Source: Fragilaria crotonensis (taxonomy: Eukaryota > Bacillariophyta > Fragilariophyceae > Fragilariales > Fragilariaceae). Taken from it: a stretch of 64,000 nt of DNA. The translations under genes and the position numbers were made by a program. The DNA lies in NCBI GenBank assembly GCA_022925895.1, contig JAKSYS010000076.1, positions 1 through 64,000 of the forward strand, in the 5' to 3' direction. This document shows, piece after piece, positions 1 to 64,000 of the stretch. Each line of letters begins with the position of its first letter. Within the stretch, counting starts at the first letter, position 1. The notes below the pieces were generated by a model. The model had not been told where the DNA came from. It saw nothing but the letters and a program-made list of their open reading frames with translations, and searched no databases.

Positions 1-1490
1 CTTTCCCAACTGAATGCCAGCGCATTTTCTTATTCGCTCATCCATAGGAAAATTGTGAAACATTTCTCCAAAATTAACGTCAGCCATCCAAGTCGATGTG
101 GTTAAGTGAAGGGCTGCTGATCGGGCGGTGGGAAGAAAGAAATTCGGTGACCATAGTGTTTCGTTGAGTTCGCATGATGTTCCATCGAACACAACCCGTA
201 TGTCATCGTCACCCTTGGGTACCGAAAAGAAGGGAACTGTGTTGCGAACAAAACCGGCCTCCAAATATGACCGTCTTAACATTACATCCAACTTTCCTGC
301 AACAAGACCAAGTTGCCGATCATCCAGTTTGATAACTGCTTCCTTCCGCCCTTGGGGTAGGGGTGCTTGAACAAAGATTCGCATCCCATCCCGAGCTGCA
401 CGACGCTGTTCATCTCCGTTCCACCGCCAAAAGAAAAGAGCCGAACCAAAACTCCATTCCCACCATTCACTTCGTAGGACCTGGGCTAAGATTAAACACC
501 CCTTGGTGACGTCTTTTTCCAATTCGTCCAGTTTGTCAATTTCATTTCCCCCCACCAATACCAACCCCCCCCCTGCGCTGAGGGGATGAAGAACCGAGAC
601 GGAGGTAGTTCGCCGACGTTTCCCGCCCTTGATACTCCCAATAGCTCGCCTGTGTACCAGGTGATCTGCCCACCTCCCACCATACCGACGGTGGAGGTAA
701 GACAAAAACGACCTCATCAACGTACGCCGCCAGTACCGCAATCCGAATGACTCGAACGCTGCAATCGACTGTGGTGTTGAAACCATTACCAGTGATATGC
801 GGCGATTCCACGGCGCAAAATTCACTTCAGCGAGGTCAGATTTGACTGCCCGATCAGCAATAGCAATGTTTGCCCATTCCCCCGGCAACCAGACGTTAAG
901 AGAACTCAACCAGGTGCGATCCAATTCGATAATACTGCCGGCGACTGGTGATGATTCCAACAGCCGAGGCCGCTGAGACCGGTTGTCGGGTCATCTTCCG
1001 CCAGATTAGTTAAGACCGCGTCAATTGCAATTCTGAAGAGCTGAATTGGCACCAACTGACATGGAAACGAATCGGACCAAGGGACAAACAACGGCAAATC
1101 GAAAGCTTGGCTGAGCTCGCTGCCAATAAGCTGACGTTGTCCCCACCCTGTGAATGAGAAGGCGGTAGCAAACAAGACCGGACGAGTTAAACAGTGGACC
1201 GACAGCTGATCGTGAATGGTGTAGTGTGGAATTGTCCATGTCGGTGAACAAGGATTTGGTCGTTCGGAGTACTTCAAGATATGAGCGATACTTCGACGAA
1301 TGGGATCGCACCTTAACTTTGGTGCCTTCATTTTGGAGAATCCAAACACACCTCGAATGGTAGTAGAGCCCCCCATGCGCGAGTGATCGATTCCCACCCA
1401 TTCCCAGCATGATGGAGTATTTTTGGGAAGTCCACGTGATGCTTTCATTACCCAGAAGCATATAGGAACCGTCACATCGATGACTGAAAC
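1..1490 (-). mobile_element. Broken retroelement, reverse-transcriptase region (fossil)
   Basis: Read on the minus strand, the first 500 bases encode a reverse-transcriptase-like stretch (VPFFSVPKG, DDIRVVFDGTS and NETLWSPNFFLPT type motifs) of a kind that recurs in diatom genomes. The part nearer 1000-1490 looks like the upstream domain of the same family (GWGQRQLIGSEL). The element is broken in several places and is cut by the window start, so its ends and class (LTR or other) cannot be set. No terminal repeats are visible. Seen: the motif stretches. From memory of the family: the diatom link. Inferred: an old, inactive copy. Confidence 0.55.
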
Positions 1491-2478
1491 AACTTATTGA
1501 TTCAGTTCAACAATAGACCTTGGATGTACGGTCCGAGGGTAACAGTTGAAAATCAAAAAGAGTGGTTGGTTCGCAGAAACAATCCAACCTGATGAACAAA
1601 TTCCGTACTCATCTTACTGTTTATAAGTAAGTCGAGTCGACGGTAAGAGTCAGCAATCTGGGTCACCTTGAAAATGAAACGATGTAGATCGTGTCTTTTT
1701 AAATCAAATGCCATCTGCCGATAAGCATATTTGATTCTGGGACAGAGAAATTGGCATCCTTCGATTCACTGTTGACCCAACGGTGCACAAAGCAGTAATA
1801 CAGTGCAGTGAGTGAGTAACGGTGAAACAATCATCATTTATTTGAAGTATCAATTTATAGTCACCCGTTTAGCGTGCGCCCTTCACCTGTCATCCACCTT
1901 GACCCTGGGGTACGAGAAGTCCCAGTTCTGAGCGAGACGTCGTCGGTTCTCATGGTCAGAAAAGGCATGGTGGATTTGGTAGGCATCCATTCCATTCACG
2001 CCATGTTTCGCCTTAATCCGAGCAGGCAAAACAGAAGCATCCGCGCATACGTATATACGCAGTGCAGTACAAGTACTGGTCAACTTAAGCATTTAGAACT
2101 CGGGGTTTCCCTGCGACATGTATCCCTATCGCCTTGTGCTCCGGCATTATCATCTACATATGTCGTACCAAAGTCAAAGCGTGAAATTAGTATAGCCCAA
2201 ACGACTTTGTGTTTCCACTCAGTCATACTGATGGCAAATCAAGACCGGGCCTATCTCAGACGACTCAGACCCGAGAAAGGTTGCAATCATTTGATTCCAG
2301 TTGAAATCGATAGATACAGTATTGCACCTTGTAGTAGCACTATTGATTTATAGTGCAAGCAGGTGTCTTGCAATTGGTCTTCTGGGGAGGGCGAGCGTGT
2401 GCGTTTGAACATAACGAAGTCCTGTAGTCAGCAGCGACCATCCCGACAAACACAAGTGAGGGACAACAGTGCTAAAGC
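1491..2478. other. Spacer between retroelement fossil and channel gene
   Basis: I see no gene I can support here. The longest open stretch (1874-2353, plus) has no recognisable domain and lacks an ATG at its nominal start. The last 50 bases before the channel start (from about 2479) are also present in the decayed copy at 20160, so they belong to the duplicated unit. Confidence 0.4.
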
Positions 2479-2525
2479 ACTTACGCATCCCCACTGCACG
2501 CAACTGTCAATAACAACAACTGACA

Positions 2526-4401
2526 ATGGACGTATCGACGAACTCCGTCGATTCCATTTTGAGTTTCTCAGATGATGACATTGGTAATAAAACACCTCGA
2601 CAACGAGGAACGAAACCAAATCGACAAGGAAGTTTGAATAAATCTGATGTCTTTGCAAATTCACAAATGACGTCGTTTCGAGTCTCACGGAGATCACAGA
2701 TTACCTCGCCGGATGACTTGATGCCAACCTCGCGGCCCAAGAACCTGAGCAAGCGAAGGGGCAGTATGGGAAGCAGAAGCGATGCGATGCGAAGTATGAG
2801 TACCGACGGATTTGAAGAGAGCGGAACGACACTCATTTTGGAAGAGCTTCGACTAGAGACAAACGGCGATAAAGAAGGCGAAATTCTCGCATCCTTGTCG
2901 TTACATGGAGGTGAAAAGGATAGCAGACGAGTATTGAACCCCAATGACAGCTGGATATCAACGTCAAGCAGGAATTTGGGCGGGAATGGTGAATTCGCAA
3001 TGGTGGTAGAGGAGCACGACAATCACGAGGAGGAGGAACGTCAGTTTGATTGGAAACACAATTTTTACCGTCGATTGGCTGTTTTTCGTATCGCATGCGG
3101 AAATTTTGTGAATTCAATGGTAGTGCAAGTTATGATGACAATCACTTTGGTCAGCAATGCAGTCGTCCTTGGGGCTTTGACCTTCGATTCCTTACCGGCA
3201 GTGACTATCTCTGCATTGGAAATTACGGACCTGGTCATGCTGATTGCGTTTACGTTTGAAATCTTACTTCACGGAGTGTACTTGGGACCTCGACAGTTGT
3301 TGAAAGACTCCTGGTTGACGTTCGATTCTGCTGTCATCACAGTAAGCTGGTGCTTTCTGGATTCCAATCTCTCTGTCTTGAGAAGCTTCCGAATTTTCCG
3401 AGTCTTCTCGATTGTGTCGCGTTGGGAGTCACTGAGAACGCTCTTTGAAGCAATTGGGTCGACAATTCCGAAAATGGCATCGATATGGCTTTCCCTATTG
3501 TTATGTACGTCCAATTATCACTTTCGTAATGCTTCACTCCGTCGCATATTTCACTCCTTGTTTCTTGGTTCTCACCCACGCGACTCAACCTCGCTGCAAT
3601 GCACAGTCTTCTACGTGTTCTGCGTACTGTTCACCAACGTTTGGTCAGGTCTTTATGCCGAAGGTTACCTGGATCAAAATTATTTTGGTAACTTGGGACT
3701 TACCTTTGTAACCTTGTTTCAGGTCATGACTTTGGATAGTTGGGCGGAAGTGGCACGACAAGTCATGGTATACGAGCCATGGGCGTGAGTTTACTATATG
3801 CTCGTATCTAAACTGGTGTTTGAAACCTCTTGTATCTCACACCCGATTGCTGTTGATATCGTTTTCATTCTCACTCTTGTTATGCAGTTTCTTTGGGTTT
3901 TTCGTATTCATTCTCTTCACGGCGTTCTTTATTGTCAATTTGGTGGTGGCCGTGATTTGTGAATCGCTCATCCAAATGAGTCGTCGCGCGCCTGATAAGG
4001 ACGAAGACGGGAGTACCATGTCCTTGCAAGCGGACGCCGCTGCACCGAAACATGATGACGGCTTGGAAGTTTTGATGCGTCAAATGCTAGAAAATCAGGC
4101 GGAAATGGCTGCGAGCATACGAGAACTGCGAGCTGAAATCAAAGCTCTGAAAGCAAGAAAGGTACCCATTTATTCCATGTCGACTGCGCAACCGGCGAAG
4201 TGTGTCGGGAATGTCGTTGTGGACTCTGAGAACGTTCCGAAGGACGATGCTTCGTTAGTCCTGAATCCACCAGCAAGATCACATGTGGTGGAAGTGGAGA
4301 CGTCACTGGAAGTCCAAGTGGTGCAAGTGGAACGAACGGATTCATCAGATTCGGATGCACCGCGGGATTACGTAGCCTCACTTCGAGACCACGAGTCGTA
4401 G
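2526..4401 (+). CDS. Single-domain voltage-gated cation channel (EukCatA / bacterial NaV-like)
   Basis: Three exons, 2526-3504, 3607-3784 and 3888-4401, give 556 residues. The introns are 102 and 103 bases with GTACGT and GTGAGT donors; the first is a multiple of three and so stays open. The N-terminal 180 residues are Ser/Arg-rich and probably disordered. Six transmembrane segments follow. S4 carries arginines every third residue (LRSFRIFRVF, about residues 284-298), and the first splice restores S5. The pore has TLDSWAE (about residue 368), matching the TLESWAS filter of NaChBac. S6 ends in NLVVAVICES. A predicted coiled coil (about 443-475, LMRQMLENQAEM) follows, as in bacterial tetrameric NaV channels. 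Known of the family: EukCatA channels of diatoms carry fast Na+/Ca2+ currents. Ion selectivity is not decided here. A decayed partial copy lies at 20160-20912. Confidence 0.87.
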
Positions 4402-4647
4402 TAACCATCAGCGTAGTTGGTTGAACACACTGGGGTGGGAACGACGAGACGCCATCCTGACTAGGTGACAGATAACTAGAATCTACAGAGAGATGGCGAC
4501 TATCATCTTTGTCTATGGCGGAGTGCTGACACCTTGTCAACACTTTGCATACCGAGCGACCAGACTCAGCAACTAACGAATGGGAGTCTGAGTAGTTGTG
4601 CATCACCGTTTGGTTTGCGCTGGTCTCAGAGTACCAACACCTCACTC

Positions 4648-5212
4648 CTAGGGCATGGCAACCTGCTCTTGAAGTTGCATCTCATCAACTTGCATTCTTT
4701 GCCGTTGTTCCTTTTGTTCTGCAGTTTCTATGCCCAAGTTTTGTTGAAACCATTCATCGGTACTCCAGACGGCCGCATTATCACGAGTAGCATTTGACAT
4801 TTGCGATGGTTGTGCGAGCGAGACATGCAGAGTCTTGCCGTGCAATTCGCTTCCGTCCATGTTGTCCAAGGCTTCTGCCGCATCGTCGGCATCTTCAAAT
4901 TCAACAAACCCAAAGCCCTTATGCGAATTTTTGGTGTAATCTCGAGGCTTGGTAGTAAAAAAAAGGATGCATGCGTACAGCAAAACGATGAGGTTGTTAG
5001 GAAAGTGTGTGAACACAAAATGTCAGTAATTGTACAATCAAACGTTCGATGTGAACGTAACGCAATGCAAACAACGAAGCGCGGACACTCACAATATCAA
5101 TGGATTTGATCGGTCCAAACGGAATAAAGGCCGCTCGGAGGGTGGCATCCGCCACTTGCTCGGCCAGACCACCCACGTGCAGAGTGCGTCGTGATTGCAA
5201 TAAACTTGACAT
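4648..5212 (-). CDS. RRM RNA-binding protein, PPIE-like N-terminal module
   Basis: Two exons, 5212-5093 and 4947-4648 (145-base intron, GTGAGT donor, phase 0), encode 139 residues. RNP2 is LHVGGL (residues 11-16) and RNP1 is KGFGFVEF, the hallmarks of one RRM. The context RTLHVGGLAEQV, AAFIPFGPIKSIDI and VWSTDEWFQQ closely follows the RRM and linker of cyclophilin E (PPIE), a spliceosome-associated isomerase. No cyclophilin domain follows, so this is a stand-alone RRM of that type. A role in nuclear pre-mRNA splicing is inferred from the family. The start is an ATG with the RRM directly behind it. Expression from the GTAC-rich spacer at 5213-5800 is likely. Confidence 0.85.
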
Positions 5213-5805
5213 ACCCTATGTTCCCTTGCCGTGAATTGTGAATCGATGAAAAGCAGCGATTGATTCGATTGTCGGCATGGTTTGAGGTTTGAGGTTTGAG
5301 GTTTCATTTACCGTGGTACTTGTACCATGGTACTGCTAGTACTGGAGTACTAGAGTAGCGTCTCTCCTACTACTACCGGTATCTAGCAGTAGAGGTACAA
5401 GCTACAGTACAGAGTAGCTCTACCGGCAGACGAAGATACATGAAGGAGACAGTACTGGAGTACTGTGTACGGTAGCCTCGTGGCTACATGGAAGTCTGGC
5501 ACCACACTTCGGCTTGGCACAAAATGTATCATAGAAGCATCAAGGAGAAGAAATCTGATTTTGCAAGATCTCCCAGCATCGTAGAATCATGGCACAGCGT
5601 GGTGACCAGTGACTGCTTCAAAGAACAGGTGTCCGAATGCAGATTAGGTCTAGCGCAGATTAATCCAATTTTGATACAGATGTCATACTACAGTATCTCA
5701 ATTTCACTATATGCCACGCAATTGACCCGGACTCAGAGGTTGATCGAGTCACTACTATTGCGAGCTGTTAGCAAGTTGTAACTCGCAATCTGTCACCCTA
5801 CCGTG
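5213..5805. other. Spacer rich in GTAC palindromes
   Basis: No gene is supported. The stretch 5305-5480 is packed with GTAC and TACCGGTA-type words and palindromes such as AGTACTGGAGTACT, with short direct repeats (GAGGTTTGAGGTTTGAGG at 5283-5305). It lies directly upstream of the RRM gene and downstream of the GST gene, both on the minus strand, so it probably holds the RRM gene promoter. Confidence 0.4.
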
Positions 5806-6558
5806 CTACTCGAGGGAGTCATAGTAGGCCTTTACCTTGGGATCTTTCGCGATCGCATCGCATGTAGCCCTGCAAACACAAACAGGAGAGACATTCAGCA
5901 AAATAAAAGGCAGAAACGACCAAAGATTCCGTTTGTACGTACAGAATCCCAGGATAGTTGTCAAAGAAGGTCGCGTCAATGTAATCGAAAAAGCCTCTCT
6001 TGATTCCATCCACAACACCCTTAAGCATGAGATCGGCGACGCTTGGCGCTTTGGCGACACTTACTCCGCCAGAAGCCTGAATGCGACTTTCAATCAGGTT
6101 GGTGCACTTTGTAAGTGGACCTTCCTGCCATTCCAGACGCTTCCTTTTCTTTTCCTGAGGAAAAGATGCGAAGAGGCCGTTTAAGATTTCGTTACAAGTG
6201 TCCATGACTTCATCGACCACCAAGGCTTCCAGTGGATCTGCAGGGTAGAAACCTGCCAGCTTGGCTGCATATCGGGCAAGGGCCTGGAAAGGGTTTTGAC
6301 GAGGTCAGAGGTGCATTATGTCAAGGATCAAGTCAAGAATTCAAGACAAAGGGGACGTACCAACGATTGGCAATATGTGACATCATCAATCTTGAGCGTT
6401 GGAACTGCTCCTAGAGGCGTCGTAGGCTTCGTGGCTGGCCATTCCGGTGGTTTAAAGCGATTGTCCTTAAACTCCACACCCGCGGCGTGGAGCATGACGC
6501 GGATGGGTTCGGCGCGCCCAGGAGCATCAAAATAAGAGACCTCGTACGACGCCGGCAT
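5806..6558 (-). CDS. Glutathione S-transferase, sigma-like
   Basis: Three exons, 6558-6361, 6283-5943 and 5869-5806, with 77- and 73-base introns (GTACGT donors, CAG acceptors), encode 200 residues, a normal length for a cytosolic GST. The N-terminal thioredoxin-fold half has SYFDAPGRAEPIR, with the Tyr that activates glutathione in alpha/mu/pi/sigma classes, and VPTL(K), the cis-Pro loop that binds glutathione. The C-terminal half is all-helical, with SVADLML as the conserved N-capping region. It should conjugate glutathione to electrophiles in the cytosol. The ATG at 6558 sits directly behind an acceptor-like CTCTCAG, so an intron in the 5' leader is possible. A further upstream in-frame stretch has no ATG. 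Confidence 0.85.
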
Positions 6559-7089
6559 CTGAGAGAATGACAAGGCGTCAGTGATTGTGTTACTCGGCGG
6601 ATCATCGTATCCTTGCTTCGAACGTACATTTGGAGCAGGAAAATCTTTCGGTAGACTAGCAAGTTTTTGATTTTATGATCGGAGTTTTATCACGCAAATT
6701 GATTCCAACTGGCACACACCTGCGACATCTGTCAGTGACGGGATAGGGTCTCCGTTCTTACGGCGAAATCATGTTTCTCGTCGTAGCTTCTACATACATT
6801 TCATACCATGCAGAGGTGCGTCGCCGGACCTTCCCGGGTGCTCGACGTTCGATGCAGTTCGTTCGGAAAACGGAGATCGGTAGCAAGTTTTTGACTTCGG
6901 ACCATCAAACATCATAATAATAAGACTGTAATGGGGGGTGAGGGGTGATACGTGATACGCAACTACAGGAACGCTGAGAACCGTTCATAGACAATACGGA
7001 ACACGGAGTACTCCAGAACCATGGTAGTTCATAATTTACATTGTAAGCAGTACTATTGATTCCAACCAACACGAAGGATTTAGCTTCAC
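6559..7089. other. Spacer between GST and proteasome genes
   Basis: No gene seen. It contains the leader of the GST gene, with a possible leader intron ending at 6559 and a GTACGT donor-like site near 6620-6630, and the 3' end region of the proteasome gene. Confidence 0.35.
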
Positions 7090-8292
7090 TTATTTCAGTC
7101 CTAACGCTGCATCCCAGTCTGTTTCAACGCCGTTGTTGTTCGCCCTAAGTGTTCTCCGACTCTGTTCTTGATACGGGAGGTTACCGAATCCATTGACACT
7201 ACCGACTGCATCCACAAACTCGGCGCTTGAAGTCGACAAACTTGCTTCTTCCGGAACTGCTCCACGAAGATACTGCACGCCCCCATCCGCGTGCAATACA
7301 CATAAATCAACTTGACTGCCGCTTCCTAAATCATTGTCAATCCCAGCCTTGATGGCTCGGGCCACCAGTTTCATGGCCTGTTGCAACGACAGTGTCGGTT
7401 TGTATCGTTCCTCCAATACCGCCATGGCAGCCAATCCACCACTTCCCAACGCGGCATACGGAACGTGTTCCAAACTGCCATGGGGATGAATCGCCACCAA
7501 GGTTCCACCCGCGGCTCCGACAATCAAATTGACACCCAAGGAACCGCCAGATTCGTACAAATGATCTTGTAGGAATTTACATACTTGGTGAACCGCAGTA
7601 CTACGTGAGTAGTCTGTGGACAAAGGCGTCTGTGATAGATCACGATTACCAATAGTCTGCTCTTTCAAATGCTGTAATTTCATGGAATATTGCACTTGTC
7701 GTGTCACGGCTTCTAAATCAGCCGACGTGCCTGCGCCACATGCAAAAATGGGTGGAATGGAACCAACGGTAGTGTTAGCCATGGACGTTGTTGTCGTCGT
7801 TGGCAGTTGTGTCGTAAGCGGGTGAATTTTGCTACAATACTTGTCCGCCACCATACGGTCATCCGTTGCGCGAGTATCGGCTCCCAATACGACAGTGCGA
7901 TCGGCCAGAACTAAACCTGCAATGGTAGTGCCGGTGGATCTCAATTTCGATTTTGGTATAGAATTGTCGTCGACACGATCTCTGTCTGGTGTTTGAGGCA
8001 ATGTGAAGGAGAGGCTGACTTCATCGGCAAGCCTCGACTTATATGGATTCGGTTGACGACGCTGGATGAGACGGGGTGATGTCCCGAAGGGGTATTCTCC
8101 ATCGCTGTCCTCGTTATCATCCAGACTCGTAGTCGCGAATTCAACGTCGTCTTGAACAATTCTCGCTCCAAAATACGAGGGACGACATGTTGATTGGGTT
8201 GCTTGAAGTAAGGAATCACTGAGACCAAATTCAGCAGACCAGACTACATGGAAAACTTGGAGTTGCAGCAGCAACACGAGGTGCTTTGTCAT
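7090..8292 (-). CDS. PSMB7: 20S proteasome subunit beta type-7 (beta2) with secretory-like N-terminus
   Basis: One exon, 400 residues, ATG at 8292 (the frame runs further upstream without an ATG). The active Thr is residue 122, in TG/TTIAGL, followed by LGADTRATDD and YCSKI, which supply the Asp and Lys of the Ntn-hydrolase centre. The later motifs CGAGTSADLE, YAALGSGGLAAMAV and GSGSQVDLCV fit beta2 (trypsin-like activity). The segment between Asp and Thr is one residue longer than in the human subunit, and a Thr-rich insertion follows the SKI motif. The prosegment is about 121 residues against about 43 in human, and begins with a hydrophobic signal-peptide-like stretch (residues 4-20, LVLLLQLQVFHVVWSA). 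That is not expected of a cytosolic subunit. Inferred: possible import into the periplastidal compartment. The 5' 250 bases are copied at 20913-21166. Confidence 0.9.
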   Translation of the reverse strand: MTKHLVLLLQLQVFHVVWSAEFGLSDSLLQATQSTCRPSYFGARIVQDDVEFATTSLDDNEDSDGEYPFGTSPRLIQRRQPNPYKSRLADEVSLSFTLPQTPDRDRVDDNSIPKSKLRSTGTTIAGLVLADRTVVLGADTRATDDRMVADKYCSKIHPLTTQLPTTTTTSMANTTVGSIPPIFACGAGTSADLEAVTRQVQYSMKLQHLKEQTIGNRDLSQTPLSTDYSRSTAVHQVCKFLQDHLYESGGSLGVNLIVGAAGGTLVAIHPHGSLEHVPYAALGSGGLAAMAVLEERYKPTLSLQQAMKLVARAIKAGIDNDLGSGSQVDLCVLHADGGVQYLRGAVPEEASLSTSSAEFVDAVGSVNGFGNLPYQEQSRRTLRANNNGVETDWDAALGLK

Positions 8293-8711
8293 GGTTATTG
8301 TCAATGTTAGATGTACGACCTCTAGCGTTGTGAAAAGTGAAAAGTACGAGTACTGGTATGTACAACGAGTATTCTGGACGTTGCTACCATCGGTATAGCT
8401 ACGGGATTGGGCGCTGCTTCGTACAGTAGCAGTATAAGTTATAAAGTACAAACACGTACTCCAATACACTGTGTAATTCTATCCATAACAAGTGTTCTCC
8501 TACCAGGTAGTGTACGACTGCACTCTGCACTCGTATCTGCATATGCATATTACCGGACATCATACCGACGAACTACAAACGAACGTAGGTATACAGTATA
8601 TATTCATTGATGAACATATATACTTAAATCCACAATCGCATATTCGGAAGACGTTCGATTGTCATGAACTGTGCTCGAGATGAAACACAGTCACATTGTT
8701 AATCAGTCAGC
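8293..8711. promoter_or_regulatory. Divergent promoter region, proteasome / rhomboid
   Basis: This 419-base spacer separates the starts of two divergent genes, so it must hold both promoters. It is rich in GTAC/AGTAC words (8340-8520) and ATATATA-type stretches (8600-8630). No individual element can be proven by eye. Confidence 0.4.
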
Positions 8712-9599
8712 ATGTCATCATCACGCCTCCACCAACTATTGCAATCCCTTCCTCCTGCTTCACTAGGTATCCTCGGCTCCATTGTTTTTATCTTTGCGGC
8801 GCAAATCATTTTGGATTTCAATGTCCGACAGTTCACTTTATGTCCCGCCGATGTGATTTTACGGGGACAAGTGTGGCGCCTCCTGACGTCGATCGTTCTA
8901 CATGGATCAATACTGCATGTTGGAATGAATGTAATGTCAGGTATGGGACTGTGTGGCGCGCTGGAACGTACCATGGGAACTGTGGCGTTGGTACTCACTA
9001 CCTTACTGTCCGCCGTGACCAGCCCTATCATTCATGTGGTCCTTGCCACGATGGCGCGTTTGGTGTTCGGATACGACGCATGGTTCCAAGAGCACTCGTT
9101 GGGATTTTCGGGGATTTTATTTCATTATGCCGTTATTGAGGCATCGTTCAATAGTCGACAACCGAGATCAGTATTTGGCTTGTTTACTGTGTCAAGCATG
9201 TTCTATCCATGGGCTCTTCTGTTTGCGCTACAGCTATTCGTCCCGCACTTGAGTTTTTTGGGGCACTTATCAGGAATCTTGGCGGGCACTCTTCAAGTTC
9301 AATGGAACATACGATGCCACAGTTCATGGCTGGAAGAAAAAATGATGGGATGGCACAATTTTGTACGTGCAGACCACTCGATGATAAGTGGAAGTGACTC
9401 CCGGACGACTCTTCGACAAGCCGTCACCATCGTGTGTTTATATTTAGGATACTTGTTGGAAACTATCAAGGTCGTGGTTTGGGGGAGAAGGACCGAGGAA
9501 GAGGACTCTGTTTTGATCGTGTCAGAGTATGATGATGATTGGATTGGCTTACCATTGAGTGAAGATAGTGTTGATGCCGTTCAGGGTCAAATGGTGTAA
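8712..9599 (+). CDS. Rhomboid-family intramembrane serine protease
   Basis: One exon, 295 residues, ATG start. Hydrophobic segments cover residues about 18-210. The rhomboid signature is present in order: HGSILHVGMNVMSG (the HxxxxHxxxN-type loop with the conserved Asn), LGFSGILFH with the catalytic Ser (about residue 136), and FLGHLSGILAG with the catalytic His. The soluble C-terminal tail of about 90 residues has one more hydrophobic stretch (VTIVCLYLGYLLETIKVVVW) and an acidic end. The arrangement, with a short N-terminus and all motifs in the first 200 residues, resembles the RHBDD/secretory rhomboids rather than mitochondrial PARL. Substrate and membrane are not decided. It is divergently transcribed from the proteasome gene. 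Confidence 0.82.
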   Translation: MSSSRLHQLLQSLPPASLGILGSIVFIFAAQIILDFNVRQFTLCPADVILRGQVWRLLTSIVLHGSILHVGMNVMSGMGLCGALERTMGTVALVLTTLLSAVTSPIIHVVLATMARLVFGYDAWFQEHSLGFSGILFHYAVIEASFNSRQPRSVFGLFTVSSMFYPWALLFALQLFVPHLSFLGHLSGILAGTLQVQWNIRCHSSWLEEKMMGWHNFVRADHSMISGSDSRTTLRQAVTIVCLYLGYLLETIKVVVWGRRTEEEDSVLIVSEYDDDWIGLPLSEDSVDAVQGQMV

Positions 9600-10629
9600 G
9601 ACCCATTCTTGCGCAATTAATGAGAAGTGTGTTCGCTGCGCTGTGAATCCAGAAGCCCGCCTTATTCTAATTCTATTGTTGGAGGTATGTGAGAGGCATT
9701 GGTGACTTTCAATCCATGTACAGGAGCGAGGAGCTTCATAATCTACCGGCACATGAAGCATCGACGAAGGCAGCCAGAGGCGCCGGCATGCACGTTGACA
9801 AACGCACCGTTCCGTAAAGAAGTACATACACATCATTGTCGCATTAATCTTCTGTGGACCCGCACAAGATTGCATGTAATTGTTCCTTTGGGGGCAGGAG
9901 TCGACATGGGGCGGATTCCACATGCTCAGGCGGTGCCATCGTCTGTGTTTTCACTTCGTTCTCCAGCGCAGCGACCTGTTGTAGTTATACTCTTGTGTTC
10001 ACAATTACCAGTCCCGAGGGTTCGCCATACCGAGCTACCTAAAGCAGAAAAGAGATCCACACAAATGTGTCCTGAGACTCGAGTAGCAAAGACCCGTTGA
10101 CGGCTTTGACTGTGCCGGGAAGATACGCTCTACTCTAGTAGTCATGTTCTGAGGCCGGTATACTGTCGTCATTTTGTTCTTTTGTGGAGTGGCGTATAAT
10201 AATGAGTACTGTAGTACTACAGTACAGTACCACCACGTTGTACTTCGGAGTAAATTGTGCTTGTACCATGCACTGTGGACTGGGCTGGTACTGTAATGAT
10301 CGCACTTCCTACACTGTAAAAGCCGTACACCGTACTGTACTCCAGTACCGTTTGGGATATACTTGAGCGATAAGAATGTACTACTGGTACTACTCGTACT
10401 GAGTGCTACTACTCAGTACAACAATAGTTGTACAGTATAGGAACTATACCGGCATACGACGGTTTCTATTTTGAGCGCAGTATTCCGTGATGTCAGAGCA
10501 CTCCGTACTGTAGTACTTGTACTAGAGTACGTCGTATCGATTGAGAGATGTTGCAGGCATCACAGAACAGATTCTATGTTCGATGATCGTCCCAACGGAA
10601 CACAGAACAGATTCGACGATCGTCCCACC
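9600..10629. other. Spacer with GTAC-rich palindromic stretch
   Basis: No gene is supported. 10140-10540 is dense in GTAC, AGTACT and CCGGTA words (for example TACTGTAGTACTACAGTACAG). 10560-10625 holds a near-direct repeat around ACAGAACAGATTC...GATGATCGTCCCA, just before the ISN1 start. Confidence 0.4.
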
Positions 10630-12294
10630 ATGTCGTTCTCATCGCGACGTCGAAACTATCTCCTGACACCACATCGTCGTGATGGACTTATCGAATGGTT
10701 AGTTGCTGTATCTTTGGTATTCGATATCTTTGAACACTACTGGAGTATGACTCTAACCTTTTTTTTCACCCCGTCCTATCTCCCATCCCAAACCATCTCG
10801 TAACGACCCAAAATAATAGGATGAAATCGATGTTGATGCACTCCTTTGTTTTGGATGCACTTGAAACGACAGGGGCAGATACTTTCTCGCACTTTGAAAT
10901 GTTGATCGACGAGCATATTGAGATGGATGACAAAAGTCGACTGAAACAACTCGTTCCAACCGTTGGGGTCTTTCACACTCGACTTCCCCTCCGAAGAGCT
11001 TTCGAGGAATATAATCGAAAACACAAATTGACCAAGAGAAAGCATATTACCATTTCTTTCAATGAAATTCGCCACATATTGAACCTTGCACAAGTTATGG
11101 CCTTGGCAGGAATCGAATCGAAAAAGGACTGTGCTCCTACTGGTGGTGAAGTTGATGAACAAGAAAGCGACGTTGCCATCGTAGAACAGCCAAGGTTTGT
11201 TGGCTCGAAACTTGTAACGTTTGACGGTGATCAAACGTTGTATCGCGACGGCGCTAACTTTGAATCCAATCCGCAACTCGCAAACTATATGCACTTGCTG
11301 TTAAAGCACGGGGTGACTGTGGCTGTGGTAACCGCTGCTGGCTATGAGTACAATATTGAAAAGTATGAATATCGACTTTCAGGACTTTTGGCTTACTTTC
11401 GAGAGAGGGACCTCGCTCCGGAGGATTGCGAACGATTCTATCTGTTCGGTGGAGAGTGCAACTACCTGCACCAGGTGAGTACCTGTTTGCCACTTGGATT
11501 CTAGGCCGGTATTCTGCCGTATTGACCTCGCTCATTACGTTGATACATCGTTGGCCCTAAAGATGGGCAGTGATTACAGATTGCATGCTGTTAAAGAAAC
11601 GGGACCAGGTGGTTGGATAACGTCTACCAAGTATCTGCAGGAAACACCCGGTAACTGGAACGAAGAAGACGTGACCAAGCTTCTTGACGCAGCCGAACGC
11701 AGCGTGTCTACGACTCAATCAGATCTCAATATGCGGAGCCGCGTGCTTCGCAAGAAAAGATCTGTCGGCTTGGTGCCGCTTAGCACGTCGGCGATGCTAC
11801 CGCGAGAAGCCCTCGACGAGGCCGTTTTGAGAGTCCAGTCTGAGCTTACGATGGGGTCGAACTGCGCGCTTCCCTTCTGTGCGTTCAACGGCGGCCGAGA
11901 TGTTTGGGTTGATGTTGGCAACAAGCGTGTCGGGGTTCAGATTTTGGCATCGTATACAGGGATTCCCACTGCGGAAACACTTCACATTGGTGACCAATTT
12001 CTCAACACTGGGAATGACTTTGCAGCTCGTGCAGTTTGTCCTTGCATTTGGATCACGAGCCCCGAGGAGACGACGTACATTCTCAAGTCAATTTTGAGAC
12101 TAGCCAATATTCCCTTTCTGTTGGAAGATGAAACTGCAGCACATTCTCCGGTCCTTAGTCGCAAGGGCTCCGTCGATGAATCTGGGGAAGGACATGGCGT
12201 CAACTTTGACGAAATTGAGAGACGTACATCCATCATCAAACACATGGACGTCTTTACTGGCGAAGTAATCGAGACAGCTGGCAGTGTGCCTTGA
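10630..12294 (+). CDS. ISN1: IMP-specific 5'-nucleotidase (ISN1 family)
   Basis: Three exons, 10630-10697, 10820-11474 and 11563-12294 (introns 122 and 88 bases), give 484 residues. Exon 1 carries the conserved start of the family (TPHRRDGLIEW, continued across the splice as MKSMLMHSFVLDA), which fixes the ATG. Later ISN1 landmarks are FNEIRHILNLAQ, the HAD-like nucleophile loop VTFDGDQTLYRDG, VVTAAGYEYN, GGECNYLHQ ending exon 2, FNGGRDVWVDVGNKRVGV and ETLHIGDQF. The enzyme removes phosphate from IMP to give inosine and needs Mg2+, as known for the yeast and Plasmodium proteins. Residues about 90-110 are an unconserved acidic insert. The last 40 residues are also variable. Confidence 0.9.
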
Positions 12295-12788
12295 CAATTG
12301 CAGTGACCTTCAAAGTAGCCAGGCGCAGTTGCGTCAACTCTATCGTTTTTGTTATGAGCAGTGTGTTAGAACTGCGTATGTACCAGGTACCCTTGGTGTT
12401 AGGACTAAGCATCCTAGTGCTTCATTTTTTCGCACACATGGAAAACGAATACGTTCATGCAGGCTTTCAAGTACAACTTACGACTACTGGTGTCGGTAAG
12501 TGGTATGTTCCTAGTATGTACCACACGAAGTCGAGTCTAGTAGAGGTATGATGAGACAGAATTCTAGAAGTGTATTGGCATATACAGCATCTACAAGTTG
12601 CTTTGTTATTCCGACCCTTTCACTTTCGAGAAACATGAAAGAAGATGATTACACTTCACTTTATAGAGAACCATGACGCCTTCGAATGGACTAAGTTACG
12701 TCATTGGACCAACTAAGAGGATCGAAACCTCACATACACGTATCGAGGAGTCGTTGGCAGTCTCCAACGACAGATCGATAACGTATTG
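12295..12788. other. Spacer after ISN1
   Basis: Nothing recognisable. It is the shared 3' region of two convergent genes, ISN1 (plus) and the small unknown (minus). Confidence 0.35.
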
Positions 12789-13061
12789 CTAGCGACGAGA
12801 TTGATCCTCTCCCAAGCTCTCAGAATGAGTGTCCTTCAAGTCCTCAAGGTCCATGTCCGCTAAGGAAATAGCTTGACGAAGAATGGATGCAATTTGATCC
12901 AAATGTGCCTTGGTGCTCGCTTGTTGCTGATGCGTCTTTGCACATGAATCGATTCCTCGAGAAGTAATGCTTGGACTTCCTTCCTGTGTTCGTTCCCCTG
13001 GTTTGCGGTTCGCAAATTGTGATGCTTGAGCTCCTGGAGATGTATGGTTCTTGGAGGCCAT
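12789..13061 (-). CDS. Small hypothetical protein, 90 residues
   Basis: An ATG at 13061 opens a 90-residue frame. I do not recognise it. The first 40 residues are polar and probably disordered (Ser, Thr, Gln, Arg), and the second half looks helical and amphipathic (AHLDQIASILRQAISLADMDLEDLKD). No signal peptide or membrane segment is seen. The helical, acidic second half suggests a real small protein rather than chance, but there is no family evidence. Confidence 0.35.
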   Translation of the reverse strand: MASKNHTSPGAQASQFANRKPGERTQEGSPSITSRGIDSCAKTHQQQASTKAHLDQIASILRQAISLADMDLEDLKDTHSESLGEDQSRR

Positions 13062-14270
13062 TGTGACTTTTGAAATTGGGTGACGGTGGAATTTGTGGAA
13101 CGACAAATAAATGAGAGCACCAACATCAAAGTTGACGTTGGGTGGTTTTCCCTCTCTTTTTTGTTGGTCACAAACACAAAGAATGCACTCATGTTCGCTA
13201 CTTGTACCCAGGTTTGCTCCACTCAGTGCTTACGTCGTATTGTTCATACTACATACTAGTAGCTAGCAGTAGGACTACCGGTAGCCGCTCCTGCGTTCGG
13301 AAGTTCGGAAGAACATGATACTCTGAGTAATAAGTTATGACCTACTATGACATATTCATAGCCACTACGGTAGAAAGGCCTTATAAGCGTATAAGGAATG
13401 CATATACCTTGTGTCTTTAGTGTAGGCGCCACAGCGTCTCAGCAGTATTGTGGTACTCAGATCGCTCAACTACTGCAAGTACGCGGTAGACTGCAACAAC
13501 GTATCGACAGGTTGCGCACTCCGAGGGTAGGCTGTAACCTGTAAGCAGTATCGGGATTGTAAAGTTGCATCCCTTCTCCATATATACCTCGGAGTTCCAG
13601 GTACGTGTCCCAGATTCTCCGAGATCCGAGTCCTCACAGGAGCGGTATGTATGTGTTGAACTGGGAGCACAAAAAGTGGAGTACTTGCTAGTACCGGGAA
13701 CCGGGAGTATGTATGATGTAATAGGCGGATCAATCCTCTCATCAAGGCGTCGGCCACAAAAAGAATCGGGATTAGAAGTGGACGTATTCGCATGTGTGCT
13801 GGTCACTGGTACATACTCGGAGTATCTACCGTTAAGTACGGAATTTTTTGGCTCTACTATCGCAGCATAAATGAACTTTCGGATTTGAACGATGACGGAA
13901 TCGTGCAAAACCAGACGGGATCGCCTCAACGATATGAAGTCAATCCGCCAATCAGCATGCTCTCTCAATGGTACTGTCTTACTGGATTTCCTACTACTTG
14001 AACGGGGTGAGTCCATTTCCTTGCATTCTAATCGGATCCATCTGCCAAATGGCCGTATGATACGTCGTGTCTCTTTTTCCAGCTTTATGGCTGGTTTCAC
14101 GAGTTGAGAACATGTAGTAGAAATTGTGTAGGGATGGTACAACATTAAGTGACATCACGGAGTGATTTCTGATCTGGCATACTCGTTCATTCGAACAACA
14201 CGATCGGCATCGCACAAAAAAACAGGGCTGCTGACCATGATAATCGAATGACTATTTCATCATCTTCCAG
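13062..14270. other. Spacer with GTAC-rich stretches, no supported gene
   Basis: 13220-13280 and 13590-13880 are GTAC/AGTAC rich. A 242-codon open stretch on the minus strand (13417-14145) has no recognisable domain and overlaps open frames on the plus strand, so I do not call it. Confidence 0.35.
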
Positions 14271-14275
14271 TCATC

Positions 14276-14350
14276 ATCAGCCCCGCCTCTTTTGACATAA
14301 CTTCAATAAACCAAGCAAGGAAGGCACTTGCCGAAAAAGGCGGGGCTGAT
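14276..14350. repeat. Inverted repeat, 13-bp perfect arms
   Basis: ATCAGCCCCGCCT (14276-14288) and its exact complement AGGCGGGGCTGAT (14338-14350) enclose about 49 bases. T- and A-runs next to the arms extend the pairing imperfectly. It could be a hairpin, a tiny MITE-like unit, or the end of an unseen element. Confidence 0.6.
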
Positions 14351-15966
14351 TGGCCGTCATGAAGACGCTACAGGTGTTTTACCAGGACCAGAGGTTATGA
14401 CCTACAAAGCGCACGTAAGCGATCCTGAACATTGATCATCCCAGATTTCAAGGGTACAGTTGTTGGTTTCGGATTAACAGAGCTAGGAAGTATGAAATTA
14501 GAATTAATAGTATGTAGTGATATAACAGTACGCTGTACGTAAATGTCCGCACCGGAGCGCTTTTCAGAGTCCAGCATCAATGGGGAAATGTGAGTTGATA
14601 CACATCAAATCTGGAAGAGCTTGCGTGTAGAACAATCTTGAGATCGCTGATTTCCTTTGCTGCCAAGTTAGCAGCCGGCAACATTGTTGAAAAGCCGCCC
14701 GTGTTGCCGGCAACCACCGTGAGGTCCGTTTCCTGTTGTTAGCAGCACTGACGACTGCTGGCAACAAAATTACCATCATTTCAACGACAGACAACTGGGC
14801 TAGTAAGAGGTAACAAGAATACCGGTCAAATTGAACCCACGTCAATCATAATCACTCGTGCCATTCCTGGTGCACCCAAGGAAGTGATGCTGATCGACTG
14901 CTGGGGTTGTGCACAACCCACAACAAGGGATTCGTTGGCTGTCGGCCTTAGTACGCTCACAATATTCTCTTTGGTCAGACAAAAGAGTGGAAGCCTTGTC
15001 TTGACCACAATGTAGCATCACTCGCGCACTCAATGGCAAACCTTTCCCAGGGCTGTATCCCCTGCTGGACAGGTTTTTTAAACCGCTATGCAGTGTTGGA
15101 TGAGGTCAAAAACAGCGGATTCACGACGACTAAAAACGGCGTTGATGGCGCTTTGAACCATGGAAGCTTCCTTCTGAAGTCAAGGAGGCGCTCAGTGCCA
15201 TTCCGCGCCCACTGACAACGCCACGCCAATGGGAATGGGAGGTATTCCAGTCGGAAGATGCCCACTGATGATTCCGCATTACCACTCCATACGAACGACG
15301 ACATGTGTAGATGCAAGGCAACCCTTGAATTCAGCCCAACTACGCTTACGCTTCCACTGATTGAGCGTCTTGTTAAGGCGTTCAAAACCCAGTGAATGCT
15401 TTTGCACCGACGCTTGAGAGGTGTGTCTTCGTAAGGAATGACACAAATGAAGCAGCGCAAGAAGAATAACAGGTTGTGGTATGGATTATGGAGATGTGAT
15501 GTACGTGTGAGAGGTCCATTTTGGGGCTTCAACTAAATTTTTAGATTACGGAGTCTACGTGCATCTAGGATTTGCAGGCGCAGGATGAACCCAGCCATAC
15601 GATTAGTATGCATTTGTGCATATATCATATGAAAATAGTATCTACGTACTAGTATCTAGTGCGTGGCGCGTGCCCCAAGAGCACAAAGGGATCATACTCT
15701 CATTATAAGTAAATAAATTCACATGGTCTTCAAAGCACGTTGCACTATAATCTCTATAGCACTACCGGTCTCATCAGGGAACATCAACCGTTAAAATGCA
15801 GCCGATCAAATTTTCGTCCATTATCAGTGCATCGTCCACAAAAATTCATGTTGGGCAACAGACTCTCGCATGCTGCCATGCGAGGAAATTGGGCCATCTC
15901 AAGGAATGAAAAGTTATCTTGGACAGCATTTTGAATCAAAGCACTTCAATAAAAAATCTTTCAGCA
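14351..15966. other. Gene-poor spacer before the LRR gene
   Basis: Several overlapping open stretches on both strands (for example minus 15086-15532, plus 15033-15215) lack an ATG or a recognisable domain. 15600-15730 is AT-rich and probably includes the LRR gene promoter and leader. Confidence 0.35.
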
Positions 15967-16998
15967 ATGTCATCCTTCGACGATGAACAGTTGACTCGGA
16001 TTCTCGAAAACGACTCCACATTGACAGCCTTGTCGACGAGGATTTATACCGATGATGAAGCCAGGGTGTTAGGCAACGCGTTATCTGGGAACGTTGTGCT
16101 TCGCCAACTGAGTTTTCGCTACAGCGATCTCTCTGGCGACCGCGCCAGCTTGTTGCTTTCGAAGATCCCCAGAAACATCGAACGATTAACGTTGTGCAAC
16201 TGTGAGATTGAGAGTCAAGGCGTCAGACTCTTGGCTCGTCTCGCACTTGAATGCTGCATCAGCTTCCTGGATTTGCGTCACAATGATATTGGCGACGAAG
16301 GTGCTCGCATATTAAGTGCAGCCATGAAGCAAAAAGAGTGTGCTTGGAAATCCCTAATCCTTGGAAACTGCATGATTGGGGACAACGGCGCACGACACTT
16401 GTCCAAAGGCTTGCGCTTGCGTGGATTTCAAGAGTTGGATCTACGTGGGAACGAAATTGGAGATCGAGGCGTTTTCGCACTTTCGCGGGCTTTGTCGCTG
16501 GGGATAGATCTGGAAAGATTGGATTTGCGCGACAACCAGATTGGTGATGAGGGCGCCGATGCGTTGGCCGTGGCAATTTCTTACACTCACACCTGTTACA
16601 CCCTCAAGGATCTCAATTTATCAGGCAATCATATTGGCGACATTGGCGCTGAAAGGCTAGCCAAGGCCTTGAAGTTGAACTCGACACTCAAGGGTCTGAA
16701 TTTGTCCGGAAATTCCATCGGGGATGACGGGGCTGATGCATTTTTGGACGCCATGGAATATAATAGTGCAATTCTCCACCTGAATTTGAGCCGAAATACC
16801 GCTTCCAGGGACGTGCGAGAAGATATTGCCAAGGTTTTGGAAGCCAATCGAACTGGCAAGCGAATGGCACGTACACTCAGAAACACGGAAGCAAATCAAA
16901 ACTCTGCTGCAAACGGCAAGAGGATCTCCAAGTCTCTGTCTAACGGAAGACCGCTCGGGCTCTTTGCCATATTGAGGTATGCCCTCGCATGTGGCTAA
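15967..16998 (+). CDS. Leucine-rich repeat protein (RNI/NLRC3-like)
   Basis: ATG at 15967 gives 343 residues; the frame continues upstream without an ATG. From about residue 40 to 300 there are eight to nine repeats of roughly 28 residues of the ribonuclease-inhibitor type, such as LDLRHNDIGDEGARILSAAM, LDLRGNEIGDRGVFALSRAL and LNLSGNSIGDDGADAFLDAM. The tail is basic (GKRMARTLRN, GKRISKSL). No kinase, NACHT, F-box or membrane segment is seen. Such stand-alone RNI-type LRR proteins are common in diatoms and serve as protein-binding scaffolds. The partner is unknown. Confidence 0.87.
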   Translation: MSSFDDEQLTRILENDSTLTALSTRIYTDDEARVLGNALSGNVVLRQLSFRYSDLSGDRASLLLSKIPRNIERLTLCNCEIESQGVRLLARLALECCISFLDLRHNDIGDEGARILSAAMKQKECAWKSLILGNCMIGDNGARHLSKGLRLRGFQELDLRGNEIGDRGVFALSRALSLGIDLERLDLRDNQIGDEGADALAVAISYTHTCYTLKDLNLSGNHIGDIGAERLAKALKLNSTLKGLNLSGNSIGDDGADAFLDAMEYNSAILHLNLSRNTASRDVREDIAKVLEANRTGKRMARTLRNTEANQNSAANGKRISKSLSNGRPLGLFAILRYALACG

Positions 16999-17268
16999 GC
17001 GTTGGTTTCAAATAGGCTGGTAGAAAGCATATTTCAATGGCTTCAAGGTCAGCGTACTGGCGTTTAGAGAACCATTACCAAATGACGTTTTATCTACAGT
17101 TCATTAGTTGGGCGATGTTCTTCGCTGTCGAGATGACAGCTCAAAGTAGAGTCAGCGGTCAATGATGCTGCAGTTCATAAAAGGGAAGCTGATCAATGTA
17201 GCGATCCCGTGACTAGTGCGAGCAAACTCGAGCCGAGGTAGTTGAAATCCCTCTAGAGCCTCAACGTT

Positions 17269-18858
17269 CTATCCCGTTCTGACCCCGAAGTGATGCAGTA
17301 TGGTGCCTCGTTTGCTACTCTGTTTTGGCTTCCTTTTCTTCAGTTTCGGCTCTGACGCTGTAGTTGCATCACCCACAGGTCTCTTTGTCTTCAGAAACGA
17401 TTCAATCAATCGCTGGGTTTTATGAGGTTGCGCTGCTTTGGTCTCCTTGCCGCCGTCTAAAACAAGGCTATGGTCCCAGCCTTCAGTATCCAGCATCATC
17501 GAGACGCCGATGTGATCGGAGAACGAAGGCGGAAAGTAAATCATGCCAGTATGTGGCGGTCCGAATTGTGTGTCCAGAACATCTTTTGCCACCGCAGCGA
17601 TACCTTCTCCTTCAAAGGAAACTGGTCTGTAGGTCCCGTTGGAAGTGGCAGAACGCAAAGCGGCCTCCTCTGACAAGACGTCAAGACTAGGATCCGGCGA
17701 GCGCAATCCACTTTCACCGCGTTGCACTCTTGGTAGAAGGGATTTATGCACCAACATATAGTCAATCCTTGCACCTTCATTCTCGTAGCGTCTATTCGTG
17801 TTTTGATTCCAGCACGTAAACCTTCCCTGTGCATTGGGATAAAAATGGCGAAACGCATCCACCATTTCATCCTCCACCATGAGATCGTTCAGCCATCGGC
17901 GAGGAGGATTCATGTCACAGACACCGGCGATGGAATCGGCAATACATCGTTGCGTCTCAGAATCCCAGATGATACAACAAATCTTGCCAAGAAGTTCTGT
18001 CAGTGTTGCCAGCGACACCGTGTTCGCTTGCGACGAGACCCTTTCCTCGCCACTGTCAGGACAAAAGTATCTGCTTTCATCGAAATCAAATTGCCATTTA
18101 CAATATTCAGGTTTGCTTTCATGTTTTCCCAAGTGAACCCGGCGGCCGTCTGGTAATGTGCACACAAGCCGGTACTTTTGAAACTTCACGCCAGTAAGAG
18201 TATTCATCGTTTCCGTTTTGACAACCTCCATAGTGTCCAAAACTTTCACGATACGTGGCCAAGCCTTTGCAACGTCGCGTTTCCAAGGAACACTTGCGTC
18301 TCTGATGATTTCGTCAACTACTATACAACGATCCTTCCAATACTTATCGATGCCTCTATGGGTGATGTTCAGGTCTCCCACAAGAATAACGGGTTTCTCA
18401 CACGTTGCCATTGCTCGTCGAAGGGCCTGTAAAAACTTCATCTTCATTGCAACCGAATGCCCACCATTACATGGGGCATACACGTTGAACAGCACGAATT
18501 CTCCGTGATCCGTTTGGATGCATCGTCCTTGATCATCCAGGTCAGGGCTGCCCAAAGGCGCAGCGTTGGCAGACTTGGTCAGCCCTGCGCGGGCATAGGT
18601 GACCACTCCATTCATACCAGCCGGAGTTGTTTTGCTCCAGAAGGATTCATATCCTTCAACTGATGCACACATGAATGGCTCCGAGCGATTCGAAAGCTGC
18701 GACGAAGGAATCTTATGTTCTTGAAGGCACAGAATATCAACTTGATGACGTTTTAGGAAATGCTCAAACGCTGTTCCATTCCCCTCATCCTTGTACACAT
18801 CGTGAATACGCTGAATTGTAGTCGATAGACCCGCCACATTCCAGCTTATGAGCAGCAT
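17269..18858 (-). CDS. APEX2: AP endonuclease 2-like DNA repair nuclease
   Basis: One exon, 529 residues, ATG at 18858 at the very start of the fold. ExoIII/APE motifs in order are MLLISWNVAGL, DILCLQEHKI (metal-binding Glu), NVYAPCNGG, GDLNITHRG (Asp/Asn pair), CWNQNTNRRYENEGARIDYML and SFSDHIGVSM (catalytic Asp-His). An insertion of about 75 residues (LVCTLPDGRRVHLG to QANTVSL) splits the fold. The C-terminal 60 residues are Lys-rich and include QRLIESFLK, a PCNA-interacting (PIP-like) box, and a second similar end motif GTILHHFG. APE2 enzymes act in base-excision repair, 3'-end resection and ATR signalling with PCNA. The zf-GRF finger usual at the end of animal and plant APE2 is absent. 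Confidence 0.9.
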   Translation of the reverse strand: MLLISWNVAGLSTTIQRIHDVYKDEGNGTAFEHFLKRHQVDILCLQEHKIPSSQLSNRSEPFMCASVEGYESFWSKTTPAGMNGVVTYARAGLTKSANAAPLGSPDLDDQGRCIQTDHGEFVLFNVYAPCNGGHSVAMKMKFLQALRRAMATCEKPVILVGDLNITHRGIDKYWKDRCIVVDEIIRDASVPWKRDVAKAWPRIVKVLDTMEVVKTETMNTLTGVKFQKYRLVCTLPDGRRVHLGKHESKPEYCKWQFDFDESRYFCPDSGEERVSSQANTVSLATLTELLGKICCIIWDSETQRCIADSIAGVCDMNPPRRWLNDLMVEDEMVDAFRHFYPNAQGRFTCWNQNTNRRYENEGARIDYMLVHKSLLPRVQRGESGLRSPDPSLDVLSEEAALRSATSNGTYRPVSFEGEGIAAVAKDVLDTQFGPPHTGMIYFPPSFSDHIGVSMMLDTEGWDHSLVLDGGKETKAAQPHKTQRLIESFLKTKRPVGDATTASEPKLKKRKPKQSSKRGTILHHFGVRTG

Positions 18859-19145
18859 TTGGAAGCTGCTAAACGACTCAACGTGATGGAGTGAAGAATG
18901 TCACATCAGTGGTGATGCGCTGTGAGCTTTGTTGCGATACTTGCAGAACATCGCATATCTACTACTGGTAGTGTACTACCAGGTACCGTATCCTTTTGAA
19001 GGCAAGTTCGGTCTGTGATCTGTGACTCAGTAAACTCCTTACTACAGGTATGTGCACTCCGCGCTACGTGTGATAATGAAGGTGGGAGGAGTACATGGAA
19101 TTTATGCTGCTGCCACCAGAAGTACAGTTGAAAGTCAACAATAAT
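18859..19145. promoter_or_regulatory. Divergent promoter region, APE2-like / gamma-glutamyl hydrolase
   Basis: Under 300 bases separate the two divergent starts, so both promoters must lie here. 18958-18990 has GTAC-type words (GTAGTGTACTACCAGGTACC). Confidence 0.35.
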
Positions 19146-20117
19146 ATGGCCTGCACGATGATGCACTTCCTGTCCCTTGCATTGATTGTCTCTCATTCAT
19201 CGGCTGGGCATAGCGTCCCTGTGGTTGGGATCCTATCTGAACCAATCACAACAATCGATAACGAGACCGAGTACATGATTGCTGCATCGTATGTGAAGTG
19301 GCTTGAAGTCAGCGGGGCTCGCTCAATACCTATTCCCTACGACGCTACTCCGATGCAAGTTGATGATATCTTTTCTCAAATTGATGGAGTTCTTTTCCCA
19401 GGAGGTGGTGGAAAGAGCCTGCCTATTGCTGCTCGGCGTATCTGGCAGTTAGCGAATGAAGTAAACGCCCGAGAGGGAGGGTCGTTGCCGATCTGGGGCA
19501 TTTGTTTGGGTTTTGAATATCTTCTTATGCTTGCATCTGAAAATGACGATATACTGGAAGGGGGTTTCGATGCTGAAAACATATCACTCCCGTTGCATTT
19601 GTACCCTCGTGAGTCCTCCCGTTCAACGTTGTACGCTGGAATTGAAGACACGGTACAAACACACAACATTACTTTGAATAACCACGCGTTCGGTATTTCG
19701 CCACGTCGATTTGGACGCAATTCGAAGCTGACATCCATGTTTCGCGTCACCTCCTTTAATCGTGATCGCCAAGGGCGTTATTTTGTGTCGACGATCGAAT
19801 CCAAGAATCCGAAAGCCTTCCCCTACTACGGGGTCCAGTACCACCCGGAAAAGAATGCCTTTGAGTATGCTACCTATCCTGGCACTGACATTCCCTACGA
19901 GGCCATTGATCATTCGCCGGAAGGTCTCATGCTGACGACACATCTGGGGCATTTCTTTGCTCAACTGATGCGGCAATCGCGCGAGGCACGAATCGTGAAC
20001 CCAGTCTCGTACCCCCCGGTCTATTCATACGATCGAAAAGTGGGAATTAAGTTTCAAGAGTTTTACATCATTCCCAGTGCGGCAGATATTGCCAAACAAG
20101 GTCTGCTGGCAGCATAA
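19146..20117 (+). CDS. GGH: Gamma-glutamyl hydrolase (peptidase C26)
   Basis: An ATG at 19095 also opens this frame. I prefer 19146 because MACTMMHFLSLALIVSHSSAG then forms a clean signal peptide, as in the vacuolar/secreted family. With it the protein has 323 residues. Class-I glutamine-amidotransferase motifs are PVVGILSEP, DGVLFPGGGG, WGICLGFE with the nucleophile Cys, and YGVQYHPEKNAFE with the catalytic His and Glu. The enzyme trims the polyglutamate tail of folates, usually in the vacuole or outside the cell. The last 110 bases of this gene and the following spacer recur in decayed form at 21421-21535. Confidence 0.9.
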   Translation: MACTMMHFLSLALIVSHSSAGHSVPVVGILSEPITTIDNETEYMIAASYVKWLEVSGARSIPIPYDATPMQVDDIFSQIDGVLFPGGGGKSLPIAARRIWQLANEVNAREGGSLPIWGICLGFEYLLMLASENDDILEGGFDAENISLPLHLYPRESSRSTLYAGIEDTVQTHNITLNNHAFGISPRRFGRNSKLTSMFRVTSFNRDRQGRYFVSTIESKNPKAFPYYGVQYHPEKNAFEYATYPGTDIPYEAIDHSPEGLMLTTHLGHFFAQLMRQSREARIVNPVSYPPVYSYDRKVGIKFQEFYIIPSAADIAKQGLLAA

Positions 20118-20159
20118 ACTCAACCAATATGCTTACTTCTTTGCCCGAGGGATAGTGTG

Positions 20160-20912
20160 TCCACTTACGCTTCCCCACTGCCACGCAACTGTCAACAACA
20201 ACAGACAATGGACGCATCGGCGAACTTTTTCGATTCCGTTTGAGCTTTTCGGAGGATGACATTGTTGCCAAAAGATCTCGACAACGAGGAAGTTTGAATA
20301 AATCCGATGTCTTTGGGAAATCACAAATGACTTCGTTTGAGTCTCGCAGAGATTTCAGATCACGTCTCCGGATGACTTTATGCCAGACTTGCTACCCCAG
20401 AACTTGAGCAAGCGAAGGGGCACTATGGGAAGCAAATGCGGTGCAATGCGGAGTATGAGTCCCGACGAATTTTGGAAGAGCTTCGACTGGAGAAACAGGT
20501 GATAAAGATGGCGAGCTTCTCACATCGTTGTCATTACATGGAGGTGAAAAGGATAGCATACGAGTATTGAACCCAAATGACACTCGGATATCAACGTCAA
20601 GTCGTAACGTGGGCGGGAACAATGTATTCACAGTCGTGGTAGAGTAGCGCGACAATCACGAGGAGGAGGAACATCGTTTGATTGGAAACACAATTTTACC
20701 GTCGATTGGCTGTTTTCCGTATTGCATACGGAAATTTTGTGAACTCAATAGTATTGCAAGTCATCATGACAGTCACTTTGGTCTGCAACGCAGTCATCCC
20801 TGGGGGCTTTGACCTTCGATTCGTTGCCGGCACTGACTATCTCTGCGTTGGAAATTACGGACTTGATCACGCTGATCGCGTTTTTACGTTGGGAATCTTC
20901 TTCATTGAGTGT
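20160..20912 (+). pseudogene. Decayed copy of the 5' half of the voltage-gated channel gene
   Basis: Collinear with 2479-3281, from about 50 bases before the channel start through the S2 region, with many substitutions and small indels and several stops in the channel frame (for example TGA near 20239 and TAG near 20645). The copy ends abruptly at about 20912, where sequence matching the proteasome gene begins. The S3-S6 part and filter are absent, so no channel could be made. It is a fragmentary duplicate of a host gene, clearly not recent given the divergence. Confidence 0.88.
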
Positions 20913-21166
20913 ACCGTTGACGACGCTGCATGAGACGGGGTAGTGTCCCGGAGGGGTATGCTACATTCTAGGTCGCTGTCCTAGCTATCATGCAGACAGG
21001 TTATTCGCCAATGATTGTTGCTCCATAAAACGTGCGACAACAATTAGATTGGGTTGTTTGAAGTTAGGAATCACTTAGACCAAAGTCAGCAGACTGGACT
21101 ACATGGTAAACTTGGACTTACTGCAGCCACACGAGGTGCTTTGCCGTGGTTGTCAAATTTTTGATG
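20913..21166 (-). pseudogene. Decayed copy of the 5' end of the proteasome beta2 gene
   Basis: Matches 8052-8306, covering the first roughly 80 codons and a little leader of the proteasome gene, in the same orientation relative to the window. GACGCTG(G/C)ATGAGACGGGG and ACACGAGGTGCTTTG are preserved. It joins the channel copy without a gap, in the same order as the parents occur in the window. A short further match (TAGTGTACGACTG, 21196-21208 against 8508-8520) may extend the collinearity. It lacks the catalytic domain. Confidence 0.85.
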
Positions 21167-21420
21167 TGGGGAGAACTCGTATGGCAAACGTAGTGTACGA
21201 CTGTCCAATCAATGTCATACTGTCCAAGGGGCGCTCAATGGCTGTGCACGTCCTTCTTGCTGTGTTTTGAGTTTTTGTTGTTAATCTGTTCATAAAATTG
21301 TTGATAATCTGAAGGTAAGTTGTCTCAGTTTCTTGTGGTCAAAACTGTTGATTATCTGTTGATATTTTGTTTCAACATTTGTAATGACAGTTATACCCCC
21401 CAGTCAATGTGGTCAAAGCA

Positions 21421-21535
21421 GGAAGGAAGTTTCAAGAGTTTTAAGCCATTCCCAGTGCGGTAGAAAAATGCCAACCAATATCTGCTAGTGCCATAAGCTC
21501 AACCATTATGCATACCCCTTGTGCGAGGGATAGGT
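21421..21535 (+). pseudogene. Second, decayed copy of the 3' end of gamma-glutamyl hydrolase
   Basis: Matches 20051-20155: GTTTCAAGAGTTTTA, CATTCCCAGTGCGG and ATAAGCTCAACCA(T/A)TATGC recur in order. It forms, with the real gene end, a direct repeat of about 110 bases on both sides of the mosaic block 20160-21420. Confidence 0.8.
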
Positions 21536-23895
21536 GTCTTTACGATCTCACCGCAATCGAAGCCACTCAAGAAACATTTCACCAGGTTCTATTGACACTA
21601 TGTTAACTGTTGAGAAAACTGCTCGGACCTGGGCTGGAGGCAAAAGGATCAAAGACATAGTCCAATCACTGTTTGTCAATTGTTTCTTAGTGTCCTGTTT
21701 CTCCAAAATGTAAAAAAAAGTTGGCAAACAGGGACAAGTCTCCGAGGATTTGCTGTACAATGATAATTCAGTATTCATTAATCTACTTGTTTGTCAATGT
21801 CCTGTGCAGCAAAAATGTATCATATTTCAGTGAACATTCTTACCATGGTCCCACCCCACAAGACCTTCCCAATTCTTGAAAAACACTCAACAATGCAATG
21901 CAATGCATGAGGACAGTCATTCCTTGTGTGTTGTTCTACTTATTGCAGCATGAATTACCAAGAGAATTCATTGTGAATTCAAAGCAGCTCTGTTGGATAG
22001 AGCATGACAAGCAACAATATGTGGTGTATTGGTGCATTGGACAAAAACAACAAATGAGCATTCAAAGTCTTCACCCAGCATATATCATGTTGTACATGCA
22101 ATTTGAATTTGGTGACATTTTGGTGAAATGAAAGGGTTTTGTCTAAGTAAGCTGTGTTACCTAATTTGCGGTCTTTTTGTCAGGAGCGAGTACTGTTTTG
22201 TTGAACAATAACAATACATTGTATTGGCTTGTCAGACCACACCAATGCAACAATTTATTGTCACAATACAAAACTAGTATCAAGTTGTGTAGATGGTGGT
22301 ACTGAACATATAAGCACATCATACAAAATCAATACTAATGCTACAGCATATTGATGCACATTGTCCATAGTATGCATAATCACAATATACTATTGTCTTG
22401 TTCATTGGGTAATAACAATTTATTGCAGAGGAGGCTACTTCAGCAATAACAATATACTGTATTGAGGTGTTTGACAATAGAAATATACTGTATTGGCTAG
22501 CTCAACAATACCAGCAATATATTGTATTGTAAAATCTAAAACCAACAATAAAATAACAAGCTTAGAAAAAGCAACACAGTATTTTAGATGAAGACCACCC
22601 CACTGTGATCTCAATGCCAGTGACAAGAAACTAGGTTTGCTGTTGGCACTCAGTTAACACAAAAATGCTTCTTGCTCATCGTCGAGCTTCACCAGTTCTT
22701 CTTTGCATGCCTCCATTTTGTCAAACAATGTAGGAGCAGGTTCTTGTTTCTTTTTTTAATGAAAGAATGATCGGTTGGACAGGGGCAACTTCACTTCTCC
22801 TGTGTTGCATAGTGGTGTGTCACAGACAAGAAGAACAGCAAATGATGATACTACTTTCCTACAGCCTTGGCAGAAAGGCGCTTATGGGTCTTGTTCAAGA
22901 GAGTCAAGTCCTTGGCCTTGTCAGCATCAGTTTGCACAGGATTAGTATTAATGTATTAATGCCAACCACATCTGCATGGTATTTTTCATGTTGGTTTTAG
23001 AGAGAGACAGGGGCTCCTGCATCGGCTGTTAGCTTCATCTCTCATAGACTTGTCGGAGGGGTTCGGTTTTATGAACTCGGATTGACAACAAAAATAAGAA
23101 GTGTTTCTGCTCGTACCTCACGAGGTTCTACGCATGTTACGTATTAACATTGCTGATTTGTCACTGAGATTGAATTCCTTCTTTCGAATGATTTTCGGAA
23201 CTTTTGTATGTGTATATCGTACACTTGTTTGCTATGCGTACGGTACGTGGTCGAAGGTGGAACCATCGCTTTGGAACTATTTAACCTCGGTATCATAGAA
23301 TGATCTAAAATACGATTGCGACCGTCCTCAGACGCTCGTTGATGAGATTCTCGTAGAAGGTACAAGAGAGTTTCGGACTTCGGAATCAGAAGTCAGAAGG
23401 GCCTATTATCGTAGTGTCCTGGAGTGCTACTTTCCCTTTAGTCGAACGTTGTAAACGAAACGCACTGTTAGTCTGTCAAAATGAGCCGGAACGGTTTAAC
23501 AGCAAATACCCGAGTACCCAACCCTTCCGTGTCCTACGACGTCTCCCGTCGCAAACCAAGATGTCTCACGAGTACCAGACATCTTGTGTCTTAATCGTGA
23601 ATGGCAAGATCATAATCCGGGATGTCGCACGAGTACCAGTCGTCTTGGGACTTCTTTGTCAATTCCTCCAGGCTTCTGCTGACGTTCCCGGTACTTAGGC
23701 GATCTTTGAGACGTGGTCGATATATATCGCAGCCCCGTTTTTATGTCTAGGACTCCGAGTTGGATACGTGGTTCACTAATGACTCCACGAGAAATCAGGA
23801 ATATTTTCGTTTTTTGTTGCTTGGAGTGTGATGTGCGTGAAAACATAAATAGTTTCTGACCTCCTACAAGAACGACAAGAATTGGATTGTGCACG
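21536..23895. other. AT-rich, gene-poor stretch with inverted repeats
   Basis: I find no gene. Base composition differs from the gene clusters: AT-rich with many TGCA, CATGC and CAATA words. 22200-22540 holds the CAATA/TATTG palindromes listed separately. 23400-23700 has the near-repeats CGAGTACCAGACATCTTG and CGAGTACCAGTCGTCTTG about 60 bases apart. Confidence 0.4.
22200..22540. repeat. Cluster of CAATA...TATTG inverted repeats
   Basis: CAATACA-T-TGTATTG (about 22211-22225) is a perfect palindrome with a one-base centre. Variants CAATATACTGTATTG (twice, about 22449 and 22480) and CAATATATTGTATTG (about 22512) follow, each with CAATA/TATTG arms. The spacing is irregular, so this is a family of short hairpins rather than a tandem array. 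Confidence 0.6.
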
Positions 23896-24285
23896 ATGAA
23901 AGCGAACACCAGCAGTAACAACAATGACACACTGGACGGCAGAAATAGTCACGTCCAAGCCATCATATTGAACCGACTGACCGAACGCCACGCGCAACGG
24001 CAAGGCACGTCACGTTTAAGTTCCGACGAGCACACGACCCTTTCTGATTATCTCGAGGTTGCAATTGAGTTATCAGAAGCTACCTTGGCGCAAGAAGCGA
24101 AACGCAATGAAATAATTTCAAGAAGTGGAATTGTCCCCACTGGACAGTTGCTGTCGAACGCAGGCAGTGCCTCGCCTGGATGGGCTGTTCCTGCCCCGAT
24201 TAGCGGTCAATCGGTTCCAGTGCGACAAGATTGGCCGATTCTAGACGCGCCTAGTCCACGCGAGGCGCCCGGTGATCTGAAGTGA
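23896..24285 (+). CDS. Hypothetical protein, 129 residues
   Basis: ATG at 23896. I do not recognise the family. The N-terminus is polar (Asn/Ser/Thr). The centre, residues about 20-75, looks helical (HVQAIILNRLTERHAQ, SDYLEVAIELSEATLAQEAK), and the C-terminal third is Pro/Gly/Ser rich. No signal peptide or membrane segment. The coding-like composition compared with its AT-rich surroundings, and the clean ATG, support a gene moderately. Confidence 0.4.
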   Translation: MKANTSSNNNDTLDGRNSHVQAIILNRLTERHAQRQGTSRLSSDEHTTLSDYLEVAIELSEATLAQEAKRNEIISRSGIVPTGQLLSNAGSASPGWAVPAPISGQSVPVRQDWPILDAPSPREAPGDLK

Positions 24286-24819
24286 ACGAGAGTCAGTTCC
24301 AGGGCCAGCAGTCTCTGAGATGATGTGTCCTCTTAATTTCAGAAATTTTACATCGGAGAATCGACGACGGAGACTACGGAGTGCTTCTCGCGCTCCTAGT
24401 CAATGCTATCCGTGTTTCCAAATACTGATTTGAAAAAGTACGCGATAAACTCTGAACTAATAATACATGCATTTTATCATTCTTGAAAGGTTCAAGTTCA
24501 CGCCACAACCTTCTGTCGATGAGTAGTGCCACCGCTGAACTCTGAACTATCCTACCCTCGCATTAAACTCTGAACGCATCATGAGGATGGTTATGAATTT
24601 TACCGTCTAGGAGGGTTCAAGTGCACGCTTGGACCTTCTATCGTTGAATACACCGGCCGCAGGACTACCCCTCTCGCGTACAACTCTGAAGTAATCATGT
24701 ATGATTCTTATCTCTTTAGAAACGTTCAAGTGCGCGCGAAGACCATCGGTCGATCGATGACTACGTGGGGCAGCAAAATAATCGTTCATTCATTGCACAC
24801 ACAAGGAACTTCCACCTCT
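24286..24819. repeat. Degenerate tandem repeat of about 120-130 bases, three copies
   Basis: Three units at about 24440-24530, 24560-24650 and 24680-24760 share the order: AA(A)CTCTGAA, TAATCATG-like A/T stretch, (G)GTTCAAGTKCACGC, then (G)ACCTTCTRTCG(T/A)TGA. Between units the sequence is poorly kept. No gene is seen in the spacer. It lies between two convergent genes. Confidence 0.5.
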
Positions 24820-25772
24820 TTATGAGGAACGCAACCAATCATCCCCAACAGAATGTCGTCTCAACTTCGTCAGCGCCTGTGACGTTATCGATTGTAAAAA
24901 CTGAGGGGTCGTTTTCCATCGTTTCGCCATTTCTCTCCAAGATAGGGCGGCTTCGGGTTGGTCCAGACCAAAGTGCGATTGAATCACTTGGCGTTCCATG
25001 TCATTGAGAATTTCTTCACAAGCTGTGCTGACATCCGATCGAATCATGGCTTGAAGGACCTGCCCTTCTGGAGTCAATTCATCGAGATCCATCAAGGAAT
25101 CGCTCCTTATCCACGAAGTTGGTGCGGCAATTGACAATGGGTTCATCATCTCCAGTGTTCCTCTCCCGCTTGATACTGCTACGGGAAAATCTGACGGGAT
25201 CCTTCGTGTAAGCGAATCCAGAGGTTGTTGTGTCTGCTGTTGTCGTCGTTGTTCGTGAAACAAAAGTGAACCTTCCAAACTCTTGTTCATTTCGGCAAGC
25301 ACATGACGTTTCACATATTGTTCCAACGGGACTACCTTGTGACTCAGCATAGGGTAGTGATGCATGGCCTCCATCAACGCAATAATACCTTCTTGGATCA
25401 AATCATCCTCCATTTCCGATTGACCTTTCGACATGCGCTTTGCCATGCGATGTATTAAATGAAGTGTAGAACGGGTAATTTTCTTATAGGTGCCGTCAGT
25501 GTCAGATGTTGCGCTTGCTACAGTGTCATAGACAGGGAGATACTCATGCTGATATTCCCAGTTTCCGATAGATGCTGCCAAGTCATCATCTGTGGCAACA
25601 ATGGCATGATTTGGTTCGTGGGACGATGACACGGCAATCACGGCTGGAACAGAATTTGAAATGCGAACTGCACCAAGTACGACACTACCTCCAACTCCTC
25701 GAGGCCGAGGTTGAGAAAGCCATCACTGCCCGTGATAACAGTTAGTAGTAACAATATCGAACAAAACTTCAT
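24820..25772 (-). CDS. Plastid-type RNA polymerase sigma-70 family factor
   Basis: Region 2 is recognisable (LIHRMAKRMSKGQSEMED, DLIQEGIIALMEAM, the core-binding segment), followed by region 3-like sequence and a C-terminal region 4 (ILNDMERQVIQSHFGL, then the helix-turn-helix WREMAKRWKT...SQALTKLRR). The ATG at 25772 starts a signal peptide (MKFCSILLLLTVITGSDGF) ending in GF, then a basic stretch, which fits diatom plastid import. About 317 residues. The signal peptide and the sigma domains are in different frames: exactly one base is lacking near 25710 (in CTCGGCCTC). A sequence error is likelier than decay, since both parts are well kept. Role: it would direct the plastid-encoded polymerase to promoters. 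Confidence 0.8.
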
Positions 25773-26526
25773 CGCGATGATACAAGTGTTTAAAAAAAGT
25801 GTCGTCGTTCGTTTCAAGTGTGGCAATGCTGTGATGCTGACATGAGCAGGACGGATCACTTTGTGTGAGAAGATTCGCGAAGGTGTTTTCTTCAGAATCC
25901 TTGAAGGCGCACTCCTGGCTACGTCGTCGACTATTCCAAAAGTCTTGCGCACGAGCTCAAAGCTCAAACACTTTGCTAACCCGGAATTTGGTATCTACCG
26001 TACATCCGGACTTCTACAGTAAACGGATCGTAGCTCGGTACCACTCTACTCTACTAGTAGAGTATGATTTATGAATAGATGGGATTGGAAGGCTCAACTG
26101 ATATATTCAATTTTATGTGCATATATTCTGTACTCATGCTGTAGTACTTGTACTCCAGTACTCCGAGTGCATGTGGCCAAGAACACGCGGAGTATGTCTG
26201 CATATGGGCAACAAAGCTTGCAACCAGTCTTATATCATGCTACACTTCGATTATGTCATATCGACGACTCCGTACAAATACGATGTACTACTACCACTAC
26301 TATCACGTACTGGATTACAGTAAAAACAACGTAGAACCTACTGGTACTGGGGAAAAGTAAAATCAAGAATGCATTTTAAATTTTTTGTTCGACAAAATAT
26401 TCTTCTGAGAGAGAAGCTGAAGTACATCAAGTATCAAGCACATTGACCTGAATTGCACTTCGAACTACCGGTTGATTTCGAGGCAGTGTCTCTCACTGGC
26501 ATTCCCTGCGTATCGCTGCTCCATCC
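25773..26526. promoter_or_regulatory. Divergent spacer, sigma factor / two-pore channel
   Basis: Both genes start from this spacer. 26030-26350 is dense in GTAC/AGTAC words (for example CTACTCTACTAGTAGAG and GTACTTGTACTCCAGTACTCC). No gene is seen. Confidence 0.4.
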
Positions 26527-27693
26527 ATGCTCCTGCTCCGTTTTTTCGTCGATTCCATTAAGGAGTTCTTTTCCGATCGTAGAGGGGTCGATCGCTCCTT
26601 CGAATATGCACACGAAGGCACTCCTCTGGGTCACGGGGGCGGCACCGTGGTGCACCGGAGCGGTACTGTAGTGCACCATCCGCCAGCCCAGAAGAAGGGG
26701 TTTTCAATGGGCTTTGTTTCCTTCTTTGATTCTTCTGCCGGTGTCATTTTCGGGTTGTTCAATCTGGCAATTTTCTATCTCTCAGCTGTCATTGCTTTTC
26801 TTGGATTTGGGAAAAATGGAGTGTCATTGACTCCCTTTACTTTGCGACAATAACTTTTACGTCCGTCGGTGAGACTCTAATGGTGAAGTGCCAAATGCCT
26901 CGATCGATGGGCTGTTTGAATCTAACTCAATCTTGTTTGACGTGACACTTTAGGTTATGGTGACATTACGCCCGACACCGAGCAAGGTCGATTGTTTACC
27001 TTCTTCTTCGGACTATATGGCATCTTCATACTGGGATTTTTTGCCGGCATTGTAGGAGAAAAGATTGTCGAAGCCCACAATCATGCTATCTTGGCGGCCC
27101 AAGAACGATCCAGGAAACACGTCACAAACATGTTTGGAGAAGTAGAACCAATTCATGCCGAGCCGGAGAAAACCCTTGCATCCATCATTTGGCGTCTGGT
27201 GAAATTGGAATTCCCTCTTATTTGTGCGGTCATCACTATAGGAGTTCTCTATGGTGTCTTTGTCGAAGGTTGGACCGTGGTTCAATCGATCTACTTTGCA
27301 GGAATCACTGCGTCGACTGTTGGATACGGGGACTTTAGTCCTCGGGAACAATGGTCGCGCCTTATTTGTGTATTTCTGATACCATTGTGCGTGGTCATCT
27401 TCTGTGAAGTCCTGGGTAGAATTGCAGGAGCCTATTTGGACTTCAAGATAGCGTTGCAAGAGAAGACGTTTTTGGATCAACAAATCACGCTATCCGACCT
27501 AGACAAAATGGATACGAATCGGGATGGCGAAGTGGAGTGGGGAGAATTTCTGGTGTTCATGCTGACAGCCATGCAAAAAGTGGATGACTCGGACTTTGCC
27601 AAATTGAGAAAGGTTTTTGATAAGCTCGACGCGAACGGAACGGGGAAGTTGGACAAATTAGACGTCCTTGGTGCTCGGCGTGGTCGCAGCTAG
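26527..27693 (+). CDS. Two-pore-domain K+ channel with EF hands (TPK-type)
   Basis: Exon 1 26527-26868 and exon 2 26954-27693 (85-base intron). The splice creates the first filter, SVG/YGDITPD. The second filter is TVGYGDFSP, so there are two pores of the TxGYGD type. Order: polar N-terminus with His/Gly run, TM1 (VIFGLFNLAIFYLSAVIAFL), pore 1, TM2, linker, TM3, pore 2, TM4, then two EF hands (DTNRDGEVEWGEF and DANGTGKLDKLD). This is the plan of plant vacuolar TPK channels, which are opened by cytosolic Ca2+. Exon 1 needs one extra base in the A-run at 26812-26816 to link TM1 with the pore helix (WSVIDSLYFATITF). I take this as a sequence error. 360 residues result. The N-terminal start is less certain. 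Confidence 0.85.
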
Positions 27694-29245
27694 TTCCGAA
27701 CTCCTTGGAAGGATCAGCGAGGGGCCGTTCGTCCATCCCTCTGCTTATACAAAGTTCTTCAAGTACCAGCCCTCATTTGCCCTGGATATACCCTGTTTGA
27801 GTGCCTGGGATTGAATTGCGATGATGCATGCTGAGTACGCGACGCCTGGCCAAGGTCCAAAATGCTTGCATGCTGTGTGCATGTTTTCATGTCTTTGAGG
27901 CCATGGCGTGAGGTTGAGGAGATGCCCAGGCAAAAGAGTGGCTCTGGAATATCCTACGCGCAACCTGACAAAACCCTGTGATCTAATGACATTGCTTCAA
28001 ATGAAGTACTATTACCAATAGGAGCAAGCAAGTCCGTAAACCAATATCTAAATCAAATGTTGTAAAACAAAGCACTTTGGTGGCCAAGGGTCGTATCGAG
28101 AGGTCACGTCCGGTTCTCAACAATCTCCTGAACGTTAGGATTACCGACGACTGGAGTATGGGAGTGACAGCTACCGGTACGCTAACGAATTACAATCCCA
28201 GCAATTGCTCCGTCACTCAGGCCGCTGTGGTAGGTTTTACCAATGCTGGTTGCGACCCCACATCTCCATCAATAGAGACCCAGGACCACCCCTGCTGGTC
28301 GCGGTAAGAATACGACGACGAGTCCAAATAGGAACAGCTTTTCCTACTCCATGTCAAACATGACCATACCACATTCTTGTTGAGTTTAACACTTCAGTAT
28401 TGAAGAACAGCGTCTTGCAGTTGCCGTTCAATATCCTGCACAACCGTAGCTTCTGAGGAACGCTGCGGAAAATCGTTCAAAAAGTAGTACCGATCTCTGT
28501 TGGTTTGTTATTTGCACATTGCACATGCACAAATTATGCCGGATTGAAACGACGGCCACGGGGCTCCTAATAACTTTGTGTTTCAAACAATCTGAACATC
28601 AATAAAGAGCGATGCCAACTTGAATGCGGAAGCGTTTGGAGCGTGATGAGAGGTTGAGTATACTGATGATACCTTTCGGGGGTTCACCAAAATGGTGTGC
28701 AAAGTCATCCCACGCACTCACCAGTTGTGTGCTGCCCTGCATCACGCAGAACTTTCGTTATGCTGTCCATTCTGGGCTTCTCCATCATTCATGCCGATGT
28801 TGAATCGTGCAGCCCTTTTGAGCGTGTGTCCTTCCTCCTTCCGCATCGTCCAACGTGAGTACAAACAGTACTCCGAATTCCGAATGCGTGCTTTTCCAAA
28901 GGTGCTTCGATGTCGCTGCCATCAATACAAGCGTCTGAGGCTGCTGTTCCAGATGGCTACTGTTTTATACTGGAGTACATATCTTCATGAATCATCGTTT
29001 GCGCTAAGTACAGTACATTGCGTATTATGGCTAAAAACATCGAAGTTCACTTGGGTGTCCAACGTAGGAATTAGTAACAATTTACTCCACTCGGAGTACT
29101 CGTACATGAGCATACGATATGGTGCGAAGCCGAGTTGACACCATTTTGTTCTTTTAGCTTTTTTCAGGCAGGAATTAGAAGTTGCTTACAAAATATTGGG
29201 CAGTTGCTGTCATTCTACTCCTGTAAAGCAGTCAAGAGTCCGATC
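27694..29245. other. Spacer without supported gene
   Basis: A 76-codon open stretch at 28077-28307 (plus) has plausible composition but no ATG-context or domain I recognise. The rest is AT-rich. Some GTAC words occur at 28855-28880 and 29085-29110. Confidence 0.35.
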
Positions 29246-29724
29246 ATGTTGTCCGCAGCGCTTCGACAGACTAGTCGGTAGGTGTGCTTTAGCTTCAAGA
29301 ACAGTTTAACTTTGTTGCCTTGTCGTTGACCGAGGTGTCGTAGAAGCAACGATTCGCTGCTGATAAAATGTTCTGATTGCAGGTATCAACTACCAATGAC
29401 CTGGCTGGTGTTCTAGAAGTGGCTGCCGAACGTCCGATTCCTTTTCTCAGTACCGAATCCATTTCTCACTATCCTTCTCCTTCTCACAGCGTCACTGGGC
29501 GCCGTTTCCAGAGTAACAACGTCAGCACTACGTTCTTGACTGCCGGTAAGGACAAAAGCTTTTCCAAGACTTGGCTTCATGACTCGGGTACCTACCCGAT
29601 GATCGTTATCATGAGTGGTGCCATGCTTCTCGTGCTTGGAGCCAGCTTCTCCTGCCTTACTTTCAGTCCCGACGTTCAGCTCGATCCTAAGAAGCGCAAT
29701 TCGGTCGTTCGCTTCTGGAATTAG
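29246..29724 (+). CDS. Small membrane protein, B12D / MLRQ (NDUFA4)-like
   Basis: Exon 1 29246-29277 (MLSAALRQTS, mitochondrial presequence-like) and exon 2 29383-29724, with a GTAGGT donor and TTGCAG acceptor. The C-terminal part has the family pattern: TWLHDSGTYPMIVIMSGAMLLV (start of the single membrane helix), then FSPDVQLDPKKR and a short tail. B12D/MLRQ proteins sit in the inner mitochondrial membrane and associate with respiratory complexes I or IV. The two exons are one base short of a common frame, like four other genes in this window, so exon 1 is tentative. About 124 residues if joined. Confidence 0.55.
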
Positions 29725-29860
29725 TAGTTCAAGGTCGCGGACATGCGCACACCATCACATGTCGGGAGAGCTTGTCGACGTACTTAATCTGTAGAGATTT
29801 CGTTCTAGAGTATCGAATGTCTCGAAACTTTGTTGTAGAACTATCGAATCAACCGCACAA

Positions 29861-31992
29861 CTAGATCAACGTCCGATCGCCCCCAATATCAAATTGATGC
29901 AACGTATCACTCTCACTGTTCGCCTCTTTGAGGATGTCCAGTGCTATACCCACACACAAATCAGCCCCAGGTTTCCCTGGAATTCCCTGTTGCGAGTCAC
30001 AGACAACATCTGGTTGAATTCCTCCACCGACCAAAGCTCCAGTGTGGGAATCAAATCGAGCACTACCAATCTTAGTAACATGCTTGAGAGCAGGTGTCAG
30101 GTACTCAGCAACAGTCAGTCGTAGACCGCCCCCATCTGGTAGCGGAAAAGTATGCTGGATGAGACCCTTTCCGAACGTCTTGGTTCCTACCGTGGCAACC
30201 ACTCGACCATTGTCGTGCAACGCAGCCGCAAAGACTTCGGCGGATGACGCGGTCCCTTCGTTGATCAGCAATACAATTTTCTTTTGCGTCGCTCGGGCGT
30301 AAGGGCGACAAAGGATTGATCGTTGCTCCCAATATGCATCCCACGTCTTGTTCTTTGTTCGTGAAGACTGGCGAAACTTGATGGCGGATCCCACTTGATA
30401 CCATTACTAACGAACATTGAAGGACTCTCACGTCTAACTTGCGCAAGGGCGACCGTGCTGGCTTCTTTCGAGAGAAGGTACCCTGGATATCGTTTGTCAA
30501 CAACGTATTCTTCAACATCATGCGGGGTAAAGCCACCTCGACTGTTCATCACGTAGCATATAACAGCATGAGGATCGCGCAGAAGTGTTGAAGCGGTTAG
30601 CATGGCCTCTTGAATGACACCGCCATAATTGTTTCGAAGGTCGATTATGTATGACTGCGCCCCCGTCGCCTCTAACCATTGCACAGCCTGCAAATAACCT
30701 GCTGTTGATTTTCTCGAGAATCGCGTCAGCCTGATGTATCCGACCTTGTTATCGGGAGACAAAATGGAATCCGACAACAAGTCATAATGTACAATGCCAT
30801 CGCCATGCGCCGGGGTAAATGTCTCCACTAGTTTTGTTGGCAATCGAACTCGTGACTGACGATACCCTACAACAACATCGATAGGCTGTTCCATCTCAAT
30901 CGTTCTCCACACAGGCTTTGCCACAGTCAATTCCGGGTGTCCAATGTAGTTTTCGGCCGAGTATTTGGTTTGCAACGTTTTGCGCACTTGATCGCGGGTC
31001 GAGCCAAGAAAGCTGTTGGTCCCGATTGCCACAATGCGATCTCCCACCGTCAAGCCGGCTCGTTCCGCTGGGGAATCAGGGGTGACGGCGGATATAACGG
31101 GCAAATCAATAACGCGATTGGCCGTCAGAAAATGTGGGTCTGATGATGGATAGAAAAACAATGTGGGTTCGTGCCGTGGATCGGTGGGTGCAGGTTGGAC
31201 GAATGCACCCAAGCCCAAAAATCCATCCTTTCCGGTGGTTTCCAATTCCTCTCGCAGATCTTCTCGAGTCAAGTAGGAGCTGAATGGATCCTCCAATTGT
31301 CCAACGATCCATTTGAGTGCCTGGATCGCACCTTCGCGAGTCTCCATGTGAACCTTAGGAGGAACCGAGGATGGCGAAGGATGATTGAAGGTCACTGTAG
31401 ACGTCGTCATCATCTTACTATTGGTTGTAGATGAAATACCCCTAGCCACATCTCGCAAGGCTCGCCATTTTTCGAAAAACTCCCTCGGTTGAAACCGCAC
31501 GCCTCCTGTATTATCGTAATACATGGTATTGATCGTCCCCACAGCATAATCCAAAAGGCCTTCATTGGCGACGATACGTTCTTCCTTTGGAGCATAGAGC
31601 ATAGTGTTTAAGTATTTCTGACGAGTTGAGTCTCCAGCGTCGGCAGCGGCTGCCGCAGGCTGTAGAAGTAACGAGCACGTCCAAAATACCAAAGTTGAAA
31701 CTACGAAACCTTTGAAAGGTTGCGCCATCCGGGTAGAGTTGACCTTCTCAGCAGACCGTGCCACTGGGTTGTCCTGTGTTGATTGATGAGAACTGAAACC
31801 GTTGCTTCTGCCATCCGTAAATGGATGATTCGAGCACCTACGCAACTGCCGATGATGCTCCCGATGCATCACGCGCGGAGTTGCGATAAATCCCATTGTT
31901 GTTCTCGATGAAACAAGCAGAAATATTGCAAGAACTCGAAGTTGAGTCGATGCCAACGAACACATTTGCTTTGTGCACCTCGTCGTTCTCAT
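29861..31992 (-). CDS. CTPA: Carboxyl-terminal processing protease, lumenal CtpA type (S41)
   Basis: About 710 residues from ATG 31992 (the frame runs further up without ATG; ATG 31965 is an alternative). The N-terminus is a signal peptide (STQLRVLAIFLLVSS) followed by TTMGFIATP, a diatom plastid junction. Near residue 100 a second hydrophobic stretch ending in QPAAAAADA resembles a thylakoid-transfer signal. The mature part has the Ctp N-domain, a PDZ domain (VISAVTPDSPAERAGLTVGD) and the S41 core: YIRLTRFS, DLRNNYGG, NEGTASSAEVFA with the catalytic Ser, and TKTFGKG with the catalytic Lys. Such enzymes trim the C-terminus of photosystem II protein D1. Near 30300 one base is lacking between FVALTPE and ATQKKIVLL, so the frame shifts; a sequence error is likely. 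Confidence 0.85.
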
Positions 31993-34878
31993 GGTTCTTA
32001 TTCCTAAGGAGGAACATGCGATCTCTGTCGAACGCACCAACAACAAATAATAGATTCCAATGCGACCAGGCCAAACCAGCAGCTGCGTCACTTGCTTTCA
32101 ACAATGCATCAGGAATTCTACTCTGTATGCATATGTAGCTCTTCAGGTTTGACCAAGAAGAATTTGAAAAAGCAGAAGTAGACAACCAGCTTTCTGGGTT
32201 CTGCGAATTCGGGCGATGCGTCACACGACAGGCCTCATCATCTCACAGGCCTTTCAAATCACCAATTAGGCATCGAATGTCTGAGAAGAAAATCCGGGTT
32301 CTTAATGCACCTTGGGATAGGGAGGATGCAGGCTTCTCAACACAACACCCCCCAATGTATATAATAATATAATGAGTGCTTCACATCGTCACCAATCCGT
32401 TTGCATCAGGAGCTCATCACTAGAGTCCACCCTTCCTGAGGAGGCGGATACGATTTTGTGCCTCAATTGTGTTGAAGGCAAATTCCCTGAAACGCACACA
32501 ACAAGTTTCATATGCTAGGGTACAAGAATCCTTACCACAACTGGTACAAAACATACAACACATAAAATGTTTACTGGTAGGGGAGATTTTAAAAATGAAT
32601 TGGAGGAATGACCCCCATGCAGGGCCAGTATACTAGCTAGTATAAGAAATCCATACCCTTCAAAAGACCACTGGCTGCTTGCAAAATAGATTGCAACTAG
32701 ACTTGTTTCTATGAGTTTGCTTCATTGCAGGATCCGTGAAAAGCACCCTCACTGCATGCAAACCAAGAATGCTTAATTCAGTATACATACAGCTTTAACC
32801 AAAATGGATGTTGTACAATTTAGTTGGAGGAGCACTCCTGTACATGTGTTGTAGTGCAATCTTGGTGCATCTACCATTTTACTAGTACATCATTATCAGC
32901 AAAGCAAAATAAGACAACTGCTTCAATGACTTTGTGTGAATTCTTGCCTGCAAGCCACCACTGTGATTTGATGATTGTCTAATTCAATGTAGCTCCCCAG
33001 AGATGCAACTGGAAAGGAGTGTGTCAGACGTCACCAGCAGCAATTGTCATCAGTGTCAGGTGTTAGCACACATCTTAAGTTGCATCAACAACGTGGTATC
33101 TCCTCTGTCCAGCATTCTTGGTCTTCAAAACATCATGAAAGTCGTCCCTGATGGTCCTCCTCTACTACTAAAGGGGGATCATGGTTCTATTTCTTGTATC
33201 TTCCACACTTGTGTTCCCGCCGGGGACTGGTGCTGCAGTGAAGCTTTTGAATGTCTGGATGCCTCACATTTGCAAGTGCACGCTCCCAAAGTGTTCTTAT
33301 TAAGTCCTGTGCAACAGCAGGTATCGTCCCGTGTGGAAATCTCCCTTGTCGTTCACCACGCTCGTTGAGCTCAATCAACAGTCTAGATGATGCAACGCCT
33401 TGTCTCACATGTTAACTCTTTATTTTTCCCTGCTCCAGAAACCTTCAAAGGTCTTAGCTGAGGCTCTTTGTCCAGTGGGTCCATGGTGGCAAGTTATTGT
33501 TGAAAACCTCAGAATTGACAATTATGATGTAACAAAAACTCAATTACGAGGAGCGTTGAGATTAATGTGCCAATATGAGTTCATTCTTGCTGGGGAATGC
33601 AACGCACATGACATTTTTGGGTGATGCCAAGATTCTCCCTATTGAAGGTCAAAGATGGACTGCTTAACCTGGATGAAGTTAGTAATCCTTCAGCTACTGG
33701 ATTGTGCAACTTGTTTTCTGATATTCCTATATTAATACATTGGAGCAAAACTTGTGTTTGCTGTTGAGCTTCAGGTTTTAGAAAACTGGCTGCACATTTT
33801 CAAGATTTTGTCAACTGACCCACTCTTACAAATCCTGCAGTACATTTTCTGAACATTTTGCATGCTGGGTTAGGGATGTGTTTCATGAACATGATACAAG
33901 TTCTATTTTTGTTGTCATATTTGTCCTTTGTATTCTAGCACATGAGAGATATTCATCCTGACAAAAGCAGTGCGGGTTTATGAAGAGTCGTGTGCTTGTA
34001 AGACTTTTCTTTGTCTTGCGTTACTCAAATGTTGTCTGTTTGGGTTAGAAAAGTCACTGTCAGCATTGATGAGCTCCCAGATGGTGCTGTGTTGAAGATG
34101 TTGTTGATGACGTTGGCCATCACTCATCAAGCTGGTGTGGCAACTGACCAGGTAACAGTACCAAAACATGATTAAAAACGATTTGCAACACTTTTGGGGA
34201 ACAATCACCAATAGAACGAAAATTCGAAGTGTCAGTGTAAGCTTGATTTGCAGCATAAGGATGATGAAATTCGAATTGACAATCGCAGTAGTTCGTTACA
34301 GTTTGGAGTTTGGATATGAAACAGGTAAAAAATGCCAGAAAGGCAGATGCCTAGCGGGAGTCAACCTGATGATGAGTTCTTGCGGCAGCACGAGCAGCCA
34401 GTGACTTAAGCAGCATCTTCTGAAGATGCAGCAAGGACCGAGTGGCAGCGGTGTTGTGGATTCTTGACATTGGTGGTACCGATTGTCAATGCGCCCGACT
34501 TCGCAAAACTAAATCCAGCAATCCTCATGCTGGACCGCCTATGAGTTGGTGGTGGACGACGCGATAGTTCCTTCTGTTGACCTACTAGCTTGATTCTTGC
34601 TTAATACACTATCTACTAGCACAACATGAACACAAGAGAGAGAAAATCATCAGTTTTGTGATGTCTCGTCTCTCTCTCGCGCGCGCGTTGGATTCTATTC
34701 CCAGTCCTGTCACCATGACACCACGGACGCCTCCCTCCATCGTCCTCGGAGTCACGATCTACCTACCAACATCATACCCATCAAGCTTTGGGGCACATGG
34801 TTCGAAAGTAGATGAGACCCGAGTCTATCATTACATCATCATGGAGTGACGGTTGGTGCCGTGGCGATATTTCGCCAC
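31993..34878. other. Gene-poor AT-rich stretch
   Basis: No supported gene. From 32350 on the DNA is AT-rich with TGCA/CATGC words, like other deserts of this window. 34665-34690 is a small simple repeat (TCTCTCTC then CGCGCGCG). A divergent promoter for the CtpA gene should lie in 31993-32350. Confidence 0.4.
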
Positions 34879-35319
34879 TCACGTCCACGGTGAGCCGCAT
34901 TGGCGATATTGAAGATTCCAAATGGTAACGGTGGTGAGGGCGATGCGAATCACCGGGATGGTCCACCAATGCGAGAGTTGTCGGTCGCGACCCGTCAAGA
35001 TGAGAATGTACCTCCACGACACGGGCATGTACAACAAGAAGATGTACCAATTGTAGATATTGGGGCATTGCCACAAGAAGACATAAAAGGCGTAGAGCGG
35101 AAAAAGGTAGCCGGGCCAGGGAATGATGCCCATTTTGAATGTTGGGGTCAGAATGTTTGTGTAGTAGTTCCGCAAGGCTTCGTTAGTCTTGGGCGAGGGT
35201 GCAAAGCACCATTGTAGATCGTGGTATGAGTCCGCGCTCATGAGGACAAAGCCGAGAGGAAGAAAGGCACACATCGTGTCAGAACAATGCTCTTGTTCAC
35301 GGAGGAGTGATTCGAACAT
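34879..35319 (-). CDS. Hypothetical multi-pass membrane protein, 146 residues
   Basis: ATG at 35319. I do not recognise the family. Hydrophobic stretches at about residues 16-30, 62-85 (IIPWPGYLFPLYAFYVFLWQ) and 88-108 (IYNWYIFLLYMPVSWRYILIL), and a weaker one near 120-137, suggest three to four membrane helices. It is rich in Trp, Tyr and Pro at the membrane edges. No known motif. Single exon. It is followed downstream by a simple-repeat spacer. The composition favours a real gene. Confidence 0.5.
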   Translation of the reverse strand: MFESLLREQEHCSDTMCAFLPLGFVLMSADSYHDLQWCFAPSPKTNEALRNYYTNILTPTFKMGIIPWPGYLFPLYAFYVFLWQCPNIYNWYIFLLYMPVSWRYILILTGRDRQLSHWWTIPVIRIALTTVTIWNLQYRQCGSPWT

Positions 35320-36286
35320 GGTTGTGTTGAAGGTTCAAAGTTGATGGCAAACTCTGGGAATCTGAAAAAAATGAGAAGCAAACTGTCAGAGATGCTTGAT
35401 CTGCGAATTCCAAGTTCGAATCAAGCGCCAATCAATCTAATTGAATTGATCCCGGTTCTGGTTGCAGGGTTGGAGGTTGGAGGTAAAGCACTGCAAAGTA
35501 GTACTACAACGTCGTAGGAACGCAATGCAAGAAGAGATGCAAGGTGTACTCCTGCTCGTATATGTACCTGGTTGTCATTCTAATTCGTTTTATCAAGTGA
35601 AAGAAAGCGAAGAGTTGAATGCCAGACTACATGTCACATGTCACTAACAATGACGTCTGTCAGCCATCACGCGCCTTCAGACTTCAGATCCTGAGAGAAT
35701 GGTGTCTGCTGGTCCCGAAGGCCAGACCAATTCAGTATCTAGTTCTCCAGTAACGTACACTATCTAGTGCCAGTATGTAGCTACAGTAGACTGCAAATAT
35801 GTATATTGTATGTCATAGTACATGTACTGTACATCTGTACATACATACTCCACTCCAAAATTAGGCGGAGCTTCGAGTTCAAAATGCAGTATGTCGGTAC
35901 TGGTACACAACGGATTCCGGGTGCGCTATGATACCAGTACAGTGTACAGGTAGAAAATACCTGTAGAAATACTGAACCTCTTCTTTTCGTGTAGGAACTA
36001 CCGTAGTGCTACCAGTCGTCGCAGGTCGCAGCTGGTGCAGTACCGGTACTGTATGCAAAGCCTCCACCACAGAGTACGCACGCACCACACACAAACCACA
36101 AACACATCGCACATCACACAAATACAAACAAGTAATCAGTACAAGTACTCGGACGATTCTCGGCATTCACGCTTTCTGGAGAGACGGTGATGCTTGGACG
36201 AGGTACAGTTATCCGAGTTGTGCATTGATTATTATCAATACACTACAAACGATCCGCTGGCGCAGTAATCAGCCTTATTGACCACA
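35320..36286. promoter_or_regulatory. Divergent spacer with GTAC-rich stretch
   Basis: It lies between two divergent starts. 35745-36060 is dense in GTAC words (CATAGTACATGTACTGTACATCTGTACATACATACTCC region). No gene is supported. Confidence 0.4.
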
Positions 36287-37706
36287 ATGTCAGAAGATAA
36301 CTCAAACACAAACGAGCGCCCGCCAATGCAGGGCTCCGAACAGGACATTATTGAAATGCTGAAGCGCAACTATTTGGACGGAACGCATAATCGTCCATCG
36401 AATCGACACGCTTTCTGGGACACACAGGTGAGTCGTCCTGGTGAGATCGCATGGATCAATGAAGCGTAAAACATGAACTAGAGTGGCTAGGAGTGGTTAG
36501 TCCAACACCCGTTCGAGGTTCAAAGTTCAAACTAACATAATTATTTCCTCTCGCCCACACTGTTCTCGTCTTTGTTTTTGATTCACAGCCGATGCCTCAC
36601 ACGGGAGTTCAAGTGGAGGGACCAATCGAACCAGATAAAGCGGCGGAAGAAATTCGTCAAGAGCCGTATTCAATGCCTCCTGGATTTGTTTGGGCATCCC
36701 TCAATGTTGATGAATCGGATCAACTTCAAGAACTCTACGATCTATTGGCAAACAATTACGTCGAAGACGATGATGCTCTCTTCCGATTCGATTACTCGAA
36801 AGAATTCCTTAAGTGGGCTTTAACTCCTCCAGGGTACAAGTTGGACTTTCTTTTGGCAGTTCGGGCCGAGAAATCAGGAAAACTAATCGCGTTCATTTCC
36901 GCCATACCAGCCACAGTTCAAGTCCACGAGAAGCCACCTGTCAACATGGTGGAAATCAACTTTCTTTGTGTCCACAAAAAACTGCGCACAAACGTTTGGC
37001 TCCCGTCTTGATCAAGGAAATCACACGCCGCGTCAACCTCACTGGAACTTTCCAGGCTGTCTACACAGCCGGAGTCGTCTTGCCCGTTCCTGTCGCGTCG
37101 GCGCGGTATCACCACCGGAGCCTCAATCCCAAAAAGCTCGTCAGCGTGGGATTTTCACGCCTCGCCCCCCGCATGACCCTGGCACGGCTGGCCAAATTGT
37201 ACAAGCTGCCGACAGAGACCGCCACTGTGGGATTAATGCCCATGGAAGAGAGGCACGTGCCTGCTGTCACCACACTGTTGACCACGTACTTGAAGAAATT
37301 CAAGCTTCGTGTCATCTTCTCAGAGGACGACGTTGGTCATTGGTTGCTCCCGCGTGCCAAAGTTATTGACTCGTTCGTGGTGGAGAATGACAAGGGGGTA
37401 GTTACTGACTTGTGTTCGTACTATCACCTTCCGTCCACGATTTTGGGCCGTGACGATACACTCTTTGCGGCATATTCATACTACAATATCGCAACGTCGG
37501 TTAGTTGGATTGATTTGATGAAGGACTGCTTGGTTTTGGCAAAGAAGGAGGGTGCCGACGTCTTCAACGCACTCAACCTGATGGACAACGACGAATTTTT
37601 GAAGGAACTGAAATTCGGATTGGGTGATGGAAACCTGCAGTACTATCTTTATAATTGGGCTTGTCCAACCATGGAATCCAAGGAAATCGGCATCGTGTTG
37701 TTGTAG
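36287..37706 (+). CDS. NMT: Glycylpeptide N-tetradecanoyltransferase (N-myristoyltransferase)
   Basis: Exon 1 36287-36427 and exon 2 36589-37706 (161-base intron, GTGAGT donor, phase 0); about 419 residues, normal for NMT. NMT landmarks are FWDTQ/PMPHTG across the splice, PPGFVWASLNVD, EFLKWALTPPGY, VEINFLCVHKKLR, RLAPVLIKEITRRVNLTG, AVYTAGVVLPVPV, YHHRSLNPKKL, SFYLP-like SYYHLPST, and the C-terminal GDGNLQYYLYNW...IGIVLL. The enzyme attaches myristate from myristoyl-CoA to N-terminal glycines in the cytosol, and the C-terminal carboxylate is the catalytic base. One base is lacking at about 36991 (ACAAACG where ACAAAACG would keep frame between KKLR and KRLAP). The flanks are perfectly conserved, so this is probably a sequence error. 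Confidence 0.9.
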
Positions 37707-40700
37707 AAGCGTGCCCGAACGAGATGAAGCGGAATTTGATTTTCACTGGTTTGTCAGCGCTGCCTACTCACCTTCAAACTTCCGAACCAGATACTACCTC
37801 CATTTGCGTTACTACAGTATTATTCCAAGTATAACTTAAGCAAATACAACGTCAACATTTAGAGAGCATGTTGTAGACAATCACTCCGGACGCCGGCCTG
37901 CTGCTCAGAATGGGAAGAGTGATGCTACGGTGTGGGAACACTTTCTTTTCGCAGACAAACTTACCACGCAATGTAAACTACAATGAAATGAATATCCTGT
38001 TTGGTATCCGTAGAACATCAGCTCACCTTGTCGGATCCACCTCCGGCGTCATGGTTGGAAAACGAAGAAGGCAAGCCATAGCGGTGGCGCAAGTATGAGC
38101 AAGATAATTCAACGTCGTTTCAAGCCCTCTTTGCTCTTATTACCTGTAACAATTCACCCTTGATTGCAGGTGGTGGTGATTCTATGACCGAGCCTACAAT
38201 GGAAATGCTCATGATAAAACTGTGTTTTGGAGGCAATGATGACAGGAACAGTTTTGTCTGCTATGCAGATTAATTTCTTCTTAGTTACTACTAATTTGAT
38301 TACCATGGCAGCAGCGGGTGGACCTCAACCTCCTGGTATTGACAGTGGTGCACTTGTGAAGGTTACAGCACTCTCTGATCCTCGAAATCTACATCAACAA
38401 GGAACCATCCAAATATTGGTTGGATATGACTTTATTGAGAAAGTGACTGATTTACCATTGCTGCGAGGACGCCATGCTGAGACGTTCTAGGAAGAATTGA
38501 CTAATCTTAAAAGGATGCAAACATCACTGATGTTAAGTCAAGTACCATGCAAGAACTTTTCATTATTCCCTCTAGGAACAAATCATTATTACATTCTATG
38601 GAGTCTCAGTGTAATGTTCCTGTACAGGGCTTTATTTTGCCTTCGGGGGTGATGGGCGTGGGGTGAACACCGGAATGACCCGAACGCATTTTCTGCTGTT
38701 TCTCTCGCCCTCAATGCCTGTGGTAGGTGGCAACAAAGCAAGGCGATGAGAGTTGTGGAACATATTGGCGCGACGCTGAAGACATAGTTTGTGATTCTTG
38801 AGAATTGCAAGGCTGCAAAGATCATTGCGCTGAACGTGGTCGGTGGGTGCGCGAGACGCAATGCATCCATTTTGTTGAAGCTGGAGTGGGTAGGAACAAT
38901 GTTCTTTGTTGGCGCGAAGTCCTGAATTCATGGGTGACGGAGCAAACAAGTTTGTGACGACGAGTTGCGAGAAGCAACGACGATGGTTGTGAGTGAATGG
39001 AGTGGAGGGAACGGTCAGGTTATCGGGGGATTTCATCAACAACTTTGGCAGCCAAAGCAAAAGAAAGAGAAGGGTTGTCCAGACGGTGGGCGCAAGTGCA
39101 AGCATTAGCTGACTGAGCACAACTTGGTGAAGACTGTTGATGACCCATGCCAAAATGGTGAACCAAGGAATGGCAGATGCTTAATAGATAGCCAAGTGAA
39201 ACAAATTAGGAACAATGGCAGAAATAACAAGGGACAAGGCAAGAAGTAACCAGGCGTTAGATCCTCTGACAAGAATCACCAGAGCATGCAAGAAAGGGAG
39301 TTGCTGTTCAATGTGACAGGGAGTCAAACATCCAAATGGAAGGATGTGGCATTAACATGCTGAGATTTGCCCTAATTGTATTTAGATGGAGCAGAAGCAG
39401 GAGAGCAATGCTCACCACCAGCATGAGTGGCAGAGTGCGTGTGACGTTCCACCAACAACGGCACTTTTCATACCAGTTGAAGGTCATATTATCCTTCATT
39501 TTCTTGAAATTGCAAAATGGTGCACCAGGATCTAATTTTCTTGGTGCAATCCTGATGGGATCCAGATGATTGGGACTTACAAGCAGGAGTGGCAAGTTCT
39601 GGACACTTTTTGCCCAATGACCATCTTTCCTGCACTTGTAAAATTGCCCATTTTGGTTGTGTTTCTGGTCCCGGATGCCTGGGACAGAATTGAGAGATAC
39701 CAGGAGGGATGGTTACAAAAGTAGTCAATGGAGCTTGGACATCTTGTGCACCATGACTTGCCAGAGGCCATTCCTTTCTGTCAAATTGCAGTTGGTACAC
39801 GTCTTTGGCTTGCTTGGTGACAAAAATCTTGGAACATCAATTTCCTGGCAACCATGTGCGCATGAGCACCTGAATATTTCTTGTATCCAATGTGAAGGAG
39901 CACCTGAATGGCTGAGCTTCTGCTTTGTCCAACAAAGATGGAAATGGATGATTTATACATGGTGAGCATCAGGTTGCTTGTGAACATACTGCCCTGCAAC
40001 TGTGAGCTCCTCACATCCTTTCAATAATTGGCAGCAATGGCCTCATGGCGTTCAACGGCTTGCTGGTACTGCATTTGGGTTAATCAATCAACAGATCAAA
40101 TTGGGATGATCACTTTCATCGAAGCCACCACTTTCCAATTCCCATTGCAATCTATTCTATCCCGGAACTAATTACATCAACATCAAGTAGTTTATTGTGA
40201 AGTGCAGCACAACATATCATCCAAATGATAGTTATCTGCAAGTTCACTGTTGTGCATTTTGATACCTGTTTTTGGACCTTCCGACTAGCTACCCTTCAGA
40301 ATGCTGAAGGTACACGCAACATCCTTCTTCAAGGGCACCAGCCGTTATGAGAATCTGATCTCAAATTTGCTGACAAAATCAGAAAATCTCAAGGAGAGGC
40401 TTGCATCAGAAGGATTTGCCATGAATAGTATATCAAGTCAGAATAGTTATCTAGGTATACTGGTGTGCTTAGGTGGACAAAGGCAGCAATATAGGAATGC
40501 AATAATCTATGCTGAAGATCTTCAGGCAAGAAACAAGCTGGCTGATGCATCAAGAAAAATGAAAATTTTGCTTTCACATCTATCGGAGCAAGTCACATCA
40601 GGGAACCTGGCTAAAGTTGGAAGTGAGCATGAGTCAACCTTGTGTGTTTGTATAGTTGTATGGCAGATCCAGATGTAAAATGTCCCAGCTGTAAACTATG

Positions 40701-41405
40701 GAAATTGAAAACTGACACTTCATGTGTTTTGTTGGGTTGGTCCGGTGTCAGAGCTCAAGGCTGCAATGGGTCAAGACAAAGAGATAAAGCTCACAAAACA
40801 AGACAAGCAAGGTCAGGAAACCTCAAACTCTCAGAGTTCATGATTGGAGAGTACTGGTTGTTTCTTCTGGATGAAATCATTGGTAATTGTAGACAAAAAT
40901 GTAAGATAATGCTGACATTAGTGTCCCTGATTATCACGCACAAAGAGTGTACTTCTTAGCTTCCTGCTTGTCAAGATTGACCAACATACCTACTACATCG
41001 ATACAGTTTGACAATCCATTCCATGACAATATTGATGAGGTCTTCTCACAACTTTGAGTCTAGATTATGCACTGATGTCATGCTGCACTGAATACTATGA
41101 TAGCTACTTGTAGCTAGTTGTGCAGAGCAGAACATTACACTACACTTTATGGGTACCACACAATGGATATTGCTAGGTCAAACAAAATGTGCGTCAGCGA
41201 GCAGAACAAACTTCATGGGAGAATACGACGAACGGCTTTATTGAGAACTTATGCTGGGCACCAGACTGAGAGCGACGTTAATAAACAGAGAACGGAACCA
41301 TTCATCCCTCGTGGATGGTATGCTCAATAAGTCACATAAACACAGTTCCTAGTCGCAGCTTTCGCCAGAAGAAACGTAGTCATTCTTGCCCTTACGTTCA
41401 ATTTC
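37707..41405. other. Long AT-rich desert, probably decayed mobile DNA
   Basis: No intact gene. Open stretches (38227-38490 plus, 40301-40678 plus, several on minus 38600-39800) lack recognisable domains. Short Cys/His/Trp clusters on the minus strand near 39400-39800 (NWYEKCRCWW, KSWCTRC) faintly recall copia-type gag regions, but this is not enough for a call. The composition is like the 54.3-57.1 kb desert, which does contain a copia fossil. Confidence 0.35.
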
Positions 41406-43132
41406 CTAGTCGGCGCCTTCGGAGCATACACTCAAACTGCCTTCGTCCTCGTGTTGCTCACTGCTCCGCCCTGCGACCTCACGTATCTCGCCGGGTCGAT
41501 GGAAACGCAGGATACCGTCGGACTCCTCAACACCCAGTATCCGCACGCAATCCGCCCAATACTGCTTGCCGCCGCCTGCGGATGATTTTCTATCCCTCAG
41601 AACGGTGAGATCTCGTCGTAAGGCATCTGGAATGAGTTGGCAGTGAATGCCCAGGTGCGCGATCGCCATGTTTTGAGCTGCTTGATACAATCCATTCAGC
41701 TTCGCGGGATAGTATGTAGCCCCTCGAGTCCTGTGTCGAGGCGGAATTCGGGAACAATGACGGCATCGTATGCCTACTTGGCCTGGGACTATGGGTCTGT
41801 TGCGACCTTGTGCGTTGGATTCGATGTCTTCGTCCTTTGCTTCGAAGATTTCAATCTGTTTCCTCACAAGACATTGGTACGAGGACAAGTTATCGTCGTC
41901 GCAAGACTGCATGTACAAGAGGAGGAGTGGACCGTGATCTACCTCGTCACCATCTTCACCAGGCGCATCATCTCGAGCGTACAGATCTTGGTGCGAGATC
42001 CCCGCGGGCGTCATCGACGAGGCGGCATCCAGGGCTCCCGAATGATGTTTGCGTCCTTGTCTGGCGACTGATAAGGCTACATGCTCACGTTCGTCGATCC
42101 CCACACCGATCGTGAGTCCTGAAGCGTCCGGCGTCGGTAGCTCTTGCACGTTAGCTGAAATTTCTGGAAGTAATCGCTCGCCGGATGATGGTTCCATGCC
42201 TCCTGACGACCCGACCGATAGTGCCTCTTCCATCCAAAGAGAAGGGCGTCCATTAACCGCTCCTGGAATTGGAATTTCATTCCATGGATCAGGAAGATAA
42301 CCACCAATCCCCGCTAACGCAGAACCCATGTTCGAGTAAGGTCCCAAGAATCTACGGTCGAAGGGGATAAGACTTGGGTTCAAGTATATACCAACAGATG
42401 CTACGTCGGGCAACAATTGACCGGTAGAAGCCCGCAAATAACCATCCAGTGAGATCCCACCGTTGGAACCTGATGAATTCCATAAATTAGGAAGCGAAGG
42501 CTGAGATTGGAATCCAGGAAAGTCGAGAGCACCCGGCAACTTGTATTGCTGCTGCTGAAGCCAGGCGGCTCTTTGTGAAAGAAGTTGACGTAGGGATTCA
42601 TCCATGAAAGCACTGGCCCGTTGTTGCAAGATCTGCTGCTGCTGGGCCGAACGAAGGTCTATATGACATAAGAAGTGCGTAAGAAAACGTGTAGACAACG
42701 AAAAGGCAATGCTTCAGTCTCAGCCCAGGTCATGAGCAGGAACAAACGAACTGGATTTCAATGAAGGAGTTGTGGACTCAAGCGATCCTCGATTCTGTGA
42801 CTTCTGCTTCTCGACGGACATTTAGACGATGGGCCAAGCATCGAAAACAGAAGGAACTTGAACATTGTGGCATGTGCTGAACGGATCGGAATCGTGTCTT
42901 ACGACTTACCGAGGCTACGGTAAGCAAGGTTGTGTCCCAGATTCAACGGTGGTTGGTTCCTAAGCCCATGCGTTACACCGTTTCCAAGCCGAGCGATGTC
43001 TGCGACATCATTACACCCATGGGATGGAATGTTGTCGCCATGCCTTCGCTTCTTGGAGTGGGGACGGTTTTCCAGAATGTCGTTACTCGTAGCTTCTGCG
43101 TTCGAACCTCTCCTTGTTGGAGAATCAGACAT
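41406..43132 (-). CDS. Diatom-specific CxxC-domain protein, paralogue A
   Basis: Exon 1 43132-42910 and exon 2 42658-41406 (251-base intron, GTAAGT donor, ATATAG acceptor), 491 residues. The N-terminal part is polar with a nuclear-signal-like basic run (SKKRRHGD), then a Gln-rich stretch after the splice (AQQQQILQQR). The C-terminal 150 residues carry a domain seen repeatedly in diatom proteomes: LYMQSCDDDNLSSYQCLVRKQ, then VGIRCRHC (CxxC), GATYYPAKLNGLYQAAQNMA, CQLIPDALRRDL and GGGKQYWADCVRILGV. The function is unknown. The Cys/His pattern and basic N-terminus suggest a nuclear, possibly DNA-binding protein, but that is inference. A second copy lies 6 kb away at 47448-49355. Confidence 0.8.
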
Positions 43133-43378
43133 GAGACTTCGTTTTTTGGTGTGAGGGGTTATAAAGGCAATGGATGAAGTTCAGCTTGAACTTTTCTCGA
43201 AGTATCAGGTAGCGTCGACCTCGCTAGGGCTGCGATTGCCTTGGCCTCTCTGGCAATTGCAGGCAGATTATAGCAAGGTGCGATGGCCTTGACCAGAACG
43301 CCTGCTTGCGAAAGGCGTTCCCATAGACCGGACGCAACGGTTTGTACGGGGTTCACGTGCTGCCACCTGTGCCACAGG

Positions 43379-43394
43379 CAGGGCTTGTTAGTGA
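43379..43394 (+). repeat. hAT left terminal inverted repeat
   Basis: CAGGGCTTGTTAGTGA, preceded by the target duplication GCCACAGG. It pairs exactly with 46529-46544. Confidence 0.95.
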
Positions 43395-43532
43395 ACCTGT
43401 GACTTAGTGATTTTTTTCACTAACTATCACTAACTAAATAGTTAGTTTCACTATGACTACGCTCTGCCTGCCTTAGTTAATTTAGTAACTAAATAGTCAC
43501 TAAATTCAATATGCACATTTGCTGAGTAATGC

Positions 43533-43575
43533 AGGCTGCGGGCTGCGGACTGCGGACTGCGGACTGCGGACTGCT
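43533..43575. repeat. Short tandem repeat CTGCGGA (7 bp)
   Basis: About five to six units of CTGCGG(A/G) lie inside the hAT element, in the presumed leader of the transposase gene. Confidence 0.85.
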
Positions 43576-43748
43576 CAGAGCAGACGAGTCGTTCAATATT
43601 ATCAAACGGATTTAGAATCCTATATCCGTCACCTTGTCTCTTGTGTCAGCATCCTGCACAATCACAGTAATACACGCTCAGAATTCAATTTGCTTGCTCC
43701 TCTGCCGCCTCACTTGTCAATTCTCACTTGTCATCGGTCGTCGTATTG

Positions 43749-46320
43749 ATGGATATCGAAGGGGTTGGCGGCGATACTGTGCCAGGAGAGGACCGAAACG
43801 AACAACCGTTGCAAGAGATATCAAAGGCGGAGCAGCGCGCAATTACTAAGGTGGCAAAGAGTTCTTGGGTTTGGAATTACGTTTACCAACTAACCAATGG
43901 GCCGATCGAAAAATCTGGCCATGTTTGTAAAATATGCTATGACAATATTGACGTTGACAATGCTCCCATGAGAGTCTTTCAGAAGTGTTTGATTTCTCTC
44001 TACAATGAATCAACTTCAAACGGAGAATCTCATCTTAAAACGCACCACAGGAATGTTATCCCCAAGGCTCAAGGCAAAAAACCAATGGTTGTCAATTCAG
44101 TCGACAGTTCACAATCTGAATCGGGGATGACGACGATGAGCTTATTCCTAGCAAGAGGAAACGACGCCGTCAACAACCAAGTTCATGCTGCAATTGCTAT
44201 GCTGGTTGTCAATCGCCGATTGCCACTGTCATTTGCCACTGATCCTGAATTGACTGCCATCATTGAGCTTGCAAGTCACTTAAAACCTGGATCATACAAG
44301 GCCATGACCCGAGGAAAGATGGACGCCGCCCTTGCCTCAATGTTTTCATCGTTTGTGACGGAAATCAAAGCACGTCTGGCATGTACTCGTTCTGTGTATT
44401 CCTCGGCTGACAACTCCAATGTGCCACCTGGGTGGCTTATTGTTTGTCACGATGGCTGGGACTCCACAATTAAACAATTCTTCGGTGTTTCTGTCTACTG
44501 GATTGATCCTGTTAAGTGGAAACGATATAAAGTTGCACTCGGGCTAGCCATCCCTGATGGCCATTCCGCTGATGCTTGCGCTGCTGCCGCACGATCGATT
44601 CTAAGTCGCTACGATATCCAAGATACGGATCTGTATATGAGCATTAATGACACGACAAATGCATCTGTTGCAACGGGGCGCAGACTTACAGGAGAAGATG
44701 GTGATTGCCATATGCACATGGCTAATCTTGTTGCTGACCACGCATGCGGCAAGCGAACACGATCAGAGAACCATGTCATCATTGATAGCTTCCCCCCGTG
44801 TGAATCATTACGTGTCAAGGCGCGCAAACTCGCAAAGTACGTTTTCAGCAAGAAAGCCAAGTCTCGCCAAGTCCAGTACAAGTCTCGCAATGATAATGCT
44901 AACATGAAAACGATTCGAATCGGGCTCGACAATGACACTCGAATCAGCGGCACGGAGATGATGTTTCAGCAAGTGTTACGCAGCTTCTACACTCTTCATG
45001 TCTATATGAATCAGGAATCCGCTACTGGGCGAGCTCATATGCTTACAGAACAGGAGTGGGAGCTTCTAGCAGGGTTTGAAGCAGTTTTACGCCCAGTTTG
45101 TAACTTCTCGTTTGTGACCCAAGTTGATTCGCAACCGACTGCTGGATCCAGCTGGCTGCAAGTTTTAACGTACGTATGCATTTTCATTTTGCCAATTCGA
45201 AAATTTGTTGTTAATTTCTTTTAAACATTTTCACAGCTGCGTCATGGCCCTCGAAAAGCCTCACTTCAACATTGTGGATATCACGTTCACTGAAGATGAG
45301 GATAAGAAGTGGGATGGGTCTTGTTCCTTCGATGATCTACCAAAGAAGAAAGTTGCCACTGAAGGCTTGCACAAGGACGTACAGGATCTTCGTTATCGTC
45401 TGCTAGATGAGATTAAGAACTACTTCCCGGCTCCAAACGACCACCAATTAGTTGCTATGGTTGTTGATCCAGTTATGATGACTACAGGACTACCATTCCT
45501 TCGAGCAACTGGACAGGGTTACCTTGTTGATAAGGCTCTCGCTGTTTTCAAGAGAATGCTGAATGCAGAGGCTGTGCGGGTTTGGAAACCAACTGTGTTA
45601 GATGAACCCGTCGATTCCAGTTTGATGGATGATAACTATGACAGTGATGATCCATTCTCAACAGCCTTGCGAAATAATGCCATTCCTCGCGAAGAAGCTG
45701 TTGTTCTTGAACCAGTGCAGCAAACTGCATCCCAAATGGCTGATGAAGCATATGATGCATGGATGAATCAGTTGATTAACTGGCATGCTTTCCTTAGAAA
45801 TGATCAGCGCGCCGAACTCTCCGATGTGGAAAAGGTCAAGATATCTCGAGGAGACTGCTTTTTTCTAACCAATAAGGTTGATATTCTGATGTGGTATCGT
45901 CTCAACGGCAAAGATCACACAATGGTCTCTCGTATTGCTGCGCCTGAACTTGCAGCCCCCGATGCAAACGGGATGCAAGAGCGTGTATTTTCATTCTGTC
46001 GTCTAATCGATACTCACATGCGGCAGAGTTTGGGATCATCGAAATTCGAGATGCTCACGCTCCTTGCATTTAACAAAGAGTTTATAAGGTCAGCTAGCGA
46101 AAGTGGCCCTATGAGCATGTCCTGCCTTCTGGATTCCCTTCGCTCATCGACTTCAGCAGTAGCAGCCGCAGCTGCATTGACTGAGTTCTTCGATCTCGAC
46201 ACTGAAGACGCCGAAGATATCCAGGCGACCGAAGAGGGATCTATGGCGGACATGCTAAAGCGTGCGGCCGATTGTATTGACGAAGAGACCTCACACGCGT
46301 CAAAAAGGTTCAAGCATTGA
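43749..46320 (+). CDS. hAT transposase
   Basis: Two exons, 43749-45169 and 45237-46320, with a 67-base intron (GTACGT donor, TTCACAG acceptor), encode 834 residues with no interruption. The N-terminal BED-type zinc finger is visible (CKIC at about 61-64 and HLKTHH at about 98-103, with the aromatic SSWVWNYV before it). The middle has the catalytic-domain pattern WLIVCHDGWDS...FFGVSVYWID, with the acidic residue of the RNase H-like fold. The C-terminal hATC dimerisation region is RVFSFCRLIDTHMR...LTLLAFNKEF. The ATG at 43749 is the first in frame; the open frame begins seven codons earlier without ATG. It cuts and pastes the surrounding element. Confidence 0.9.
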
Positions 46321-46528
46321 ATAGTAACAAGAAGTATACGTTACAATTTACAATAGCTGCATGCACTCTATAGGCTCGCATACACGTATACAGCAAAATG
46401 CTATTCAAAAATAACACATGTCACATGTCTCTAGTGAAACATTTAGTTGATTTAGTTAACTAATTATTTTTAACTACGCTTTTACAGTGGCTTAGTTAGT
46501 GCATACTATAACTAAGCCCAAAACGGAC

Positions 46529-46544
46529 TCACTAACAAGCCCTG
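46529..46544 (-). repeat. hAT right terminal inverted repeat
   Basis: TCACTAACAAGCCCTG, followed by the target duplication GCCACAGG at 46545-46552. Confidence 0.95.
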
Positions 46545-46552
46545 GCCACAGG

Positions 46553-47447
46553 GGAATGATCAAAACCGAAATATAAGACATCATCATATATATGTAATAT
46601 ATATATACGTATCGTAGCAATTCAGTTTCGCATATGAATGGATTTATGTAGTACAGTTGGCGTAGCATTTAAGGGAATGGCGATTTTCTTCATATCGTCC
46701 CCTCAGCAGGATTGAAGGTCTGGTACACGCGTGTTTTGCACCATGAGCGAAGGGCACGTGCGGGGGGGATTTTAAGAACATTATTTCTTACCGTCGGTCA
46801 CTTAAGTCGAATGTCACAGTTGTCGAATTCAAGTGACATTAACAAATACTACGTAGTCTAGTACGACGGTAGTAATAACAAAAAGGCTGAATTTCTCAAC
46901 GTTTCTGGCTCTGCACACGTACCCGTTTTATAAGCAATATCGCGCATACTGTCATGCCACGTAGATTACTATATCGAAATACGGAAGCAAAACCATCCGA
47001 ACCATTCTTCTGATTGAGATGCGTTACTGCGTATAGTAGTCGTTTTCTGAAATCACAAACGTTTCATCCCTTACGTCTCTTGGCTCATTGCTCATGGCTC
47101 ATGGTGCGGGGGCCGGATAACTGTTCATGAAGTAGGTGCTCCCTCCGAACAAGCATCGCCCTGCATGGTCCACTATTTTGAACTTTCCATAAGTATCAGA
47201 CGTAACACGCTCTGGACCTTCGGATTATAGGACTCGCGTCTACTCTGGTACTTGACACGGGATTCAATTGTTGTCACCATCGGAAAGATTAAAGCATGTT
47301 CAGTCTACTAAACCCACCTTGAGCGACAATGTAATTTACAGGGGATGGCGGGGCGCTAGTGGAGCCAAATCCGTGACAGATTTTCGTCAAAAGGTGAATT
47401 CATCCCATGCAGATTGCTAAAATGAATTTACATAAATGATGTCTACG
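46553..47447. other. Spacer between hAT element and paralogue B
   Basis: No gene seen. 46585-46615 is a run of TATATA words. Confidence 0.35.
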
Positions 47448-49355
47448 TTACTTGCAGCTTTCGTCGGACGAGACGTAGCTGATCTTGCCCTTACGTTCAG
47501 CATCCTTGTCTGCGCCTTCGGAGCATACACTCAAACTGCCTTCGTCCTCGTGTTGCTCACTGCACCGCCCTGCGACCTCACGTATCTCGCCGGGTCGATG
47601 GAAACGTAGGATACCGTCGGATTCCTCAACACCCAGTATCCGCACGCAATCCGCCCAATACTGCTTGCCACCGCCTGCGGATGATTTTCTGTTCCTCAGA
47701 ATGGTGAGATCTCGTCTTAAGGCATCTGGAATGAGTTGGCAGTGAATGCCCAGGTGCGCGCTCGCCATGTTTTGTGCTGCTTGATACAATCCATTCAGCT
47801 TCGCGGGATAGTATGTACAGTAGCCCCTCGAGTCCTGTGTCGAGGCGGAATTCGGGAACAATGACGGCATCGTATGCCTACTTGGCCTGGGACTATGGGT
47901 CTGTTGCGACCTTGTGCGTTGGATTCGATGTCTTCGTCCTTTGCTTCGAAGATTTCAATCTGTTTCCTCACAAGACATTGGTACGAGGACAAGTTATCGT
48001 CGTCGCAAGACTGCATGTACAAGAGGAGGAGTGGACCGTGATCTACCTCGTCACCATCTTCACCAGGCGCATCATCTCGAGCGTACAGGTCTTGGTGGGA
48101 GATGCCCGCGGGCGTCATCGACGAGGCGGCATCCAGGGCTCCCGAATGATGTTTGCGTCCTTGTCTGGCGACGGATGCGGCTACATGCTCACGTTCGTCG
48201 ATCCCCACACCGATCGTGAGTCCTGAAGTGTCCGGCGTCGGTAGCACTTGCGTGTGGGCTGTAATTTCTGGAAGCATTCGCTCTCTAGACGATACTTTCA
48301 TGCCCCTAGACGACCGTGCGGCGATTTCCGCTTGCATCCAAAGAGAAGGGCGTCCATTAACCACTCCTGGAATTGGAATTTCATTCCATGGATCAGGAAG
48401 ATTGCCACCAATCCCCGATAACGCAGAACCCATGTTCGAGTAAGGTCTCAAGAATCTACGGTCCAAGGGGATCAGGCTTGGGTTTAAGCGAGGAGCAACT
48501 CCAGCTACGTTGGACAACAATTGACTGCGAGAAGGGCCCAACAACGATCCTTCAAGTCCGATTCCACTTGTAGTACCTAATAAATTCCATAAATTAGGAA
48601 GCGAAGGCTGAGATTGGAATCCAGGAAAGTCGAGAGCACCCGGCATCTTGAAACGCTGCTGCTGAAGCAAGGCAGCTCTTCGTGAAAGAATTTGACGAAG
48701 GGAGTCATCCATGAAAGCGTTGCTGGTCTGCTGCTGCAAGATCTGCTGCTGCTGCTGAACCGACCGAAGGTCTATATGATAAAGGAGGATTGTTAGAAAA
48801 CGTGTTGATAAAGAATAGGTAATACATCAGTCATAGTGTAACACGTTTCTGCGGATAGAACAGAACTGGATTCACATCAAAGAGTAGTTGACTCACGCCG
48901 TCCTCGTCATTACGACCCTTGCGTGAGGAGCGTTTGGACGCGAACGGGGGGGGAGGGGGGGGCGAGCATCGCGAACGAAAACGACACGAACATGCTGGTA
49001 TGTGATGTACGGCTCGGACTTGATTCGTAGACTTACCGAATTTGAGCTCAGCCAGATTGTGTCCCAGCGGCACCTGCTGTTGGTTCCTTAGCCCGTGCGT
49101 TCCCCCGATTCCAAGCCGAGCGATGTCTGCGACAGAATTCCCTCCTGGTGGGGAAATGCTGCGGCCACTCTTGTGTTTTTTGGTCTTGCGCTTCTCAAAA
49201 ACATCAGCGCTGGGACTTGTACCCACTTCATTCGTGAGATTTCGTTTGCTCGGCGTAAGCTTTACGCAGGCATCTTTTACAACGGATTTCTCGATACTAG
49301 CAGGCCTGCGCCTCTGTTTTCTTCCATCCATCGCAAATGCGTTGAGATCATCCAT
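47448..49355 (-). pseudogene. Diatom-specific CxxC-domain protein, paralogue B, frameshifted
   Basis: Exon 1 49355-49037 and exon 2 from 48771 (265-base intron at the same position and phase as in paralogue A). The open product is 431 residues, ending at 47795. Relative to paralogue A there is a 5-base insertion (GTATGTACAGTAGCC against GTATGTAGCC, about 47816-47822). It shifts the frame inside the conserved domain, so YYPAKLNGLYQAAQNMA and the GGGKQYWADC block, still intact in the DNA down to 47448, are not read. Exon 1 is longer and diverged (KRKTKKHKSGRS basic run), while parts of exon 2 are nearly identical to A. It is either a young pseudogene or a truncated paralogue. Confidence 0.75.
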
Positions 49356-50174
49356 CTGAATCTAATGGAAAGCCTTTATGAGATAAGCTTCCGCAAAAAT
49401 AATTAAATGCAGATGTACGTTCTCAAACCATACCTTTTATCACGAAGGGAATCATCCTGGGTGCTTGCATTCGGAAAGGAGGCAAAAGTTCGTGGTACTT
49501 GTACAGGACCATTGACCTGGAAACATGTGTTTGTCAGTTGTGTCCACGCTTTCCAACTGCCGGTTATCTGTTAATTAAAAATATGTCTGGGGTCTTTGGA
49601 CGTCAGAAAATTGTTTAATTGTCACTGGAAATGTCTGAGTACTCTGGAGTATTGTTTCAATCACGATCCTTTTTCCGTTGTTTCCACCCATATATATGTC
49701 GGTATCAGCATAAATTCTTTCTTGCCGAACCCCTTCTTCCTTTCCTTGGATCAATGGATTTTTGATAGATGTCAAATATGCATGAAAAATTGTACTCCGA
49801 GTATCCCTTTTAATCTTGTTCGCAGCCCTGTTTAGAAGTATTTTTGAGATAAACACGTGACAACGACAAACCTTCAGCGATCTTCGTAAACTTCTAAAAG
49901 AACAAGTCATCGGTCGATCACATCTCGTCAACTATGAAATATTGAACCGTTGAACATGTTAACGATTTTCGTTCCCATTAATAGAGTCATCTGATACGCT
50001 CATAATTGCTTCAATCTGGTACTCGGGGTGAACGTCGGTGCTAAGGCCATCCGCAGCCCATACGTTTTATTGGGTCCCCTATTTCCAGATACAGAATATT
50101 GTGCACCACATTTGGTCATTGATTATGTCCGAAGCGTACGTACGTACTAGTACGACGAACCGAAAGAACCCCCG
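49356..50174. other. Spacer before the Crypton-type element
   Basis: No gene supported. A short palindromic GTAC run (CGTACGTACGTACTAGTACGACG, split around 50136-50158) lies just left of the element. Confidence 0.35.
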
Positions 50175-50207
50175 GTTTTGTAGGTTGTAAATACTGCCTT
50201 TTGGGGT

Positions 50208-50320
50208 CATTATAGGTTTTTTTTAACCTACCAAACCTGAGAGGATCCATCCGACAAATGGATCCTACGTAGATTTTTAGTATAAGTCTACGTTGGATTA
50301 ATTCTTCCTGGGAAGAATTA
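50208..50320. repeat. Cluster of four inverted repeats upstream of the recombinase ORF
   Basis: In order: TAGGTT-tttttt-AACCTA (about 50213-50230); AGGATCCAT-7 bases-ATGGATCCT (50242-50266); ACGTAGA-13 bases-TCTACGT (50267-50293); and TAATTCTTCC-TG-GGAAGAATTA (50299-50320). All arms are perfect. Confidence 0.85.
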
Positions 50321-50322
50321 GG

Positions 50323-50349
50323 TTTTGTAGGTGTCATTGACCTACAAAA
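50323..50349. promoter_or_regulatory. Putative recombinase core-type site, left
   Basis: The arms TTTTGTAGGT (50323-50332) and ACCTACAAAA (50340-50349) are perfect 10-bp inverted repeats around a 7-base centre (GTCATTG). Two inverted binding sites around a 6-8 base crossover region is the general plan of tyrosine-recombinase core sites. It lies 6 bases before the first ATG. Function is inferred. Confidence 0.5.
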
Positions 50350-50355
50350 AAATTG

Positions 50356-53025
50356 ATGAATATTCTATACATTATTGTAGAGCTCCCTGATGATAGACAT
50401 CCTTCAATTGTCTGCGCAGTCGATCAGTCATTTATTGCATACAATCAAATAGAAATGAGTTATCCACTGGAGTGTGAAATGAATGTTGTTGACAATGGAG
50501 AAGCAGAGCAATTGGCACACGCACATCATGATGATTCACATGATGCTGCTGAAATAATCACGAACATGAGGGCTGAAGGATCAGGAGGCACAGAGCTATG
50601 CCCTACTACAGACAGTGCAGCGCATCGCAGATTGGTGATGGAAGTGCACGAAGCTATGACGCCAGCCAACTGTCGCAGAGAAAATCGTTCATTGGCAACC
50701 CGAATGAAGAATCTTTATGAGTCCTGCCGACTTATCATGTGGCTGTATGGGATCAATAATGGTGAAAGTGTGGAGACAAGGCAACGATTGAAACGATTAA
50801 TCGATGACCGTCTGGCTTTTAATATACAAGAGCAAGTGGAGCAGATTGTTGGTGCTGCTACCGAGAGTAAAGTGACAAAGGCTGCTAGGAATGCTATCAA
50901 GCTATGGCTAGAGATTGATGAGGGTCCTGCTCCATTTGCTTTTGCAGGTTTTACATATGACGACTATGCAAATTACCTACGTTCTCAGATGCGGCGAGGC
51001 AATGGTGCTCCTTTGCGAGGAAAATGCTACAAGAACAAGAGGTCGAACTTGAACAATCTTTTCAAGCGGTTCAAGTATCAACCTTCACTTGAATTTCAAG
51101 AGAAGGTAGATGCATACCTTGACGGTGTTGTTCGTGTAGTTGCAGCGGCAGCAGCACAAAATGGGATAGGCTCAATTGTCTCGGGTAAACGAGAAATGTC
51201 TTTTGAATTGTATGAGAAATTAATGGGCTGGTTTTTGATGGAGCGCCTGCATGAAGGTATCTTTGCTCGCGCTTTTCTCGCTCTCACTTGGAATTTAATG
51301 TGCCGAGGTGTCAATTCCTGTGTGTGTTTGAAACATCTCTTGTGGAAGAATGATTCGTTTGGTTTGTCTTTTTCTCACGTGAAAAATGACCAGGATGGCT
51401 CACGTAACCACCATCCCAGACATATCTACGCAAATCCAGATAATTATCTTGTCTGTTGCGTGACAGCACTGTTCGAGTACCTATTGTGTTACCCTGGTTT
51501 GTTCAAGGATGAGCACAGCATGTTATTCCCAGGCCCATGCCAAGAAGCTCGTTTCAGTGATAATTTGTCACGGGTTCTTGAGAAGCATAAAGATGAGCTG
51601 CGAGACCTCGGATACAGTCCTGAAGATATTGGAGTGCACTCCATCAGAAAGGGTGCTGGTACATATGCATCGAGTGGGACAACGGCTGCACCTAGCTCGG
51701 TTGCTGTCAACAACCGTGGCGGGTGGACTCTTGGTGGTTCGAGAGATGTCTATTTGCTTTACGAGCGAGCAGGAGATCAGTATGTCGGTCGTATTCTCAG
51801 CGGAATGGATGTTCTGTCTCCGAAATTTGGTGCAAGCTGCCCAGACTTTATCTACTGTGGGCGACAAGGTGTGGAACTTGAGGGTGGTTCTGAGCATGTT
51901 GCTGATGTTGAACGGTCACAAAACGAGCTTACACATAAAGTTTCCCTTTCACTTGAAGCTTGTTTTGGTAACTTAAACAGCTTTGTGGCAATCCGGAAGA
52001 CCTTACGATTTGGCCTTGCAAGTCTGCTACAACATTTTGATGCAGCAGTTTACTATCATGGTGTGACGGTTAATTCTAATGATCATGTCCTGCATGAGGA
52101 CGATGGCGATAATGCAAGAGTGGCACCATCACCACTGAGTCTTTCTCCAGTGTTCCGAAACGAGATGATACTTAATCTGAAGCAGTATGTGAAGGTCATC
52201 TATCCTGGAGATGCAACCGATGATGTCTCGCAACAATGTATCATGCGACTAACTGGAATTCCACCGCATGTTGTTCAGTTAGCACAAATTAAACAATTGC
52301 AGCAATCTGTTGCTAGTATGAGACCGACAATTCTTGAAGGGGTGGAACAAATGCTGGACGATAGAACAATCAATGGAACTTTATCGGAAACAAGGATGAG
52401 GTCTCTCATGGTGTCGGTAATGGAGGAAGGCCAGAGTCAAATTCTGATGGAAGTTCGCCGTGCAGGTGAGATTCTCACTGAAGTAGCAAGCCAACAGCTT
52501 CCAATAGTACCGCAGATTCCAATTGGAACAAGGTTGTATGAAGGAATGGATGATGGTGCCTCAACGGTGCACAATCTTTGGCTACACAAAGGTAAATTCC
52601 GTCGAGTCCCACCAACTTGGACCTTTCCAAAATGCAATGTGCATTCTGCACACAAACTTTGGCACACACAAAATACCATAACAGGACAATGTGCGTTGCG
52701 ATTTGTCAGACGCAGTGATGTTGACTTTCACAAGGATGCTTACAGGCGACTAGAAGAATTTCGGTTTTTGATGTGGCGGTTCGATGAGGCTGCCAGGCAA
52801 GTTGGTTTGTTGCGAAGCACCATGACAGAGATGGATTGCAATGATGCAATTACTGCGACAATCGAATCCCTAGGAGTTCCATTGGAGACCAATACTGGTC
52901 GTCAAAGGCATCTTGAAAGGCTAAAGTGGACTCGGTACTTAAAACTGGTGCCAGACAAGCGACGACCAACTCGAGAGGAACATCAAACCACATATGGGAG
53001 ACAGACAGGACAAGCAAGGGTATAA
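50356..53025 (+). CDS. Crypton-like tyrosine recombinase
   Basis: A single frame of 889 residues from the first ATG; ATG 50457 (MSYPLECEMNVV) is an equally good start, and a short intron upstream cannot be excluded. The catalytic half, residues about 270-490, shows the family pattern: FLALTWNLMCRGVN with the first catalytic Arg, LSFSHVKNDQDG (candidate catalytic Lys), HIYANPDNYLVCCVTALFEYL, VHSIRKGAGTYAS with the HxxR motif, GGWTLGG (Trp replacing the second His), and YLLYERAGDQYVGR with the Tyr nucleophile. The N-terminal 250 residues include a SAM-like core-binding region. The C-terminal 400 residues, with Cys and His near FPKCNVHSAH, are not recognised. No lesion seen. The enzyme would excise and integrate the element through a 3'-phosphotyrosine. 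Confidence 0.85.
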   Translation: MNILYIIVELPDDRHPSIVCAVDQSFIAYNQIEMSYPLECEMNVVDNGEAEQLAHAHHDDSHDAAEIITNMRAEGSGGTELCPTTDSAAHRRLVMEVHEAMTPANCRRENRSLATRMKNLYESCRLIMWLYGINNGESVETRQRLKRLIDDRLAFNIQEQVEQIVGAATESKVTKAARNAIKLWLEIDEGPAPFAFAGFTYDDYANYLRSQMRRGNGAPLRGKCYKNKRSNLNNLFKRFKYQPSLEFQEKVDAYLDGVVRVVAAAAAQNGIGSIVSGKREMSFELYEKLMGWFLMERLHEGIFARAFLALTWNLMCRGVNSCVCLKHLLWKNDSFGLSFSHVKNDQDGSRNHHPRHIYANPDNYLVCCVTALFEYLLCYPGLFKDEHSMLFPGPCQEARFSDNLSRVLEKHKDELRDLGYSPEDIGVHSIRKGAGTYASSGTTAAPSSVAVNNRGGWTLGGSRDVYLLYERAGDQYVGRILSGMDVLSPKFGASCPDFIYCGRQGVELEGGSEHVADVERSQNELTHKVSLSLEACFGNLNSFVAIRKTLRFGLASLLQHFDAAVYYHGVTVNSNDHVLHEDDGDNARVAPSPLSLSPVFRNEMILNLKQYVKVIYPGDATDDVSQQCIMRLTGIPPHVVQLAQIKQLQQSVASMRPTILEGVEQMLDDRTINGTLSETRMRSLMVSVMEEGQSQILMEVRRAGEILTEVASQQLPIVPQIPIGTRLYEGMDDGASTVHNLWLHKGKFRRVPPTWTFPKCNVHSAHKLWHTQNTITGQCALRFVRRSDVDFHKDAYRRLEEFRFLMWRFDEAARQVGLLRSTMTEMDCNDAITATIESLGVPLETNTGRQRHLERLKWTRYLKLVPDKRRPTREEHQTTYGRQTGQARV

Positions 53026-53061
53026 CAATAATAGGAACATCACTAGGCATCTGGATTATAT

Positions 53062-53977
53062 TTGTCTCCTCAGATTGTTCTCACGTCCATTCCTTGGAAA
53101 TTCCATTTTCCGACACATGTGACAATTTTGCACCACCCGGACTCTGTTTCTTGACCACATTTGGGACCACAAGTCAATGAATTCTCGTCTGTTTGTAGAA
53201 TTTGAAACGGATCCATGATCAGGAAAGTACCTCGAAACTTTCTGTCTCCTCAGATTGTTCTCACGTCCATTCCTTGGAAATTCCATTTTCCGACACATGT
53301 GACAATTTTGCACCACGGACTCTGTTTCTTGACCACATTTGGGACCACAAGTCAATGAATTCTCGTCTGTTTGTAGAATTTGAAACGGATCCATGATCAG
53401 GAAAGTACCTCGAAACTTTCTGTCTCCTCAGATTGTTCTCACGTCCATTCCTTGGAAATTCCATTTTCCGACACATGTGACAATTTTGCACCACCCGGAC
53501 TCTGTTTCTTGACCACATTTGGGACCACAAGTCAATGAATTCTCGTCTGTTTGTAGAATTTGAAACGGATCCATGATCGGGAAAGTACCTCGAAACTTTC
53601 TGTCTCCTCAGATTGTTCTCACGTCCATTCCTTGGAAATTCCATTTTCCGACACATGTGACAATTTTGCACCACCCGGACTCTGTTTCTTGACCACATTT
53701 GGGACCACAAGTCAATGAATTCTCGTCTGTTTGTAGAATTTGAAACGGATCCATGATCAGGAAAGTACCTCGAAACTTTCTGTCTCCTCAGATTGTTCTC
53801 ACGTCCATTCCTTGGAAATTCCATTTTCCGACACATGTGATAAGTTTGCACCACCCGGACTCTGTTTCTTGATCACATTTGGGACCACAAGTCAATGAAT
53901 TCTCGTCTGTTTGTAGAATTTGAAACGGATCCATGATCGAGAAAGTACCTCGAAACTTTCTGTCTCCTCAGATTTTG
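53062..53977. repeat. Tandem repeat, five copies of about 180 bp
   Basis: Units start at CAGATTGTTCTCACG at 53071, 53251, 53429, 53609 and 53789 (periods 180, 178, 180, 180). They are nearly identical, so young. The second unit lacks two C's (CACGGACT against CACCCGGACT). A last partial unit ends near 53975. Each unit starts after TTTCTGTCTCCTCAG, a good 3' splice-site look-alike. It lies within the 3' part of the Crypton-type element. Confidence 0.95.
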
Positions 53978-54293
53978 CTGAAGTCTATTTGCTAATGTGC
54001 GCTGTTGTTATTGTGTTTCAGGTCACTCCGCAAGCAAGAGGTTGTGGCTGTGCGGTAAAAAGGTGGCAGGAACAAAGCCCGATTCATGTGCGACTCATGT
54101 GCGACTCACGTACATTGTGCGCAAAAGTGTATGATGCTCGTATTCTATGTTTTATGCCTAAAAAATCAGGATAGTGTTGTGGTGGGCCTACGTTGCCAAT
54201 TTTGGTTCAGTTAGTCTGAACGTTTGGTAGCGTGGGGGTTGATTGCCCATTCGTCACAGAATCGCAGTATGTAGATTTTGTACCAACATTAAA

Positions 54294-54318
54294 GTAGGTT
54301 GATTAGAACCTACAAAAC
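54294..54318. repeat. Right-end inverted repeat of the Crypton-type element
   Basis: GTAGGTT (54294-54300), GATTAG, AACCTAC (54307-54313), followed by AAAAC. The right arm matches the right arm of the 50323 site (ACCTACAAAA), and 54307-54318 pairs with the left end 50175-50186. Confidence 0.7.
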
Positions 54319-57119
54319 GGAGTGTGAAGTAGAAGGTGTTCATAAACGGAAGACGGAGGACGACAATTCTACGTTTACTGTGTACTGTACTCCTTCCATC
54401 GGTTCGTCGTACTCATACTTGTGCGCAATTTGTACTATGACATACTTGCAATAAATCCTATTTTTAACTACTCGTACTGCGTATGAAGGAAAAAATTGGC
54501 TTCCCGCGACATACAATTAAAAATGTGAATCCAGTCCTTCCAAGGCGGACACCGTGACACTCCTTCTGGGGAGTGAGGTTTGACGAAAGACAGAGGAGAG
54601 CATTTTTAGTCAGCCAAAGATGAGGATGAAAAATGTCAAACGAGCAGCATCTTTTCCCTCTTCAGCTTAACAATTGTTTTTTGACCGATGAAGATGCAGT
54701 TGAGGGTAAAAGGCAACGCAAAGGTAAGTTGTGAGCAGAGTAAATGAAGCACTCTGATTGCACTATGAATTAGTATAAAATATTAGCACATTGGGCCATA
54801 CCATAGTACACAGACCAGAAGCACAAAAAATGTAGCTTGTATGTAGTGGCACTGGTAAACTGTTGTGGTGGAAGATACGAGTGACATAGTGTAGCAGGCA
54901 ATTTGTTATGGTACACCAGCAGGCGCAATGTGACAGGCAGGATAGAGAAGAAAGAAATGTATTGACATGCTCCCCCATTATTGGCATCATAGATCTTTGA
55001 ATGCAGAGCATTACACATGGAGAGAGAATCAACAAGGGACCCAAGGAGCACCATAGCTAGTGTCCCATGAGATGACAAGCATATTGTTGATGGTGTAGAG
55101 TGGACCCGAGGGATTCGGTCAAAGCATCAGCACTGTTCATGATGCCATGGATGTGAGCAAAGACAATTTCATGCTGTGCTTCCATTACTGGATTATGAAG
55201 TGTTGAATGCCATTGTGATGAGATTGCAGGGTAATGCAACTGGCGAGCAATGGCCATCACTATATATGCAGCAGTGTTGTCTTCACAGAGTACAGCCAGA
55301 TCAGGCTGACTGCGGATAACCGACTTCGGCAAAGTTTGATCACAAATACATCTCAACTTTGGCAGGGTGAACCGCAGCAATGAATTCCGCTTTGGTAGAG
55401 CTGGCTGGTAGAGATTGTTGATTGAATTCTTGATTTCTGTGCCAAAGGCGGGCCTACACCGAACATGAAAACAAGTCATGTGATAGAATGGCATTAATTA
55501 GAATGGCATTCATTAATGAGATCAGTGGCATGGGCAATATCTACAAATCCACCAGGAGGAATAATGGCAGTCAAGAAATACTTTGCATGGTCGGTGAAGA
55601 AGTATCACAAGTGGATGTGAGAGGTGGCTGGGAGCGCGTCCGTGTGTTGTGCAGACGTAGTTACAATGAATTCTTCCGTGAGGTGAGTCCACCAGCCCGC
55701 TCTGATGTTGGCTGGATTTGAACGTATACGTCTTTTGAGTGGCAAAACTACCTGTCAATGTAGCTGGAAAAAGGTACCATGTGGTGCCCTACTGTTTGGA
55801 GACCTAGAAGGTCACTGCCCAAGGACACTGAATTTAGTGAATGAGGTGAGTTTTAACCTGTGATGGATGTTTATTTCACTTAAAAAACCATTGCTGTCAT
55901 ATTCCCCAAACCATACCACCAAAGCAGTTCTGTCCTTGCTGGAGCTCGACTGTCGCAATTGTTCCTCAGTCACCTTTTAAGCAATGAGTGACAACGCCAT
56001 TTTTCCACATCAAAGATGCTTCATCTTTTGGCCCAGATTGATGAACATCAGCAATGACCAAGTATGTGAGCACTCAACTACACGGCGTAAGAATTCCTTG
56101 GATTTGCAGCTGCCACAAAAGGTTTGAATATGGAAGATTAGCATTAAGGGGCAAGATATGCAATCTTGATACTGTGAATAAAGCCCCTTGCCTCACCACT
56201 AAGTAGGAATTTGATGCTTTGAGGTTAAGAACACATATAACTCGTCACATTTAGTTGCTTAAACAAACAAGACCTTATGGTTTCTACATGCTTGTTCTTC
56301 TTGCAAATTGTGTGGCATTCAGATGGAACAAAATGATCTGAGCAAAACAAGATCTTGCAATGCAACAGTTCTTTGTCAACAACAAACAACAGATGGTAGG
56401 GCTGCACTCTTTGGCATGAAAATTCTACAAGCATCATCTTTGCCTAGAGGAGAATTCATTTGCAGGATTGCAATAACCAAATGCACCACATCAACGTCAA
56501 ATGGGTAAAAGAACCTGATAAAAAGGAACATCAGAAAACAACTGAAAATGGTCAATGAAGATTTCAACTCGTCTGGTGATAAGAAATAGATTAGAAAAGG
56601 CTTTCACCAGTATGAGGATTTTTCGTTTGACCTGATCTTTCATTGTAATGCCACCATTTTTCCACCAACAAGGCCTCAAGTAAGGAGAACATTCACTTGG
56701 CTGGAGTTGAGTTGTTGTTTGAAAACCTTTTAAAAAAGGACGAAATTGTTACTAATTTGGTAAAAACAAGCAACGGAGATGGTTCGTGATTTATCTGTGT
56801 ATCATATTTCTTGTTGACATACCTTCGGGACGCACTCTCAATCTACCTGTACTACGGTACCTGGTAGTATGGAACATTCCGTACGCCCCTGTGGATGTAC
56901 CTTTTCTATGTACTGGTACGAGCACAGTACCGGTGCCACGCTGAGCCATCAGTGCCATCATTCCACCATCTTTTTTTTCTGCTTGTTGTGCACCTGACTA
57001 TCGCTTTTCGTCGTAAGCTTATTCTCGAGTTAAAGGCATCCTCTCCATTGAATTGATTTAAACATCTAGCACCCCGCCTACAATTGGCTGTCGCTTGCCG
57101 TTGGCTTCGATCTCCCGCG
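54319..57119. other. AT-rich desert with retroelement remains
   Basis: No host gene is supported. It contains the copia fossil listed separately. 56830-56940 is GTAC-rich and lies before the helicase gene, probably including its promoter. Confidence 0.4.
55057..55494 (-). mobile_element. Ty1/copia retrotransposon fragment, RNase H end (fossil)
   Basis: The minus strand encodes a stretch with the C-terminal RNase H pattern of copia elements, AVLCEDNTAAYI then IHGIMNSADALTESLG and a closing HLMGH, as in diatom CoDi elements. Only this end is recognisable. No LTRs are seen. It is an old, broken fragment. Confidence 0.6.
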
Positions 57120-59003
57120 ATGAGGATGTCTGTAGTGTTTCTATTGTTGTTTCTTTCGGCAGATGCGTTCAGCAACCTTAAAACACTGGGTTCGCTTTCT
57201 GCACCAGCATCGACATCTCAATATCGAACCAGGACAAGGCTCTTTGACTATGAACCGACTTTGTCTGCCAAGGACGCTCTGGAAAGGACTGCTTCTCACC
57301 TCGAAAAAATGAAAAAGAAGCTGGATGCTCCTTCTTCTGAGCAGGAGTCGTTGTATCAATTGTACATTCAGCGACCTGCAAACTCGTTGAAGGATGACCT
57401 AAAACAGTTGGGGCTGCCCAGAAACGGAAGAAAGCCGGATCTTGCTAAGCGACTGGTGGAATATGAATTAAAGAAGAAGTATGTCACGCCAGCAGAAGAA
57501 GAATCCAAAATGCTGGAGGAACAAATGGAGCGAGCTTGGAAGGAAGATGAGAATTCAGTTGCGGAGCCGATGAAACACTTTGCTGGGTTAAGCCTATCCG
57601 CAGCCGCTGGAAAATCATTAGCCTCCGCCAGTTTCGCATCACCAAGTCCCATTCAGGAAGCTGCCATGCCCCGACTGGCCGCAGGCGAATCCGCTATTCT
57701 CCACGCCGAAACAGGGTCTGGCAAAACGTTGGCATATCTCCTTCCTATTACCGAGCAGCTTTGGCGCGAAATCGACGACGACGACGACCGAGGTTACTGT
57801 GTAATCATGACGCCAACTCGTGAACTTGCTGCTCAAGTGGCTGGTATAGCGCAAGTTTTGGCACCTCCAGGCACTGTGCGCCTCATCTTTCGACCCACTA
57901 ATCTCATGGGTGATCCGTTGAAGGAGCATGGAGAAGAAGCCAACGGCGGACTACTCGATCGCAGCACATCGCGTGCAACCCCACGCCTCTATGTCGGCAG
58001 CGCCAAGGCTATTATGACGTCCTTATACGGCGATGAAAAAATGCCTGCCTCTCCAACGTCGAAACCGGAAGCCATGTTCTTTCTGCGCAACGTGCGATGG
58101 CTAATTCTCGACGAAGTCGACCGTCTGCTACACGTCAAAAAGTCCCGCGGCGAGGGCCAGCGTTTCAAGCAGCACGAGAAACCAGCGGCTGTGGTCACAT
58201 CAGCAGTCGCTCGCATGTCGTTGGGTCAGGCACAGGTAATCGCAGTCAGTGCTACAGTTGGGAGACCACTTCGACGAGAACTGTCGAGAGTCCTTGGTCT
58301 CTCAAATGACGAATGCCCACCCGTCATTCGTGGCTCTGGAAATAGTGATGACATCAACGACGAAGACTCGGACGATTCGGATAAACCAGTTCATGTAGGA
58401 AGAGCTGTTACCATTCCCGATCAGGTTCAGCACTATGTCACGACGGTGGACAGCGATTCGTCCGGCAAACTCTTGACGTCCGCCTTTGAAGTCGTCAATA
58501 GGCTCAACAAGAAACCCCGCAAAATGTTGATGGTGCTCACACGCGGTTGTGGAATGTCAACAAAGAACACGATTGGCGCACTGAAGCACTTTCAATGCAA
58601 ACCAGAACCAGTCTCTTTGCTCGATGCTCTCGAGGCCGACGGCTCGGATCGCATGATTGCGATTCACCGACAAGTCTCTGGTGCAACAGGAGTTGGCGAG
58701 ACAAACTACTTTAAGAAAGATCAGCAAGAGCAGGAGAGTGGGGGGGAATATCTGCTGGTAACCGGGGAAGATACTGTTCGGGGTCTCCACTTGGACGGAC
58801 TCGATGTAGTCATTGTGGTCGGACAACCACATGGGCCGGACGAGTATACGCACATTGCCGGACGAACTGGACGTGCTGGAAAATCCGGCAAGGTTATAAA
58901 TGTTGTTAGCTCAGATGGAGCAGCACACTTCAAGTCATGGGAACGCATGTTGGATGTCGACTTTGAGATTTTGGGCATGGAAGACATTGGTTCAATGTTG
59001 TAG
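57120..59003 (+). CDS. Plastid-targeted DEAD-box RNA helicase with SAP-like segment
   Basis: ATG at 57120; the frame runs 12 codons further up without ATG. 627 residues, one exon. The N-terminus MSVVFLLLFLSADAFSN is a signal peptide ending at Ala/Phe, the diatom plastid-import motif, followed by a Ser/Thr/Arg transit stretch. Residues about 88-115 (SLKDDLKQLGLPRNGRKPDL) look like a SAP nucleic-acid-binding motif. Helicase motifs are: Q region (SPIQEAAMP), I AETGSGKT (about 195-202), Ia PTRELAAQV, II DEVD in place of DEAD, III SAT, and VI HIAGRTGRAGKSG. Motif V is TVRGLHLDGLDVVI. An acidic insert (DDINDEDSDDSD) separates the two RecA-like halves. Likely role: plastid rRNA or mRNA processing. 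Confidence 0.9.
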   Translation: MRMSVVFLLLFLSADAFSNLKTLGSLSAPASTSQYRTRTRLFDYEPTLSAKDALERTASHLEKMKKKLDAPSSEQESLYQLYIQRPANSLKDDLKQLGLPRNGRKPDLAKRLVEYELKKKYVTPAEEESKMLEEQMERAWKEDENSVAEPMKHFAGLSLSAAAGKSLASASFASPSPIQEAAMPRLAAGESAILHAETGSGKTLAYLLPITEQLWREIDDDDDRGYCVIMTPTRELAAQVAGIAQVLAPPGTVRLIFRPTNLMGDPLKEHGEEANGGLLDRSTSRATPRLYVGSAKAIMTSLYGDEKMPASPTSKPEAMFFLRNVRWLILDEVDRLLHVKKSRGEGQRFKQHEKPAAVVTSAVARMSLGQAQVIAVSATVGRPLRRELSRVLGLSNDECPPVIRGSGNSDDINDEDSDDSDKPVHVGRAVTIPDQVQHYVTTVDSDSSGKLLTSAFEVVNRLNKKPRKMLMVLTRGCGMSTKNTIGALKHFQCKPEPVSLLDALEADGSDRMIAIHRQVSGATGVGETNYFKKDQQEQESGGEYLLVTGEDTVRGLHLDGLDVVIVVGQPHGPDEYTHIAGRTGRAGKSGKVINVVSSDGAAHFKSWERMLDVDFEILGMEDIGSML

Positions 59004-59304
59004 GCTGCCCTGCCCTTCAGCGCTTGTGTAGGAAACCCTAAACTATGAACATATCCAATTTTTGCACGTTTACCGATTTTGAGTCATCTGTGGCTACTAT
59101 TGGCAGTGACAGAGGAGAGAATTCAGGCGCAAGTGCTCGCATACGAAACCGGCACCATTTCTCACAACTGCAAATACATAAAACACTCAAATCGAAGACG
59201 AAGGAGCGAGGAGTCAACGATGTGCTATGTACCAAACAGCAGTCCGCAATGCATCCCTACAATCACAACAGAATATTTCATTTCCCTGATTACATTTTGT
59301 TACG

Positions 59305-60451
59305 TCAAGCATTTGATGAACTACCCAAATGGTCTTGCACTTCAGAGCCAAGGTAAGAACCCGCGAAAAAGGCAGGCATCCAGATCATTGCCACTGCCGA
59401 TGATCCCACTGCCGACCGAAACAATGCCGGTCCCGGGCACAATCCACCAATGCCCCAACCAATTCCGAAACACGAGGCTCCTATAATTAGCGGCAAATCA
59501 ATCACAACGTCGCCTGGCAGGTTGAACTCATCTGCGATGACCGGCTTCGAGCGGCGGAGTTGATAACCCAAGAAGCTCATCACAACGCCGCCGCCCATGA
59601 CAGCTGCAAGAGAGGGATCGTAGCTTCCGGAGGGAACTCCAGACAAGTCCAAGAATCCCATTACTTTCCCAGGTAGTATCATTTTGCTAACAGCAAGGCC
59701 CACAGCAAAGAGTGCACCCGAAAGCGCAGCACCAAGCGACTTTTTGTTGTTGGATGCTTTCTTGCCCATGAGGCTCCAGATCGCCTAAACGGTGGGTCCT
59801 GCAGCGAAGAGTAAGGCAACCGATGCCTTCGGAGTCTGCGGCGCAGATTCTGAATCAGCGAACAAAAACATTGTCCGAGATTGTACGACCTCGCTGCTGG
59901 CAAACAGAGTCGCCGTCGCCATGCCAAAGCCCATAAAGGTGCAAACGGCAGCAAAACTTCGGCGACTGAATCGAGCCAGTCCGCATATTCCATGACCGGA
60001 AGTGCAGCCGCCACCAAGTTTGGAGCCGAACCCAACCAAAAGACCGGAGATTTGATAACCCACCGTGGACAGTGGTCGTGCCAGTCCACTAGTATCCTCT
60101 AGGGTGTTTGGATCCAAAAAGTACATGTAGAGATTGGCAGCGGCAATAAAGGATGCCGTGAAAACAATCTTCCAACTTTGTGATTTCAAGGTCTTGACAG
60201 GTTTTGCGATTATGGGCGATATGGTGCTACTTGAGTCCATTATGTCACCATTGAGCAGCAGAAGAGTTGACGCCGCTAGGCCTACCGGTAGAGAGGTCGA
60301 GAAATGTAAGTCCTTTAGTCGAAATTCGACTGATTTTGGAATGAAACAGACTACAAGTTCTCATGGGAGTCGTGCACAATACGTGCACATCATTTGACTT
60401 ACCTATGAGAGTGCCTCCAGTCAAGCCGGCCATTGGTGTGAAGAGTGACAT
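59305..60451 (-). CDS. YeeE/YedE-family sulfur (thiosulfate-type) transporter, with in-frame TAG
   Basis: Exon 1 60451-60403 and exon 2 60281-59305 (121-base intron, GTAAGT donor). Two halves carry the family motifs: SLFTPMAGLTGGTLIGLAAS, GFGSKLGGGCTSGHGICGLAR, and in the second half GIGWGIGGLCPGPALF. The Cys residues are those that relay thiosulfate in bacterial TsuA. About 341 residues with some nine hydrophobic stretches. The halves are in the same frame but separated by a TAG at 59785-59787 (AAGPTV-stop-AIWSLMGKK), where CAG (Gln) would give an unbroken protein. Either a nonsense allele or a base error. Without it the gene looks intact. Membrane location is not decided. Confidence 0.85.
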
Positions 60452-62811
60452 CCGTCTACAATGAGAAGGTAAAGCTGGTTTCTATTTTATGTGTCCTCAA
60501 CGTGTATCTGCTTTAGATGACACTGGAGATGGGTAACAAGTAACAACCAGAAGGGAAACTTGGGAGGGTGCCTGGTTCGCTAAGTTTGATGTGCCCTCCT
60601 TAGAGCACTTGCACCAATCAGAATCCGCGAAGCCGTAATCATGAGGACATCGTCTTCGAAAACTCGAAAATGATGACGTCTCGGAGGACGCTGATTGGTC
60701 GCATTGTTATATAAGCGCTCATTAGTCACTCTATGCATATGTCATAGAAAGAGGGAATGCACGAAGGCCGACAACTGCATGTTCTGATTGGCAAGATCAT
60801 ATCATATATTCATATATAGGAAGGCGTACGCCGCATATATGCTCAAGGGTAGACTATGACATCCTCGGAGTATGTACAAGTAACTAACAGAGTGCAGAGG
60901 TGAACTCCATCTGGAATGTACGGCTCTTCCACTGGAGTAATCCGAGATCCGAGTACGACGTACAGTAGAAATGAGATTTTCTGGTCTTTTTTGAAGTCAT
61001 CGATTCTTTCCCGGTTGGTCGATACAAGAATGACTACGTTTCAGGTCATTTGGGTCATACTTGTATTGATACAAATGCTCGAGTACGTTATACAGTACTA
61101 GTACGACGTAGATATCTGGAATTTCTTCATAGGACGAGAAAGCCGAAAGTGAAGTTGTCTTTCATACAGAGAGACTGGAACGGTATCAGAAAACATTCTG
61201 TAAAATTTTTATGTACGACTCTACCGGTAGGCATTGACACAGTAGGAATGTGGACCCACTGGACTACAACCTACTACAGTCTCCACCCTGTCGTGGCTGC
61301 GCAGTGGAATCGGGACGGTCCAAGAACATGTCTGCGAGATCCTCACCGAATGATCTCATCGGCAGTAAAGGACAGACTCTGGATGGAAATATTGCTCACT
61401 TGTTTTCAATTGATCAATGTGATGGCAATGGTGATGCTATATCTGCATGGTCTTTTGTTGTACTCATTGATACTAGCAAACAGTAGACATACCTGCACAA
61501 CCAACAACGCCCAGAACACTCTCCCAATTCCTGCGCCAAGCCTTTGTTGCATCACAACTGAATGCACCACTGCAGGACACCAGGTTGGCATGATCCCTAA
61601 CCAAATGCCAAGCACCTTGCACAAAACCAGCAGCGCACAGGCTTGTCATCCAATTCTCCTTGGATTAAATGCTGTCTTCTTGTGGTCTTGTCCAAGAATC
61701 ACGTGTCCACAGAAGTATCACGTACCACATCTCATCCCAGCAATACTTTGCAATCAAAATCATGTATAAGATGTGTCAAGTATTTTTATGAGAATGAATT
61801 TAGGTTGTGAGATAATCTTAGCAAAGGTCTGTGTGTGTCTGAGCAATACAAAAGCAATGATGAGAACACATAACATCAATTCACGGATTGACTCTTGTAA
61901 CCGGTCCATTAGCACTTTATCGAACCGAATTTTGAGTTTGTGTTTCTGTACGACATAGCAGAATTGGTATCGTAAACCGTAGTACTGTAGGATGTCAGCA
62001 TCTGGGCGCATGAATTTGGATGCATCATCGTCCTGACGGTTTTGTTCTTGTCGTCGTGGCATCCCGACAAAAAAGAATTAACTCTATAGAATAAATTCCT
62101 CTTTCATTCCCCCATAGGAATTCTTTCTATTGGATAAGAAATTCTTCTTCTGTTTGAGTTTGGGCACAGCATTTTTAACATTGTGTCTGGGAAATAGGAA
62201 ATAGTGGGCGCAAATGCCAAAATGCTGTGCCCTAACTCGAACATAACAAACGCAAAACTGCTGTATTTGTGTCCCATTTTCCATCATGAAGGATACAGAC
62301 ACAGACACAATCCGCTTTTTAGGCACTGTTGGCACATGTGCACAAACACACCGTGCCAAGATTGAGCCTTAGCTAGTACATGTAGGTTATTTCTCAGAAG
62401 TCACAGGCCACCCAGTTCCGGTCTTACATTGTTGATATAGTTCCTGTGCACCTTCAATGCCTTGTGCACTGAGAGCATTGAACTCTCCCACCATCCCTCT
62501 ACCTCCATTGTTTGACAAAGTGATTACGGCTGCTGCTAAAATGGAGGTCACCATGCACTCATGCAAAATTCCTCTGCTTTGTGGATATGCTTCTTTCTTC
62601 ATGCACTTGTCATGCATGAAGTCAGTGCTCGCCCTCACCCGTCTTCTCCCATGTTGAGTTGCTGGACCAGCTTTACCTCCTATTCTTACGGCTATCTACA
62701 GGCCACAGGCCTACTTTATATTCCATGGATGCCATTGTAAAACATCGAGTTTGCGGATGGCGGACGTACGTGTCATTGCTTCCGTAATCTGGGTATTAGT
62801 ACCTGGTACCA

Positions 62812-62851
<40 letters not shown>

Positions 62852-63234
62852 TGCGGTACAAGTACTACGAGTTTGCGATTATGCATGTCATGAACACCGT
62901 GTTGTCAAGGAGTCAACCATACGAACGCACGACAGGCCAACCTGTGGCGACACCTCGCATTCTCGTATACCTCGCACGTATGATGTACTACGAGTATGAT
63001 ACTAGTCACACTATGACCTCAAAAATACGGTAGAAACGTGGACACTGATTTCGTACAAGCTACAAGTACTGAATACTGCCAGATTCTCCTACGTTCACTC
63101 GTATAAAGTGATGTCATCAGAGATGGCAAGCAAAACGCAATTCTTAATATCCACGACAATCATGCACTGAAACAACATGGCATTGTCATGTACCTAAATG
63201 ATCGCTTCTACATTGTGTTTTTCGCATCATTCTA
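60452..63234. other. Gene-poor spacer with GTAC-rich and AT-rich parts
   Basis: I support no gene. 60870-61110 and 62760-63090 are GTAC-rich. 61240-62700 is AT/TGCA-rich, like the other deserts. A 239-codon plus-strand open stretch (61050-61769) and a 100-codon minus one (61760-62062, ATG start) have no recognised domain. Confidence 0.35.
62813..62851. repeat. Microsatellite GTACACG x5
   Basis: Five perfect units of GTACACG are followed by GTAC, next to GGTACCAGGTAC. This is a tandem expansion of the GTAC-type word common in the spacers. Confidence 0.95.
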
Positions 63235-64000
63235 ATGAATTCCATGCCTCCCTCGTTCCCTCCGTTTGTCTCCGACTTGGTCTTGATTGGGGGTGGACAC
63301 GCTCATGTGCATGTTCTCAAGATGTTGGGCATGCCAAAGTACCGGAGAGTTGTGTTGGAACAGGGCATCCGCATCACTCTTATTGCCAGGGATATTCATA
63401 CGCCCTACTCCGGCATGTTGCCGGGCTTTGTGGCCGGTCACTACTCGCTTGATGATATTCATTTGGACCTGGAAAAGATCTGTCGTTTTAGTAATGTTCG
63501 ATTGATCTATGCGTCGGCAATCAGTGTATCCTACGGTCCCGATGACGGAGAACACGGCAGCAAATTTATTCAATGCGACGACGGCCGTCCACCGATTCGA
63601 TACGATACACTCTCCATTGATATTGGATCGTCACCGTCGAGGACACCTCCGTCTCATGTCATACCGGTAAAACCTATTTCACAATTTGCGGCACGATACG
63701 TCGAACTGCAGAACATCATGAGACGTGCCGCTACAACAATAAGAGCCGACGACCACAACAATAAGGAAATCTCGTCCTCGTCGCATGTTATTTCTCCCAG
63801 TCACCCGTTTCAAGTCTTGGTTGTTGGAGGAGGTGCTGGAGGCATCGAATTGGCGTGTGCGGTACAACACAATCTACAAACGATACTTGCCGAGCGGGGT
63901 TTGTCTAAGGATTCAGTTAAGGTGGTAATTGCCACACGTGGCAGTACTTTACTGGAACAACACAACACTGGCGTCCGAAGGATCTTCCAAAGAATTCTTG
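63235..64000 (+). CDS. FAD/NAD(P)-binding oxidoreductase of the SelD-associated type, 5' part
   Basis: ATG at 63235; the frame is open to the window end (255 codons). The N-terminal FAD-binding loop is LVLIGGGHAHVHVLKMLG, and TPYSGMLPGFVAGHYS follows. Both are typical of the pyridine-nucleotide oxidoreductase domain that is fused to selenide,water dikinase (SelD) in cyanobacteria and algae. The NAD(P)-binding loop VLVVGGGAGGIELA comes at about residue 200. Whether the SelD half follows lies outside the window. Stand-alone relatives (NDC1-like) are possible. The last bases run on without a stop. Confidence 0.82.
   Translation, partial: MNSMPPSFPPFVSDLVLIGGGHAHVHVLKMLGMPKYRRVVLEQGIRITLIARDIHTPYSGMLPGFVAGHYSLDDIHLDLEKICRFSNVRLIYASAISVSYGPDDGEHGSKFIQCDDGRPPIRYDTLSIDIGSSPSRTPPSHVIPVKPISQFAARYVELQNIMRRAATTIRADDHNNKEISSSSHVISPSHPFQVLVVGGGAGGIELACAVQHNLQTILAERGLSKDSVKVVIATRGSTLLEQHNTGVRRIFQRIL

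Follow-up and report, generated by a model that had tools for sequence, protein, structure and literature searches.

According to the excerpted text of PMC3212892, CryptonS elements are known from oomycetes and from the diatom Phaeodactylum tricornutum, and those described there have terminal direct repeats of 5-6 bp, mostly TATGG. In the same excerpts, Cryptons are said to be without terminal inverted repeats, animal Cryptons are reported without terminal repeats of any kind (PMC3212892), and Crypton boundaries are described as hard to characterize (PMC3212892; Kojima and Jurka 2011). Tyrosine recombinases in general are described as binding an inverted pair of 11-13 bp around a 6-8 bp core (PMC3212892, excerpted text). 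In the integration of phaeoviruses (Ectocarpus) in brown algae, inverted repeats flank the attP core, which is tiny and has very short target homology (CC), as given in the excerpted text of PMC13236599. DIRS-like retrotransposons combine a tyrosine recombinase with inverted repeats at their termini and with internal sequence that is related to the ends (PMC6681497, excerpted text).

The locus described here occupies positions 50175-54318 of the window, that is, of the whole 64-kb stretch of DNA that was analysed (Table 1). It had been read from the sequence alone as an apparently intact Crypton-type element. The long ORF, the motifs of an active site and the clustering of half-sites within the element support an apparently intact mobile element with a recombinase only, for which Crypton is a candidate assignment. 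Compared with CryptonS as the excerpts describe it, the locus likewise carries a putative recombinase gene but no detected gene for a reverse transcriptase or a DDE transposase, it has a long C-terminal part past the catalytic residues, and its host group is possibly similar. Unlike the CryptonS of those excerpts, it combines a 12-bp inverted repeat with a direct repeat that is either the 3-bp CGG or the 8-bp GTAGGTTG. The candidate junctions thus lack the 4-6 bp terminal direct repeats of Cryptons, and the perfect 12-bp repeat departs from the Crypton absence of terminal inverted repeats if the proposed ends are right. TATGG is absent from the ends; on either strand of 49800-54800 it occurs only at 50058, 50746, 50903, 52676, 52993 and 54796. 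The likeness to the phaeoviruses, drawn from their partial description, lies in a tyrosine recombinase gene (here a putative one) near an end and in inverted repeats around a short core, but those viral genomes are 288-407 kb, compared with one gene in ~4.1 kb here. With DIRS, as excerpted, the element shares the recombinase (putative here), inverted end repeats and end-related internal sequence, whereas 50175-54318 has no ORF long enough for reverse transcriptase or RNase H.

Table 1. Positions of the features of the locus within the window.
Feature	Position	Strand	Details or basis
Left terminal half-site GTTTTGTAGGTT	50175..50186	+	12/12
Right terminal half-site AACCTACAAAAC	54307..54318	-	12/12
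CGG, left copy	50173..50175		3-bp direct repeat at junction; candidate crossover core
CGG, right copy	54318..54320		3-bp direct repeat at junction
GTAGGTTG, left copy	50180..50187	+	8-bp direct repeat; crossover if a target was split
GTAGGTTG, right copy	54294..54301	+	8-bp direct repeat
Outer inverted repeat AGTACGACGAACCGA, left copy	50149..50163	+	15 bp, perfect
Outer inverted repeat, right copy	54399..54413	-	15 bp
Leader, chain of distinct hairpins	50187..50355		fold of 50175-50355
S1, inward pair in leader	50207..50236		8/12 + N6 + 11/12
S2, inward pair	50322..50350		11/12 + N5 + 10/12; ends 5 bp before ATG
Putative tyrosine recombinase ORF	50356..53025	+	889 aa; ORF listing, motifs, P1 Cre alignment
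Tandem array	53063..53974		5.1 units of 180 bp (one of 178), 98% matches
S3, inward pair at right end	54289..54318		8/12 + N6 + 12/12

The uninterrupted ORF of 889 residues claimed by the sequence-only reading runs from its ATG to its stop without an internal stop codon, and the Arg, candidate Lys, HxxR and Tyr motifs of that reading are all present and in order: R317 (WNLMCRG), K343 (candidate), H428-S-I-R431, W457, Y466 and Y469. The candidate nucleophile is Y466 or Y469. Cre, an enzyme of phage P1 that is not known to serve a transposon, aligns collinearly with residues 271-510 (score 70; shuffle mean 44.4, sd 6.3; none of 200 shuffles equal), with H428/H289, R431/R292 and W457/W315 coinciding and Cre Y324 lying opposite a Tyr. 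The two proteins share HSxRxGA and GGWT...Y blocks, and Y466 stands 9 residues past the Trp, the spacing found in Cre. In contrast to Cre with its 343 aa, the ORF encodes 889 aa, the alignment is weak, and ~420 extra C-terminal residues, to which no domain is assigned, extend beyond the catalytic part. Against the whole protein the Cre alignment is weaker still, its score being reached by 6 of 200 shuffles, and lambda Int gave no signal (108/200 shuffles reach the whole-protein score and 162/200 that of the fragment). Taken with the motifs, the weak collinear Cre alignment suggests a putative tyrosine recombinase. Single-sequence structure prediction for residues 88-505 yielded an unusable model (pLDDT 37, pTM 0.23). 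GC3 is 0.39 in this ORF and 0.45-0.51 in seven other ORFs of the window, a difference that speaks for the transposon reading favoured below. Four other ORFs of 109-197 codons lie within 50175-54318, two overlapping the recombinase gene and two in the array; neither a reverse transcriptase nor a DDE transposase was detected there, as judged from the ORF listing, the presence of one long ORF and a Pfam search of that ORF.

Searches of Pfam, PHROGs and PDB sequences with the 889-aa protein gave no match, and NCBIfam returned one irrelevant match (E=0.05). The whole protein gave no match to six peptide patterns in the viral contigs collection. For the 59-aa HxxR-Tyr block, 125 viral-contig stretches match a pattern, none of them a relative by tblastn. 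The degenerate DNA pattern HxxRKG...GDxYVG matched nothing in the viral contigs and one stretch in the genome contigs collection, and HxxRK...GW matched one viral-contig stretch; both matches were rejected because on translation each meets a stop inside the matched stretch. Searching phages and plasmids by tblastn returned nothing for the whole protein (E up to 1) or the 59-aa block (E up to 10). The site pattern TTTTGTAGGT-N8-ACCTACAAAA occurs in six viral-contig stretches, none encoding a relative (best tblastn E 0.18); these are perhaps unrelated hairpins such as transcription terminators. Across the window and the viral, genome-contig, phage and plasmid collections, neither a second copy nor an empty site turned up, and neither did a homolog or a CryptonS sequence for comparison.

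What is new here is that the 12-mer of the ends acts as a candidate half-site with further, paired occurrences within the element; the 8-bp direct repeat and the outer 15-bp inverted repeat are likewise additions to the sequence-only reading. The perfect 12-bp inverted repeat noted earlier at the possible ends is indeed there (GTTTTGTAGGTT / AACCTACAAAAC), and its two copies are the only exact ones in the 64 kb. At up to 2 mismatches the 12-mer occurs at 12 places in the window, six of them inside 50175-54318, and none of the four window matches with 0-1 mismatch falls outside the proposed ends, which makes it look like the element's own motif. Of all inward pairs in the window, S2 (21/24), S3 (20/24) and S1 (19/24) score highest. 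In 60 Markov windows (spacers 5-8) the best inward score was 16 in 27, 17 in 25 and 18 in 8, and none reached 19. The 12/12 arm of S3 is the terminal repeat by construction, the independent part being its 8/12 partner (chance ~0.03-0.04). S1 and S3 read as 12-6-12 and S2 as 12-5-12 or 11-7-11, all with imperfect arms; the half-site pairs and the joined ends show the inverted arms of 11-13 bp and the 6-8 bp spacer of a generic recombinase site. Because the terminal 12-mer recurs inside the element as a half-site, the 'terminal inverted repeats' are most likely recombinase arms. The mirror-image ends are probably the halves of a recombination site and not a new type of transposon end; to take them for an end type unknown from the family was probably a misreading, since paired arms are general for tyrosine recombinases. 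The DNA bound by Crypton-type enzymes is rarely visible, and here the half-sites are readable directly from the sequence.

An ordinary target duplication is absent, as had been claimed, and beside the inverted repeat only the 3-bp direct repeat CGG is present. We tentatively favour, at somewhat less than even confidence, the reading that the element is a DNA transposon, that the tyrosine recombinase it encodes moves it, and that its arms meet in an excised circle around the shared CGG. The recombinase would bind the 12-bp half-site, with its core GTAGGTT, and cut in or near the CGG common to both ends, so that the element would leave as a circle. There the ends would come together in a palindromic attachment site that can be parsed as 13-7-13 (TTAGAACCTACAA-AACGGTT-TTGTAGGTTGTAA); the predicted circle junction joins AACCTACAAAAC to GTTTTGTAGGTT and reads AACCTACAAAACGGTTTTGTAGGTT. 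Reinsertion would take place at a short target match to the core, which would account for the lack of an ordinary target duplication, and the element-borne arms would come to resemble terminal inverted repeats. The predicted empty site is ...CCCCCGGAGTG..., also given as ...AACCCCCGGAGTG.... S1, S2 and S3 would be extra binding sites for the recombinase, and S2, placed just before the start codon, is a possible autoregulatory site through which the recombinase may repress its own gene.

When the ends are joined at CGG, 15 of the first 16 pairs are symmetric, and this geometry fits the published arm length of 11-13 bp and spacer of 6-8 bp, as far as the excerpts of PMC3212892 give them. Against a circle with element-borne arms, the CGG junction repeat of 3 bp is weak by itself, and the polarity of S1-S3 is opposite to that of the pair in the predicted circle, where catalysis would be expected in one polarity only. 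The palindromic arms around a short core resemble loxP, the layout of which is 13-8-13. Tn916-type elements are bacterial, conjugative and ~18 kb long, and in their circle the imperfect inverted repeats of the two ends come to flank a short coupling sequence; by this general description the two are alike in end repeats that meet in a circle, here a predicted one. The apparently intact element supplies a concrete attP and a testable binding motif, allows an empty site to be predicted, and may be a self-contained Cre/lox-like system from a eukaryote. That it represents a eukaryotic family of recombinase-only transposons, set apart from the Crypton groups described so far and having lox-like arms at both ends, recombinase-binding palindromes and hairpins in the leader, a 3-bp target match and self-limited expression, is a rather unlikely proposal that we put forward with due reserve.

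The strongest alternative, itself on the unlikely side, is that the 12-bp repeats are halves, from the host or an older element, of a perfect palindromic 12-6-12 site that was cut by the insertion. Crossover would then lie in the 8-bp GTAGGTTG, the element proper would span ~50180-54293, and excision would restore a lox-like target, with an empty site GTTTTGTAGGTT-GATTAG-AACCTACAAAAC containing GTTTTGTAGGTTGATTAGAACCTACAAAAC and a circle junction ATTAAAGTAGGTTGTAAATAC. In the virtual empty site the arms make up a perfect 12-N6-12 palindrome that shares polarity and spacer with S1, S3 and (with N5) S2, and S3 has the look of a classical attR, its inner arm weak and its outer arm strong, but at the left end the best inner partner reaches just 4/12. 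GTAGGTTG is the longest direct repeat between the border regions 50120-50260 and 54230-54430, yet 7 of its 8 bases are no more than part of the arms. The circle from such an insertion would hold a poor site (5/14 pairs symmetric), and a host site matching the internal motif at 24/24 is unlikely unless site-specificity is strict, in which case a longer shared core would be expected. Symmetry does not favour the CGG circle over a split target: at pairs 4-17 the circle junction has 12/14 symmetric pairs and the restored empty site 13/14, and beside the 12-bp repeat 3/4 bases match inward and 2/4 outward, with no clear inward advantage. The two readings are close, and the circle with element-borne arms is narrowly preferred, being placed first on the outward partner scan and the joined-end comparison. 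Against it, the scan gives the left end an outward partner of 9/12 with a 5-bp spacer and a pair score of 21/24, and this pair does not fall into the register of the CGG geometry.

It is improbable that a larger unit, or another one, is what moves, with the 15-bp repeat as its ends or with a recombinase element inside a MITE-like repeat (~151 bp when emptied). The 15-bp perfect repeat closely brackets the element and is one of four perfect inverted pairs of at least 14 bp, 100-6000 bp apart, in the window (seven overlapping 14-mer matches), but by eye its ends show no target duplication, its motif is unrelated to the recombinase half-sites, and its 13-bp core has no other copy with <2 mismatches in the window. 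Another of the four pairs forms the ends of a hAT-like element. Most improbable of all is a fixed or domesticated recombinase gene, immobile and with its own operator sites, for which the terminal repeat would be two more binding sites: S2 directly before the ATG, half-sites on both sides of the gene and the lack of a second copy of the element in the 64-kb window would suit it, but the catalytic residues are kept, the array looks young at 98% matches, and a perfect 12-bp repeat brackets the gene.

The hairpins on the left and the 180-bp array on the right, both reported in the sequence-only reading, were confirmed. The DNA fold of 50175-50355 has z = -5.24, with none of 200 shuffles as stable, and the RNA fold z = -4.80 (1/200 shuffles). 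The leader hairpins include GGATCCAT/ATGGATCC, ACGTAGA/TCTACGT, TAATTCTTCC/GGAAGAATTA and S2. Two copies of GGATCCAT lie in the leader and each array unit has one, the array copies counting as one event, and 7 of its 9 copies in the window lie within the element. This is no more than a hint of accessory sites. In the number of shared 7-mers, the leader and the right non-coding part exceed all 59 control pieces; with longer words, the 8-mer value was reached by 3 of the 59 controls and the 9-mer value by 12.

An uninterrupted open reading frame of 889 residues, a perfect 12-bp inverted repeat at the possible ends, hairpins on the left and a 180-bp array on the right had been described for the element in the sequence-only reading, and all were confirmed. 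The 889-residue protein gave zero matches in Pfam, PHROGs and PDB sequences at an E-value limit of 10, although the filters of the profile scans discard most matches above about 0.1. NCBIfam returned a single, irrelevant match (E = 0.05), and tblastn in phages and plasmids found no relatives. None of the profile libraries and databases searched connects the protein to anything, and its putative assignment as a tyrosine recombinase is therefore, on the protein side, based on motifs.

P1 Cre and lambda Int were used as yardsticks for alignment. When aligned to Cre, residues 271-510 scored 70; shuffles averaged 44.4 (sd 6.3), and 0/200 scored as high; for the whole protein, the Cre score was reached by 6/200 shuffles. 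The alignment was collinear over the catalytic residues of Cre, with HSIRKGA and RGGWT of the element opposite HSARVGA and AGGWT of Cre, followed by a tyrosine. The nucleophile may be either Y466 or Y469, since Cre spacing points to the former (nine residues past the Trp, as in Cre) and the gapped alignment to the latter. Lambda Int gave no signal with the whole protein (score reached by 108/200 shuffles) or with the 271-510 fragment (162/200). When three other window proteins were aligned with Cre and Int as controls (n=6), the best score was reached by 8/100 shuffles. Modelling residues 88-505 with AlphaFold2 from the single sequence gave a structure too poor to use (pLDDT 37).

The terminal 12-mer recurs inside the element as a half-site. 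The whole window was scanned for inward pairs, consisting of the 12-mer, a spacer of 3-10 and the reverse complement, and the top three were S2, S3 and S1. Of 60 Markov windows (random controls of window length) scanned with spacers 5-8, 27 peaked at 16, 25 at 17 and 8 at 18; five earlier ones scanned with spacers 3-10 gave one maximum of 18 and none above. Because the right terminal repeat serves as its right arm, S3 is favoured by construction; neither S1 nor S2 depends on the element ends, and S2 stops 5 bp short of the ATG. A single high-scoring pair of the opposite, outward polarity likewise has a terminal repeat as one arm. The arm and spacer sizes of the half-site pairs agree with a general rule for tyrosine recombinases (arms 11-13 bp, spacer 6-8 bp) quoted in a passage of Kojima and Jurka (PMC3212892). 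This geometry is a separate line of support, beside the protein evidence, for a tyrosine recombinase.

Features of the element and of its surroundings
Feature	Position	Details	Score
Left terminal repeat	50175-50186	GTTTTGTAGGTT	
Right terminal repeat	54307-54318	exact inverse	
S1	50207-50236	arms 8+11, spacer 6	19/24
S2	50322-50350	arms 11+10, spacer 5	21/24
S3	54289-54318	arms 8+12, spacer 6	20/24
Outward pair	50158-50186	AACCGAAAGAAC-CCCCG-GTTTTGTAGGTT	21/24
Shared CGG	50173-50175 / 54318-54320	common to both junctions	
Outer inverted repeat	50149-50163 / 54399-54413	15 bp, perfect, AGTACGACGAACCGA	
Leader	50175-50355		
Leader hairpin	50243-50265	formed by GGATCCAT	
Candidate recombinase ORF	50356 (ATG) to 53025 (stop)	889 residues	
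Tandem array	53063-53974	180-bp units, directly 3' of recombinase gene	
Right tail	53976-54330		
hAT-like element	43371-46552	TIR 16 bp, CAGGGCTTGTTAGTGA at 43379, complement ends 46544	
hAT-like ORFs	43728-45224 / 45205-46320	overlapping	
Gene region, two copies	41355-43007 / 47454-49134	86% identical	
Dispersed duplicates	2478-3281 / 20162-20914; 8052-8296 / 20916-21151	about 81-83% identical	
Minus-strand ORF	55060-55494		

From these observed sequence features we infer a mode of working like that of a Crypton or a phaeovirus-type recombinase element. Most likely, the recombinase would be expressed and bind the terminal half-sites, the element would be excised as a circle via a short core, and the circle would be reinserted at a short match; S2 would perhaps act as an autorepression site.

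If the arms belong to the element, its ends would meet in the excised circle around the shared CGG. Joined there, 15 of the first 16 pairs are symmetric, the junction is readable as 13-7-13 with 12/13 arm bases paired, and the circle is symmetric at 12/14 of pairs 4-17, compared to 4/14 for the emptied, non-symmetric target. A split target also fits, in which the 12-bp repeats would be halves of a palindromic target cut by insertion and the ends are joined at the 8-bp repeat GTAGGTTG. The empty site would then be a perfect 12-6-12 palindrome (13/14 at pairs 4-17) with the polarity of S1-S3, but the circle would keep a poor site (5/14 symmetric). The bases adjoining the 12-bp repeat match at 3/4 inward and 2/4 outward and do not discriminate between the two. 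The partner arms beside the terminal arms are ambiguous in the same respect: 9/12 left outward (by-chance frequency about 0.004-0.006), 8/12 right inward (0.03-0.04), 4/12 left inward and 6/12 right outward. Element-borne arms joined at CGG are narrowly favoured, because every one of the four 12-mer matches with at most one mismatch falls at the proposed ends or between them, so that the motif would simply belong to the element. A second reason is that a tiny attP core flanked by inverted repeats is the arrangement described for phaeovirus recombinases in brown algae in a passage of PMC13236599. Ends at the outer inverted repeat, 12-26 bp beyond the left end and 81-95 bp beyond the right, are a possibility, and this repeat could instead mark the ends of a MITE-like target.

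The leader is unusually structured, both as ssDNA (z = -5.24, 0/200 shuffles as stable) and as RNA (z = -4.80, 1/200); the right tail is not (z = -0.91, 15/100). The array comprises 5.1 units with 98% matches, and GGATCCAT is present in every unit as well as in the leader hairpin. The minus strand of the array is open for up to 197 codons, which is probably meaningless.

CryptonS, the Crypton group of oomycetes and the diatom Phaeodactylum tricornutum, is described in part of PMC3212892 as ending in direct repeats of 5-6 bp, mostly TATGG; the element was tested for such repeats and for TATGG and has neither at its proposed ends. If the 12-bp ends are right, it also differs from Cryptons in having TIRs. 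We therefore do not file it as CryptonS. DIRS membership is unlikely, because the recombinase ORF is the sole long one between the proposed ends. Cryptons have been annotated in diatom genomes: a table row of PMC5859163 gives the number 13 for P. tricornutum, and a passage of PMC7466962 names the superfamily for Cyclotella cryptica. Among the matches listed, titles and abstract starts from a largely open-access collection revealed no literature on Crypton TIRs.

Elsewhere in the window, a second element has clear ends and a perfect flanking 8-bp duplication, GCCACAGG; these ends and the TSD suggest the label hAT-like, and its two ORFs had no Pfam match. It is flanked by the two copies of a gene region, a local duplication, and the ORF of the first copy had no Pfam match. 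The minus-strand ORF to the right of the candidate Crypton-type element likewise had none; on visual inspection it looks like the terminal part of a Copia-type RNase H region. Dispersed duplicates lie in the left third of the window.
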